DNA from: Quercus robur
Lineage: Eukaryota; Streptophyta; Magnoliopsida; Fagales; Fagaceae
Assembly (NCBI RefSeq): GCF_932294415.1
Contig: NC_065536.1
Location: forward strand, 5,590,974 to 5,654,973
DNA length: 64,000 nucleotides
Reading direction: 5' to 3'
Shown here in pieces: positions 1 through 64,000 of this stretch; within the stretch, counting starts at the first letter, position 1, and the number at the start of each line of letters is the position of its first letter. The position numbers and the translations under genes were made by a program. The notes beneath the pieces are model-generated. The model saw only the letters and a list, made by a program, of their open reading frames with translations, was not told the origin of the DNA and did no database searches.

Positions 1-70
1 TCCACAAACCATGTGCAGTTGCACCATTGTTGGGACTGTCATTACGTAAATGGTTTCCTTGGTTATGTAG

Positions 71-754
71 GTACTGGATATCAATCTATCATGGAGGATG
101 CACAAGGTATCTGACGGTCAGAGAAGACGAGTGCAAATCTGTATGGGTCTTCTCAAGCCATTCAAGGTATTTCCATCTTTAAGCACTCACCATCTCACCA
201 AGTGTAAATTCTTCAGTATCATGTATCTTAAGCTTTTTCCTTTTTCTTTCTTTCCTTCTTTCCTTTTCTTTCCTTTTTTTCCCCCATTCTCATATTCCAA
301 AATGTAATATAATTTGGCTCCATTGTTTCCTAGGTCCTTCTTCTTGATGAGATAACAGTTGACCTTGATGTTCTAGCAAGGGCCGACCTTCTGAAGTTTC
401 TAAGAAAGGAGTGTGAAGAGCGAGGTGCCACAATCATCTATGCAACACATATATTTGATGGCCTAGAGAACTGGCCATCTCATATAGTATGTCTTGGTTT
501 ATTTTTCCGAACTTCTTGTCTAAACTCTTACCCATGAAAAGAAATTTTTTTCTAAAATTTGGATGAGTTTCTACGTCTCCTCAAGGATAAAACTGTTGTA
601 TTTTTCAGGTTTATGTGGCTCATGGGAAGTTGCAATTAGCAATGCCTATGGATAAAGTCAAGGAAATCAGCAAACTGTCACTAATGGTAATTTTTTTATT
701 TTAACCTTCACATTACTTGTAGATATCCAATATGAATTTCTTTCAAATATTAAA

Positions 755-813
<59 letters not shown>

Positions 814-1105
814 TAGTGCTTTTCCTGAGCCCTTGTTTCTGTTTGTGCTTCTGGAATTGTATTTGCAGAGAACAGTTGAAAGTTGGCTGAGGAAAGAACG
901 AGATGAGGAGAGGGAGAGAAGGAAACAGAGAAAAGCATGTGGACTTCCAGAATTTGAGAAACAAATTGAAGGAAGTCGTGTGACTGGTGATCCAGCCCGT
1001 GTTGCCACTCGAGCGCTTAACAATGGTTGGGCAGCAGGCCGGTTGCATTCCACCATTGCCGGAGAAGAGAACTTTGTTTTAAGCTCAAATAGAGTTCTGA
1101 GATAG
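71..1105 (+). CDS. ABC transporter I family protein (ABCI19/20/21-like), 3' part of gene
   Basis: Soluble, single-NBD ABC protein of the plant ABCI19/20/21 group. The family has no membrane domain, and its Arabidopsis members are linked to cytokinin response and ER association. Four exons are visible: 71-166, 334-486, 609-686 and 869-1105, each bounded by GT-AG and keeping frame. The first carries the ABC signature ([16 protein letters not shown]), the second Walker B (VLLLDEIT) and the H-loop histidine ([10 protein letters not shown]). The last is a basic, charged tail ([16 protein letters not shown]) ending in SSNRVLR, which is typical of this group. The Walker A half lies before the window; bases 1-70 are intron. 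No frame damage is visible. I am sure of the family, not of which of the three paralogues. Confidence 0.93.
759..813. repeat. (GA)n microsatellite in an ABCI intron
   Basis: About 50 bases of almost uninterrupted GA dinucleotides within the intron 687-868, ending about 55 bases before the last exon. It is likely length-polymorphic. Confidence 0.95.
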
Positions 1106-1330
1106 ATGAATTCAAGTTATTCAACACAAAGGAAAGGCCCCAAGCTTTGTGCCTTGATCATACAACAATTAGTTGGGATAATCTGCGACAGGTCCTTGTG
1201 AACTGGGATGACCGCAGAATATGTTGCCACTAGTACATGACATTCAGATTATCATTTACAGTTGTGTAATAATTTCTTGTGTTACTTTTGTGGAAGCATG
1301 CTATGGAAATGGCTTGCTTCCTTTTAAAAA

Positions 1331-1336
1331 AATAAA
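1331..1336 (+). terminator. possible poly(A) signal of the ABCI gene
   Basis: An AATAAA hexamer about 225 bases after the ABCI stop codon, in a T-rich 3' region. It is the first canonical signal after the stop. Plant signals are loose, so this is only a candidate. Confidence 0.45.
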
Positions 1337-3010
1337 AATTGTGGGTATATTATTCGATTCTGTCAACAGTCAACACTAAATTATGCTCAAGATCCACCAT
1401 ATGGAAGTTCCTCCAAAAAAAAAAAAAAAAAGATCCACCATATGCAAGATAGATACTTATTAGGTGATCAATCCTCTAAATAATAAATATCATTCTGATC
1501 CAGTGGTGTCAATCCATTCAATTTAGATAAAAATGCTCATAAACTTAAAACAGTATATATGATAACTGTCTCAGATAAGTTAAACAGTGTGAGCCATCAA
1601 TGGTATCGATATCACATTTTCAACAATGCGAGTCATCAATTTCATATGGTCACATGTTCGTTCCTTAGATATTTGTCAAATTTATGTAGTAACTACAAGC
1701 TACAATGAAGAGGAATGAAACTCTAGTCATAAGAGACCAAAGTGATGCAATTTATCCTATCTGAGCTCTAAATGGATGATCACCCTCGGCACCATTTTCT
1801 TTAAGCTTGCATAGTGTTTCACAAGGACATAATGATCCACCTCTTCAACAAAAACTCTGCTCAACAGTGCATTATCAAGGAGAAGGCCAACCAACAGCTA
1901 ATGCATCTGGGGTAATGCATTAGATATGATACATCTGAGAACCATTGAGAGGCTAAGTCCTAAAAGCAAGTGCAAGTATTAACACGATGTTGGTGCCATA
2001 TAAAGCATACTCTCCCCACATTTGGCAAATACTTCTTGTTATCTGAAATTGCATGAAGGTCTCTAACCATTTGAGATATAACCAACTACAGATTATTCTA
2101 TTAAGGCTAGCTCGCCAATATCTTGAGCATTCATCAAAATCTTGATAGGTTTAGTACAAGAATGATTGAGTAGAAGAGAAAGAGTAGCTTGCACAAAGCT
2201 TAAAAATTATTGTCTTTATTGAACTAACATGGAAAGCTTTTTATTTATGCATAGAAAGATGATCCAAAATGGGAAAAAAAAAAAAAAAAAAAAAAAAAGA
2301 GAGAGAAATTAGATCAACTGCACCAAGCACTAAAAAAATGATCTATCACTATTACCATTCCAGCCAAAATTATTGGCTACTTTCCAGTACTCAATAGCAT
2401 TCAACACATAATCATGAAAGGAATCAAGGGAAGAGACAAGATATTTCAACCATATCCCTTGAAAGTGAGCCAAATAAGGGGATCTTATAAACTGTGAATC
2501 ATGAGTTATTTAGAATCTAAAAGGCCAAATGTCAATTTCTATCATATAGTGACAACGATCTAAACAAGCAGATACACTCTCAGTATAGTATCAATGGAAA
2601 AGGCATAATAACCAAATAACAGTAGCATCCCCTTTGACAGAGAGTGCATCCCAAAAAGTTACAGAAGATTTACTGATCTCCTAAGCCTGCAAGAACCAAG
2701 AAATAGAGACAATATTTAATAACAAGCCCATAATTGTATAGAAGCTTATCAGGTTAGACATCGAACAAAGCTTAACCTAGTTAGCAATCTTGTTGGAAAG
2801 CCAATCTAGCCCCCGTACAGCCTTTCCTTGGCATGTGTGCTCTTGATATAACTAAAATAAAACCTACAAAAATGGCCCCAGTTAGTGGATACTGAATTAA
2901 CCATTCATAGGGTAAAACATGTGATGCTTAGATACTTGTTTGAAATAATTGCCACAAACTGAAAATGTCTTTTCCTTAAATAGCCTAGTAAAAACTGAAT
3001 CAGTAAGTAG
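1337..3010. other. intergenic, no gene seen
   Basis: No convincing reading frame on either strand. The region is AT-rich with A-runs near 1416-1431 and 2273-2298. A duplicated phrase (aagatccaccatatg) flanks the first A-run. Confidence 0.7.
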
Positions 3011-3781
3011 CTAGTAGATGTAGCCTACAATTTTTCTTTTTATAGGAAAATTTGCTGATTTCATTAGACGGGCAGAACCCAAATTAAGTACATCAAACTC
3101 GACTTGAGAGGCAATAATAGGTGGAGTATCCTCCACCCAATTTGTACAGTCGGAAATTACATCAGCAAATCTAGCTAAGAGGTGAGCAGCAGAATTACAA
3201 TTCCTGCTAGTGATCATTGCTTTCCAGCTACGAAATTTTGATATCTTAGTCTTTGTGCCAGTGATAACCAGTCGAACTGAGGCAGGGTGAGTTCCAGCTA
3301 TAGCATGAATCACCACCTGAGTGTCGCTTTCCAGGATGATTTCATGCAATCCCAAGACCCAGGTGAAGATGGCCATGCAATCCAATGCTTTTGCTTCTAT
3401 CTCCATAGCACCAAGTGGGTAAGGAATTCTTTTAGAAAGGGCTCCCATGATCTGCCCTTTATCATTGTGAATCACCACACCAATGCCACAACGGCCCTTG
3501 TCCAGTCGTCCTAATACAGCTCCATCGGTGTTGACTTTGAAGATATTCGGTAGAGGAAGGCTCCAGGAGGTGGGATGACGTACTGGCCAAGGGGAGGAGG
3601 GGGCCCGAGCAAGGCAATATTCCTCCATGTGTCGAGAAGCTTCAGTGACAATAGTTGCTGCCTGTTTTCGAGGATCTCCACGGTTGACTGCATTTCTGTT
3701 AATTAAGAGGCTCCAAGCTGTGACAGCCAGTACTTCAATGTCCATTGCACTAAGTTTTTCCAATCCAGAAGCAACTTTCAA
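3011..3781 (-). pseudogene. RNase H (RVT_3) tail of a non-LTR retrotransposon
   Basis: Open frame of 256 codons, matching the C-terminal RNase H domain of plant LINE ORF2 proteins. The start of the domain reads FKVNTDGAV, followed by GIGVVIHNDKGQIMGALSK, MEIEAKAL and ILESDTQVV. These supply the first Asp, the Glu and the second Asp of the RNase H active site, and NSAAHLLARFA is the usual closing motif. The N-terminal 60 residues look like the linker after the zf-RVT region. No reverse transcriptase lies upstream on this strand, so it is a 5'-truncated remnant. The frame is uninterrupted, so a domesticated RNase H-like gene cannot be fully excluded, but nothing around it argues for that. Confidence 0.72.
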
Positions 3782-3889
3782 ATTTGCTAGTATACTACAA
3801 CAATCTCTCTTCTTCTTTTTTAATAATATTTACAGTCAAGAGTACAACAACAGTAAACGAAAAGCAAAAAATAACAGTGGTAGTACACA

Positions 3890-4950
3890 AAAATCCCAAC
3901 TAAGAAAAGTGAAAGTCCTTAGCAGTTGCAGCAAGATTATCAGCTTTCTGAAGACCTCTCTCGCCATTCTTTTTTTGAATAAACTATATTGTATTTTTTT
4001 TATTAAACTAGTGAATTAAAGAATTCCAGGTCCATCTTTATCCAGTAAACACATATCCTCCACCCAATACGTTAAATCATTACATCATTGAAGCTTTTGG
4101 CTTCAGTTGCTAGCCTCTATGCTGGTCGGTTTGTACAAGTAAAGCCATGAGTAAATGATATGTGGCCATAATCATCCACCAAGCCTTTAATCTCATGCCC
4201 CAGTACTAAATCCTGAAGCCCCAGCTCCACTGCAAATTGCACTGCACTGCATAATCTTAGAGCCTGTTCTTCAATCCAATCATTGTCTGCTTCTATTCTT
4301 GCACACGTAGTCCCAATACAATGACGCCCACTATCACAGATAACCACTCCCAAAACATGCCTGACTATCTTGTAGTTTTTGAACATTCTAATTTCTAAAC
4401 CATATTCCTTCCATTTGAAGGCCTATGTTTCATACATCCTTCATGACTGCTTGCATTTGCCATCTAGGAAGCCTTGAATTCTAACGTAAGGCTACTGCTT
4501 CAACATTATCTGGAAGAGTAATAACCTATGACAGCTAGACAGATGATTGCCACCTTGGTAGCTAAGCTAAGATCCTTTTGTCTTCTTGATCTCAGCAAAC
4601 CAAACCTAACCCTGCTTATCTTTTATTCTTTGATCTACAATCTGACTCTAACAGAATACCTTGTCAGCTCATACATTCCACAAATGACAAAGCCTTGATT
4701 TAGCTTCCCCTATATAGATTATTGTGAAGAAACTTGTTGCCCATCAAAGGTTCCCAGCGAGTGCAAAAAAAACTTATGCAGAAGATGGGACAGCCTCAAC
4801 ATTGATGAGCATTCACTAAAAAACAGATTTGTTCCTGAAATACCACAGGTTTTACAACTTCCCCTGCAAAAATTAATGAAAAATCAAGATATTTCTTAAG
4901 ATTATCATTACCCCCATTAATCGGTTTTATCCTCCACTGCTGCTGTAAGT
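3890..4950 (-). pseudogene. scrambled LINE / RNase H fragments
   Basis: Several pieces of the same RNase H family appear, broken by stops and out of the usual order. 4117-4386 encodes GVVICDSGRHCIGTTCARI and ALRLCSAVQFAVELGLQDLVL, the first half of the fold. 3900-3970 encodes a piece like the domain end (KADNLAATAK). 4436-4500 encodes a helix that should follow, not precede, the first half (PRWQMQAVMKDV). The stretch 4430-4930 is recognisably related to 17890-18230, and in part to 36060-36300. This is decayed transposon DNA. Confidence 0.6.
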
Positions 4951-5517
4951 ATCGCCAATTACATACAAACTAATCTTTCATTTCATAACTACATCAAACT
5001 ATTTCCATTTTAAGCTACATTCACATAGTAGCTGTTCAGGGATTTTTTTATTTTTGTGCCACATGGCAATTGCCCATTTGACAAACAAATATAGGGTCTT
5101 TAGCATATAAGGACCAAGCTAAATATTCACATGTGGATTGGGCCCTATGCCTCATTATTAACAAACAATTGTGGCCTATGAATGGTCACAACTGAATTGG
5201 CAAACTAGCTTTCTGTGACAGCTAAGCTTTGAATAAGGATTAGAACATAATAAAGGTAACAAGAGTGAGAAATAAGAAGATATACGAACCTGGTACAAAC
5301 TAGGATTATTAAGTATCAAACCCACAAGGACTGTATAAACTATAAACACACCTTAAGGCTAGTCTGCCTGTAATTCTACTAAAAAATTCCATAACCATAA
5401 ATATTAAGCTATAGACAATCATAGGAGGTTACATAAAAGGCTAAGTAACCTGCTACAGTAATAAGCTACTGGCTAAGCGACTACTCTTCCTTGAATTTTA
5501 ACATCACTTAATGCCTC

Positions 5518-5766
5518 AGATACAATATCCGAAGTAATCAGAAATCTTGCTTCATTTCCGTATACTTCGTATACCTCAAATTACTCCGGATATTGTATCC
5601 AAGGCATTTAGTTATGTTAAAATCAGACACCTTGGACACAATATCCGGAGTAACTACAATGTGCGTACCTCGAATGTGAGAGAAAAAATGAGGTACAGAA
5701 ACCCTCATTTTAACATCCGGATATTGCAAATTTTAAAAATGCCTCGGATACAATATCCGGAGTAAT
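5518..5766. repeat. array of near-palindromic GGATACAATATCC units
   Basis: The core ATACAATATCCGGAGTAA occurs at about 5521 and 5747, with a variant at 5633 and inverted forms at 5582 and 5714. The core is itself a short inverted repeat (GGATA-CAA-TATCC). The block is bounded by two similar 25-base stretches (around 5539 and 5781, starting ATCAGAAA). The second duplication copy (near 36745) lacks the block, so it looks like an insertion in copy 1. Confidence 0.6.
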
Positions 5767-5769
5767 CTG

Positions 5770-8700
5770 ATTTAACATAATCAGAAACCCTGCTTCATTT
5801 CCATAGAGTAAGTTTCATATTATGTAATCACTTATAAATGGATAAGGAGGTGAATGAAAGTTTCCAAGGATATCAAATCTTGATGTTTCATGCTATTGAT
5901 CAAGTAGGAAAAAGAATAAGAAAATATTGAATGATTACTATTTTAAAAGTCCAAGCATAACAACTAAAAACAAAAGGCAATATGTGAAGTGCCTTATTGA
6001 AAGAATGTTAAAGGAATTTCCAAGTTTCAGGTTATATTCTCTGTCTGCATCATCACAAAAAAAATTTGAGGACTTATTGTCTTATTCCCTGAAGCCTTCC
6101 GATAGTATTTAGATAAAGAATAGCAAACTCTGAAATCTAAAACACAACTAACAGCAGAATTACTTGACAATGAAAGAATCCAAAATCCATAAATAGCAAT
6201 TGTTCAAAGCTGCAAAATCAACCGATCACTCTTTCTAGAAAACAAATATAACAGCAACAGAGATTGATGGACGAGAATTTAGATTTACATAAAAAACGGG
6301 ATCCTTTAAATGTAGACAACAAGCACTACACTGTTACAACATGTAAGTTTGAAGGGTCAATGAGGAATTGGGGGCAAGGGTAGAAACCATCTATGTTTAA
6401 CAAAGAACGATATAGGTTGAATGTATAACCTAACTAAGTAAGGACAATCTACTAGTATCAATGGTCTTTGGTAGATATTCAGTTGACCTATCACAAGCAC
6501 CCAAATTGCCACATGAGCATCACCAACTGCAAACAAACTATTCTGTCATTTCATAAATAAATAAAACTAATTCCATGTTTGCTGTGTTGCATCAACTGAA
6601 GTTCAAGATAATTATCCCAAAATTAACAACGCTAGTGCTCAACATATTTTCAAGGCAAGATAAAAAGTAAAAAATACTGGTTTAGAAAACAACAACCTAG
6701 CGGCAATACAAGAAAAGAAATATCACCATATAAAAGAAAAACTTGAAACAAATATACCCACTTGGTCCTTAAGCATTATCAATATGTCAATATAATTACA
6801 ACACAAAGTAAAACAATAAACTAACTCCATTATAGAGATGGCTTTATCTATTGGGAGGGAGGGAGGCACGAAGAAACTCTAGAATGTTCTTATCCACTTG
6901 ATTAGATGACACCATGTCAACTAACATGCTTGCAGTGGTCGCATTTGCTGAAAATCCCTTGTCAACCATTATATGGAGATATTTTGTCGCCTTTGATGTC
7001 TCACTATGTTGCAGTAACCCTTGGATAATTCTGTTACATGTGCGATCGTTAGGTGAGCAACCATTCCCTTCCATTTTCTCAAGCAACTCACATGCTTCAT
7101 CTATTAGTCCTTCTTGGCACAGCCCCTTGATCATAATATTGTAAGTTGGAACATCAGGCTGCAATCCTTTGTTAGGGAGACTATAAAAGATTTTTCTTGC
7201 AGTTGTAAGCTTCCTGACAATACAAAAACCATCAATCAAGATGTTGTAATAAATCAAAGTATTATGCTTCAGCCCTTTGTCTTCCATCTCTTGAAACAAT
7301 GCCAATGCCTCAACGATTTGTTTATTCTTAAGAAGGCCATCTAACAAGATGGCATAGGTCTGGGGATTTGGATGTTGGCCAAAAGCTTGCATGTTATGGA
7401 ATAGCTCAAGCGCAGCTTGGGGTCTCTTTACTTGGCAAAAGCCACCCATAAGAGTGTTGTAAGTCACAACATTAGGAATAATTCCTTTGTTGGACATTTC
7501 ATGAAAGAGACGCATTGCCTCATCAATTTTTTTACTTTTGCAATATCCATTTATCAATATGCTATAGCTAAACACATCAGGCAAACAACCCCTCTCAACC
7601 ATCGTATTAAATGCTTTGATAGCATCATCCATTTTGTTTTGCAAACAGTAACCGTCAATCAGAGAGTTATAAGTGACGGAATTAGGCTCAATGCCTCTTT
7701 GAACCATTTCAGTAAAAACTTCTTTTGCCTTTGTCAACATCCCTTCCTTGCAAAGTGTGTCCACCAAAATGTTAAAGGTGTACACATCTGGAATGGTCTT
7801 CCTTTGCGTCATCTCATTCAACAAAGTGGCAGCCTCCCTCCACCGGCCAAAATTGCATAGTCCTTGAATTAAGCAATTGTAAGTGACAATGTTTGGCTGA
7901 ATGCCTTTACTCATCATTTCAGACAAAAGGTTTGAAGCCTCAGTTACCAATTTGTCCTTACATAAACTGTCAATGATCGTGCTATACAGCACCACATTAG
8001 ATTCAAAATTCCCTTTTTCTACTGTCCTTAGCAACCTAATAGCTGCACCAGTCTCCCCAATCTTACACAGACCGTTTACTATTGTCCCAACAGTAATCAC
8101 ATCAGGTTGATACCCTTTGTTCTCCATTTCTTCTACCAACCTCACAGCTCCAGAAACATTACCTTGAAGACAGAGACCTTTAAGAAGAGTGTTTAGGGTT
8201 ACATGGTCTGGTTGATAACCAAGTTTCAAAATTGTTGCTAAGACAGAGAACCCAAAATCGACCCGGTTCAAATGGCAGTAACAATTAATCAAAACATTGA
8301 GAGTACAAACATTGAGAGTAATTCCAAAGGATCCCATATCTCTAATTAGAGTAATGACTACGGGGTAAAGCTTCATTCTTGCAATGGAACCAAACATGCG
8401 ACTAAAATCCACAATGGAAGGCAAAGGGTGCATGTGAAGCATTTTATCAAACAGGTCTAAGGCATGATCAAGATTCTTAAAGGTTCTACATTTGCAGTGA
8501 TCTCTCACAGATTTCAAAAACTGATTCCGATTCTGATTAGGGATTTTTGCATTTTCTCTTCTACTGCTAATATTATTAGTAGAATAAGTAAAAGCATGAA
8601 ATGGAAGGCTTCCTCTAATAATCAAACGACTGTATACAGAAACAAGAGAGGATGTTGATTTACCCATTTCCTCGAGAAGAAGAAGAAGCAAAGCTAGTTT

Positions 8701-9838
8701 GGTGTTCACAATGACTGACTCAGGCAGCTACCAATTCGGGTCGGGTCTGGTTTGGTTTCGGCTGAGCCCCGGAGCTTGAAAAAGGAGAAATCGTGGTAAT
8801 GGAGTTGGCAAATCAGAGAGCGAAACTGGAAGCTGTGAGCTGTGAGTGGGGACTGTAAGAGGGAGTGAGAGTGTATTTGCTAATGGAAAACTCATTCAAG
8901 TAAAATATTGTTTAGTTAAAAGAGCCCTAACAAAACAAAATAAATTATTGATGATATTTTATTTATTTATTTATTATGATATATTGTATAGTATTATTTC
9001 CTAATTTTTTAAAATTACTAAAATACATTTTTGGTCCAAATTTTAATTTATGAGATTTTTTTTTTTTGAAAAATAATTTCTATTTATCAAATTTAAGTGA
9101 TCACATTTATTTGTTAACTAGTTTTATGCCCGTTCGATGCACAGCTTAGTAAAAGAATTATATATAAATTTTTTGATAATATAATTAAATTTAATAGCAA
9201 ATAAAATAGTAAAAATATTTTATAGATAATGGCAAGTTTTAAATTTCTAAAAGCTATTGGTAGTAATTTTATTTGAGGAACACTAATTAATGATTGGAGA
9301 GAAATGCTACATCCGGTTGGACTAAGACATAACTTTTAGTTGTTCAAATAACAATTAGGCGAAGTAAGGTGAGAAACAACAAATAATAATTATAACATAC
9401 CGACATAATAACATTTATATTTAATTATAATGACTCGCTTGCATCTCAAAGTGTCAAATTAATATTAACACTAAACATGCCCAGATATTTATGTTAATTA
9501 ATGTAAATAAGCAAAAAAAAAAATTATCAACATCTAACACCCTACTATTGCATGAATTATGATTAAAATTGACCTAATATTTTTACTTTAACCCCAAGAA
9601 ATCATCCCAAATTTACAAATTAAAAACTAACCAAATTTATAAATAAATAAAAATTGGAAGCAAAATTCACTACAACACACACGTAAATATATACACACAA
9701 AGACACTCACATGAAAGTTGAAGTAAAGACACTTACATAAAAAATTTGAAATTAGAGTTAAAGTAAAGACACTCACATGAAAGTTGAATTAACTTTGACA
9801 GAAGGGGGAGGCAAGCGAAGTCATGTAAATTTCACATC
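5770..9838. repeat. segmental duplication, copy 1 (PPR locus)
   Basis: About 4.1 kb that matches 36745-40989 in order and orientation, roughly 31 kb away. It covers the 3' flank, the PPR gene and about 1.1 kb of 5' flank. Non-coding flanks carry small indels, such as an extra stretch in copy 2 near 37440-37560. The 5' flank, from 9117, holds a degenerate Helitron-like end (CTAG followed by an imperfect hairpin). Homology ends just left of the MULE insertion. Confidence 0.9.
6844..8709 (-). CDS. P-class PPR protein, restorer-of-fertility-like, copy 1
   Basis: Intronless frame of 621 codons. After an N-terminal stretch rich in Ser/Arg (a likely mitochondrial presequence; Met15 could also be the start), 14 PPR motifs run from residue 99 to 589. 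All are 35 residues except motif 12 (484-519, 36 residues). A half motif follows to the end. Spacing and phrases such as VTLNTLLKGLC and VTYNSLIDGYC are typical of RFL proteins, which bind organellar transcripts and direct their cleavage or stabilisation. Residues 5 and 35 of the motifs are mostly N/D, N/N and S/N, as the PPR code requires. There is no E or DYW extension, so it is not an editing factor. Its near twin is at 37980-39845. The target RNA is unknown. Confidence 0.93.
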   Translation of the reverse strand: MNTKLALLLLLLEEMGKSTSSLVSVYSRLIIRGSLPFHAFTYSTNNISSRRENAKIPNQNRNQFLKSVRDHCKCRTFKNLDHALDLFDKMLHMHPLPSIVDFSRMFGSIARMKLYPVVITLIRDMGSFGITLNVCTLNVLINCYCHLNRVDFGFSVLATILKLGYQPDHVTLNTLLKGLCLQGNVSGAVRLVEEMENKGYQPDVITVGTIVNGLCKIGETGAAIRLLRTVEKGNFESNVVLYSTIIDSLCKDKLVTEASNLLSEMMSKGIQPNIVTYNCLIQGLCNFGRWREAATLLNEMTQRKTIPDVYTFNILVDTLCKEGMLTKAKEVFTEMVQRGIEPNSVTYNSLIDGYCLQNKMDDAIKAFNTMVERGCLPDVFSYSILINGYCKSKKIDEAMRLFHEMSNKGIIPNVVTYNTLMGGFCQVKRPQAALELFHNMQAFGQHPNPQTYAILLDGLLKNKQIVEALALFQEMEDKGLKHNTLIYYNILIDGFCIVRKLTTARKIFYSLPNKGLQPDVPTYNIMIKGLCQEGLIDEACELLEKMEGNGCSPNDRTCNRIIQGLLQHSETSKATKYLHIMVDKGFSANATTASMLVDMVSSNQVDKNILEFLRASLPPNR

Positions 9839-9863
9839 ACCTTAAATATCCATTGTTTTTATA

Positions 9864-9872
9864 TTTAATCAA
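9864..9872. repeat. 9-bp target-site duplication, left (TTTAATCAA)
   Basis: It is identical to 15661-15669 on the other side of the element. Nine bases is the hallmark of Mutator-superfamily insertion. Confidence 0.93.
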
Positions 9873-10120
9873 GGGATAATTATAGTAAACCCACCTGAGG
9901 TTTGGCCCGATTACACTTTACCTACCCGTGGTTTAAAACTTATCACTTTGCCCACCTGTACATCAATCCGTTACCCCCCCGTTACCCACCTCACCCTCAG
10001 ACGTTAGAAAAACACCCTTTTATGCCAAATTAGAACATTACACGGATCAAACAACGCGAACTCACTCTCTTTTCCCCACGAGCCCTACAAACGCGAAAAA
10101 TCCATTCTTCATCTGAGGTT
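9873..10120 (+). repeat. MULE terminal inverted repeat, left
   Basis: It pairs with 15413-15660 over 248 bases; I count four mismatches. It ends before the transposase gene and probably carries its promoter, as Mutator TIRs usually do. Confidence 0.95.
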
Positions 10121-10632
10121 GACATACTGCTGCAAGTGTAAAACCTAGACGAGCAACGGGTTGTTCGAGTGACTAAAATCCTGGTAAGAAATCAGTCACT
10201 CTTTGGGTTTTTACTTTGGGCTTGCGGTTGTTTTATTTTTTTGTGAGTAATCAATGAATGGTCAATTTTACATGTAATGGAATGAGAATATTGGTTGTGT
10301 TTGTTGATATTTATGAAAATTGTGACCACCTGTTCTTTGGATTTGTGTTTGTTTATGGGCATTTTTGTCTGTGGGCACTTTGTCTGTCGTGGTCATTGTG
10401 TCTCACAGTGGACCCAAGTTTCTATTGGGTTGAAATTTTTAGTGTTTGCATGTGCTATTTAGTAAAACAGAATCAAAATCAAAAGAAAAGCAGAAAATGT
10501 GGTCCATCTGTGTGCGTTGCATCCCAAAAGCAAAACTGAAACATGCAACTGTTTACTCTTTTGCCTCTTTTGTTGTTTACAATTCTTTAATTGTTGATTG
10601 TATACGTGTCAACTTGTAATTTGTTATTACAG

Positions 10633-13600
10633 ATGGACGTTGAAGTGAAATTGGAGGTACATTATGGGGGTGCTTTTGTGTGGAACCCTAGTTTAGAGTA
10701 CTTTAGTGGGAAAGTTGAAATAGTGTATAGGGATGCTGATTTGCTTGGTTATTTTGAAATAAAAGGTATATGTGAGGAATTGGGGATTGATGAACCGTGG
10801 AAGGTTTATTATTTAGGTCCTGGGGGCAACTTGGAGCAAGACTTAAGGCTCATAGAAGATGATCAAGATGTGGAACCCTTGTGGAACCCTAGTGAGGGAG
10901 GGCCAAGAGACACCATCATACTGTATGTGGAGAGTGGTAATGCTCCACTTGCAGTTGAAGTTCCTGATGGTGCAGGGGTTGGTGTAGGAGCTGGTGCAGG
11001 GGCTGCTATAGGGGGTGCAGGGGCTGGTGTAGGGGGTGGTGCAGGGGCTGGTGTAGGGGGTGGTGTAGGAGCTGCTATAGGGGGTGATGGTGTGGAGGAG
11101 GAGTTTGATTGGTTGAATGAAGGCCTGGAAGGAGAAGACTTTGCTGATGACATTTTTGGTGAGTCTTCTCCACCTCACATAGTGCCAGATGAGCCTAACA
11201 CTGTTCCAACCACTGATACACCTCATCCAAACACTGATACACCTCATCCAAACACAGATGCACCTGGCCCAAGTAATGTTCCTCCTCCAAACATAGATTT
11301 AGATGAAGAGTGGGCTGAACCAGGTTTAGAGGATGATATGGCAAGTGTGGATAGTTCTGATGATGAGCAGGGGCCTGGCAATTTGGAGTTCAATGAGAGG
11401 ACTAATATGGAAAATGTTAGGTTGGCAAAAGGGATGAAGTTCCCAAACTCCCAGGTGTTTAGGAAGGCTTTGAGGGAGTATGTGATTCAGAATCACATTG
11501 ATGTCAAGTGGAAGTTGAATGAGAAGAAGAAGATTTCTGTACATTGTAAGAACAATTGTGGATGGAGGTGTTATGCCTCAATAGTGACTGGAGAGTGCAC
11601 ATTTGAGATCAAGACATTTTATCCTGAGTGTACCTGCCCCCTATCATTTAAAAATGGGCAAGTTACATCAGCCTATGTGGCAAAGAGGTATTTGGAGGAT
11701 TTTGGTAAGAATCTTAATTGGGAGGCCTCAGGTATTAAGCACCATGTGATGCAGAAGATTTCAGTTAATTTAAGTCTTAGTCAGGTGTATAGATCAAGGA
11801 AGGCAGCTAGGGGGCTGATTACTGGGGATGAAGAGGCTCAGTATGGCCTACTTAGAGATTATGCAGAAATGATATTAAGGACAGATGTAGGAAGTAGGGT
11901 GATTCTGCAAACAGAGATGGAAAATGAGAATGCAGAGCCCAAGTTTAAAAGGATGTACATTAGGTACAATGCTCAGAAGGTTGGCTTTCTAGGTGGTTGT
12001 AGACCCTTTGTTGGGCTGGATGGCTGCCACTTGAAGGGTAGGTTTGGTGGGCAATTATTGTCTGTCACTGCCAAGGATGGAAATGACAATATATTCCCAG
12101 TGGCAATGGCTGTGGTTGAGCAAGAGAACAAGGATAGCTGGACCTGGTTCTTGGAGCAGTTTGCTGATGACATTGGCAGGCCAGATGAGCTCAATCTAGT
12201 ATTCATCAGTGACAGGCAGAAGGTATTATCATCTAGCTCATGTTCATGACTTCATTACATGCTTACCTTTTTACATGCTTACTTGCTAACATTGAATGCT
12301 TACTTGATTGCAGGGCCTTTTACCTGCAATGGAGACTCTATTCCCAACTGTGGAGCACAGGTATTGTGTGAAGCACATATACAACAACTTCAAGGTTAAC
12401 CACAAGGGCATGGAGTTGAAGAGTGTACTGTAGAGGTGTGCTGGCACAACATCAGCCAGGGAATTTGAGAGAGGGATGGACCATCTTAAGAGTTTGGATG
12501 AAGAAGCTTGGCAGTACCTAGCTGATATAGAGCCTGCACAGTGGACCAGATCCCACTTTTCTTCAAGAGCTTTGACAGATTGTATGGTAAACAATCTGAG
12601 TGAGAGTTTTAACTCTATGATTGTGAAGGCTAGAGACAAGCCCATCTTATCAATGCTGGAGTGGATCAGAGTTAGGCTTATGAGCAGGCTGTATATAAAG
12701 AAGGCTGGCATAGAAAAGTATGATGGCAATTTGTGTCTAAGCATACAAAAGAAGTTGGAGCAGTTAAAATTAGAGTGTAAGAGTTTCAGTGCAGTTCCTT
12801 CTGGGAGGTTTGTGTATGAGGTTGACAATGGGAGGGAAAGGCATGTGGTGGACTTGGTAAATAGGACATGTAGTTGTAGAGTATGGGACTTGACAGGAAT
12901 CCCTTGCAAGCATGGAGTTGCAGCCATTTTTGTGAATCGTGAGAAACCAGAAGACTACACCCATCCATGCTACTACAAGGATGCTTATGTGGAGACATAC
13001 AAGACACCCATACCTCCCATGCCTGGCCAGTCTGAGTGGATGTCAAGTGGCCAACCCAAGCCTGTTGCATCTACTGTCTATAAGCCACCAGGCAGGCCAC
13101 CCATGAAGAGGAAGAGAGATGCTGATGAGCCGAACCCTTATAAGGTGTCTAGAGGAAACAGGCCAGTGAGGTGTGGAAGGTGTCAACAGGAAGGGCACAA
13201 TGCAAGGGGATGCAAGGCCAATGTCACTGGTGAGACAGCATGGGAGAGGAGGCAGAGATTGCAGAAAGGGAAATCTGTATGTTTTTACAAAAAAAATTTT
13301 ATTCAAATGCAAAATTCCAATAACTGACACTGTAAAAACATACTCATATTTGGTTGCAGGGAAGTGGAAGGCCTTCTACACACAGGCAAGGATCCCAGGC
13401 CCCATCTTCATCACAGACCCAATCCTTAGCTCAGCCCCCACCAACACATCAGCCTTACACTATGACCTCATCCAACCAGGCAGCAAGGTCACAGCCACAA
13501 GCTCCAGCTCCACAGCCACAAGCTTCATGGTTAGGGCCACCAGCTCCATGGTCACAGAACCCAAGTCAATGGTACTCTTCAGACTTTAGGTACACAGTTA

Positions 13601-13910
13601 GAGGAGCTCCTTGGTTCTCTTCAAGCCAGCCAACACCACACACTCCTGCAAAAACATGGGACAGTAGACCACAATCATCACAGGTACTGTAGTGTTAGGT
13701 TTGATGTTTTATTCATAAAATTGTGATGCTGGTAGCTAACATGTGAATTCTTGTACTTTGTAACCTACAAGACCACCTGCTACCAGAGGAGCTGCTTTGA
13801 GAGGAAGGGGTGATGCAGCTAGAACTCAGAAATGTAGAACAAGAGGTGGAAAGGCCAGCTGTGGTGTGAAAGGCAGGGGCAGGGGCAGTAAATGAAGACT
13901 AAGTCAAGAC
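10633..13910 (+). pseudogene. MURA-type MULE transposase with an internal stop
   Basis: Exons by splice sites and frame: 10633-12222, 12314-13276, 13360-13683, plus a short RG-rich last exon after about 13772 whose frame I could not settle. The start at 10633 directly follows an AG acceptor, so a 5'UTR intron is likely. Order: PB1-like N-terminal domain, a Gly/Ala-rich stretch, MuDR DNA-binding region (CKNNCGWRCYASI), DDE core (GLDGCHLKG, FISDRQKG, NLSESFN), SWIM zinc finger (CSCRVWDLTGIPCKHG) and a CCHC knuckle (CGRCQQEGHNARGC). All three acidic catalytic residues are present, but codon 12431-12433 is TAG where the family usually has Trp. This copy therefore makes a truncated protein unless the stop is read through. 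Confidence 0.9.
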
Positions 13911-14308
13911 ACTTTTGTTGCTATGTATTAGGGTTATGTAGTGTTAGGGTTAGGCAGGGTAGACAATGGCAGGGCAGACAATGGCAAGTCACTTTTTGAT
14001 GTAGCTGTTCAAACACTTTTTGTATTTTTGTAAGTTTTGTAAACATTGGGCAGCTGCAACTGTTTTGGTTGTTGTACCAAATGCCTTATATTTACTGGTG
14101 GTTGATGAAAGACTATTCAATGCCACCTTCAAATATGTATACAATTTCCCAACTTAATGACAGGTGTTCAGAATTATTGTTCTGATTATTGCAGTTTGTC
14201 ATATGCGTTATTATTATATGAGTTTGTTTATGTGTGCAGGGTGTATGTGTTGAATAGCAGGTGTATGTGTTGAATTTGTTGTCTTTTCTTGCAAGTTGAC
14301 AGATTGTC

Positions 14309-14398
14309 ATGCACTTTAAATTCACTTTCAACACAATTGTCTTCACACAATGCACTTTAAATTCACTTTCAACACAATTGTCTTCACACAATGCACTT
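14309..14398. repeat. 41-bp tandem repeat inside the MULE
   Basis: Two full copies and a partial third of a 41-base unit beginning ATGCACTTTAAATTCACTTT, lying between the 3' ends of the two convergent MULE genes. Confidence 0.85.
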
Positions 14399-14632
14399 TA
14401 TGCACAAACCAACATAGCTCACAACATCCAACAAAACACAAACACCAACAGCTCACAACTCACAAGTAGCCAATTCACTTTAAACAAAAATACCAACAGC
14501 ATCTAACATAAATAACACTTTATCTTAAAAAGGCTTATATTATTAAGTGGCTTCAAGCTTATATTACATAGTTCTCATTCTCAAAAAATTCTTTCATAGT
14601 TCTATTACAATACAATTGAGGACCAGCTTATA

Positions 14633-15276
14633 TTACAACCCATCAGGCATACTCAATCTTATTATTCCAACATTTTCACTTGAGCCAAAACATGAAAACA
14701 ACATAACCAAAACAAAAAAAAACCATGACAGAATTAGTGCAATTCTGCACTTTCTCTCTTGCTTTAAAGCTCTCACTGCTATCTCCTTGGCTTGAACAGA
14801 GGAAGCTCGAAACTTTCTCTCCCTCTCAATGGCTTTTGCTGCCTTGTCTTGAGCAATTTCTGCCATTTGGGTAGCTTTTGCTGCTGCCTGAGTAGCTTCT
14901 CTTTCCCTTTCACATGCAAGTTGCAGCTCACTCTGCAGTAAATCCAGCTTTTGTTGCACCAAATGGGCAGCTTCATTCCCACGCACACAAGTGGGATTAT
15001 CAATCCATCTAAAGAAAGGGCACTTGGGACCAATCTGTTCATAAATTGAATTGAACACATCACATTCCAATCTCATGCGAATCAGCTAGATTAAGTAAAA
15101 AGTATACTTACCTTATATCGGCTACAACCCAGAAACTTTCTCCCAAAATTATCCACTGTCAGACTTGTTCTCAGCACACAAGTCTCATATGTACACAAAT
15201 GCCCACATGAACCTGAGAATTTCCACTCGAAGAAGACATCGATTATCAACTCCCTGTGAATCAACGCTATCATCAA
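14633..15276 (-). CDS. GRF-type zinc-finger protein carried by the MULE
   Basis: Two exons: 15112-15276 and 14633-15034, with a GT-AG intron that joins in phase and completes the domain. The protein is about 188 residues. The GRF finger runs CGHLCTYETCVLRTSLTVDN, then FGRKFLGCSRYK, then, after the intron, KCPFFRWID. A coiled coil (LQSELQLACEREREATQ and beyond) and a C-terminal hydrophobic segment (ALILSWFFFVLVMLFSCF) follow. GRF fingers bind single-stranded nucleic acid in other proteins; here the role is unknown. A second ATG at 15239, in another frame, gives a common start for this family (MSSSSGNSQ) before hitting a stop. A one-base indel near the N-terminus is therefore possible. Confidence 0.78.
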
Positions 15277-15412
15277 AACTTGAAACCCCAGCTCAGAACC
15301 ATAAAGCAGAAATGTCGTACCTGGTGATGATCTATCTTCGAATATTCAACGACTCAAAACAACCCAAAGTCAGAACCTCACCCTCACACGAAAGCACGTT
15401 CAAAAAAATCAA

Positions 15413-15660
15413 AACCTCAGATGCAGAATGGATTTTTCGCGTTTGTAGGGCTCGTGGGGAAAAGAGAGTAAGTTCGCGTTGTTTGATCCGTGTAATGTTC
15501 TAATTTGGCATAAAAGGGTGTTTTTCTAACGTCTGAGGGTGAGGTGGGTAACGGGGGGGTAACGGATTGATGTACAGGTGGGCAAAGTGATAAGTTTTAA
15601 ACCACGGATAGGTAAAGTGTAATCGGGCCAAACCTCAGGTGGGTTTACTGTAATTATCCC
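15413..15660 (-). repeat. MULE terminal inverted repeat, right
   Basis: Inverse of 9873-10120. The GRF frame begins about 137 bases inside its inner edge, so it may supply the GRF promoter. The second 9-bp duplication follows at 15661-15669. Confidence 0.95.
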
Positions 15661-15669
15661 TTTAATCAA

Positions 15670-17889
15670 TTTTCTGTCTCCATTCTTTGAGGCGTGATGA
15701 TCATTATCATGGTTTTCGATGCTCAAATCTTGGTCTCATGGCTACCTGTAGATATACATATTGGAAAAATCAGTAATAGTACCTTACTTTGTCAGTATTT
15801 CATATATATATATATATACACACACATATTACAAATTAAAAGCAACCCAAATTTTTAAAAAAAAAAAATTTGAAAGAAAAATTTACTACAACACACACAT
15901 AAAAATATACACACAAAGAAACTCTGAATTCAATAATTACAAACAATATAAATTTCTAAACATTACCCAAAAAAAAAATCTAAAATGATAGTTAAAGTAA
16001 AGACACTCACATAAACACAAATTTTTCAAAATGCAAATATGATTTTTGTTAAAATTAATCCATTAGTTCCCATAAAAGCTATTCCATTGCACGGAAGATA
16101 TACCATTGATTCTAAAGATCATATATAATAAGCACATAAATTAGATGAAATTTACAAAAATGACTTAAACAAAAGGCAACCCGCACACAAAACATATTCA
16201 ATTTGATGAAAAAAAAAATTAAGAATGGAATTTTATGAAAAAACAAAAAGAAGAAGGCAAATACATATATGCAAGTTTCATAGGTAATTACATATTAGGG
16301 TTTTTTTTTTTTTTTTTTTTTTTTTAACTTTATCCCAAAAGATTAGTTAACGTTATTAGCTAGATTGTTATTAGATTTTTTTTTTCAAAATTTTTTTTTT
16401 TTTGTTTACGTTAAAGTTAATACATATTACCTTTTTTTTTGTTACTTTATCCCAAAAAAAAAAAAATAGAAGAAAAAATAAAACTTTTAAATTTGTTGCA
16501 ATTAGAAAATAGATGGTGTAGGATAAATGTTTATCCCAAAAAAAATGACTAACTTAAGCTAATAGTAGAATTGTTACTTTATAAAAATTTTTAAAAAAGA
16601 AGAAGAAGAAGAAGCTGATACAAACACTTATTGTTACTTTATCCAAACTCTAAAGAAATTGATAAGATCAAAAACATTTTTTTTTTTATCTAAAAGCTTA
16701 TTGTAGTTTGGTGTAGCCACTTGGCTCAACAATTATATATATTTTCAAAAATCTAAAAAAAAATTCTGCAATTTGGTGAAGTCATTGGGAGCAACCACAG
16801 CGTCTAAGCTCAACTTTTATTATATAGTATATGATGTGTCTAAGAGTATTAGTATCAGACTCAATGCAATATTAGCTATAAATTATTGTTCTCTATTTAA
16901 ATATCTTTTCTTCCCCTCAATTCTATATCAAACAAACACTACTCACATCAAACCCACATCAACTACAGATTCGCCTTAGATTTGTCAACAATGCACAAAT
17001 CGGCCAGATCACGAAACACGAATCCTCTTATTTCAAACAACATTTGCCGATCAACCTCCATTAACCATCATTTGTTGCACTACATCCCTGCCAATTCATT
17101 TGCATCAGTGCATGAGAGACAAGAGAAACTGTGTGATGGAGAGAGAGAATAAAAACAAAACAAAACCAAAAAAAAAAAAAAAAAAAAATTGTTTGTTGAT
17201 GAGGAGTATCTCAATAGACGTCATAAGGTACTATTCATTTGTTAGTTTTACGCATTAAAATGTCGAGCTTGTAGCACTGTGTTTTAAAGTGGGTTTAGCT
17301 ATATTTTTAACTAAATACTATTTTGTCAAGCCTATTAAGAATGCTCATATGGAGTGATTAAGTGTTAATTTTAATTTGATCATGTCATCTAAGAGACTAA
17401 AAATGATTACTTTAAACTTCAAGGGCTAAAGTCATTCATGAGCTTAGGGATTAACGGGACAATTTAACCAAAATATCAATGTCTGTATTATATGGGGTAC
17501 CCTTGTCTCATATTCACCCATGTTCTTGTGCTTCCCTATAGATGATTTTAGCCATGAATTTATGCACTTAGTTTATAAAATAGGATTGGTGTTACCCACA
17601 TCACTAGTCTACTTCAAGAAAGAGCAATTTCGCCCCCGGGGGGGGGGGGGGGGGGGGGCGGGGGGTGTGTTGAAGGTGATTTCATAGAGCCTCATGCACC
17701 ATTTGAGAGCTTAAGCCCCCATTCAATATACAATTTCTAACCATAAACAAAATAAAATAGAAGGTGTAATTATGTTATGTGGTCATTGGAACAAGATTTT
17801 GCCTCCTACAACTTCAACTCATCACTGTTATTCTCACCTAAATGTATAAATAAAATTAAGTATAAAAATAAAAATGCAAAAGCTAATAC
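15670..17889. other. intergenic, no gene; low-complexity tracts
   Basis: No gene found. 15830-16010 resembles 9640-9790 and 40790-40940 (shared phrases ACTACAACACACAC and GTAAAGACACTCACAT), so a piece of the PPR 5' flank is repeated on the far side of the MULE. Long T and A runs fill 16300-16700. Confidence 0.6.
17638..17665. repeat. G homopolymer run
   Basis: Twenty-one consecutive G, one C, then six G, preceded by CCCCC. It is unusual in otherwise AT-rich plant intergenic DNA. Confidence 0.9.
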
Positions 17890-19260
17890 ATGACCTCCAA
17901 GTATTCTAGAAAGCCTTGTATTCTTAAACAATGACACAGCTTCAGATTTACTAGAAGAATAACAACCTTTAAAATCCTTTCTTTCTTGCTGCCTCCAGAG
18001 CTTCTTCGACAGCCAGACAGATGATTGTCACCTTGTCCTGAGTTTCCAACTATGGCAGCCAGATAGATCCTTTTGCGGTCTCAATCTATGGCAAAATTCC
18101 AGGACAGCTTCAGCATTGATGCTCATTCCCTCAAAAATGGCCTTGATCCTGAAATACCATAGGTTCCATGAGTATCCTGTATAGATAAATGAAATCAAGA
18201 TCTTCCCTATGATCATCATTACCCCAATAAATTTTTTTTCTTACCATAGTTCTCACAATAATCTCCAAGCCAAACCATTAGGCACTAGTTTGGAATATGC
18301 CATACCTTGGCTTTCCCATGATAATATTCCCTGAAAATAAGCAATGACACAACTGGGTAAGACTAATCATAAAACTATGCTGTGTATAAGAAATCCAAAC
18401 ACTATAATCATAATATCTTCATCATTCCACTCTAATTTTGTTTCCACGACGAAACCACTTTAAGACATGTTTCTTTTCACAAAGTGACATATAAAGTATG
18501 GAAAAAACCTTTTGTTGGGACAGAAGTTAAACCACCTTGGAGATCAATTAGGAATTTACTAGCGTATGACCCTACTTGTTTCAACTAACTTTTTGGAATT
18601 TTGGAACCATGGTGTGTTTCAATTAACTCATAAGTGGTTTCTATTGCTACGATCAAACTGTTTAATAATGAAAACTTAAATGATTCCAGTAGCCGCCAAT
18701 AATGAATTTACAATAACCCCACCCTCTGTTCAAAGTGTTACTATTCTCATTTGTTAAAGCCTATACTCAAACAACCCTCACATATAAATTTGTAACCCAG
18801 TTAGAACAGAATTATAATTCAAAAAATGACCACCTACTTGCTAAGTGTTTTGAATAGGGCATACCCAAACTACCTTTAAGGAGCCATTCCTTTTTCTTGT
18901 GATAATAGGAAACCATGCTTGATTTCACTAAAGTTAAAAATGCAAGTTTCACATTATCTAATCACTTATAAATGGATAAGGAGGTGAATGAAAAAAAATA
19001 CAAGGCCTATCAAATTTTGATGCTTCATTTTTCAAAAGAGCTGAACATCTAGTATGCATAAGAGAACATTCGATGATTACTATATTAAAACTCCAAGCAT
19101 AACAACAAAAAACAAAAGGCAATATGTGAAGTGCCTTGCCAAAAGAATATAAAAAGGAATTCCAAGTTTCAAGTCACATACTCTCTGTCTTCAAGCCTTC
19201 TGACTCCAATCAGAAACTTTAAGTGCATGAAAAATACAATTCATCCTTGCTAGTAAATGC
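17890..19260. repeat. third, PPR-less copy of the PPR 3' flank, with LINE remnant
   Basis: 18500-19260 aligns by eye with 36320-37080 (phrases such as GAATTTACTAG, ACTATTCTCATTTGT and TATAAATGGATAAGGAG). 17890-18230 aligns with 4430-4930. On the minus strand, 18028-18219 encodes a LINE linker (LWYFRIKAIFEGMSINAEAV). It is more diverged than copies 1 and 2, and no PPR coding sequence follows it. Confidence 0.7.
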
Positions 19261-20359
19261 ATGATTCCAATGCCTAGCAAGAATAAATTCTCTTAAAACT
19301 ACAAGGGCAAAATAACAATAATATATATTTTTGTCAATCTATTTATTCAAATTAGTAAGTTGCCTGTGCGATGCATGGATAATTTTTTGATATTTTATAT
19401 AAGACAGTTTTGGATAATGTTGTACATATATTATAAAGAAAAAGTAAACTAAATTAGAGTAAAGAAACATATAAATTTCGAGATATTAAAAATTAGTTTA
19501 GTAGTTTCATTGCATATTTGTAGCCTTTTCAAGGCAAGATTAATTTTCAAAAAAGTCATGAAACCAAAGATAAATACAAAAGAGTAACGGACCATAGAAA
19601 TCGACTAATTTGTGTTGTGTTCACATATTTCATATAATGAAATGAAAGTATGCTTAACTCTTTCACCGTCTTCTACTCATCGATAATGTGACATTAAGAC
19701 ATAATGTGAGCAAGTATGTATGCATGTATCTTATAGATGATTTAAAATTAAACTATGGTAGAATATGGCTTTACATTGCGCACCAAATATTCTCTCTACT
19801 TATCTACCAAAAACAAAAACCATCCAACTAAATTACCCAAATCTAAATCATATTTAAGCCACTAATTTTGAAAAGAAAAAAGAAAAAAATTACTCGTAAG
19901 AGTTTTAGCGTCTAGATATTAGTGGGAGGCTTATATAACAGAGGTAGTGACCCCTTAGATTCCTCTTTCTCTCTCTTTCAAATGTTTGTCAGTCTCAAGT
20001 CTTTTATTTTGGTAATATATAGTGCAATAGTGCATTTTATTTAACAATCCACAACATTTTTGTGACTCTCTATCTCTCTTTAGGGCCTTATTTGGTTGGT
20101 TATTATTATTAGTCCTAAATTATTATTATTATTTTTTGTTTTTTTTTTTAAAAATACTAAAACGGTGGGTATGCTAAAAGACATGAAGAATAGAGAAAGG
20201 TGTAGTGTAAGGTTAGTCAATTAATGAGGCATTAATGAGATAACATTTTTAAAAACTTAATAAATGAGGTAAAAAAAAAAAAAAAACTAAATGCAAGCTT
20301 AGAGCGCCACTTGGCAGGACCTCATGCACTTCGACATGAGATCTCTACTTTTATATATA
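19261..20359. other. intergenic, no gene
   Basis: No reading frame of note. Around 19346 there is a decayed Helitron-like end (TAGTAAGTTGCCTGTGCGATG). The rest is AT-rich. Confidence 0.55.
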
Positions 20360-20390
20360 CTAGTTTTTAACCCGCGCAATGCGCGGGATA
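20360..20390 (-). mobile_element. Helitron 3' terminus
   Basis: Read on the minus strand, the perfect hairpin CCCGCGCATTGCGCGGG (20371-20387) is followed a few bases later by CTAG and then T. This is the standard Helitron 3' end: a short GC hairpin, then CTRR, inserted before T. The element would extend to the right on the plus strand. I could not place its 5' end (TC on the minus strand). Confidence 0.72.
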
Positions 20391-21098
20391 TTCCTAACAA
20401 AGCGACTTATATCATAGAGGCATTTTTTTTTGGGTTAGTTTTCTATTATTTTTTTAAAAGTCAATACTTTCTATTCAACCCAACTCAAGTCTAATGTGAT
20501 TTCTAGTTACAATCATCAAATTATAAACCAATCCCAAATCTAATCTTATTATCAATTATCATGGCTAATTTAGCACTTGGCAAACTTTATTTTATTTTTA
20601 TTTTTTATCCTTTGGGTAGCATTCAAATTTGGCTTGATAGTCCTACAATATACCTACTATTTTTACTAAAAATACATTACATATTTTTCAAATTAAGTGA
20701 CATTGTGTCTTAACTTTTAAGTAGAGGGCAAGGTATGACCAAACATCCAGTTTATAGAAATGTAAATTCTACAGAAAGCAAAACATAAAGAACATTATAG
20801 CATTGCATCCCTTCCTCATTTTGATTGTGTGAGCTCTTTCATTGATCAAAACAAAGATAACATCATCTTCATCCCATACCCACAATTATGAGAGGGGGAA
20901 ATGCCACAACAAATAATTGTATAATCACATATTAATTCAACTTTTGGTTGTTCTTTCCCTTTTGAAATCATCCTGTAATGACCAAGGCAATTAAAATAAT
21001 AATCCATAATTCAAGCATATTTTAGCAACAAATACAATTGTACACACAATTTTTGTAAAAGATAAATCACACGATCACGAAATAGTGTAACAAATAAT
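20391..21098. other. non-coding, probably Helitron interior
   Basis: AT-rich, with no Rep or helicase reading frame. If the terminus at 20360 is real, this is non-autonomous Helitron DNA. Confidence 0.45.
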
Positions 21099-21103
21099 CA
21101 ATT

Positions 21104-21760
21104 TGTATTTGATTTGTATATATGTGAGTACAATCCCCTGTATGAATCTTTACAATGAAAGAGTATAATTAATTCCTCTAATTCGATCTCCAAGAAACGT
21201 TACAATCTGAAGGGGCTATGAAGCTTTATCTTGAATCATGCTTTGATGTCTCTAAGTTGAATGAATAGTTGAACGTGCTTGATTTAATGCGAGGGTCGTT
21301 GGCTTGATCTTGAACTAGGTTTAAGGAGAATCCCTACTTTGATTTGAAGAAGTAGGAATAGGCCTTGATGAACAATGGAATTCTTGTGAACTTTAGAGAT
21401 GACTCTTTATTTTGGCAGAGTGTCGATAGTGTTTTCTCTCTAAGTGTTCTCCCTTTTCCTCATATGAGAAACCTCTATTTATAGGCAATTCAATAGTATT
21501 TAATTTGGAATTTTCTCTCAGCATTTATTGAGAATTGAATTATGAATTTAATTTGGTATTTCATTTAATAAGAACTTTCCATATAGGTCTTTTCTTCTGA
21601 CGCTGGCTGCCATATGGCTTTCTTCATTTGATGTTGCCACATGGCTTGATTTCATTCGCTAATCATCCATGTCATCAATTGAAGATTAATTTGATCACAA
21701 ATATTTTATCATAAATAATAGGACGGTTGTGAATACATCATAAAATTTTGATGTCTACAA
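21104..21760 (-). mobile_element. solo LTR, about 657 bp
   Basis: Flanked by CAATT at 21099-21103 and again at 21761-21765. The ends are TGTA on the left and TACAA on the right. On the minus strand it opens TTGTAGACATC and holds a clear TATA box (CCTATAAATAGAGG, near 21470-21485) followed by a CT/AG-rich leader, as in an LTR promoter. No internal domain or partner LTR is nearby, so it most likely formed by LTR-LTR recombination. The exact termini are one base uncertain. Confidence 0.68.
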
Positions 21761-21765
21761 CAATT

Positions 21766-22492
21766 TCAAAGACATAAGATTAAAATTCACTTTGTTAGAG
21801 AAAAAACATACAGGTTTTTGGAGACACCAAATTCAAACTATAGCTAGATAAAAGTATCATTTTTTTAGAGCAAACATTCAAATTGCTATAACAAAATGTA
21901 GGCATAGTGATGCATCAAAAAGAGTAATGGCATAGAAATAAGGAACCAAACCAACAAACACTAAGGCATACGCTGCCAAAAAATACACTTATGTAAAAAG
22001 AGTTCATTCTATTACTTTAGTTTAGTAACTTTCGTTCTTTGCCATCTGAGTTAACAGCTAATTGGCATTTTTCAATTACCTTTCACAGTCTTAGGGTGCT
22101 ATCTTTTAGAAGTAGTGGCCACAGTAATTCCATCAACACTTGTATATACAAAACAACTTTAACATTAATAGTGCAAAAATGTAATCACTAAAACCTTGAC
22201 CATTAGAAAGAAAAAGCTATTGGCAAACAAAGAATGAATGAAAAAGCTATCTTCAAAAACCAAGTAGGAATAAAAAAAAAGGTAAAATAATATTACTAAA
22301 TTTCTTCAAACATACATAATTTTTAAACAATTCAAGCCAAAGAAGCCTCAAGTTAAGGTGCAACGGTTAATTTTGGTATTTCTAGGAAGCAAGCACCAAT
22401 TTAGATTATCAATCACTGTACCTTATACCTTTTGGGTTGATGACACCAACAAAAGCAAAACCACTAACAAAATTTTGCATAATTTAACTTCT
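21766..22492. other. intergenic, no gene
   Basis: No supported gene or repeat structure. Confidence 0.5.
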
Positions 22493-22495
22493 TAA

Positions 22496-22906
22496 GAGCA
22501 TTCGCATCAGCTTGTGTAAAAATTTCTATCTAATTTAGCACAAAAACCTACTTTTTTTTTCTTCTACTTTACGTACTTTTCAAAACACCCTACATAAGAT
22601 AATCTATTTTACACTACATTTCATTAAAATATCAAATTTTATTAAATTTTTTTAATTATTTTTCTTTCTTTATACACAACCATCACCATCCACTCTCTTC
22701 CTTCATTCTTAGGATACATAAAGAAGGAAAAAAAAAAAAAAAAAACTAAATGCAAAATGAATAGTATTGGTGTAAATTTACATGGTTACTATATAGCAAA
22801 CTTGTAAATTTACACAAGTATAAATGAATTGATGTGGGTCATTTTTAGGCAAACTTATGTAAATTTTACATATTTTTCTATTATTCACTGACTGATGTGA
22901 GTGCTC
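22496..22906. mobile_element. Tourist-like MITE
   Basis: Ends are GAGCATTCGCATCAG on the left and CTGATGTGAGTGCTC on the right, imperfect inverted copies of each other. Both are flanked by TAA (22493-22495 and 22907-22909), the PIF/Harbinger target duplication. It is 411 bp and non-coding. Confidence 0.68.
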
Positions 22907-22909
22907 TAA

Positions 22910-25900
22910 CAATGGAAAAAGAAATACCCTTTCTTTATCACAGATTTAGGCTTATTAAAACCTTTCTTTTCCTCTTTCTATAACAACAACAGCACCACCT
23001 TTGCAAATAGTTGGATGTCCTCGTTGTTGGCTTCTTAGCTTTAGGTGCATCATAATTATAGAATGATTTAGCTCCTGGTATTTAATCCAAACATTTCATA
23101 TTAACTTGGAATGGACTTTTGTTATGAATTTTTTCATAAGAAGATGAACAAAACTTTAATATTGAAAAGCACAAATTGAATGAAATTATAATAGAGAGAT
23201 ATTTGAGAAAGAGAGAGAGGCATGGAGGTTAAGTATAGTACCATGTAATTGTATCTTTTTGGTTCTTTAATTTGGCAAGACCAAACTCCCAACTCTTTAA
23301 AATCACCATTTCTCATCAACAATAAATTTCTCATAAAAAAAAATGCACTCATATTTGAAATTTACATATGCATTCAGATTTACATAAATAAACGCACTCT
23401 CACTCAAATAACCAACCCCCTATTCTTCTCCAAAAAAACATGCACAAATAGTGCTTCAAAGGAAATTAATGAACAAAGCCTTAATAATATTTTAGCAACA
23501 GATTTGGATATAAAATTTAAAACTTTAACAATAATGTGCGCCATTATCTAAAATTCAGTGTTTCTTCCAATGACAGTGCTATGCATAAAAAAAAGAAAAA
23601 AAGAAAAAGACAATTCAAAGATCCTCTAGAAGTTGAGCTGGTGGCTTTTTTGCGTTGCTGAAATTTTGCTCATGAAGAACAGAAAAATGCTTATATTCTA
23701 GAAGGTGATTCAGCTACATATCCATATGGATATTGATCAACATGGTTAGAAACATCATTGAGAAGGTAAGACCATTACTAAACAACTTTGAGCACTTTGA
23801 AGTTTTGTTGTAAAAAGAGAAGTTAACATGGAAAATCATACAGTGGCTAGGCATGCCCAATTTGTGACAAATTTGATAGTGTGGATGGATGAAGCTTTGT
23901 CCAACAACAATTTATCCTTGATGCAATTGCAATAAAATATATGTTTCCTTCAAGAAAAAAAAATAGGAAAGCTAAGTTATTTAATTATTTGTGAAGCATT
24001 TGGATTGGCATTTTAGAGCTTCAACAATTATGAGGGAAGCAAATGGAGAATTATTAGTTAAGCTTTCTGCTACTTCTATTTTTTGATTGTTGATGGAGTT
24101 GTCACCCTTTGGTTTTCCTACAACAAATTTTTTTTGTTTCCTACAATTCGACATTTAAGGAAAATGATTCATCAAAATGTGCAAAACATATCCATATTAC
24201 ATACTTTAATCTTAACTTTCTTATGCAACTAAAGATTAATCAAATAAAGATGTGGACACATTAATACTAAATCATATTCATAGTAAGTTGAAAACCATTA
24301 AAAGTGCAACTATATTTTTTCCCCCAACCAATATATGTCATGATCATCAACATGAAAATTCTCTTCAAGTATGAAAAATGCACGATAAGTTCCCATAGTT
24401 ATATATTTAAATTCAGTCATGTAAGTTTAAGTGTAAAGAGCACTACAATATTTAGACGTACAAAACCCAAGAGATCCCCCTACACTAAGCCAGTCAAAAG
24501 CATTGAAGTATTTTAATTCTAGTATGTTTACTCTATAAATTTATTTAAGTAAAACTACTGTTGGTTTGTTTTCATTTATATTTTAAATGTTTCCTTGAAA
24601 TCAAAGTAAATAAGCAGATCACTGACCTTTTTGAACAACGGCAACTCTAGCCCTACAAAGTATAAGGTGGTGGTTATGGTCTGGAGGCATTCCTCTAAGA
24701 ATATTTCAAACATATTACCAAAAAAACAAAGAGAGAAAAAGATCCATGGATTGAAGAGATAGTAACTGGCATCATACAGCTATGGGCCATCCTTGACCTT
24801 TTCTTTTGTAGGCATCTATTTTATGAGTCAGTAATGCAATCATCTTTTAATACCTATGACTCTATAGTGCAATCATCTTAATGGTATTAAAAGTCAGAGG
24901 ATTTGTTTTGCAGGTACATATTTTCTGAACAACATAATTCTAAGGAATTCAAATGCAAGTCCATAAGACATTTTGTCAAACACGTATCATGCTATAAAAC
25001 TCAGCCAACAGTCATGCAAACACTGTTAACTCAATTAAGATAAATCTGTTGTATATTAATTAGCAACCCAAGTATTAAAAACAATCTAAATATCTTATCC
25101 TTAGAATTATAAGTCTAGAGTACCCTAAAAAATAAATCCAAACATTCCAAGCAAAACCAAATCATTTCAAAGGCTGCAGAATGAAGAAGTAACTAAATTT
25201 AAAATCAGATAAAAAAATTGAAGATTTTGGTAATCTAACAATTACAGCATATGTATAATTCAAGGCACAATCAATTAAGATAAGCAATCTTTCTCCAAAA
25301 AAAAATTAAGATAAACATTATACATAAACCATATCAGTTGTGGGATCAATGCATGCCACTATTTGAAGGCCAAAGAGGTATTATGTACTAAGTGTGACTC
25401 AATAACATATAATTAATAAACACCAAAAAACTAATCTTCATGCTGATCATGGCAGTATAGACTAAATAATGGCATAAAAAATTATTTTAAAAAAAGATCA
25501 GTGTGAAAAGGTATTTAACAGAAGTAAAAGAAGTCCAAAAACAAATGGGAAAAATTACAAAGCGTCTCATATAAGAAAGGTGAAGAAGAAACAAAACCTA
25601 TGTTAGAGAAAGATTACTTTAAAGAGAGTGAAGAGGTATTCCGTCAACTCCAAATCTCCAACCAATCATGGTGAAATTACAGCCTTTGATGGACATGCTT
25701 TTGATTCTCTTATCACCTTTTCTACTTTCTGCTCTATACACAGATGGAAAGTCAATGACAGATAAACAGGGAAAAAAAATCTAATAAAAGCATCATACAT
25801 AGGGGGAAAAAAACAGATCAAGCATGAAAAAAGAGTAAGAAAAAAATTGCAAGTCTATAATACATTATCCCCACACTCATGAAAGCTGTGACAGACACCC

Positions 25901-25989
25901 AGAAGGCCAAGAACTGTTCTCCTACATAATAGTTTGAAACAGCAATAGTAGTCCAGCTGAAACTGAAATCAAGATATCACAATTGCTAT
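22910..25989. other. intergenic, no gene
   Basis: AT-rich and dense in stop codons. The frames seen are short and unlike any family I know. The missing later exons of the fragment at 26438-26680 would be expected here on the minus strand, and I do not see them. Confidence 0.55.
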
Positions 25990-25999
25990 GTAAAACACA

Positions 26000-26375
26000 T
26001 TTCAATTCACTAAAGTTGCAATGAACCCATTTCAACATTTAGAACAAAGGCCTCAAAAATCACAGAACAACCCAATTCAAATTCACTAAATTTTCAATGA
26101 ACCTGTACCAACTCCTAGAACAAAAGCCACCTAAATCTCATTCACTAAATTTACAATGAACCCATATCAATAATTTGAACAAAAGCCTCCAAAATCACAC
26201 AAAAAAACCCATTTCAATTCACTAAATTTAAAATGAACCCATATCAACACTTTGAACAAAAGACACCAAAATCATACCCATTTCAATTCACTATAAATTT
26301 ACAATGAACCCATATCAACACTTAACACAAAAGTCTACATAATCACACAAAAAAAACCAATTTCAATTAACAAAA
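26000..26375. repeat. degenerate tandem repeat, unit about 70-75 bp, about 5 copies
   Basis: The unit reads roughly TTCAATTCACTAAATTTACA, then ATGAACCCATATCAACA, then TTGAACAAAAGCC, then AAAATCACAC. Copies differ by substitutions and small indels. It lies immediately 3' of the orphan exon at 26438-26680. Confidence 0.75.
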
Positions 26376-26437
26376 TACCAAACCCAACTTTCACCAGAAT
26401 GAAACTAAAAACCACAAAAAATCACAGTGATATACAC

Positions 26438-26680
26438 CTCTTTGTTCATATCAGCCTTCCTAGCCATGACAGCAGCAAAGAGCAACCTGGGAACCTGATC
26501 AAATTCGGAGGCCTCAATTTTGGAGGGCCAAACCTGGGGGTTCTTGCAGCAAAGGAAGACATGGCGCTGGTAGAACTCGACTGACTCGGTGAGTTGACTC
26601 GTCCTGAAGTCCGGGCGAGAGAAACCGAACTCAACATCAAGTGGGTCTGACACTGCCTTCTTCACAATTGTCTTCTCCAA
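26438..26680 (-). pseudogene. orphan first exon of a sucrase/ferredoxin-like protein
   Basis: Eighty-one codons match the start of the plant sucrase/ferredoxin-like (thioredoxin-like ferredoxin, AIM32-related) family: DVEFGFSRPDFRTSQL, then RHVFLCCKNPQVWPSKIEAS and VPRLLFAAVMARKADM. After NKE comes a possible donor (GTGTAT). The rest of the family signature (SHGSRDRRCGVCG, the iron-sulphur cysteines and HxGGHKYAGN) is absent from this window on the minus strand. It is probably a gene fragment; a very long intron is the alternative. Confidence 0.65.
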
Positions 26681-27836
26681 TGATCATAATCATTGCCCAT
26701 TACCTTATCATTCCATAGTTGCCACATTACAATGAAATTTTCAATGTCATACATATAAAGTCAATATATATTCCAATCCGGATGACCACCAAAAGCCAAA
26801 CACAAACAAAGAAACCAAGATATTGAATCAGAAATCTAACAAAAAAGCAAAAGACACTATCCAATATTGATTCAATCTACTCTCTACGATGATTGCAAAA
26901 TTACTACCAAAATCATCCAAATATCCAAACCAAAACCAAAGCTAAGCAAAAACAAATTATAACCAAAATACCTTTATCGAAACCATATTTAACCCAAATG
27001 CCTCAATCAAAACCCTATAATCAACACAATAAGAAATAGAGAAAGAAAAAATGTAAAGGAAACATTAATGAAAGACATTTCAATTAAATAAAAAACACAG
27101 AAGACATTAGAAAGCAAATAGAAAGCCAAAGGTTATAAATGCCAAGGAAAAACATACAAAGAAAGAGCATTACCCCATCAATTAACTATGCAATTGAAGT
27201 AATAGTATTTGAATAGGAAAAGCAACAATATTTGATTAAGAGAAAAAAAAAAAAATTTATGCTAACCTATGGTTAAAGTATAGTCAAAGTAAATGTAAGT
27301 AAAGTAACTTAGAAACATCTAGTAGAAGTCCTATAAACAAATAGAAAAGAGAACAGAATAACTCATTTAAGAAATGTGTAAAAGAATAAGTATCTGTTTA
27401 GTGACAGATTGTTGTAGAGAGAGAAGCGGCATCTAACAAAGAAAATATGGTTGGCAGCATAATATGCATATTGTAAAATTAATCACATAACAGCCTAACC
27501 ATACACCAAATCTAATCCAATAACCTTAATCAAAATCAAATCTAACCCAAATGCCTAAATCGAATCTATAGTACCAAACACCAAAACACAAATCATAATT
27601 ATGGCGTAATTTTAAAAAGAATAAAGAAAACCTTTACCAGTAACAGTTTCGGCTGCACTACGGTGGTTGGTGCCCAAATCTAAGCCTAAATCAAAATCAA
27701 TTCAATTGAAATAACCAAACATAAATCATATTTAAATGATATACTTTTAAAACGAAACAAAAAACCTTACCGGTAAAGGTTTCGATGAAGTGACAGAACG
27801 GTAGAAAAAATAGTGAAGTGGTTTGCTTAATCGACC
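26681..27836. other. intergenic, no gene
   Basis: AT-rich. A-run at 27241-27254. Nothing supportable. Confidence 0.5.
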
Positions 27837-28010
27837 AAATGAGAAGTTTGGATCTTTATCCTTATCTGGCAGTGGATTTCTCACAACCCACAAAAATCTT
27901 TGATCACTGTTTTCTAAACCCACCGCTATTTCTTTCAACTGTTTCTCCCAAAAAGATCCCAAGCTTCTGAAACATAGAAACACAACGCTTCGGCTCGGTT
28001 GTGAGTTCAG
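27837..28010 (-). pseudogene. UDP-glycosyltransferase fragment
   Basis: Fifty-eight codons match family 1 plant UGTs in the region before the PSPG box: [17 protein letters not shown], then [20 protein letters not shown] and VRNPLPDKD. Homology ends abruptly on both sides and the PSPG box is missing, so this is a scrap, not a gene. Confidence 0.75.
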
Positions 28011-28226
28011 TCAATTCAAAAACTCGTGCTCTTTTCCATCTTGATTGGTGTCTGATGTTTGGGTTTCAGTTTTTAGAGCATACAGTTTTTGATCTCTCGA
28101 TCTCTCTCTCTCTCCTTCTCCGTTCTCTGTATCGCAAGTTTTTTTTGGGAGTATTGCAAGCCCTTTTAATTGTAATTTTAAGCGGTTAGTTTTCTTTTTA
28201 TACCGGGAGGCTTTTAAGCGGTTACT

Positions 28227-28412
28227 AATGATATGTCCACGAAATTTTTACAATAAATTTTAAGTGACAAGTTGTTACTAGGTATTAGTGTTGGGATAAA
28301 AAAGTAATCTTAGTGTTATGTTTAAATTTGAACCAATAACAACTAATCATCCATGATTTGTTATGAAAATATTGTAAAAATATTGTGGACGTAGCATTTC
28401 TCATATAGTATA
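28227..28412. mobile_element. foldback MITE, about 190 bp
   Basis: The ends (TGTCCACGAAATTTTTACAA and, inverted, ACGTCCACAATATTTTTACA) pair imperfectly over about 45 bases. The same sequence appears twice more, inverted to each other, inside the arms of the 29067-30342 element (about 29435-29610 and 29808-29975). Confidence 0.65.
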
Positions 28413-28420
28413 TATGATAT

Positions 28421-28446
28421 GTATATATATATATATATATATATAT
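28421..28446. repeat. (TA)n microsatellite
   Basis: An uninterrupted run of alternating T and A directly after the MITE. Confidence 0.9.
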
Positions 28447-29057
28447 TGATATATTGATGTGGTTGCTATTCTAACAAAGTTGAATACTCCTACTTCCAAT
28501 CAACATTCAACAATCAATTCATAAGCATTAATAAAAAATAAAAAAATAAAAGAAGATGAAGAAGAAAAGAAAAGCAAAACACCATCATAGTTCTTATTGC
28601 GAATAAAAACGGTAAAAAAAAAAAAGAATTGAAAATGGGGGTCAATGTTTCTCTAAAAAAATTTTAAAAAAAAATGGGGGTCCATGGATTCAATTGGGTC
28701 GGGTTGGAATTAAAACAAAGAAACCAAACCAACTTCTCCCCCTTGAGATATCTCCGCTCATGATAATTTCATTTTTTATGGGATGATAATTTCAAAATTA
28801 AGTCAATCCAAGCCGTAGTACCAAGAAAAGAGTGTTTGATTGTGTGAAACACTGAAACCACAAAAATCTATTCTTGTGAGGTTCATTGCAGAGAACCCTT
28901 CAATGAGAGTGTATTAAAGTTTATGGTTCACGTGGAGGAAATTATTATAGAAAAATTTTAAAGGTTCATAGACTAATGTACTAGAGGCAAAGGCAACCAA
29001 GAGCGGGTTTGTTTGCAAAGTATGCATAAAGGGTGGTCTACGATATATATATATAAA
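28447..29057. other. intergenic, no gene
   Basis: Nothing supportable. Confidence 0.5.
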
Positions 29058-29066
29058 GGTTTTGTA

Positions 29067-30342
29067 GAGTCTTTTGGCTTAATATTGGTAAATCTGAAAT
29101 TTATTTGCATTATAGGTACTGTTTGAACTTAATTGGTGAATTGAGGAAAGAGAAAGAATTTCGGCAACAGTGTTGCCGAAATTCGACAAAAGTAGGAGAG
29201 AGAAAGGGAAAAAGTTGGAGAGAGAAATATTTTGAATTTCAGTAACAGCGTTGCTGAAATTCCTCTGCCCAAACTCCCTGCCCGAGTCCTGTGTCCTGAG
29301 CAATGCAGCAATGCCATTGCCGAAATAGGGAAAAAAAGAAAATTTTTTTTGGTAATTGTGGCAATGGCATTGCCGAAAATTGGATGGGAAAAAAAAATGT
29401 TGTTGCCAAAATCTGGGAAGAAATTTAAAAAAACGTGTTACATTCACAATATTTTTATAATACTTTCACAACAAATCACAGGTGATTAGTTATTATTAGT
29501 TCAAATTTGATTTTAACACTGAGATTACTTTTTTAATCTAATAATAACAACCTGCCACTTAAAATTTGTTGTAAAAATATTGTAAAAATTGTGTGTACCT
29601 ATCATTTCTTTAAAAAAAAAAATTAAATAATAGAATTGTGGCAATGGGATTCACCTATTTCAGGAATCCCATTGCCACAATTCTATTCCCTTTTTTTTTT
29701 CCTCGCATTTTCGGCAATAGTATTGCCGAAATAGGTGAAAATTTTTCTCACCTCTTTCGGCAATCCCATTGCCACAATTCTATTTTTTTTTTTTTTTTAA
29801 GAAATGATAGGTACACATAATTTTTACAATATTTTTACAACAAATTTTAAGTGGCAAATTGTTGTTATTAGATTAAAAAAGTAATCTCAGTGTTAAAATC
29901 AAATTTGAACTAATAATAACTAATCACCTGTGATTTGTTGTGAAAGTATTAAAAAAATATTGTGAATGTAACACATTTTTTTAAATTTCTTCCCAGATTT
30001 CGGCAACAACATTTTTTTCCCCATCCAACTTTTGGCGATTCCATTGCCACAATTACCAAAAAAAAATTTCTTTTTTTTCCCTATTTCGGCAATGGCATTG
30101 TCGCAATTGCTTAGGACACAAGACTCGGGCAGGGAATTTGGACAGAGGAATTTTGGCAACGCTGTTACCGAAATTCAAAATCTTTCTCTCTCCAACTTTT
30201 TCCCTTTCTCTCTCCTACTTTTGTTGAATTCGGCAATACTGTTGCCGAAATTCTTTCTCTTTCCTCAATTCACCAATTAAGTTCAAAGAGTACCTATAAC
30301 GCAAATAAATTTCAGATTTACCAATATTAAGCCAAAAGACTC
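29067..30342. mobile_element. Mutator-type foldback element built of short palindromes
   Basis: The 1276-bp element is almost wholly an inverted repeat: arms of about 560 bp (29067-29650 and about 29762-30342) around a short centre that is itself hairpin-forming. The termini are GAGTCTTTTGGCTTAATATT and its inverse. A perfect 9-bp duplication GGTTTTGTA flanks it (29058-29066 and 30343-30351), so it was moved by a Mutator-class transposase. The termini do not match the MULE at 9873, so it belongs to another family. It encodes no transposase. Each arm includes a copy of the MITE seen at 28227. Confidence 0.88.
29157..30255. repeat. about 13 copies of a GGCAA-n-TTGCC palindrome within the foldback
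   Basis: Short hairpins of the form TTTCGGCAA-core-TTGCCGAAA recur, for example at 29157-29183, 29234-29262, 29634-29684, 29708-29731, and around 30083, 30152 and 30228. The central 3-5 bases vary (AGT, AGC, TGGCA, TAGTA). The outer bases are kept, with TTTC/GAAA sometimes changed to TTGT/ACAA. Confidence 0.85.
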
Positions 30343-30351
30343 GGTTTTGTA

Positions 30352-32458
30352 AGTCTTGACTATTTGTAATTGTTCCTTTATTTTGAATTATATAAGACTG
30401 TTTCAATTTGTGTCATTGGAGTGGTATTCATTTGCAGAGTTTCTTAATTAGTTTTCTACTTGATTACCAAATCTTGTATTGTACTTTATCCTTTATATAT
30501 TCTTGTCTTATGGTGGCAATCTTTGATGTGTGTTGAAGTATAATAATATTATGGAGACTTTGAAAATTAATTAATAATTTCACTACAAATTTAACAAAGA
30601 GGTCTAAACAAGAATTTTTTAAAGCTATGGTAGCCACCCTAAGTGACGAATTTGAGAGTGAGTCTGAAGGTGAAGGTGTCGAACATATGGTTTTTTTTTT
30701 TTTTTTTTTACATTTTTTAAAGCCTTATTTTTTTTTTAAAATACAACTATAATTTTTCCACTTTTAGCAAATAAGGATTTTTTTTTCTTTTTTTTTGGTG
30801 CAAAAAGCTAATCAAAGAAGATCCAATCTATAAGTGATTTAAATTCTAGTGATTTTATGTATATATACATACTTCTTTTTCTTCCTTTGTGGAATTATTA
30901 TATTATGACAATTATTATCAAACTATTAATTTAAGGATTATTGGAATTTTGTATAGAGGTTTTTTATTTTATTTTACGTGTACAGAAATAAATACAAAAA
31001 AAGAGGTTAGAAAGTATTTTTACTTTATTACCAAATATTAGGCTAAATCACAAATTGCACCCTCTAACTTTATCTAAAATTCAATTAAGTTATATAACTT
31101 CAATTTCATTCAATACAATTCTCTAAGTTTCATGCTAGGTCTTAATGGTTTCTCTACCATGGGAACCTATCTTAATGCTAGTCCTCAAGAACCCATGATC
31201 TCAAGGTTTGATGATGTGGCTAGATTAGTGTTTGTGAGAATTTGGTAGTGGGGGTTTTGGGTATAATTACCGATTATTGATAGTCGATGAGTGAGGTGTT
31301 TTGGGTTTTTTGTGTTGTGTGTTGCGTGTTCTATTGGTTGGCCGTGTGTGGTGGGGTTGGGATCACCATGAGCCACCAAAAACCCATTCACCACCACCCA
31401 CAAATCCCAAACACTTAAAAACTCAAAAATTTCTCACTACTTTGCAATCCAATAGTAGAAGCTACAAAAATAAGGCATTCTATTTTTTAATCCTTCCTTT
31501 TTCATGTGCTCTTCTTTAGTTTAATTATTTTTTAAATACCAAATAATAATTTATATTATTTAAATTATTTATTTTTTTCAAAAATATTCTTCATTAATTT
31601 TATGACAAAATAACAAAATTAAGTTGTTTTGGGAGTCATTACCAGTGCAATTTTGACGAACGCTAATAGAGAAGGATTAAATTAAATAAAGTTGAAATTT
31701 AAGGAGCCAAATTGAATAAAATCAACAATACAAGATTGAATTGAATTTTAGGTAAAACTAAAATGTGCATTTTGTAATTTAAGCGAAATATTATTATTAT
31801 TTAAATTGTGGTCCACTGTAGAAGCATTATTATATCTTCAACGTTGTATTGTTTTCTTCCACTACAACGCACAGGTACTCTCAAAGTCTTCGCTCCACCT
31901 GAACCTCTACTCTTCCCTGTAACCAAGCACCATCTGAACCCATCTCCCAAAGTCAACTCCTAAATGTGAAGCTGTCCACCTATAATTTGAGTTTCCACTT
32001 CCAACCCAGAAAGAAAGTACTCATATCATATTAGTATATTGTCAACTTCTTTTCCAGTTTCTATAGCAACTCCTCAAGACACTACAAAAAACATGATTTG
32101 TTTCAACCCACTTTTTCCAAGGGTTCACTGAAAATGGTCGAAACAAACACTAACAAACTGGCGCTAATTAAAATCTGACTAATCTAGTTACAATGGTCAT
32201 TAAAACCCTTGAAATAAACCAAAACACTAAAATCCGCGTAATTGCTGCCTCCAAATTTTTACATTTTTCAACGAAATTCTAACACAACCCTTAATAAAAG
32301 ATATCCAAATGTTTCAACCCTCGAAATAAAGTCTCTCTCTCTCCCTCAAACTCAAAATTCAGAAAACCAATTTTCGAATAAAGTCTTTGCTCACTCTCTT
32401 AGAAAACCCATTTTCATTTTGTTCAACCTTCCTCCAAACTAAATGAGAACTCCTAGAA

Positions 32459-32492
<34 letters not shown>

Positions 32493-32636
32493 AACTTTCA
32501 TGGAGTCCAACAACAACAAAAACATAGAGACCATCAATTTTTAAGTAGTGTTAACAGTTCATTGGTAAATTTTGTGGCTGTGGCAATTTATCAATTCTTG
32601 AATAAATGTTTTTATTGTTTTTCCATGTGGATTCAG
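30352..32636. other. intergenic, no gene; (CT)n at 32461-32490
   Basis: AT-rich with several T-runs. A 30-base CT microsatellite sits shortly before the VPS2-like fragment. The missing first exon of that fragment was not found here. Confidence 0.55.
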
Positions 32637-33235
32637 GTATAGAGAAGGAAATTGGAGCATTGCAATTAGAAGTTTGTGAAGAGCTTCCAAATTATCCTCA
32701 TCTCCTCTTTCTAAGTTTGTGTTATCTCTCACATAATTTTAAATCATGTTAGGAAAAGAAGCTTGTTGCTGAGATAAAGAGAACAGCTAAAACTGGAAAT
32801 GAGGTATGTTCTGTTTCTTATGAGTCGACTAGATTCATGCCAGTCCTAAAATTCTTGAGTTTGTGACATCTAATTTATCTACAGTTCTTGTGTTATTTGA
32901 ATCTTTCAAATTTATCATTTGCCTGTCCTATTTCTGTCTTTGTGTTCTACAGGGAGCAGCCAAAATTCTAGCTCACCAGCTAATCAGGCTTAGGCAACAA
33001 TAGCAAAATTACAAGGTAGTCGAGCTCAAATGAGAGGAATAGCAACTCATACACGGTGGACTGTCAAAGATCTGTCTGTGTTTTTTGATTTTTTCTTTTT
33101 CTTTATCGGCTTTTTCTAGTGCATCTGTGCATGGTGCTTTAGCAACATTTTTCCTGTCTGCAGGCAATGCATGCGCATTCGTCAGTTGTTGTGGGCATGA
33201 CAGGTGCCACCAAGGCAATGGCAGCCATGAATAAG
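32637..33235 (+). pseudogene. VPS2 (CHMP2, ESCRT-III) gene fragment with a frameshift
   Basis: Four exon-like pieces with intact splice borders match plant VPS2.2/VPS2.3: 32637-32671 (GIEKEIGALQLE), 32753-32803 (EKKLVAEIKRTAKTGNE), 32953-33055 (GAAKILAHQLIRLRQQ, then shifted, GSRAQMRGIATHT) and 33164-33235 (AMHAHSSVVVGMTGATKAMA). One base is missing near 33001, turning the expected CAA-ATA into CAA-TAG. The first exon and everything after MNK are absent. Introns are kept, so this is a piece of a duplicated gene, not a retrocopy. VPS2 proteins act in endosomal sorting; this copy cannot. Confidence 0.85.
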
Positions 33236-33239
33236 GTTA

Positions 33240-34550
33240 GATGGTAATATTTACTAATATACACAAACACGCATGCGCACATGTGTAACTTTTGGTTATT
33301 GTCACACCTAACAAAATCTTTTTTTATTGGCAGTAATTTGTCAAAACCACCATTGGATTATATGTGTTTAACACACTGTCATGCTTGTCAAATATTAAGA
33401 TGACTGGATTTAAGAGTCATCTCATTTGTAAATTGTTCAAATTTCTAGTTTTTATTTTTTTTTTATTTAAAATACACCAAATGCTGGAATTTATAGATTA
33501 AATAGTAAACAACATCCACGTGTGTAGACTATCTTAACATCCATTCTTTCATAAATGGATTTTTATGAAAGAAAGTAATTTTGTAAGACTTTGTTGATGA
33601 AACACTGTTATAGCTGTGTTGACTGCTGCCTAGATGAACATCACATGTGTAGACTATCTTAACATCCCCTTCAATCCAAGACTCATAAGAGATTGCAACG
33701 CCAGCAAGCTGGTTGAGCAAGAAACAACACTGGGTTTGAAGCTAAGGCAATTGTTGATTGATTGTCACACCAGAGTGGAGGTGGAATGGAGAGAAGAAGT
33801 CTTAAGCAATGAATAGATCGAAATGCATATTTTGTTGATAATGAAAAGAAGTCTTAAGCAATGAAATATCCTTGATAGAAAGTAAAATGTAGCCTTTGAT
33901 TTCTAAATTTTCTTTCCATTAATTTTTGGATTAGTTTGAGTAGTGGCAACAACAAAAACATCAATAGCATCCACAATGATTGGACCGGAATAAGAAACAG
34001 AGTATCTTTGAGATCATATGATCTTACGGTTTATAATGCAATTCACATGTTGACCCTTTTATATGTAGGCCAGAGAAGAAAAAAGTCTGGTGCTGATGTA
34101 TATCTGATTTATCTGTTGAAAGTTCAATGTTGTGATATTCTATTCCTTTAATCTGATTGTGAAATTTCCATTTTTGTTTTTTTCAAGTGGCTTTGCTGTT
34201 AATTTGGGTTGCTGATATAAGGAAACATGTGAAGAATTTAGAATTTGGGAAGGGACACGTATATAAAGTTGTGCATGTAACCGATTTTTATTTCCTTTCA
34301 TTACCTTTAGCCTTATATAGGATGTATTAGGATTTGTTCTATTCACCTACGACCATGTTAGATTGTGCAAAGAACCTTGTTTTTACAATTTAAAACTCTT
34401 GCCCCTATTGACTATTGAATTAGATCATATAAATATTGATCGGGTTAATATGACTTTTGGTATCATATAAATTCATACAATTATGAATTTTTGTGTATAT
34501 ATATATATATATATATATTTGTGCATGATTGTGGTTTTTTTTTTTTAAAT
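33240..34550. other. intergenic, no gene
   Basis: A phrase (GTGTAGACTATCTTAACATC) occurs at about 33523 and again at 33648. A (TA)n run lies near 34495-34519. No gene is supported. Confidence 0.55.
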
Positions 34551-34558
34551 AAAATAAA

Positions 34559-34678
34559 ATCTTGTTTTGAGGGTCAAGAGACTCCTTAAATAACCTTATT
34601 TATCAAGGGTAGTAGATATAATTTTTTAAACCTTGGTAAAAGGTTATTTAAGGGTCTCTTGACCCTCAAAATAAGATT
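34559..34678. repeat. 120-bp hairpin
   Basis: The left arm (34559-34598) and right arm (34640-34678) pair over nearly 40 bases, centred on TTGAGGGTCAAGAGACTCCT against AGGGTCTCTTGACCCTCAAA. The loop is about 40 bases. The size is that of a small MITE or a miRNA precursor. Confidence 0.75.
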
Positions 34679-34857
34679 AGAGCACTTATTTTAAGGGCTA
34701 CGAAGGACGTCAAAATTTCCTTTTCGATGGTATATATTTCGAAGGTTATTAAGAGCCAATTGGATTCTTAAAATAAATTTTTTCAAGGGTTTTTAATACT
34801 TTTTTTAAGGGTTTTGACCCTTGAAAAAAGTCAAATTTGTTGTAATGAGGACATGGC

Positions 34858-35345
34858 TCAAATTGGCTATGGCGTTGTAGTGAAGGTCCTGGAGCTGCTT
34901 GGATCCCTTGCTTACCAAGAGCTCAGCTCAGCTGTGGCATCCGAAGTGATCTGAAAAAGATTGGGCGCACTGTCTCAGCCATCAAAGCTGTACTCCTGGA
35001 TGCTGAGGAGAAGCAAGTAAATGACTATAGGCTGAGTATTTGGCTAGGGGAGCTCAAAGAAGTTCTTAAAGATGCCGAGAATGTGCTGGATGAATTTCAG
35101 TACCTACTTCCGCAGAAGGAAGTCAGGAAGAGACATGGGAGCACTAGCAAAAAGGTGAGTCATTTCTTTTCAGCTTCTAATCCACTTGCAGTACATTTTG
35201 AAATGGCACATAAAATCAAAGGTTTTAGGAAGAGGGCAGATGAAATTGCAGCTGAGAAAGATAAATTCAATGATGGTCAAGGACTTGAAGATAGAAAGTT
35301 AAATATGCAGGAAAGGAGGGACATGACCCACTCCTTGTTTATCCT
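34858..35345 (+). pseudogene. CC-NLR (Rx N-terminal domain) fragment
   Basis: Encodes the coiled-coil start of an RGA-type disease-resistance protein: VVKVLELLGSLAYQELSSA, then, after a one-base frameshift near 34932, GIRSDLKKIGRTVSAIKAVL, LLDAEEKQVNDYRLSIWLGE, AENVLDEFQYLLPQKEVRKR and FFSASNPLAVHFEMAHKIKG. The NB-ARC domain (P-loop) is missing, and homology stops after RRDMTHSLF. 35490-35560 may hold a weak LRR trace (LKYLKLPASIVQ). It is clearly non-functional. Confidence 0.85.
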
Positions 35346-36059
35346 CGAGATTGTTAAAAATCAAGCACTGCCTCTCTCTCTTTCTCTAGAAAACTGTCTT
35401 GCATTCTGAAAATTTCTCTAAGATGCTCTTTCCGGATTTCTCTATGAGGTATCTCTAAAGACTTCTATGTAGAAGTAAAACTCAGCCACAAACTCAGCCC
35501 CTCAAGTATTTAAAACTGCCAGCAAGTATTGTGCAATTCACTTCTCACCTACCGCTGAATCTTTTACGGCCCCTTCATGTGCATTTAAGAAAAGACCAGC
35601 ATATTCAAAGGTTACATGGAGATCCGTCTAAGCTACAACAATAAGAACTACAAATTAATGACATTTAACATGTAAAAGAATTGAATTTATATATCTTAAC
35701 ATAACCATTTAAAAGCATTTCAAAAAAGGTTTAGGTGTACAAGCATAAGCATATTAGCAGTCAAAATGAAATTTTATTCTTGATAAGTATTTAAGAGTTT
35801 AAATTGAAAGATAAACCGGATTTTTCAGACTTCATATTTCATGCATTGAGTCATCGTTGATCATTCCTCATTCCAATTTTTTTTTAAATCACCAAAGGCT
35901 ATGATCTGTCATTGCTAAATGAGTAGATATTACGCTTATTTCAGTAAGAAATACATCCTTTGTGGAGTGTTGCTCAGCTTCACATCACAGCAGAAATACA
36001 TCCTTTTCAAGTATGCTACAGCAACCTCTTTCATTTTTTGCTCGCATTACTTTTCAAAA
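35346..36059. other. intergenic, no gene
   Basis: Apart from the doubtful LRR trace, nothing is supported. Confidence 0.5.
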
Positions 36060-36300
36060 TTTCAAATAGTCATAGGGCTTGCCAAAAAAGCAAAAAGCAA
36101 TCTGTTCCATGGGTGCTGCAAGATCATCGGCTTTTTGAAGCACTCTCTTGGCAACCATTCTAAACCCTATTCATTCCATTTGCTGCCCTATGCTTTGTAC
36201 ATCCTCCATGATGGCTTGAATTGGCCATCCAGGAAGGCTTGTATTCTTAAACAAGGCCACAGCTTCATATTTACTAGAAGAATAATATAACCTTTAGAAA
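36060..36300 (-). pseudogene. LINE RNase H remnant
   Basis: On the minus strand: YEAVALFKNTSLPGWPIQAI, then MEDVQSIGQQMEWIGFRMV and LQKADDLAA, the last third of an RVT_3 RNase H domain. Related pieces lie at 4436-4500 and 17890-18000. Confidence 0.65.
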
Positions 36301-36744
36301 TCCATAGGGTTGTATGACCCTATATCTGTTGAGACACAAGTTAAACTAGCTTCAAGATCATTTTGGAATTTACTAGTGTATGACCCCATATTTGTTTCAA
36401 TTATCATTTTCGAATTTTCAAACCATGGTCCGTTTCAATAACTAATAAGTGGCCTCTATCATCACAATCAAACCATTCATTAATTAAAATTGAAATTAAT
36501 CCAATAGCCAACACCAATAATGCATTTAAAATAAAAACCAACCTCTGTTCAAAGTGTTACTATTCTCATTTGTAAAACCCTAATATCCAAACAACCTTCA
36601 CAAATCACAAATACATCTGTAACCTGGTTACAACAAAGTAATGATTTAAAACAGAAACCACATACTTGGTAAGTGTTTGGAATAGGGCCTACCTAAACAA
36701 TCTTCAAGGAGCCTTTGTTTTTTCTCACAATAACACGAAACCTG

Positions 36745-39700
36745 CTTCATTTCCCTAGAGTCAAGAATGCAAGTTTCACAACATGTAATCACTTATAAAT
36801 GGATAAGGAGATGAATGAAAGCTCCCAAGGATATCAAATTTTGATGTTTCATGCAATTGATCAAGTAGGAAAATGAATAAGAAAACACTGAATGATTACT
36901 ATTTTAGAAGTCCAGGCATAACAACTAAAAACAAAAGGCAATATGTGAAGTGCCTTACTAAAAGAATGTTAGAGGAATTTCTGAGTTTCAAGTCATATTC
37001 TCTGTCTGCATCATCTCAAAAAAATTTGAGGACTTATTGTCTTATTCCCTGAAGCCTTCCGACCTGATTTAGATAAAGAATAGCAAACTCCGAAATCTAA
37101 AACACAACTAACAGCAGAATTACTTGACAATGAAAGAATCCAAAATCCATAAATGGCAATTGTCCAAAGCTGCAAAATCAACCGACCACTCTTTCTAGAA
37201 AACAGAGCCCCAAAATTTTTTAAATATAACAGCAACAAAGATTGATGAATGAGAATTTAGATTTACATCAAAAACAAGATCCTTTAAATGTAGACAACAA
37301 GCACTACATTGTTACAACACGTAAGTTTGAAGGGTATTATTCACCAAAGAGGAATCGAGGGCAAGGAAGGGTAGAAAGCATCTATGTTTAACAAAGAACG
37401 ATATAGGTTGAATGTATAACCTAACTATTTCTTACAAATTTAGGAGAAAAGGAAAGCTTTGCATATGAGGTTAGTAATATTAACAAGGGGATTGTAGGTA
37501 TGCCCAATCAATCAAAGGTCAGAATATTAGTCGAAGTAGAAAGAAGATAATCTCTAATATTAACTACTAAATAAGGAAAATCTACTAGTATTAATGGTCT
37601 TTGGTTGATATTTAATTGACCTATCACAAGCACCCAAATTGTCACTTGAGCATCACCAACTACAAACAAACTATTCTGTCATTTCAAACATAAACAAAAC
37701 TAATTCCATGTTTGCTATGTTGCATCAACTGAAACTGAAGATAACTATCCCAAAATTAACAACACTAGTGCCCAACATATTTTCAAGGAAAGATAAAAAA
37801 AATAAATAGTAAAAAAAATGGAATGGAAAAAAACAACCAAGCGCCAATACAAGAAAAGAAATATCACCAATAAAAGAAAAACTTGAAACAAATATACCCT
37901 GTCCTTAATCATTATCAATATGTCAATATGATTACAGTAAAAAGTAAAACAATAAACTTACTCCATTATAGAGATGGCTTTATCTATTGGGAGGGAGGGA
38001 GACATGAAAAAATTCTAGAATGTTCTTATCTACTTGATTAGATGACAGCATGTCAAATACTATGCTTGCAGTGGTTGCATCTGCTGAAAATCCCTTGTCA
38101 ACCATTATGTGGAGATATTTCGTCGCCTTTGATGTCTCATTATGTCGCAGTAACCCTTGGATAATTCTGTTATATGTGCGATCGTTGGGAGAGCACCCAT
38201 TCCCATCCATTTTCTCAACCAACTCACATGCTTCATCTAGTAGTCCCTCTTGGCAAAGCCCCTTGATCATAATATTGTAAGTTGGAACATCAGGCTGCAA
38301 TCCTTTGGTAGGGAGACTATAAAAGAGTTCTCTAGCAATTGTAAGCTTCCTGATATTACAGAAACCGTCAATCAAGATGTTGTAATAAATCAAAGCATTA
38401 TGGCTCAGCCTTTTGTCATCAATCTCTTGAAACAATGCCATTGCCTTAGCGATTTGTTTATTCTTAAGAAGGCCATCTAACAAGATGGCATAGGTCTGGG
38501 GATTTGGATGTTGGCCAAAAGCTTGCATGTTATGGAATAGCTCAAGCGCAGCTTGGGGTCTCTTTACTTGGCAAAAGCCACCCATAAGAGTGTTGTAAGT
38601 CACAACATCAGGAATCATTCCTTTGTTGGACATTTCATGAAAGAGACGCATTGCCTCATCAATTTTTTTACTTTTGCAATATCCATTTATCAATATGCTA
38701 TAGCTAAACACATCAGGCAAACAACCCCTCTCAACCATCGTATTAAATGCTTTGATAGCATCATCCATTTTGTTTTGCAAACAGTAACCGTCAATCAAAG
38801 AGTTATAGGTGACGGAATTAGGCTCAATGCCTCTTTGAACCATTTCAGTAAAAACTTCTTTTGCCTTTGTCAACATCCCTTCCTTGCAAAGTGTGTCCAC
38901 CAAAATGTTAAAGGTGTACACATCTGGAATGGTCTTCCTTTGCATCATCTCATTCAACAAAGTGGCAGCCTCCCTCCACCGGCCAAAATTGCATAGTCCT
39001 TGAATTAAGCAATTGTAAGTGACAATGTTTGGCTGAATGCCTTTACTCATCATTTCAGACAAAAGGTTTGAAGCCTCAGTTACCAATTTGTCCTTACATA
39101 AACTGTCAATGATCGTGCTATACAGCACCACATTAGATTCAAAATTCCGTTTTTCTACTGTCCTTAGCAACCTAATAGCTGCACCAGTCTCCCCAATCTT
39201 ACACAGACCGTTTACTATTGTCCCAACAGTAATCACATCAGGTTGATACCCTTTGTTCTCCATTTCTTCTACCAACCTCACAGCTCCAGAAACATTACCT
39301 TGAAGACAGAGACCTTTAAGAAGAGTGTTTAGGGTTACATGGTCTGGTTGATAACCAAGTTTCAAAATTGTTGCTAAGACAGAGAACCCAAAATCGACCC
39401 GGTTCAAATGGCAGTAACAATTAATCAAAACATTGAGAGTACAAACATTGGGAGTAATTCCAAAGGAGCCCATATCTCTAATTAGAGTACTGACTATGGA
39501 GTAATGCTTCATTCTTGCAATGGCACCCAACAATTGAGTAAAATCGACAATGGAAGGCAAAGGGTGCATGTGAAGCATTTTATCAAACAGGTCTAAGGCA
39601 TGATCAAGATTCTTAAAGGTTCTACATTTGCAGTGATCTCTCACAGATTTCAAAAACTGATTCCGATTCTGATTAGGGATTTTTGCATTTTCTCTTCTAC

Positions 39701-40989
39701 TGCTAATATTATTAGTAGAATAAGTAAAAGCATGAAATGGAAGGCTTCCTCTAATAATCAAACGACTGTATACAGAAACAAGAGAGGATGTTGATTTACC
39801 CATTTCCTCGAGAAGAAGAAGAAGCAAAGCTAGTTTGGTGTTCACAATGACTGACTCAGGCAGCTACCAATTCGGGTCGGGTTTGGTTTCAGCTGAGCTC
39901 CGGAACTTGTAAAAGGAGAAATCGTGGTGATGGAGTTGGCAAATCAGAGAGCGAAACTGGAAGCTGTGAGCTGTGAGTGGGAACCGTACGAGGGAGTGAG
40001 AATGAAAGTGTATTTGCTAATGGAAAACTCATTCAAGTAAAATATTGTTTAGTTAAAAGAGCCCTAACAAAACAAAATAAATTATTGTTGATATATTTTT
40101 ATTTTTTTATTTATTATGATATATTTTATAGTATTACTTCCTAATTTTTTTAAATTACTAAAATACATTTTTGGTCCAAATTTTAATTTATGAGATTTTT
40201 TTTTTTGAAAAATAATTCTTATTTATGAGATTTAAGTGGTCTCTTTTATTTGTTAACTAGTTTTATGCCATACAATGTACGGTTTAGTGAAAGAATTATA
40301 TATAAATTTTAAAAATATTTTTTTGATAATATAATTAAATTTAATAACAAATAAATAGTAAAAATATTTTATAGATAATGGCAAGTTTTAAATTTCTAAA
40401 AGCTCTTAGTAGTAATTTTATTTCAAAAACACTAATTAATGATTGAAGAGAAACGTTATATCCGGTTAGACTAAAACAACTTTTACTTGTTCAAATAACA
40501 ATTAAGGCGGAGTAAAGAGAGGAACAACAAATAATAATTATAACATATGGACATAATAATATTTATATTTAATTATAATGACTCGCTTGCATCTCAAAGT
40601 GTCAAATTAATATCAACACTAAACATGCTAGGATGTTTTTGTTAATTAATGTAAATAAGCAAAAAATTAATATCAACATCTAACACCCTACTATTGCATG
40701 AATTATGATTAAAATTGACCTAATATTTTTACTTTAACCCCAAGAAATCATCCCGAATTTACAAATTAAAAACTACCCAAATTTATATATAAGAAAAAAT
40801 TGAAAGCAAAATTCACTACAACACACACATAAATATATACACACAAAGAAATTCTAAATTCATTAATTACAAACAATATAAATTTCTAAACATTAAAAAA
40901 AATATGGAATTAGATTTAAAGTAAAGACACTCACATCAAAGTTGACTTAACTTTGACAGAAGGGGGAAGTCATGTAGATTTCACATGAA
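36745..40989. repeat. segmental duplication, copy 2 (PPR locus)
   Basis: Matches 5770-9838 in the same orientation. The 3' flank homology extends further left (to about 36180) with the third copy at 17890-19260. The right end, after the phrase GTAGATTTCACAT, runs into a (TA)n tract. A degenerate Helitron-like end is also present at about 40256, as in copy 1. Confidence 0.9.
37980..39845 (-). CDS. P-class PPR protein, restorer-of-fertility-like, copy 2
   Basis: Intact intronless frame of 621 codons with the same layout as copy 1: presequence-like start, 14 PPR motifs from residue 99 to 589, half motif at the end. I count 42 residue differences from copy 1. Ten fall in motif 1 (99-133), only four between 134 and about 465, and 28 after that; residues 1-98 are identical. 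Residue 413 (position 35 of motif 9) is Asp here and Asn in copy 1. Residue 589 (position 35 of motif 14) is also Asp here and Asn in copy 1. A mitochondrial RNA-binding role is inferred from the family; no target can be read from the sequence. Confidence 0.93.
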   Translation of the reverse strand: MNTKLALLLLLLEEMGKSTSSLVSVYSRLIIRGSLPFHAFTYSTNNISSRRENAKIPNQNRNQFLKSVRDHCKCRTFKNLDHALDLFDKMLHMHPLPSIVDFTQLLGAIARMKHYSIVSTLIRDMGSFGITPNVCTLNVLINCYCHLNRVDFGFSVLATILKLGYQPDHVTLNTLLKGLCLQGNVSGAVRLVEEMENKGYQPDVITVGTIVNGLCKIGETGAAIRLLRTVEKRNFESNVVLYSTIIDSLCKDKLVTEASNLLSEMMSKGIQPNIVTYNCLIQGLCNFGRWREAATLLNEMMQRKTIPDVYTFNILVDTLCKEGMLTKAKEVFTEMVQRGIEPNSVTYNSLIDGYCLQNKMDDAIKAFNTMVERGCLPDVFSYSILINGYCKSKKIDEAMRLFHEMSNKGMIPDVVTYNTLMGGFCQVKRPQAALELFHNMQAFGQHPNPQTYAILLDGLLKNKQIAKAMALFQEIDDKRLSHNALIYYNILIDGFCNIRKLTIARELFYSLPTKGLQPDVPTYNIMIKGLCQEGLLDEACELVEKMDGNGCSPNDRTYNRIIQGLLRHNETSKATKYLHIMVDKGFSADATTASIVFDMLSSNQVDKNILEFFHVSLPPNR

Positions 40990-41094
40990 AGTTGAATATA
41001 TATATATATATATATATATATTTTTAACACAAGTTATCCAAAAATATAAGTAAATGCTTACGTAGAAAAATTATTAATAAGATGAAAAGTCACT

Positions 41095-41844
41095 TGTAAG
41101 GACACGATTCTCGAGCGGCCCAACGGTGGCGTTGGGCTCACGCGTGATGGATCCCTCACAATAAATTTTGTAGAGAGTGGGCTTGAAAGGCTGGAGTTGG
41201 ATCACGGGACGTTAGTACAGGCCGGACATGAGACAAACCTAGACTGGAAAAGGCTTTAGTCCGGTTATCTAACCCATTAACTTTATGAATTGAGGGATTG
41301 GGCTCCTCGGATAATGTCCGAGGAGCACTAATGTATCCTCCGGTTACCTGTCGATGGGTTATCCCTGGTGGAGCATATATACTTTCCGGGCATTCTCATT
41401 CCTGGAGTCTTTCTTAGACAATGAGATGGATCCCCCTACTTTGTTACCTTGCGTTTTCTTTTATACTAGCCTACGTTCATTATCCCCCGTCCACGTGTAG
41501 GGTCGACTTTTCCAGGACAGAGATTTGTCCCATCAGTCTAATCCCGAAATTGTGGGAGATGGTCCATAAAGCCTAAGAATCCGGCTCTGTTAGGTGCGAT
41601 GTCATGTCAATGAAGGGTATTAAGGACTATTTCCCTGAGATATTTTCTGATCTTTTAAGTTTGCTTGTATTCCACTTTCGTCAATGGGATTCTGGGTCTT
41701 CCGAGGACCGAGCAGTCCTCGGACGTATCTTTGGGCCACATCGGGCTCACTATTTTTGGGCTTGGGCCCTGGCCTCCTTTAGTTTGGGGCCTGTGGACTC
41801 CCTATAAGCGAGCGAGCCGGGCCCATAAACTATTGGGCCCCACA
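41095..41844 (-). repeat. LTR, left copy (3' LTR on the minus strand)
   Basis: 750 bp. It differs from the right LTR at eight positions by eye, all transitions. Confidence 0.95.
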
Positions 41845-42129
41845 ATAGCCCCTCAAAACCCTGCTGTCCAACGTCTTGGTTGGAAAGGTGGGTTTTGGTA
41901 ATACCGAGCCTTAACTGCGGCTCATTTAATTCGGCCCTTGATCAACGTTGGCGACTCTTCACCTCCACGAGGAATGCGTCGGTCTACAAGATATTCCCCT
42001 CGATTTACGCGTGATGCGCTTATTCCGTTCGGTTATCCGTAGCACGCCTTTAATATCTTCCTTTTACGAGACCTCCCCAACCTAACGGTTACTGATAGCG
42101 TGGGGGAATGAAACGGATGCACATTTATT

Positions 42130-42900
42130 CGCAGATTTCCTTGGGGATCAGAACGTGTTACGCACCCTCGTCTTACTCCCCTATATAAAGAGAGAGCACA
42201 AAAGGTGATTCTCTCATATCTGAATCCCTCAAGCCCTTCTCATAGTTCATTTCTTCCGTCTGGTTATTCCTTATCCAATAATACATCCTCCATAATAGTC
42301 AACCATGAATAAATCCTTCCTTTCTCAGAAACGCCATGTCCTAACAAAACTTGAGATGGCTCGGTCAGGGCAAGGATGGCGGAGACTCAAGATTTGCCTC
42401 CCCATTCTTTTAGCCAAAATCCGAAGCAGGGACCCGTCACACCTCACTTCCGGTGTGACTGAGTCGAAAACCTCCCTTGTCATCTCCATCCGCTCTCTCA
42501 TGAGCATACCTAATATGGCTCCCCTTCTCCCTCTTTTGCTCCTTTTACTTTCTTTTCATTGCTTCCCTCTTCTTCTCCTCCTTCCTACTCATGTCCTCCA
42601 TCTTCTCTTTCCCTTGCTTTCTTCAGCGACAAGAGTTTGCTGAAGTGCTTCCATGTGTTCCAATTCTTCTTCCTTCTCCTTCTCTTCTGTAAAAGGCTCT
42701 TATCCTGATATGAGCAGTACTGAGGCAAAGATTTCAGAGAGACTTTGAAGGCGCTTTCAGAAGACTCCTGGCGGTTTACTTATCTGTATTACGGATGTTA
42801 TTACTGCTTCGGCAGTTCATTTTTGTATAGGCTTGTGTAAGCCCTTCCTTGTACGTTGTAATAATAATTTTTTACATTAATAAAAGTTACTGTTATTCTA
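42130..42900 (+). promoter_or_regulatory. possible antisense transcription unit 1 inside the LTR element
   Basis: A strong TATA box (CTATATAAAG, 42181-42190) on the strand opposite to the element is followed by a pyrimidine-rich leader, a short frame from 42305 and an AATAAA-like end near 42880. The phrase TTTTAGCCAAAATCCGAAGC is shared with unit 2 (as TTTTAGTCAAAATCCGAAGC). No known protein is encoded. Confidence 0.4.
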
Positions 42901-43269
42901 TTTCGCATGTTCTGTTTATATGTTTTAATAAATTTGCAAGTTCTGCTCGGCACAGTAGTATAGCATTTGAACCAATGACAACTAAGGCCAAAATACTTGC
43001 TAATAAAAAGACGCCATAATAACTTTAACAAAATTATTATTCGACATAACAATCCGACCAGTGAGGAACGAGACTTACCTTAACATTAGTCGCGATGGGG
43101 ACTAAGTGCTTGATAAGGTGTAAGAAGTAATTATCCGAGGACATGTCACCCTTTCAATGAGCAATTTCCTTAGGCCAACGATCATCGGTTCGTTACGCCA
43201 TATTCTTAACACACTGGCCTTAACCTTTTCTAGTATTTAAGCCGAGAAACTTCTCCATCCGAGTAGTTG

Positions 43270-43590
43270 ATTTCCCAAAAGGCCTGAGTCCGAGAACTTC
43301 GCACAGCTAGGGTTTTGTTTAGAACGTATACTTTTTCTTTTAGGTGCTCGGTTTCCCCATAGGCTTGAGTCCGAGGGCCATGCAAGTCCTAAGTTCTGTC
43401 CAAGACTTATAAGATATCTTTTTTATGTTCTTGGTGTCCCTCTAGGCTTGAGTCCGAGGACCATGCAAGTCCTAGGTTCTGTCCAAGACTTATAAGATAT
43501 CTTTTTCGTACTTGGTTTTCCCATAGGCTTGAGTCCGAGGACCATGCAAGTCCTAGGTTCTGTCCAAGACTCTATGAGTTCAGATTCTCC
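43270..43590. repeat. minor array, three to four units of the 70-83-bp repeat
   Basis: Three clear copies (ATGCAAGTCCTAGGTTCTGT in place of ATGCAAGGCCTTGGTTCTGT) and one decayed copy near 43270. It lies about 1.3 kb from the main array. Confidence 0.8.
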
Positions 43591-43889
43591 CTTTCATAAG
43601 GCATTTCCCAAGGCGCCGAACAGGGGTTGTCCTCGGCCACGGCCATTGCTCGGCGTGGGCCACAGTACCTGGGCCCTCACGCAAAGCAGGCCCGGGGCCA
43701 CGAATCCACTTAGCCCATGAATTAAGAGATATTTCTGCAACTTCTGGCCACGTGGTACTCTCTGATATCACAATGACCGAGGTGCGCCTTTACGAGGCTC
43801 TTTAATCTTGTGGTTGCAGTTGATGTTGGAAGTTGAGCCAGAACTGTTTTGTCTGTAGCGTTCCTTGGGACGCCGCGTGAGTTGACTGC

Positions 43890-44560
43890 TATCACCTTGT
43901 CTTTTCAAATAAATGGGAGGGAGAGAAAGTTGCTTTATATACGCACAAATCCTTCAGATTTTCTCCCACATCACAGCTTCCATATCCGGAGCTCTCCTCC
44001 CTTAGCATAACATGTTTAAGGCAAGGGTTGGAAAGAAAGAACTTTCTCCGCCGCAGATGCACCCTGCCTTTATGAGACTCAGAATAGTACGGTATGGGCA
44101 CAGGAAGCTTAAGTTCAGGAGAATACTTCATTTCGACCGAGGGGGAAGGGAATCTTTCCCTCTTTTAGTCAAAATCCGAAGCAGGTTCTGTCCATGCCAG
44201 AATTTTGGTGTGGCAGAAGAAAGATTTTCCGCCATCAGCGCCTCTGCTTTGCGGCAGGCGTATATTTAGAGAAAGGCCCTCAACCTCCAACTCCCTGCAC
44301 CTTTCCTTCAACGGTGTCAGGTTCAAGTTGGGTCTCTTTTGCTGTTTGAGTTGTGGGCATGTGAAAGCATTGAGGAAGAAAAAGGTCTTGGAGCTGTAGC
44401 CAACCTCTCCTCTGATCTACCTCCTCAGCTTCATTTTGTTCTCTTGTATTTTCCTTTCTTCTTGGTTATGTAGTGAGCTTCGACACAAACTGATTCCTGC
44501 TTTTTCATTGTACGCTGTACTATTTCTTTGTTTTAGTAAGAATGGAAATTTCTTTACTTG
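43890..44560 (+). promoter_or_regulatory. possible antisense transcription unit 2 inside the LTR element
   Basis: TATA-like TTTATATA at 43934-43941, then a leader and a body that shares a phrase with unit 1. The tail, TTGTACGCTGTACTATTTC, resembles a plant 3' end. Non-coding as far as I can see. Confidence 0.35.
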
Positions 44561-44854
44561 TTTTGAACACTGTTTCTTTGACAACACTGTTTCTTGAATG
44601 GTTGTGCCCTATGTGTGCGTTTCTTCAAGAATATTTAGAGCAAAATGGCTTGAAGCATAATTTAACTAACTCCAATTTACCAACACTACCAGGCATTATA
44701 TCGATAATTCATAATAAATCAAACTTAAGAAAACTAACCGGGATATCAGTTGGATATTCTGTGATAAGCGCGCGAATATCGTCCAAGGCTGATGATTTCT
44801 AAGCAATCCATCTGAGCAATCGACTGGGATATAGGGAACTCCGATGATGCTTTT

Positions 44855-46436
44855 GTGTATTTGGTTTCCCCACAGGCTTGGGTCCGAGGACCATGCAAGG
44901 CCTTGGTTCTGTCCAAAACTTGTGAGGTATCTTGTTTGTACTTGGTTTCCCCATAGGCTTGGGTCCGAGGACCATGCAATGCCTTGGTTCTGTCCAAAAC
45001 TTTTTTGTATTTGGTTTCCCCATAGGCTTGAGTCCGAGGACCATGCAATGCCTTGGTTCTGTCCAAAACTTATAAGATCTCTTTTTTGTACTTGGTTTCC
45101 CCATAGGCTTGGGTCCAAGGACCATGCAAGGCCTTGGTTCTGTCCAAAACTTATGAGATCTCTTTTTTGTACTTGGTTTCCCCATAGGCTTGGGTCTGAG
45201 GACCATGCAAGGCCTTGGTTCTGTCCAAAACTTTTTTGTATTTGGTTTCCCCATAGGCTTGAGTCCGAGGACCATGCAATGCCTTGGTTCTGTCCAAAAC
45301 TTTTTTGTATTTGGTTTCCCCATAGGCTTGAGTCCGAGGACCATGCAAGGCCTTGGTTCTGTCCAAAACTTTTTTTTATTCGGTTTCCCCATAGGCTTGA
45401 GTCCGAGGACCATGCAAGGCCTTGGTTCTGTCCAAAACTTTTTTTTTGTATTTGGTTTCCCCATAGGCTTGGGTCTGAGGACCATGCAAGGCCTTGGTTC
45501 TGTCCAAAACTTTTTTGTATTTGGTTTCCCCATAGGCTTGAGTCCGAGGACCATGCAATGCCTTGGTTCTGTCCAAAACTTTTTTGTATTTGGTTTCCCC
45601 ATAGGCTTGAGTCCGAGGACCATGCAATGCCTTGATTCTGTCCAAAACTTTTTGTATTTGGTTTCCCCATAGGCTTGAGTCCGAGGACCATGCAAGGCCT
45701 TGGTTCTGTCCAAAACTTTTTTGTATTTGGTTTCCCCATAGGCTTGAGTCCGAGGACCATGCAAGGCCTTGGTTCTGTCCAAAACTTTTTTTTTGTATTT
45801 GGTTTCCCCATAGGCTTGGGTCTGAAGACCATGCAATGCCTTGGTTCTGTCCAAAACTTATAAGATCTCTTTTTTGTACTTGGTTTCCCCATAGGCTTGG
45901 GTCCGAGGACCATGCAAGGCCTTGGTTCTGTCCAAAACTTGTGAGATATCTTGTTTGTGTACTTGGTTTCCCCATAGGCTTGGGTCTGAGGACCATGCAA
46001 GGCCTTGGTTCTGTCCAAAACTTTTTTGTATTTGGTTTCCCCATAGGCTTGAGTCCGAGGACCATGCAAGGCCTTGGTTCTGTCCAAAACTTTTTTTTTG
46101 TATTTGATTTCCCCATAGGCTTGAGTCCGAGGACCATGCAATGCCTTGGTTCTGTCCAAAACTTGTGAGATATCTTGTTTGTGTACTTGGTTTCCCCATA
46201 GGCTTGGGTCTGAAGACCATGCAAGGCCTTGGTTCTGTCCAAGACTTATAAGATATCTTTTTTATGTACTTGGTTTCCCCATAGGCTTGGGTCCGAGGAC
46301 CATGCAAGGCCTTGGTTCTGTCCAAGACTTATAAGATATCTTTTTTATGTACTTGGTTTCCCCATAGGCTTGGGTCCGAGGACCATGCAAGGCCTTGGTT
46401 CTGTCCAAAACTTGTGAGATATCTTGTTTGGAGGTC
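44855..46436. repeat. 21-unit tandem array inside the LTR element
   Basis: Twenty-one units of roughly 60-83 bp, each with TTGGTTTCCCCATAGGCTTG, then GTCCGAGGACCATGCA, then GGCCTTGGTTCTGTCC, then AAAACTT. Two main linker types occur: a short one (T-run then GTATT) and a long one (GTGAGATATCTTGTTTGTGT or ATAAGATCTC). The units lack stop codons in several frames, so long frames cross it on both strands. These are by-products of the repeat. Confidence 0.95.
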
Positions 46437-46637
46437 AGCCCCTTGGCCATGACGGGGGGAGCAGATTTGGGGTCGGAAGCCCCTAGAGAAACCCACGCCG
46501 TTAGCGGTGCAAGGCGTAACCCCTAGCAGAAGTTTATGGCGGAGCAACAACTGCACGTCGCCGGAAATGAGAAAGACTCGTGAATCTCCGCTTGCTAGAG
46601 AGCTGACTTATGCGCCACTCGCGCCAACGCGCAAGCC

Positions 46638-46655
46638 TTCCCACAGACGGCGCCA
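46638..46655 (-). other. primer binding site of the LTR element
   Basis: On the minus strand this is TGGCGCCGTCTGTGGGAA, two bases after the LTR end. This form is common in plant gypsy-type elements. Confidence 0.8.
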
Positions 46656-46657
46656 AT

Positions 46658-47407
46658 TGTAAGGACACGATTCTCGAGCGGCCCAACGGTGGCGTTGGGC
46701 TCGCGCGTGATGGATCCCTCACAATAAATTTTGTAGAGAGTGGGCTTGAAAGGCTGGAGTTGGGTCACGGGACGTTAGTACAGGCCGGACATGAGACAAA
46801 CCTAGACTGGAAAAAGCTTTAGTCCGGTTATCTAACCCATTAACTTTATGAATTGAGGGATTGGGCTCCTCGGATAATGTCCGAGGAGCACTAATGTATC
46901 CTCCGGTTACCCGTCGATGGGTTATCCCTGGTGGAGCATATATACTTTCCGGGCATTCTCATTCCTGGAGTCTTTCTTAGATAATGAGATGGATCCCCCT
47001 ACTTTGTTACCTTGCGTTTTCTTTTATACTAGTCTACGTTCATTATCCCCCGTCCACGTGTAGGGTCGACTTTTCCAGGACAGAGATTTGTCCCATCAGT
47101 CTAATCCTGAAATTGTGGGAGATGGTCCATAAAGCCTAAGAATCCGGCTCTGTTAGGTGCGATGTCATGTCAATGAAGGGTATTAAGGACTATTTCCCTG
47201 AGATATTTTCTGATCTTTTAAGTTTGCTTGTATTCCACTTTCGTCAATGGGATTCTGGGTCTTCCGAGGACCGAGCAGTCCTCGGACGTATCTTTGGGCC
47301 ACATCAGGCTCACTATTTTTGGGCTTGGGCCCTGGCCTCCTTTAGTTTGGGGCCTGTGGACTCCCTATAAGCGAGCGAGCCGGGCCCATAAACTATTGGG
47401 CCCCACA
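46658..47407 (-). repeat. LTR, right copy (5' LTR on the minus strand)
   Basis: Pairs with 41095-41844. Confidence 0.95.
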
Positions 47408-47426
47408 TCACTAATAATATGATGTA

Positions 47427-48018
47427 TGTTAAAGAGTCATTAAAATTATTAAAGATTAAAGGAAAATAATAAATTTGACATATGAAGAGGAAGGAATGTA
47501 GAAGTGACAGATACATTTGGATGGGCTTGGCAGATCAAGATAAGTGGGCCCAAGGTGAACGAATCCAGTGTGAACGGATCAGGATGGACGGACCAAAATG
47601 CCACGTGGTGCTAAAGTGGTCATTATGAGGTCTCCAAGAAATCCTAAATGGAGAAGACTTGCGTCCCACGATTAAGCCTAAAATCCCAATATGAATAGAA
47701 TTTTAACACGAGGAGGATTCTGGAAGATACGCACATTGATGAAGATCTTCCCTATAAGGAAAAGACTTGATATGCAAGCATAGAAGTATGGTTTGACACT
47801 ATTATAAAAGCCCAAAGACCCTCAGAAAACAGGTACGCATAATTGACCCCAGCTCTGGCACTCTAGAGTTGTGAAAAAAGTTATAACTTGACCTTCGAAG
47901 GGTATTTGGCCGGCACCACACCGGTGACATCTGATAGGTCTTCTTTTTTTGTTGTGCAAGTGTCGTTGAAAACGTGCAAAGACAGTGTGACTCATTGGTG
48001 ATTTTTTCGGCATCATCA
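47427..48018 (+). mobile_element. solo LTR, about 592 bp
   Basis: Starts TGTTAAAGAG and ends CATCATCA. Flanks ATGTA and ACGTA may be a 5-bp duplication with one change. A TATA box (CTATTATAAAAGCCC, near 47800) and the GC-rich body typical of gypsy LTRs are present. No second LTR is nearby. It starts only 15 bases from the target duplication of the previous element. Confidence 0.6.
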
Positions 48019-48909
48019 ACGTAATATACATCTCTAATAACTACAAATAATTTTATATTTCTCATCACAAATTAATTAGAAAATACCAAATTACCAATAT
48101 ATGAGAAAAGAGTAACGTTTCATACTTTAAATTTATAATACCATAAATAAATAAAAATCATATATACACAACCTTTAACTATTAGATAAAAAGAATTTGA
48201 TTCTCAAAAAAAAAAAAAAAAAAGATAAAAAGAATTTTTTTTTTTTTTTTTTTTTTGAATAAGAGAAAAATTTTAACTATGGACTTATTACCAATAGAAT
48301 AAAATAAAATAAAAAGGTGTAGTGGCTTTTTGTTTTTGTTTTTCAGATCAATGTGGCACTCTAAGCTTCATAATATAAAATGGTGGCTAACTAAGAAACC
48401 AAAACTGTCACCTACCTCCATTCTCTTTTTCTCCTCTTCAATTTTAACTTTTACCTCCGACTCTCTCTTCTGCAAATACAAAAGACTGGAGCATCAACGG
48501 AGATTTTGAGGTTCAAACTCAAAAATATTACCCTCTGATTATGAGAGTGTCATGTTCTATTTTCCTCAAATCCACATTTGAAACAAGCCAAATATATATT
48601 CAAAATTTAGTGTTTTTTTCAAAATGTGGCTCCATCCCTAGGTGGGGACATAGCTATTTAAGTTAAGTTTTCAATCATATATTGCATTTTCTAAACCAAT
48701 AGCTTCATATGGGTTATAGGATATAAGGGCCGATGACTAATTTTCCTATCAGACTAATAATGCATCCCAATAATACACCGCATGCACCCTAGCAAGGGTG
48801 GATGATGAACTATGTTGCATGTTGTTAACTTGGCTTTGCCATGTTCATCGTATTCATATCCTTTATTTATTTGCATCCTTAGTATGGAACATAACCTAAT
48901 TGGAGAGGA

Positions 48910-48940
<31 letters not shown>

Positions 48941-49433
48941 TTGAAATAATGAGAACATGGTAGTCATTTTTGGATGTGACAAAATTTGTTTCTCAACTTT
49001 AATTTTTAAAAATCCATTCGAGAAATGCATTTTAAACAAGGGGGGAGGCGGTGACCTTTCTTGGACAATGACTTTCTTGCATAATAAGTCAGGGATCCAA
49101 CATGGGCTTTCCAAATTGCCAATACGCCGAGTTTCATAGTGTAAGCTAGCGATCAAGACAGACCAACAAAATCTGAAATCAATCATGTTTTGTCTTGTTA
49201 TAATTTTCAGTTATTTGGTCGGGGTTTTTAACAAGCATACAAAAAGGATTGCTTGTAAGCTTCATGTTTGAGAACAATATTCAAGGAAATTTGTGTCTGG
49301 CCTTCTCGCTTAAGCTTGACAGAGATCTTAGCCACTGATCTTGCATTTGCTAAGGTACACACCATTAGCCCCCACATGCCATACCCATATTCATTTTGCA
49401 TAAAGCAGAAGCGACCTGGGCCACATTATCCAA
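48019..49433. other. intergenic, no gene; (TTA)n at 48912-48940
   Basis: AT-rich. Contains long A and T runs at 48208-48256 and a trinucleotide microsatellite. Confidence 0.55.
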
Positions 49434-49705
49434 GAGATCCAGCAAGCTCGAGACACATTTGAGAACTGCACTTTCAAGCACTTGAACAGAGACCATAATA
49501 AAGTTGCACACGAGCTTGCTCACTTTGCCCGTGGAAATGAAAAAACCTTTATTTGGAAAGGGGTTACACCCCCAGTTGTATCATCTTTAATCCAATCTGA
49601 TCTGCTGTAATGGTCCCAGCTGCTTGCTGGCTCCCTTCTGATGTACTCCTTTCTATTTGGTTTATGCTATAAGTTCCATTTCAAAAAAAAAAAAAAAAAA
49701 AAAAA
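49434..49705 (+). pseudogene. 5'-truncated LINE end with poly(A)
   Basis: Encodes the last 58 residues of an RNase H-bearing LINE ORF2 (EIQQARDTFENCTFKHLNRD, then HNKVAHELAHFARGNEKTF and LIQSDLL), stop at 49608-49610, a 70-base 3'UTR and a 20-plus base A-run ending at about 49705. The poly(A) places it on the plus strand. Confidence 0.75.
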
Positions 49706-50599
49706 GCAGGAGATCATCACTGGAGTAGATACACAGTGTCTGACCACTGCGATCAAAGGAAAATGGAAAGTATTCTTTACTTCACACCCATAATAGTTTC
49801 AGCTGGTATCTACATCAAGCAATTCACATATCTGGACTTCATTAGTGAGAGGACTTGTCAGTCTTTAACTGCCTGCCGACTGAAAATTTTATAATCCTTA
49901 TGGATCTACAGTAATCCATATAGCATCCTGGATGGAAATGAATCAAATTATGAGTACGTAGAATTCATGACAACTTCATATTTTGCCTTTCAGAATTCCT
50001 CCAAAGCAAAGTTAAAATGAGAAAATACTTTTTTATACCTTCGACTAAATTGTTATATGCCACTCGGTTACAAGAATGATACAAATCGTGAAAAATATTT
50101 GTTCAAGAGTCCAATTAACATGTGTCCTTAGGACATTTATTAATGAACCATTTAAGGAAAGTTTTAATACCACTTTCATGTAAAATATGAAAAAGCTATT
50201 AAAAAAAAAGTCAGTTTAAAGACCTTTTAGCCAAAAAAAGATTTCAGTTCTTTCAATAAGGCCATATGACATTCTAAAAGATCACTATGGTCACATGCCA
50301 GGACTATGTTTCTTTACAACAACATAGAGTTGAAATCCGCAGCCAAGCAACAAAAATTACCTGGATTGTTACAGCATCTCTGCAGAGTTGGAATTCTACA
50401 ACTAAGCATCATGAGTACAGAATTTCAATTGCAAAGGAAACAGCTGCTGCTATTGAGCAGTAAAGGAAGCTCAACTGCACACCACTGCCACCAATTAATT
50501 TATGGAACATATTTTCAGTTGGTGCTGAGAATCCTTGGTGTCTTTTCCAGAAATGCATAAAAAGCATATTGCCATCATCTTAATCCATACACTTCCAAG
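49706..50599. other. 3' flank of BUD13, no other gene
   Basis: AT-rich sequence downstream of the BUD13 stop. Part of it will be 3'UTR. No clear poly(A) signal was singled out. Confidence 0.5.
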
Positions 50600-53500
50600 T
50601 CACATATCGGAGACAGACCAAAGATATGCTTCTGTTTCTGTAGCTCGTTTCTCATTCATCCTTTTGAACAATCCCTTCTCAAATCCTACAAGAGGTAAAA
50701 CAACAGAAATTAATCACTTCTGATAGCTAAACATACTTTTCAAAATAATTTTTTTGCTTCTTTAGTGCATAAGAATCTTCCTGTGGCCAATGATCTCTCT
50801 CTCTCTCTCACTCACACAAGTTCACTATAAAGGGAAATGAGTAAATGATTGGGATCACCACATCATGGCACACAGGAAGATGATAAGACAAGATCCATAG
50901 CTTCTTGAGAAAAATAAAGAAACATCTGACTAAAGGATGATGGAAATGAACCAACCATTACTACGGTCAACTCCATCCCAATGTCTTCCTGGTCTTATAC
51001 CATATCTATTTGGAGCAGCATCTAATCTTCGTTTTAACCAGCTGTGATCAGGAATGTCCTGAGGAACAACAAACCCTGATTCCTTCATTTTCTCATTGTC
51101 CCCTAGGTTTGGGAGAACTAGTTCAGGATGCTTTTTCTGCACCATGTCAAAGAGATATGTCAAATGAGTATTAAATTCTTTGATTTCAACAACAAAAAAT
51201 AAGCAAGTCAATTACTTGCCTTCACCAAATGTGCCATGGGATCGCCATCTCTTATTCTCTCCCTCAGCATTTTGTCGAGTTCAGGATCATCTCTGCAAAC
51301 AGAGAACACAGATGTTATTTATTTTTATTTTTTGATAAGTAGAGAACACAGATGTTATTTTTTACAAGGCACTAGGTGTACACATAGTAAGACCGGGAAA
51401 TGAAAGTAGTATGCTGTCTCTGCCAAACAGAAGATGGGTAGATCTGTAGTGAAACACAGTTAATGTATTATTCATCAAATGGACGATTTAGATTTTTTTT
51501 TTTTTCCCTTTTTTTGGGTCACATGAGTAATCTATAATCAGTAAAAAACCTTAAACCCAGAGACAAATTCAGACACCATGCATGTCAGGTGCTTCATAAA
51601 TGAACACAAAGCCTTAATCCCAAAATTTTCGGGTCAGCTATGGATCCTTGACAAATTAATTATGGTCAATCATATGCTTTCCTTTCTTCTTTATCTAAAG
51701 TCATACTCTCTATTACTCCATTAATTGACATGTCATTTTTTTATTACTTCAACTAATGTGCTTTTATTTTCGTTCCCTTAACTTAGCCCAACTCACTCTT
51801 TCTTACTAGTACATTAGTCGCTCTCCTCTAAACATGACCGAACCATCTTAAGCAATCCTCCCTCATCTTTTCATCAATAGGCACTACACCTATTTTTAAG
51901 TGAATTTCCTCATTTTGAATCCTATCTTTCCATGTATTTCCACTTATCCATCTTAACATTCTCATTTCAACTATACTCATTTTACAAATATGTCGCTTCA
52001 TAATAGCTCAACATTTAGCTAATCGTATAGCAGTTTTATAAAATTTTCTCTTTAGCTTAATAAGTATTATACGATCGCACAACATTCTTGATGCGCTTCT
52101 CCGCTTCATCCACCCTACTCTAATGAGTCTTATCCTACGACTCACATCCTCTGCAATCTCTTTTTTTTTTATAAATAACGTAAGAATATTATTAATAATA
52201 AAAAGATTGCCAAACCGAGTACATTGGGGATGTACTATGGGGGCACAAGTCAGGAAACAAAAGAACAACGGTCAAGAAACAAAGAAAAGGAAGAACAAGA
52301 AAAATGAGAAAAAACCACACTCCATTCAAAGAGAGTGTGTAGGAAAAAAGACTTAAGCTCCAGTAAAGAGCGTTCACAACCCTCAAAACTTCTATCATTC
52401 CTTTCACGCCAAATGCACCAAATCAAGCAATGAGGCACCATTCTCCAAACATCAATGTGGCGATGTCGCACAAACTTTCCTTGCCAAGCCTCAAACAACT
52501 CAAGAACAGTATGAGACATAACCCATTGAATACCAAACAAACAGAAAACCATGGACCACAACTCCCAAGCTATGGAGCAATGAAGTAGAAGATGATCCAC
52601 CGACTCCCCACTCCTCTTACACATATAGCACTAGTCAAGCACCATCACTCGTCTTTTACGAAGGTTATCTGTTGTTAAGATCTTACCCAAGGAAGCAGAC
52701 CAAGAAAAGAACGCCACCCTTAGGGGAACCTTTGATTGCCATATCATTCTCCATGGAAAAGAAACAAAAGTAGGAGGGTAGAATGAGTTATAATAACCTC
52801 TAACCTCAAAACCTCTATTCCTTGCAGGTTTCCAACAAACCTTATCAGGACCAAACCCTTGCACCGTCGAAGAATAGACCAATTCCATAAACCGGTCAAA
52901 GGCTTCTTCTTCCCAATCTTGTGGTGGTCGACGAAATTGCACATTCCAATGAAACCTCCCAGCAGACCAATCCATAACTTCAGCCACCGAGGAATCCTTT
53001 GACCTACTAAGACGATAAAGCTCTGGAAATGCCTCTTGAAGAGTACCATCCCCACACCACACATGCTTCCAAAATTTCACTCTAGTACCATCCCCCACAT
53101 CATAAACAAGGAATTTAGAGAAGTTCAACCAGCCACTTCTAATGTATCTCCACAGGCTGACTCCATAAGGACTTGTCACCTTTTTCGTACACCAACCACC
53201 CCTAATATTCCCATATTTTGCCTCTACAACCCTCCTCCATAAAGCATCAGTCTCCATGCCATACCTCCACAACCATTTACCTAGCAAGGCAGAATTAAAG
53301 TTCCGCAACCGTCGTATACCCAACCCCCCCACCTGCAAAGGCCTACAAACCTTGGCCCAATTAACTAAATGTATTTTAGGTTCACCACCAATCCCATTCC
53401 ACAGAAAGTCTCTCTGTAATTTCTCCATACGCTTTGCCACCTTCCCTGGTAAAGGAAAAAGGGAAAGAAAGTATGTAGGTAAAGACGAGAGTGAGCTTTT

Positions 53501-56500
53501 AATGAGAGTCACCTTAACCCCCTTTAGATAAATACATTCTCTTCCAACCTGCTAATCTCCTCTCCATTCTCTCTAGGATAGGATTCCAAACAGATAAATC
53601 CTTAAATTTGGCACCTAAAGGAAGACCCAAATATTTCAAGGGCAAAGAAGACTGCCCACACCCCAACAAACCCACCAAATCCTCCAAATTGTGTACCCCA
53701 CCAACAGGAACCAACTCAGACTTCCCCAAATTAATATGAAGCCCTGAGACCTCCTCAAATCTAGCAAGTATCGCCCTCAAATTAGCAATCTGAGAAGGTT
53801 CAACATCACAAAAAATCAGAGTGTCATCTGCAAATAAAAGGTGAGACACCATCACTGATGAACCAGCCGTACTACCCACAGAAAAACCTGAGAATTGCCC
53901 AGCGGAGGCAGCCACATCCAACATACGGCTTAGTGCCTCCATCACAATATCAAACAACAACGGAGATAAAGGATCCCCTTACCGAAGCCCCCTAGAGCTA
54001 CCAAAGAAATCAGATGGGCTACCATTGATCAGAATAGAAAACTTTACAGTTGAAATGCAATACCATATCCATTTTCTCCATTTCTCAGAGAAACCACAAC
54101 GCTGCAGCATATACATTAAAAAATCCCAGCACACATGATCATATGCCTTTTCCACATCCAATTTACATAACACACCTGGAACTCTTGACTTCAATCTACT
54201 ATCAATACATTCAGAAGCAATCAGGACGGAATCCAAAATCTGTCTACCCTTCACAAAAGCATTTTGTGAATCCGAAATAAGCCCATGCACCACCCTACGA
54301 AGGCGATTAGCCAACACCTTAGAGATAATCTTATAAATCCCGCCAACTAAGCTAATGGGCCGAAAGTCCTTGACCTCCACAGCATCCACTTTCTTAGGAA
54401 TAAGGGCAAGGAATGAGGCATTAAGACTCTTCTCAAACACCGCCTGAGTATGGAAGTTGTGGAACACAGCCATAATTTCTGTTTTCAAAACGCCCCAACA
54501 AGACTGGAAGAATGCCATTGAAAAGCCATCTGGACCAGGTGCCTTGTCACCATTGAAACCATTAATCACCTCAACCACCTCTTCTTCCTCAAAAGGCCTA
54601 TCTAGCCAACTTGCATCTTCCACCGAGATACTAGCAAACTCCACATCATCTAATACGGGTCTATTAGCCACACTCTCCAAATAAAGCTGCTTATAAAACT
54701 GAGAGATACAGTCTGCTATAGCAGCCGGGTCCGAAGACAATACCCTATCCATCATAAGCCTCTCAATAGAATTAACCCTCCTATGAGAGTTAGCTATGCA
54801 ATGAAAAAATTTAGTGCTCCTGTCACCTTCCTTAACACAAAGAACTCTAGATTTTTGCCTCCAACTAATTTCTTCCAACAGAGTAGCTTGTTCTAACTCA
54901 TCACGGATTCTACCCATTTCTACCCTTTCCTCTGCTGATAAACCCCGACTCTCCTCCATATTCTCAAAAACACTTAGGTCCTTCCACAATTTTTTAATCC
55001 GAACTTCAACATGACCAAACACCTCAACATTTCATCTTTTCAAATCATTTTTTAAGAGCTTCAATTTACTGGCCAGAATGAAACTCGGTGCACCATGAAC
55101 CTGATAGGAATCCCACCAAGACCGAACCCTATCCACAAAACCTTCATCCTTGAGCCACATATTCTCAAATATAAACGGCATACTCCCTCTTTGGAAGGAT
55201 CCACCCTCAAGGACAGTTGGAAAATGATCCGAGCACAACCTAGACATCCGTCTTTGAGAAACTGTTGGAAACCTATCCTCCCAATCTGCAGAAAACAAGA
55301 ATCTATCCAGCCTAGCCTTCGAGACAACTTCTCTAGAATTTGACCAAGTAAAAGAACCCCCTTGCAATGGCAAGTCAATGAGACCCTGATCCGAAATAAA
55401 ATTGGAGAACTCCCGCATAGCAGTAGTGAAAGAATTAGACCCCAATCGTTCGGAAGGGAACCTAACCACATTGAAGTCCCCACCCACACACCATGGGACA
55501 CTCCACCAACTATTCAAGCCACAAAGTTCCTCCCATAAAAACCTCCTGTCTCTGTGTAAATTAGGACCATAAACACCAGAAAACGCCCAAACAAACTGAT
55601 CTGACACATTTGTAAACTTACAAGAAACCGAAAATCTCCCCACTGCTTCCTCCATTTTATTCACAACCCGAGTGTCCCACATCACTAACACCCCACCAGA
55701 AGCTCCACAAGAACCTAAGTAAGACCAATCAACATGTTGTCCACCCCACAAGCTACGAATCACCGCTCTATTAATCAACCCCATTTTGGTTTCTTGAAGA
55801 CAAACCACATCTGGCCCCCACTTTCTAATCAAGTTTCTAACCCTGAGCCTTTTATCCTGCTCATTCAACCCTCTTACATTCCAAGAAATAATCTTCACAT
55901 TCATTGATAAGACACTAGAGCCCGCTCAGAACTTACACTCCTTGCTTTATTTGGATCATACTCAACCTTCAAAGATGTCAACAGATTCTTCAACTCCCGT
56001 TGCCCTTTCTGGCCTGACTTGACCAACTTCATCTGATCACCCTCCTCACGTTTCTTTTTATCTTTCTTTTTGGCCTCAATGGCTAATAACAAACCAGTAA
56101 TCTGCTCCTCAAAACCTTCCAATGAAGTGCCCACAGATTTCTTGAAAGCCTTTATCCTATTGGTTACCCACTGTGATAGTTGGCAACTATCCACACTCTC
56201 CTTACACCCAATCTCCTGCACTTGACTAGACTCCAACTCCGTCGGACCTTCCGTGGCCAAAGGTAACACAACTAATGGCTCATCACCATCCTCACACAAA
56301 TTCAACGTTTCACCAACTTCCCACAACTCACTCTCTGACCTAGGAAAATAATCTACTAGCCCCGCACAGTCATCTGCCCAACTAACCCTCTGCCCTTCAT
56401 AAGTACAAGAGTCATTACCTGGTACACAATCTCCCTCCAAACTAGAACTGACTGAAATACTATCTGGAGAACGATACAGAGACAATGGGAGCACTAGTTG

Positions 56501-59500
56501 CCTGCCATCACGTAATTGTAAAATCCAGTCTCTGGAATTTCCCCAAGACTTATCTAAGTCTCCCACCAAATCCTTTATAGTTGGGCCAGGTAATTGAGCT
56601 CCCTCAAAAACAAATTTACCCGGACCTTCCAAACCCACAAAATCCTCCTCCCCAACCACCGATGCCTCTGGAATATCCAAAGAAGCTTTCGCCGGTACTA
56701 TCGGATTCGTTGCCGGTTCCGATATCATGCCCGATGGCCCAACCGGCACCAGTTTCGACCCACCCAGCTCTTTGATCGGCGACGTCAGAACGTGGGAGGC
56801 TTGAGCCACCACCGCTGGTCCAGTCGACACAGTGGGTGGCTGGGCTAGAGGGATCGTGATGTCCTCTTCTCCCTTGCCCGCCACTTCCGTCACTGCTAAG
56901 GATGGATTCATGGCCACCGATACCCACAACGGCGTCGCATGTTGCTCCGATACGGTGGGTGTGGTCCTTGAGCTCTCAACTTCCTTCGTGGCACTCCTAC
57001 CTGAGCTCGGCATACTTAATCCAGTCTGATATGAAGCCTCCAGAGCCTTAAGTCCAGAAGTTGAACTCTCGCCAGCCTCAAAAGATAGTGGGCTTGACAG
57101 ACCCAGGCCCAAAGTGGGTTCTTTTTTGCCCAACAAGGCTTGGGCATTCTGTTTGGCTGAGCCCAGACCCACACTAATATTATGGGGAGTCTTACTCACC
57201 CATTTTCCAGCCTGTTTAACACCTTTAACACCATCCCAAGATACCCGCCTCTTTCCAAATTCATTCACATTCACAATCAAACCTCTCCCTAGCCAACGTC
57301 CCTTCCTCTTATCACGTAACTTTCCAAACTCAAACATATTTGAATTCAAATTGGGCTTCAAGGAAATATTGCATTTATTACCTTCCGGGATTTTCTCCTT
57401 AAAATTATTCTTACCGTTAATACCATCTTTCCATCCCTCACCACCACCCACGGCTGACTGTGAACAACTACCAGCCTGAGTTCCAGAAACTGCTACCTGT
57501 GTGCAAGAATAATCACTTGGAAACTCCACAGAATTCATCACAGTACCAGCCTGAACTATTTCTTTGCGGAGGGGCTGCTGAACCTGCTTCAACCTTGCCT
57601 GTACTGGAACTTTGACAGCCTCCACATAAGACCTGGCAGGTTGATATTTTGGGGTTTGCTTAAACCTGAACGGTACAAATTTCGATCCACCCAACGCATA
57701 TTGAGAAGGTTCCAGTAGCCTTCTTAATTCAATCCCAAAGGTTCTCCATCCTTGTTGTAATTTTCCGGCAGGAATAATAATAGTTCGCCGCAGCCCACCT
57801 AACTTAAGCTCTGTCACTGATAAGTACTGCCCATACGAGTTGGACCCCCGCTGCATCGTGTAAGCAATATCCCCTTCCCTGAACGTAAAGAATTGTTTAG
57901 GACTAACCCCACTCACGGTGTGTTCCAGATTCCGCATTGTCCAAAGAGCTGCACTCTTGCCCATAAACACCGATTGCATGTAGTATTTACCCCGTTCAAG
58001 AATCTTAAGGGAGAAAAAATTCCCACCTTCCTCAATCACCAACTGGAACAGCTTAGATTCAATAAAGAAACTACGAAATCCCCCCATACTATCCCTAGGA
58101 AATAAAACTAAAACAGGATTTGTGGCTAATTCGAGGTAGCCGGGCCTCCTCTCAAATCAGAGAGAGAGAGAGCATTTTTCTTGTTATCTATCTTTGTTCT
58201 AAATGGGATATATCCTCTGCAATCTCTCAATCTTTATGAATTATTGATCCAAGATATCAAAGACTATCGCTCTTTAGTATCTCTTGGCCATCAAGTCTTA
58301 CCACCCCAATGTTTTTGTTTCTACTTTTACTAAACTTATATTCCATGTACTCTATTTTAGTCCTACTTAATCAAAAGCCTTTAGATTCTAGAGCGTCTCA
58401 TCAAATTTCTAACTTGGCATTAATTCCACTTCTAATTTCATCCACTAAAATTATATCATTTGCAACCATCACTAGTGCAAAGAGATATAGACTTAATGCC
58501 AATCCTTATTTTTTCTGCATACCTATAATGATGGGAAACCCGATTGCGATTCCTCCAATTGTTCTCACACTAATCAACTTAACACTCAGTAAACTACCAT
58601 TAAACAAAATATGTATTTCTAAAGCCAGAGGAAGACAGTTCCACTACAGAGAGGTCTACCAATTATAACAGCAAGCCCCGCCCCACCCCACCCCGCCCAA
58701 AAAAAAAAAAAAAAACTCAACTGATTGAAACGATGCAAGGGGAAATTAGGATGCGGTTAAACCAGCACTAACATTCTTGCATCTGCAGTTACCATCAAGT
58801 GACATTCCTTTTATGAGTAATCATAAATAAAATATCATATGTAAGACAGAAGGTGCCAAAAACCCTACTAGAAATCATAATAATAATAACAACGAAAAGT
58901 TCTATGGTTAATTTCATAGGCAAGTGGATTTCCACAATACCCTATGATTACAGCATCATTTGGAAATCAAAACCATAAAGATAGCACAACCCAATTGACT
59001 ATCACCATGCCATTGTAAATCTCAAATTTGGTGAGGCACAATAGAGGAACAGACCACTGCAGGTCAGCACCTATATGCTTACCCACTTATTGTGCTGGAT
59101 TATATTACACACTGAGAAAATCCATTTATCACAACTACTCAAGCAAAAAAAAAGAATCCTCTAAACATATTGTCAACCAAGATGCCCAAATGTCTGTGGC
59201 ACAATAAAATGTATAGGAATTGGAAAAAAAAATTAACATGAAAGACACTAGAAAAAGAAACCTACAGCTACATCTATCAGAATATAGAACACATGTAAAT
59301 ATTTAAAATATATATTAATATATTACAATATGATATCTTGTATCATTAGTTTTACCTGGTCCGCGCAAATGGTTTGTCCTTCTCAGATTCCAATTCCTGC
59401 AGCCTAGCTTCGGCTTCCCGCTTTTGAGCCAAGCCCTTGCCCCACTCCAACTTAATCTCCTGACAAAAACATGCAGCAAATGCATATTAACTATCTACTA

Positions 59501-62500
59501 AATCCAGGAAAGAAGCCTATAAAAAATTTTCTAAAAGCCTTTGAAAACTTTACTTATCAATGAAAGAAGCTTTAAATACAAGCTAAAACATTTCAGAAAG
59601 AAAATAAATTAAAATTGCTCACTATTATCCCTAAGATCCTCAACCATGATGCAACCAATATGCCTAAAAGCCTTTACTTCTCAAATTTATGCAAGTTTTT
59701 ATCTCCTCCTCTACAATATCACATTTTAAGCCTTTGAAAACAGAACTCAACCTCTGCCAAGCTTTGTAATAGTTTTTTTTTTTTGGGGGGCAGTCAGTAG
59801 TATTTGTAACCACCAACTTTTTTTTGACAACTTACAAACAACTATTACAATATTAATAAAATCTCACAAAAGATGAAAAAGGGATGACATAAAGTAAAAT
59901 TTTCACAGCATCGATGAACATCATCAGCTTGCAATCAGTACAAGACTGGCTCTCTCCATAAACAATTTAGTTCTTACAAGAGATGAGAAATGTAAAGGGG
60001 GGAAAAAGAGGAAGAGAGAAGGGAAAACTATCATAGCTAGACAGCCTCATTTCTTTTTTTTCTTTTTTCTTTTTTCTTTTTTAACCAATCTCTCTACCAT
60101 TTTAACTAAACATTAGTCAAAACCACAGATCTTTTGATTTTTCAGGAAAAAAAAAAATTAATAGATTATTCAGCCAAAGCCTAAATAGACATCACTTAAG
60201 CGAGCCAAAGCTAAAATAGGCATCACATAACTGAAGAAAACCTAGGAGCATGAATTACATTTCCCAAATTGTTGTGCAGACAACTACTCAACAGAAATAA
60301 ATAGACAGTAAACTTTCTGCAAAGCCACATCTATAGCATTTAATTTGTGAATGAATGCAAAATATTTTATTTAGGGAATAAACATTAACATTATGATGCA
60401 AAAATATAATATAAAACCTAGTGAATTCAGAAGGGAAGCTTCCTACGGTCCTCCGAATTAGATCAGAATTAGATCACTCCAATGACACAACAAAAGAGCG
60501 ACGGTAAAATATAACTAACGCAGAAAATTTGGGTAAGAAGGAAATTTAAAGTTGAATAGACTGTAGCTGATACTCATTGGCACTAATACTTTATCCTAAA
60601 CAATTTAAAGCATGGAAACTTTGCAATTGCCATCAGAACAAGATTATGCAACATTTCTTGCTTGACCACCAAAATATGGGGAAAAAAGATACAGAAATTT
60701 TCATCAGCCACAGGGATGAACAATAAACACATAAATGAACTCTTGGACTCCTACATTATCAGTTAGAAACACAAATTTCATTCACTCACAAGAATCTAAT
60801 TATTTTACTAAAACGAAATTCTTTTGACTATTTAGTACGACAAACACTGCAGAGCCACGGTTGCGCCAAAAGGTATTTTATGAGACCACCCTCTCACGTG
60901 TGAGTCCCATATGCTATGAGAGGGTGATAGTACCACAGTGCTGGCATAGCATCAAGCAGGCTTAAGATCAAGAAACGCTTGTTTTCATCTGTAGCTTTTT
61001 CAATGAAATTTGACACCTCCCTCACCAAAAAAAAAAAATCCAGAAATAATACCACGCACCACTCCCCGCAGCAAGCAAAGGAAGAAATTGTGACCCTAGT
61101 AGATAATAATAATTATTATTATAATAGTAGCAATAGTACTAGAAACAATAATAAATGATGACGATGACACCAATGAGCTCTAGCTCAAATGGCACTTCCT
61201 ACACCCTCAGTAATGGGAAGAAGGGTAAGCTCACGTTTCAACTTTCAAGACAAACAAGATGCATGTAACTTACTAATCAAGTGTGTGTGTGTATAGGTAT
61301 AACAAATTCAAGGTTTTTTTCCAAAGTACCTTGGGCTTCTCTTCTACTTTTACTTTCTTTCGCAGTTTTAAGAATTCCTCCTTCGATATACGTTCTCCTG
61401 CAGCATTAAGGAGTGAGACCCAATCAAGCATGTAAACATTATTAAGGAAGACATAACCTTATAATATTAAGAAATTTGTTTTTCTTCACCTTTCTTATCC
61501 CGATATGTAGGCTCCGCACCCCGACCACTTATAGAAGGATCCATCTCATTAAACCTACACAGGAATAATTATTGTTTAATAAGCACACAGGAATAAATAT
61601 CAGACAATACACATCTTTGAACCAAAAATTAAACAAAAGCAGAATCATATAGCCTGAAACCTACATCTTATTTGTCCACCAAAACACCAAAATGATAAAA
61701 ACTAATCATCGCCTATACTAATATAAATCGGTGATTCTATCACCTTGGACCCACCAAAAGAAAGACACATTATAAACAAAAAAAAATAATCACAGACCAA
61801 AACACCAACAAGGAGATAGATCTTCCAAAGAGCATGGTTTTTTTCCAAATAAGTTGATACATTTGGGCTTCTACAGATTCACCTTTTTTCCTATCAAAGA
61901 TCAGCCCTTTGTATTTGTGTAATTCAAATCACATACGTGGAATGAGATGGGCCTTACATACTGTGAAGATTGTAAATCATGAGTATGTCACTTAATGCCT
62001 ATGCACATATACACTCAGACAAAAGTAGACACTATACAAAATCATTTGTATGCTGTAACAGTTCCCTGGGGTTAGAGAAACCAAAAGAGTTAGAGAGAAA
62101 TATCCCTAATTTTCAATTATAAAAGGAGAAGCCAATGTTTGGCAATTGCAGACTACATAGCCAACCCATGCATGCACAAGCTTAATACCGAGAATTCCAT
62201 ATATCACACAAGATCATAAGTGCAACCTCATGGAAGCCTGAATTAGGATACCGTACAGCTGACCAAGCTTCCTAGTTTGAGAACAACAAACTGAGTCCCT
62301 GTTACTAAGCTTGATAAATGGGAACTCGACCTGAGGTGTACACAGCCATGTTCATCGAGAATAACTCAAATGACTCCCTACTGGAGTATAGTATGGCCAA
62401 ACACTTGAACCATAATATCATCAAAAGCACAATATCATTTTTGGCTACAGTAGAGCAGAAAAGGTCCCATATAAAACACAACTAATCAAAAATAAGCAAC

Positions 62501-63675
62501 TACGTTCACAACTGATCAGGTTGTGAATGTGCATATAATAAAGATGGCAAACACAATTCATCAACCTTAAAAGTGGAAAAAGGAGGGTGGGGCAGTATTT
62601 TAACAGCTTAATGTAATTGTTACCTCAACAAATCATTCTTCTTAGTTCTGGCAATCTCTTCCCTCATATCTTTGCCAGAAATCAGACCTGTTTTTCGCTG
62701 TTCTTCCACAGTAGCTTCCTTTCGACTTTTCCTTGGTGGAGAAAGGTCAGGAAGCAAAGATGCATGTGAAGCATTGGTTTCAGTTGAGCGTCTACGTGGT
62801 GGTGAAAGGTCAGGTGACCCAGGTCTCCCAAGATCCTTCCTGCTTTTCCTTGGGGGTGAAAGGTCTGACCCCAGGGGAGCATGGAAGACATCTTGATATG
62901 GAGAACCACGACGACCCCGTCGTGGAGGAGAAATGTCAGGGTTACTCCTATCATTGTCTGCCAATACTTGGCGTCGACGAGGTGGAGACATATCAGAATT
63001 CAGCAAATCAGTTGAAAGCTTCACTCCAGGTTCTGGTGAAGGGCTATCATTTCGAACCCTCCGTTTCCGAGGTGGAGACATATCATTGTTCAGGTTTGGT
63101 CGTGGAGGAGACAAATCAATGTTATCTCTGCCAGAATCCTGCTCAGGTTCTGGTGAAGGTGTGTCATTTCGAATCCTCTGTTTACGAGGTGGAGACATAT
63201 CAGAATTTGGGTCGTTAGAATTCAAGCATTTAGGAGAGAGCGAAACCCAACCACTGCCATCCTCTGATATGGCATTATATGCACGTCTGGCCCTCAACTG
63301 TTCAAGCCTCCTCATCCGCTTAACCTCAATGTCTTCATTAACTTGTGGCTTCTCTTCATCTACATGTTCAATAACATAATAATAGAACAATTAACCCAAA
63401 GTGGAAAAGGAAAACCATCAACTAGGAAAAAATTAAAAATCAAAATTTCAAAATGTTATTGATTTACCAGCTGAATCGCCGCTGTTTTCCTCTTCGAGAT
63501 TGACTGTTTTCTGCCAAACTGGATCTTCATCCACAACTAAAAGACCCGTTGCATCTGGCTTACTTTGGACCTTCTTCTTCTTCTTCTTTTTCTTTTTATC
63601 CTCTTCATCATTGATTCCATATCTTTTCAGATATTCTTTAAGAGAGTTGGATCCCGAAGATGCAGCTGCCGCCAT
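50600..63675 (-). CDS. BUD13: BUD13 homolog, pre-mRNA splicing factor (RES complex)
   Basis: Eight exons: 63468-63675, 62624-63359, 61490-61554, 61330-61397, 59356-59459, 51220-51292, 50956-51136 and 50600-50685. Together they are 1521 bases, a clean 506-codon frame plus stop. The N-terminus ([11 protein letters not shown], nine lysines, [12 protein letters not shown]) is conserved in BUD13. Exon 2 holds eight SPPR repeats ([10 protein letters not shown] and similar), probably phosphorylated. The conserved C-terminal region includes [56 protein letters not shown] and [12 protein letters not shown]13 acts with Snu17 and Pml1 in the spliceosome to retain and splice certain introns. All introns are GT-AG except after exon 6, which begins GC. 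Intron 5 is about 8.06 kb because of nested LINEs. Confidence 0.96.
52250..55904 (-). pseudogene. LINE ORF2: endonuclease, reverse transcriptase, zf-RVT
   Basis: The endonuclease (55032-55904) has [26 protein letters not shown] and CSDHFPTV, the APE-type catalytic motifs. The reverse transcriptase (53514-55022) has [35 protein letters not shown] and [10 protein letters not shown]. The rest (52250-53512) ends in a zf-RVT domain ([18 protein letters not shown], with a stop just before it). Damage: Trp to TGA at 55032-55034, Gln to TAA at 53979-53981, one extra base near 53514, and Trp to TAG at 52631-52633. No RNase H domain follows. Few lesions, so decay is fairly recent. Confidence 0.92.
55901..58087 (-). 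CDS. LINE ORF1, 728 residues, possible PUR-like N-terminus
   Basis: Intact frame. The first 140 residues show two successive strand-strand-strand-helix units: [20 protein letters not shown] with [17 protein letters not shown], then [18 protein letters not shown] with [20 protein letters not shown] and [13 protein letters not shown]. The pattern resembles PUR-alpha/Whirly-type nucleic-acid-binding repeats; this is my inference. The middle is low-complexity, Ser/Pro-rich; the end is basic ([12 protein letters not shown]). I see no CCHC knuckle, unlike many plant LINE ORF1 proteins. The stop overlaps the ORF2 start in ATGA (55904-55901), suggesting coupled reinitiation. The transposon is otherwise damaged. 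Confidence 0.82.
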
Positions 63676-64000
63676 TATTCAATATCAATACCTCCCTAAA
63701 ACAAAATTTAAACAAAATTCTTATTACCCCCAATTTGCTTTTATCAAACTCAACCCAAATACAAAAATTACTCCTTCATTAGATTCTAATTCTAGCAACA
63801 TCAAAAGGGTTTTAGAGTTATGGCTCCATCACAATTATCTGCACAATAGCAAAGTCTAATACTGCTAAAATCAACTGTAACTAAATTTTTACAGTTTCCA
63901 AGTTTCCTAAGAAAAAAAAATCAAAAACACAAACCCGGCAATAAGGGTTCTAAGCTCAACCCCAATAAAACGTTACTCCAATAGATTCTACTTCTAACAA
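63676..64000 (-). promoter_or_regulatory. BUD13 5' flank
   Basis: Upstream of the BUD13 start codon on the minus strand. It should hold 5'UTR and promoter. I see no clear TATA box, and no other gene. Confidence 0.4.

Follow-up and report, generated by a model that had tools for sequence, protein, structure and literature searches.

The window analysed here, a stretch of DNA of 64 kb, contains a whole copy of a Mutator-type (MULE) foldback element. The element and its parts are as follows, with the strand given for those parts to which one was assigned.

29067-30342: whole foldback MULE copy, 1276 bp
29058-29066: left target-site duplication, GGTTTTGTA, perfect over 9 bp
30343-30351: right target-site duplication, GGTTTTGTA, perfect over 9 bp
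29067-29180, + strand: outer left arm, a terminal inverted repeat that is 97% complementary to 30229-30342
30229-30342, - strand: outer right arm, 97% complementary to 29067-29180
29156-29184: left site A, GAATTTCGGCAA-CAGTG-TTGCCGAAATTC; TTTCGGCAA begins at base 93 of the element
30226-30253: right site A, one base shorter than the left site A
29234-29262: left site B, a second 12-5-12 palindrome with partly decayed edges
30148-30176: right site B
29303-29325 and 29356-29378 (within 29303-29378): further 9-5-9 palindromes of the left arm
30030-30052 and 30084-30106 (within 30030-30106): mirror palindromes of the right arm
29436-29609: inner AT-rich, MITE-like module of the left arm
29800-29973: counterpart of the inner module, mirrored in the right arm
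29636-29680, 29709-29731 and 29755-29777 (within 29636-29777): central palindromes between the arms, their number varying among relatives

Both the bounds of the element and its perfect duplication had been placed correctly by a first-pass annotation made from the letters of the window. A 20-base terminus, with up to three mismatches allowed, was found in the 64-kb window solely at the two ends of the element (0 expected). The two halves, of 638 bases each, are identical in 574 of 612 aligned columns. The predicted RNA fold of the element reaches -909 kcal/mol, compared with -255 +/- 7 kcal/mol for 20 dinucleotide shuffles, and 541 of its 588 predicted pairs lie on the diagonal of one long hairpin, close to the double strand of about 560 bp, paired nearly end to end, that had been described for it. 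The arms span nearly the entire element and are internally repetitive, which is the build of a foldback element. Since the longest stop-to-stop frame is just 128 aa, the copy is called gene-less. Outside the element, a solo AT-rich piece at 28244-28396 is 78% similar to part of the inner module of the arms, and this likeness suggests that a MITE was captured by the ends of the family.

The mini-palindromes that make up the arms are variants of GAATTTCGGCAA-N5-TTGCCGAAATTC. Nine palindromes of the form TTCGGCAA-N5-TTGCCGAA were identified in the 64-kb window at up to three mismatches, all of them within the element (0.17 expected), and about 11 can be counted by eye with looser half-sites. The array of about 13 palindromes first reported is therefore real, its count being slightly generous, and the GGCAA...TTGCC edges with changing centres ascribed to it are present here as well as in the relatives sampled.

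At least dozens of relatives of the window element are present in the host genome searched (786 Mb, 42 contigs). The search for the terminus that the first-pass annotation had proposed returned 95 genomic places for a 27-bp query at up to two mismatches (control, 0), and a 264-bp arm query gave at least 71 matches, a lower bound because 40 of 488 candidates were scored. Fifty-four elements, from 389 to 20,282 bp in length, were bounded. Target duplications of 8-10 bp were observed at 41 of these (37 perfect and 4 with one mismatch), compared with 1 of 2862 mismatched flank pairs in the control; at the other 13, no target duplication was seen. In the MULE superfamily, target-site duplications measure about 8-11 bp. 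One family member (L032) is nested in another, each with a duplication of its own. The target duplications, the long terminal inverted repeats and the transposase encoded by large relatives with the same ends place the family among the MULEs, and the earlier description of a Mutator-type foldback element from a mobile family was borne out. The window element is thus a real, well-bounded foldback MULE and ordinary as a class; it is unusual for a strict two-part site that has been multiplied through its arms.

Five of the large relatives are coding elements.

C40:56120619-56133685: 13,067 bp; GAGTCTTTTGG ends, the right end with one substitution; duplication with one mismatch
C6:17689168-17709449: 20,282 bp; GAGTCTTTTGG ends, the right end with one substitution; duplication
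C1:9951402-9965278: 13,877 bp; GAGTCTTTTGG ends; duplication
C2:37098545-37112402: 13,858 bp; GAGTCTTTTGG ends; duplication
C39:45997299-46011261: 13,963 bp; GAGTCTTTTGG ends; duplication

Frames of all five coding relatives match the transposase, and Pfam analysis of the frame pieces identified in each the MULE domain (PF10551) together with the MuDR DNA-binding domain (PF03108) and/or SWIM (PF04434). A plant-mobile-domain frame likewise matches all five, at 68-100% identity, with C2 and C39 scoring for PF10536 itself, and a further frame without a clear family adjoins it. The link between the plant mobile domain and MULEs is already known. C39 is intact, with a transposase frame that is stop-free for 911 aa and arms of about 3 kb at 90% identity. 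Genome-wide, 141 matches to the transposase were found, 44 at 72% identity or more and the other 97 at 45-49%; a stop-free 911-aa frame was present in 6 of the 141. The lineage at 45-49% identity, a sister of the family's own, has many frames that run uninterrupted for 881-949 aa, several of equal score, and may possibly have been active recently.

The left arm of the window element can be aligned to C40 (91% over the first 232 bp) and to C6 (79% over the first 585 bp), and because of these alignments the window copy is best read as a gene-less derivative of the coding family. In the five coding elements, half-sites are spread over both arms. Each of the five has two or three more in the interval from the accessory region to the transposase gene, located in C39 0.8-1.0 kb upstream of the transposase start; these are single half-sites and not 5-spaced pairs. 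A second, different MULE lies in the window at 9863-15670, with 258-bp ends that are 97% alike and transposase frames at 10591-12249 and 12476-13327 (PF10551, PF03108, SWIM). Mobilisation of the foldback copy by this element was ruled out by its different ends and by transposase pieces 25-42% identical to those of the family.

The spacing of the two-part site is close to invariant across the genome. TTTCGGCAA-N5-TTGCCGAAA occurs at 286 genomic places, where simple arithmetic on 18 fixed bases gives about 0.01, and when any spacer from 0 to 30 was allowed, 287 exact head-to-head pairs were recovered, of which 286 had a spacer of exactly 5; the control for these counts was the pattern read backwards, which is weak for a palindrome. 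Within 49 elements, 77 adjacent exact head-to-head half-site pairs lie 5 apart, the next distance being 47, and for outward-facing pairs the distance varies from 13 up. At least three exact half-sites were found in each of 53 elements, the large coding ones included; an origin of the palindromes in the window copy alone, an outcome that the first-pass annotation had named as an argument against a mobile family, was rejected for this reason. Position is also largely fixed. Of 100 ends, 90 have their first site starting at base 93, 3 at base 91 and 1 at base 105, and in 6 it was unrecognised; the exact 12-5-12 site is present in 66 of 106 ends. Part of this fixed spacing may reflect common descent, since most ends have no net indel between the terminus and the site. 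The number of central 44-bp units differs among copies, with up to four identical units in one of them (L011), and as the size of the inner array varies, most sites cannot be strictly required.

Conservation was assessed over 106 ends of 53 elements, with none dropped. Across all 5512 end pairs, the two 9-bp half-sites are 95.0 and 95.8% identical and the 5-bp core 58.6%, with flanking values of 82.1% (bases 12-30), 83.7% (bases 31-89) and 90.8% (bases 119-150); bases 1-11 of the terminus, at 96.1%, show conservation similar to that of the half-sites. In the 932 pairs that are diverged in bases 119-150 (<85%), the half-sites remain at 94.1 and 94.4%, the core falls to 36.3%, and bases 12-30 and 31-89 stand at 77.4 and 76.3%. 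In the 1216 pairs diverged in bases 12-89 (<78%), the corresponding values are 94.2 and 94.8% for the half-sites, 39.7% for the core and 82.1% for bases 119-150. Aligned copies therefore keep their edges and vary in their cores, the pattern that the first-pass annotation had proposed to look for. Flank identity depends on the alignment, being 64.0% in diverged pairs over bases 116-150 (99 of 106 ends fitting a loose pattern) versus 82.2% over bases 119-150, and the diverged set behind the latter value was chosen on bases 12-92, which lowers flank values there. Divergence is greater in the core than in the flanks, a difference suggesting that palindromes are exchanged between elements and making the flanks an imperfect neutral yardstick.

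Among the changes in the 12-bp half-sites, 43 of 52 are C>T or G>A; the others amount to 9 in 2539 cells, compared with 578 in 9225 flank cells. As the changes are mostly of the deamination type, copies seem to decay in this way after insertion, with the half-sites retained in the lines that multiply. On these comparisons, the palindrome looks like a predicted dimeric protein-binding site under selection. Mean arm identity is 95.8% within copies and 84.3% between copies. Homogenisation of the arms within each copy was considered and found no support, as the best match from another element is closer than an arm's own partner in all but 15 of 46 cases.

We consider it likely that the window element is a gene-less MULE foldback whose palindromes represent the recognition site for a putative element-encoded protein dimer. 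The element would be little more than the two long terminal inverted repeats of the family joined together, and would for this reason fold back on itself. Its insertion, with a 9-bp duplication, would most likely have been the work of a transposase encoded by a relative of 13-14 kb that shares its ends. The mini-palindromes would be copies of the recognition site, formed by two inverted half-sites of 9-12 bp (GAATTTCGGCAA) around a spacer of fixed length (5 bp) and free sequence, with one site at a fixed place near each end and more in arrays along both arms. A dimer of the element-encoded protein is predicted to bind these sites. The simplest candidate is the transposase, which has a MuDR-type DNA-binding domain and would suit a site A that keeps a constant place at the two ends. 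Binding of the transposase would bring the two ends together and could possibly also act on the expression or silencing of the element, the single half-sites near the transposase gene allowing a regulatory or anti-silencing role. As to its identity, we infer that the binder is either the transposase or a VANC-like anti-silencer. Changes in array size, up or down, probably come about through duplication of entire palindromes, which best explains the four identical 44-bp units in L011.

VANDAL elements belong among the MULEs. They encode VANC; in the accessory frame of the window family, Pfam finds a plant mobile domain. According to the available text of two studies, Arabidopsis VANC proteins bind short motifs arranged in tandem arrays in non-coding element DNA and remove methylation there, with VANC21 and VANC6 binding or affecting 8-9-bp motifs that lie in tandem repeats within non-coding parts of VANDAL elements (PMC5735166, PMC10398659). 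By analogy, the arrays of the window family could be targets of an element-encoded anti-silencing protein, either the plant-mobile-domain protein or the transposase, an explanation that we regard as unlikely but the most serious of the alternatives. It would account for the half-sites found both along the arms and near the transposase gene in the coding elements, and it draws on the CpG contained in the half-sites, on the VANC precedent and on a review which, in its accessible portion, suggests that TE-encoded PMD proteins may counter silencing (PMC8616336). VANDAL elements also resemble the window family, as far as these sources describe them, in combining transposase and accessory genes with non-coding DNA in which one short motif forms arrays (PMC5735166, PMC10398659). 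However, transposition is the better fit for a site A with a fixed place near both ends, the half-sites close to the transposase gene occur singly, and the VANDAL arrays are described in the available text as tandem repeats in elements with degenerate ends, unlike the long and well-matched arms observed here (PMC10398659). In its broader form, the proposal would be that a MULE lineage carries sequence-specific anti-silencing or self-regulation of a non-VANDAL/VANC build, in which the plant-mobile-domain protein or the transposase would bind the 12-5-12 dimer sites of the arms and the half-sites upstream of the transposase gene, with gene-less foldback copies spreading as mobile arrays; we put this forward tentatively and think it rather improbable.

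A recognition site for a putative dimer also explains the data better than the view that the palindromes are functionless by-products of replication slippage, template switching or gene conversion in self-complementary DNA, which we judge very unlikely. The variable number of central units, the identity of tandem units within a copy (four in L011) and the covariation across copies of the arms of outward-facing palindromes, as expected from repeated foldback copying, would all fit such an origin. It gives no reason to expect half-sites conserved far beyond their flanks, the low frequency of non-deamination changes (9 in 2539), the 5-bp spacing in 286 of 287 pairs or the fixed position from the end. 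The first-pass annotation had left the choice between a transposase-binding array and a slippage product; the palindromes are now best read as a protein-binding array, and the growth of the array is probably explained by slippage or duplication.

Maize Mu killer is a source of hairpin RNA that silences coding relatives. That the window element mainly serves in the same way is hardly probable, for although its near-complete hairpin in the RNA fold, the presence of 662 of its 2138 21-mers (both strands) in one or more of four coding elements, and the sharing of at least one such 21-mer by 43 of 44 other copies below 3 kb would suit this role, there is no Rfam match at gathering score within 28000-31500, and a hairpin RNA would be a consequence of the structure that leaves the conserved half-sites unexplained.

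The FARE foldback transposons of Arabidopsis reportedly go back to Windsor and Waddell in 2000. Compared by description only, they share with the window family a plant host, the foldback form, long palindromic ends and classification with the MULEs, whereas a dimeric motif array with a fixed spacer goes unmentioned in the available text (PMC3169594, PMC4486113). MuTAnT of Medicago, as described in the accessible part of its report, likewise consists of modular foldback MULEs that are mostly non-coding and have a coding relative, but 90% of its members measure 200-300 bp, they target TA microsatellites, and a motif array is not described there (PMC4486113). Tm1 of root-knot nematodes is similar in its Mutator/foldback character, its 9-bp duplications, its coding and other members, and its composite ends, in which short repeats vary in number; it differs, in the portion of the source available, in having direct tandem repeats of about 14 bp rather than inverted two-part sites, and a Phantom-like transposase (PMC3169594). 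Multiple-tandem-TIR MULEs from tomato and other species are plant MULEs with a reiterated terminal sequence, which has been suggested to raise recognition by the transposase, although they duplicate whole TIRs according to the available text, whereas the window family reiterates a 29-bp palindrome through the arm (PMC3310237). In the foldback, MULE and plant-mobile-domain literature covered, including available parts of PMC2955051 and PMC7156037 and with subscription literature mostly outside, no paper was recognised as describing such a motif array, and a text search with the terminal and half-site letters returned only papers on skin biology, judged by title or abstract.

Descriptions of foldback elements usually centre on shape, and the comparison of many copies separates shape from signal. 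In this family, the palindromes resolve into a single strict site of two parts, with a spacer that is free in sequence and halves that, deamination apart, change little. As the DNA target is defined and there are candidates for both the transposase, with its stop-free frame, and the accessory protein, the role of long repetitive MULE ends becomes directly testable, and a possible second case of motif-array anti-silencing is offered.

Other repeats were observed elsewhere in the window. At 41091-47407, two direct repeats of 754 bp are 98.8% alike, with TCACT on both outer sides by eye, and are perhaps the LTRs of a young retroelement; a minisatellite of 69-83-bp units lies between them, at 43338-43571 and about 44861-46430. 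A PPR-like gene, recognised by eye, is duplicated at 6433-9837 and 37566-40986 (3.4 kb at 92.8% identity), and each copy retains a 621-codon frame.
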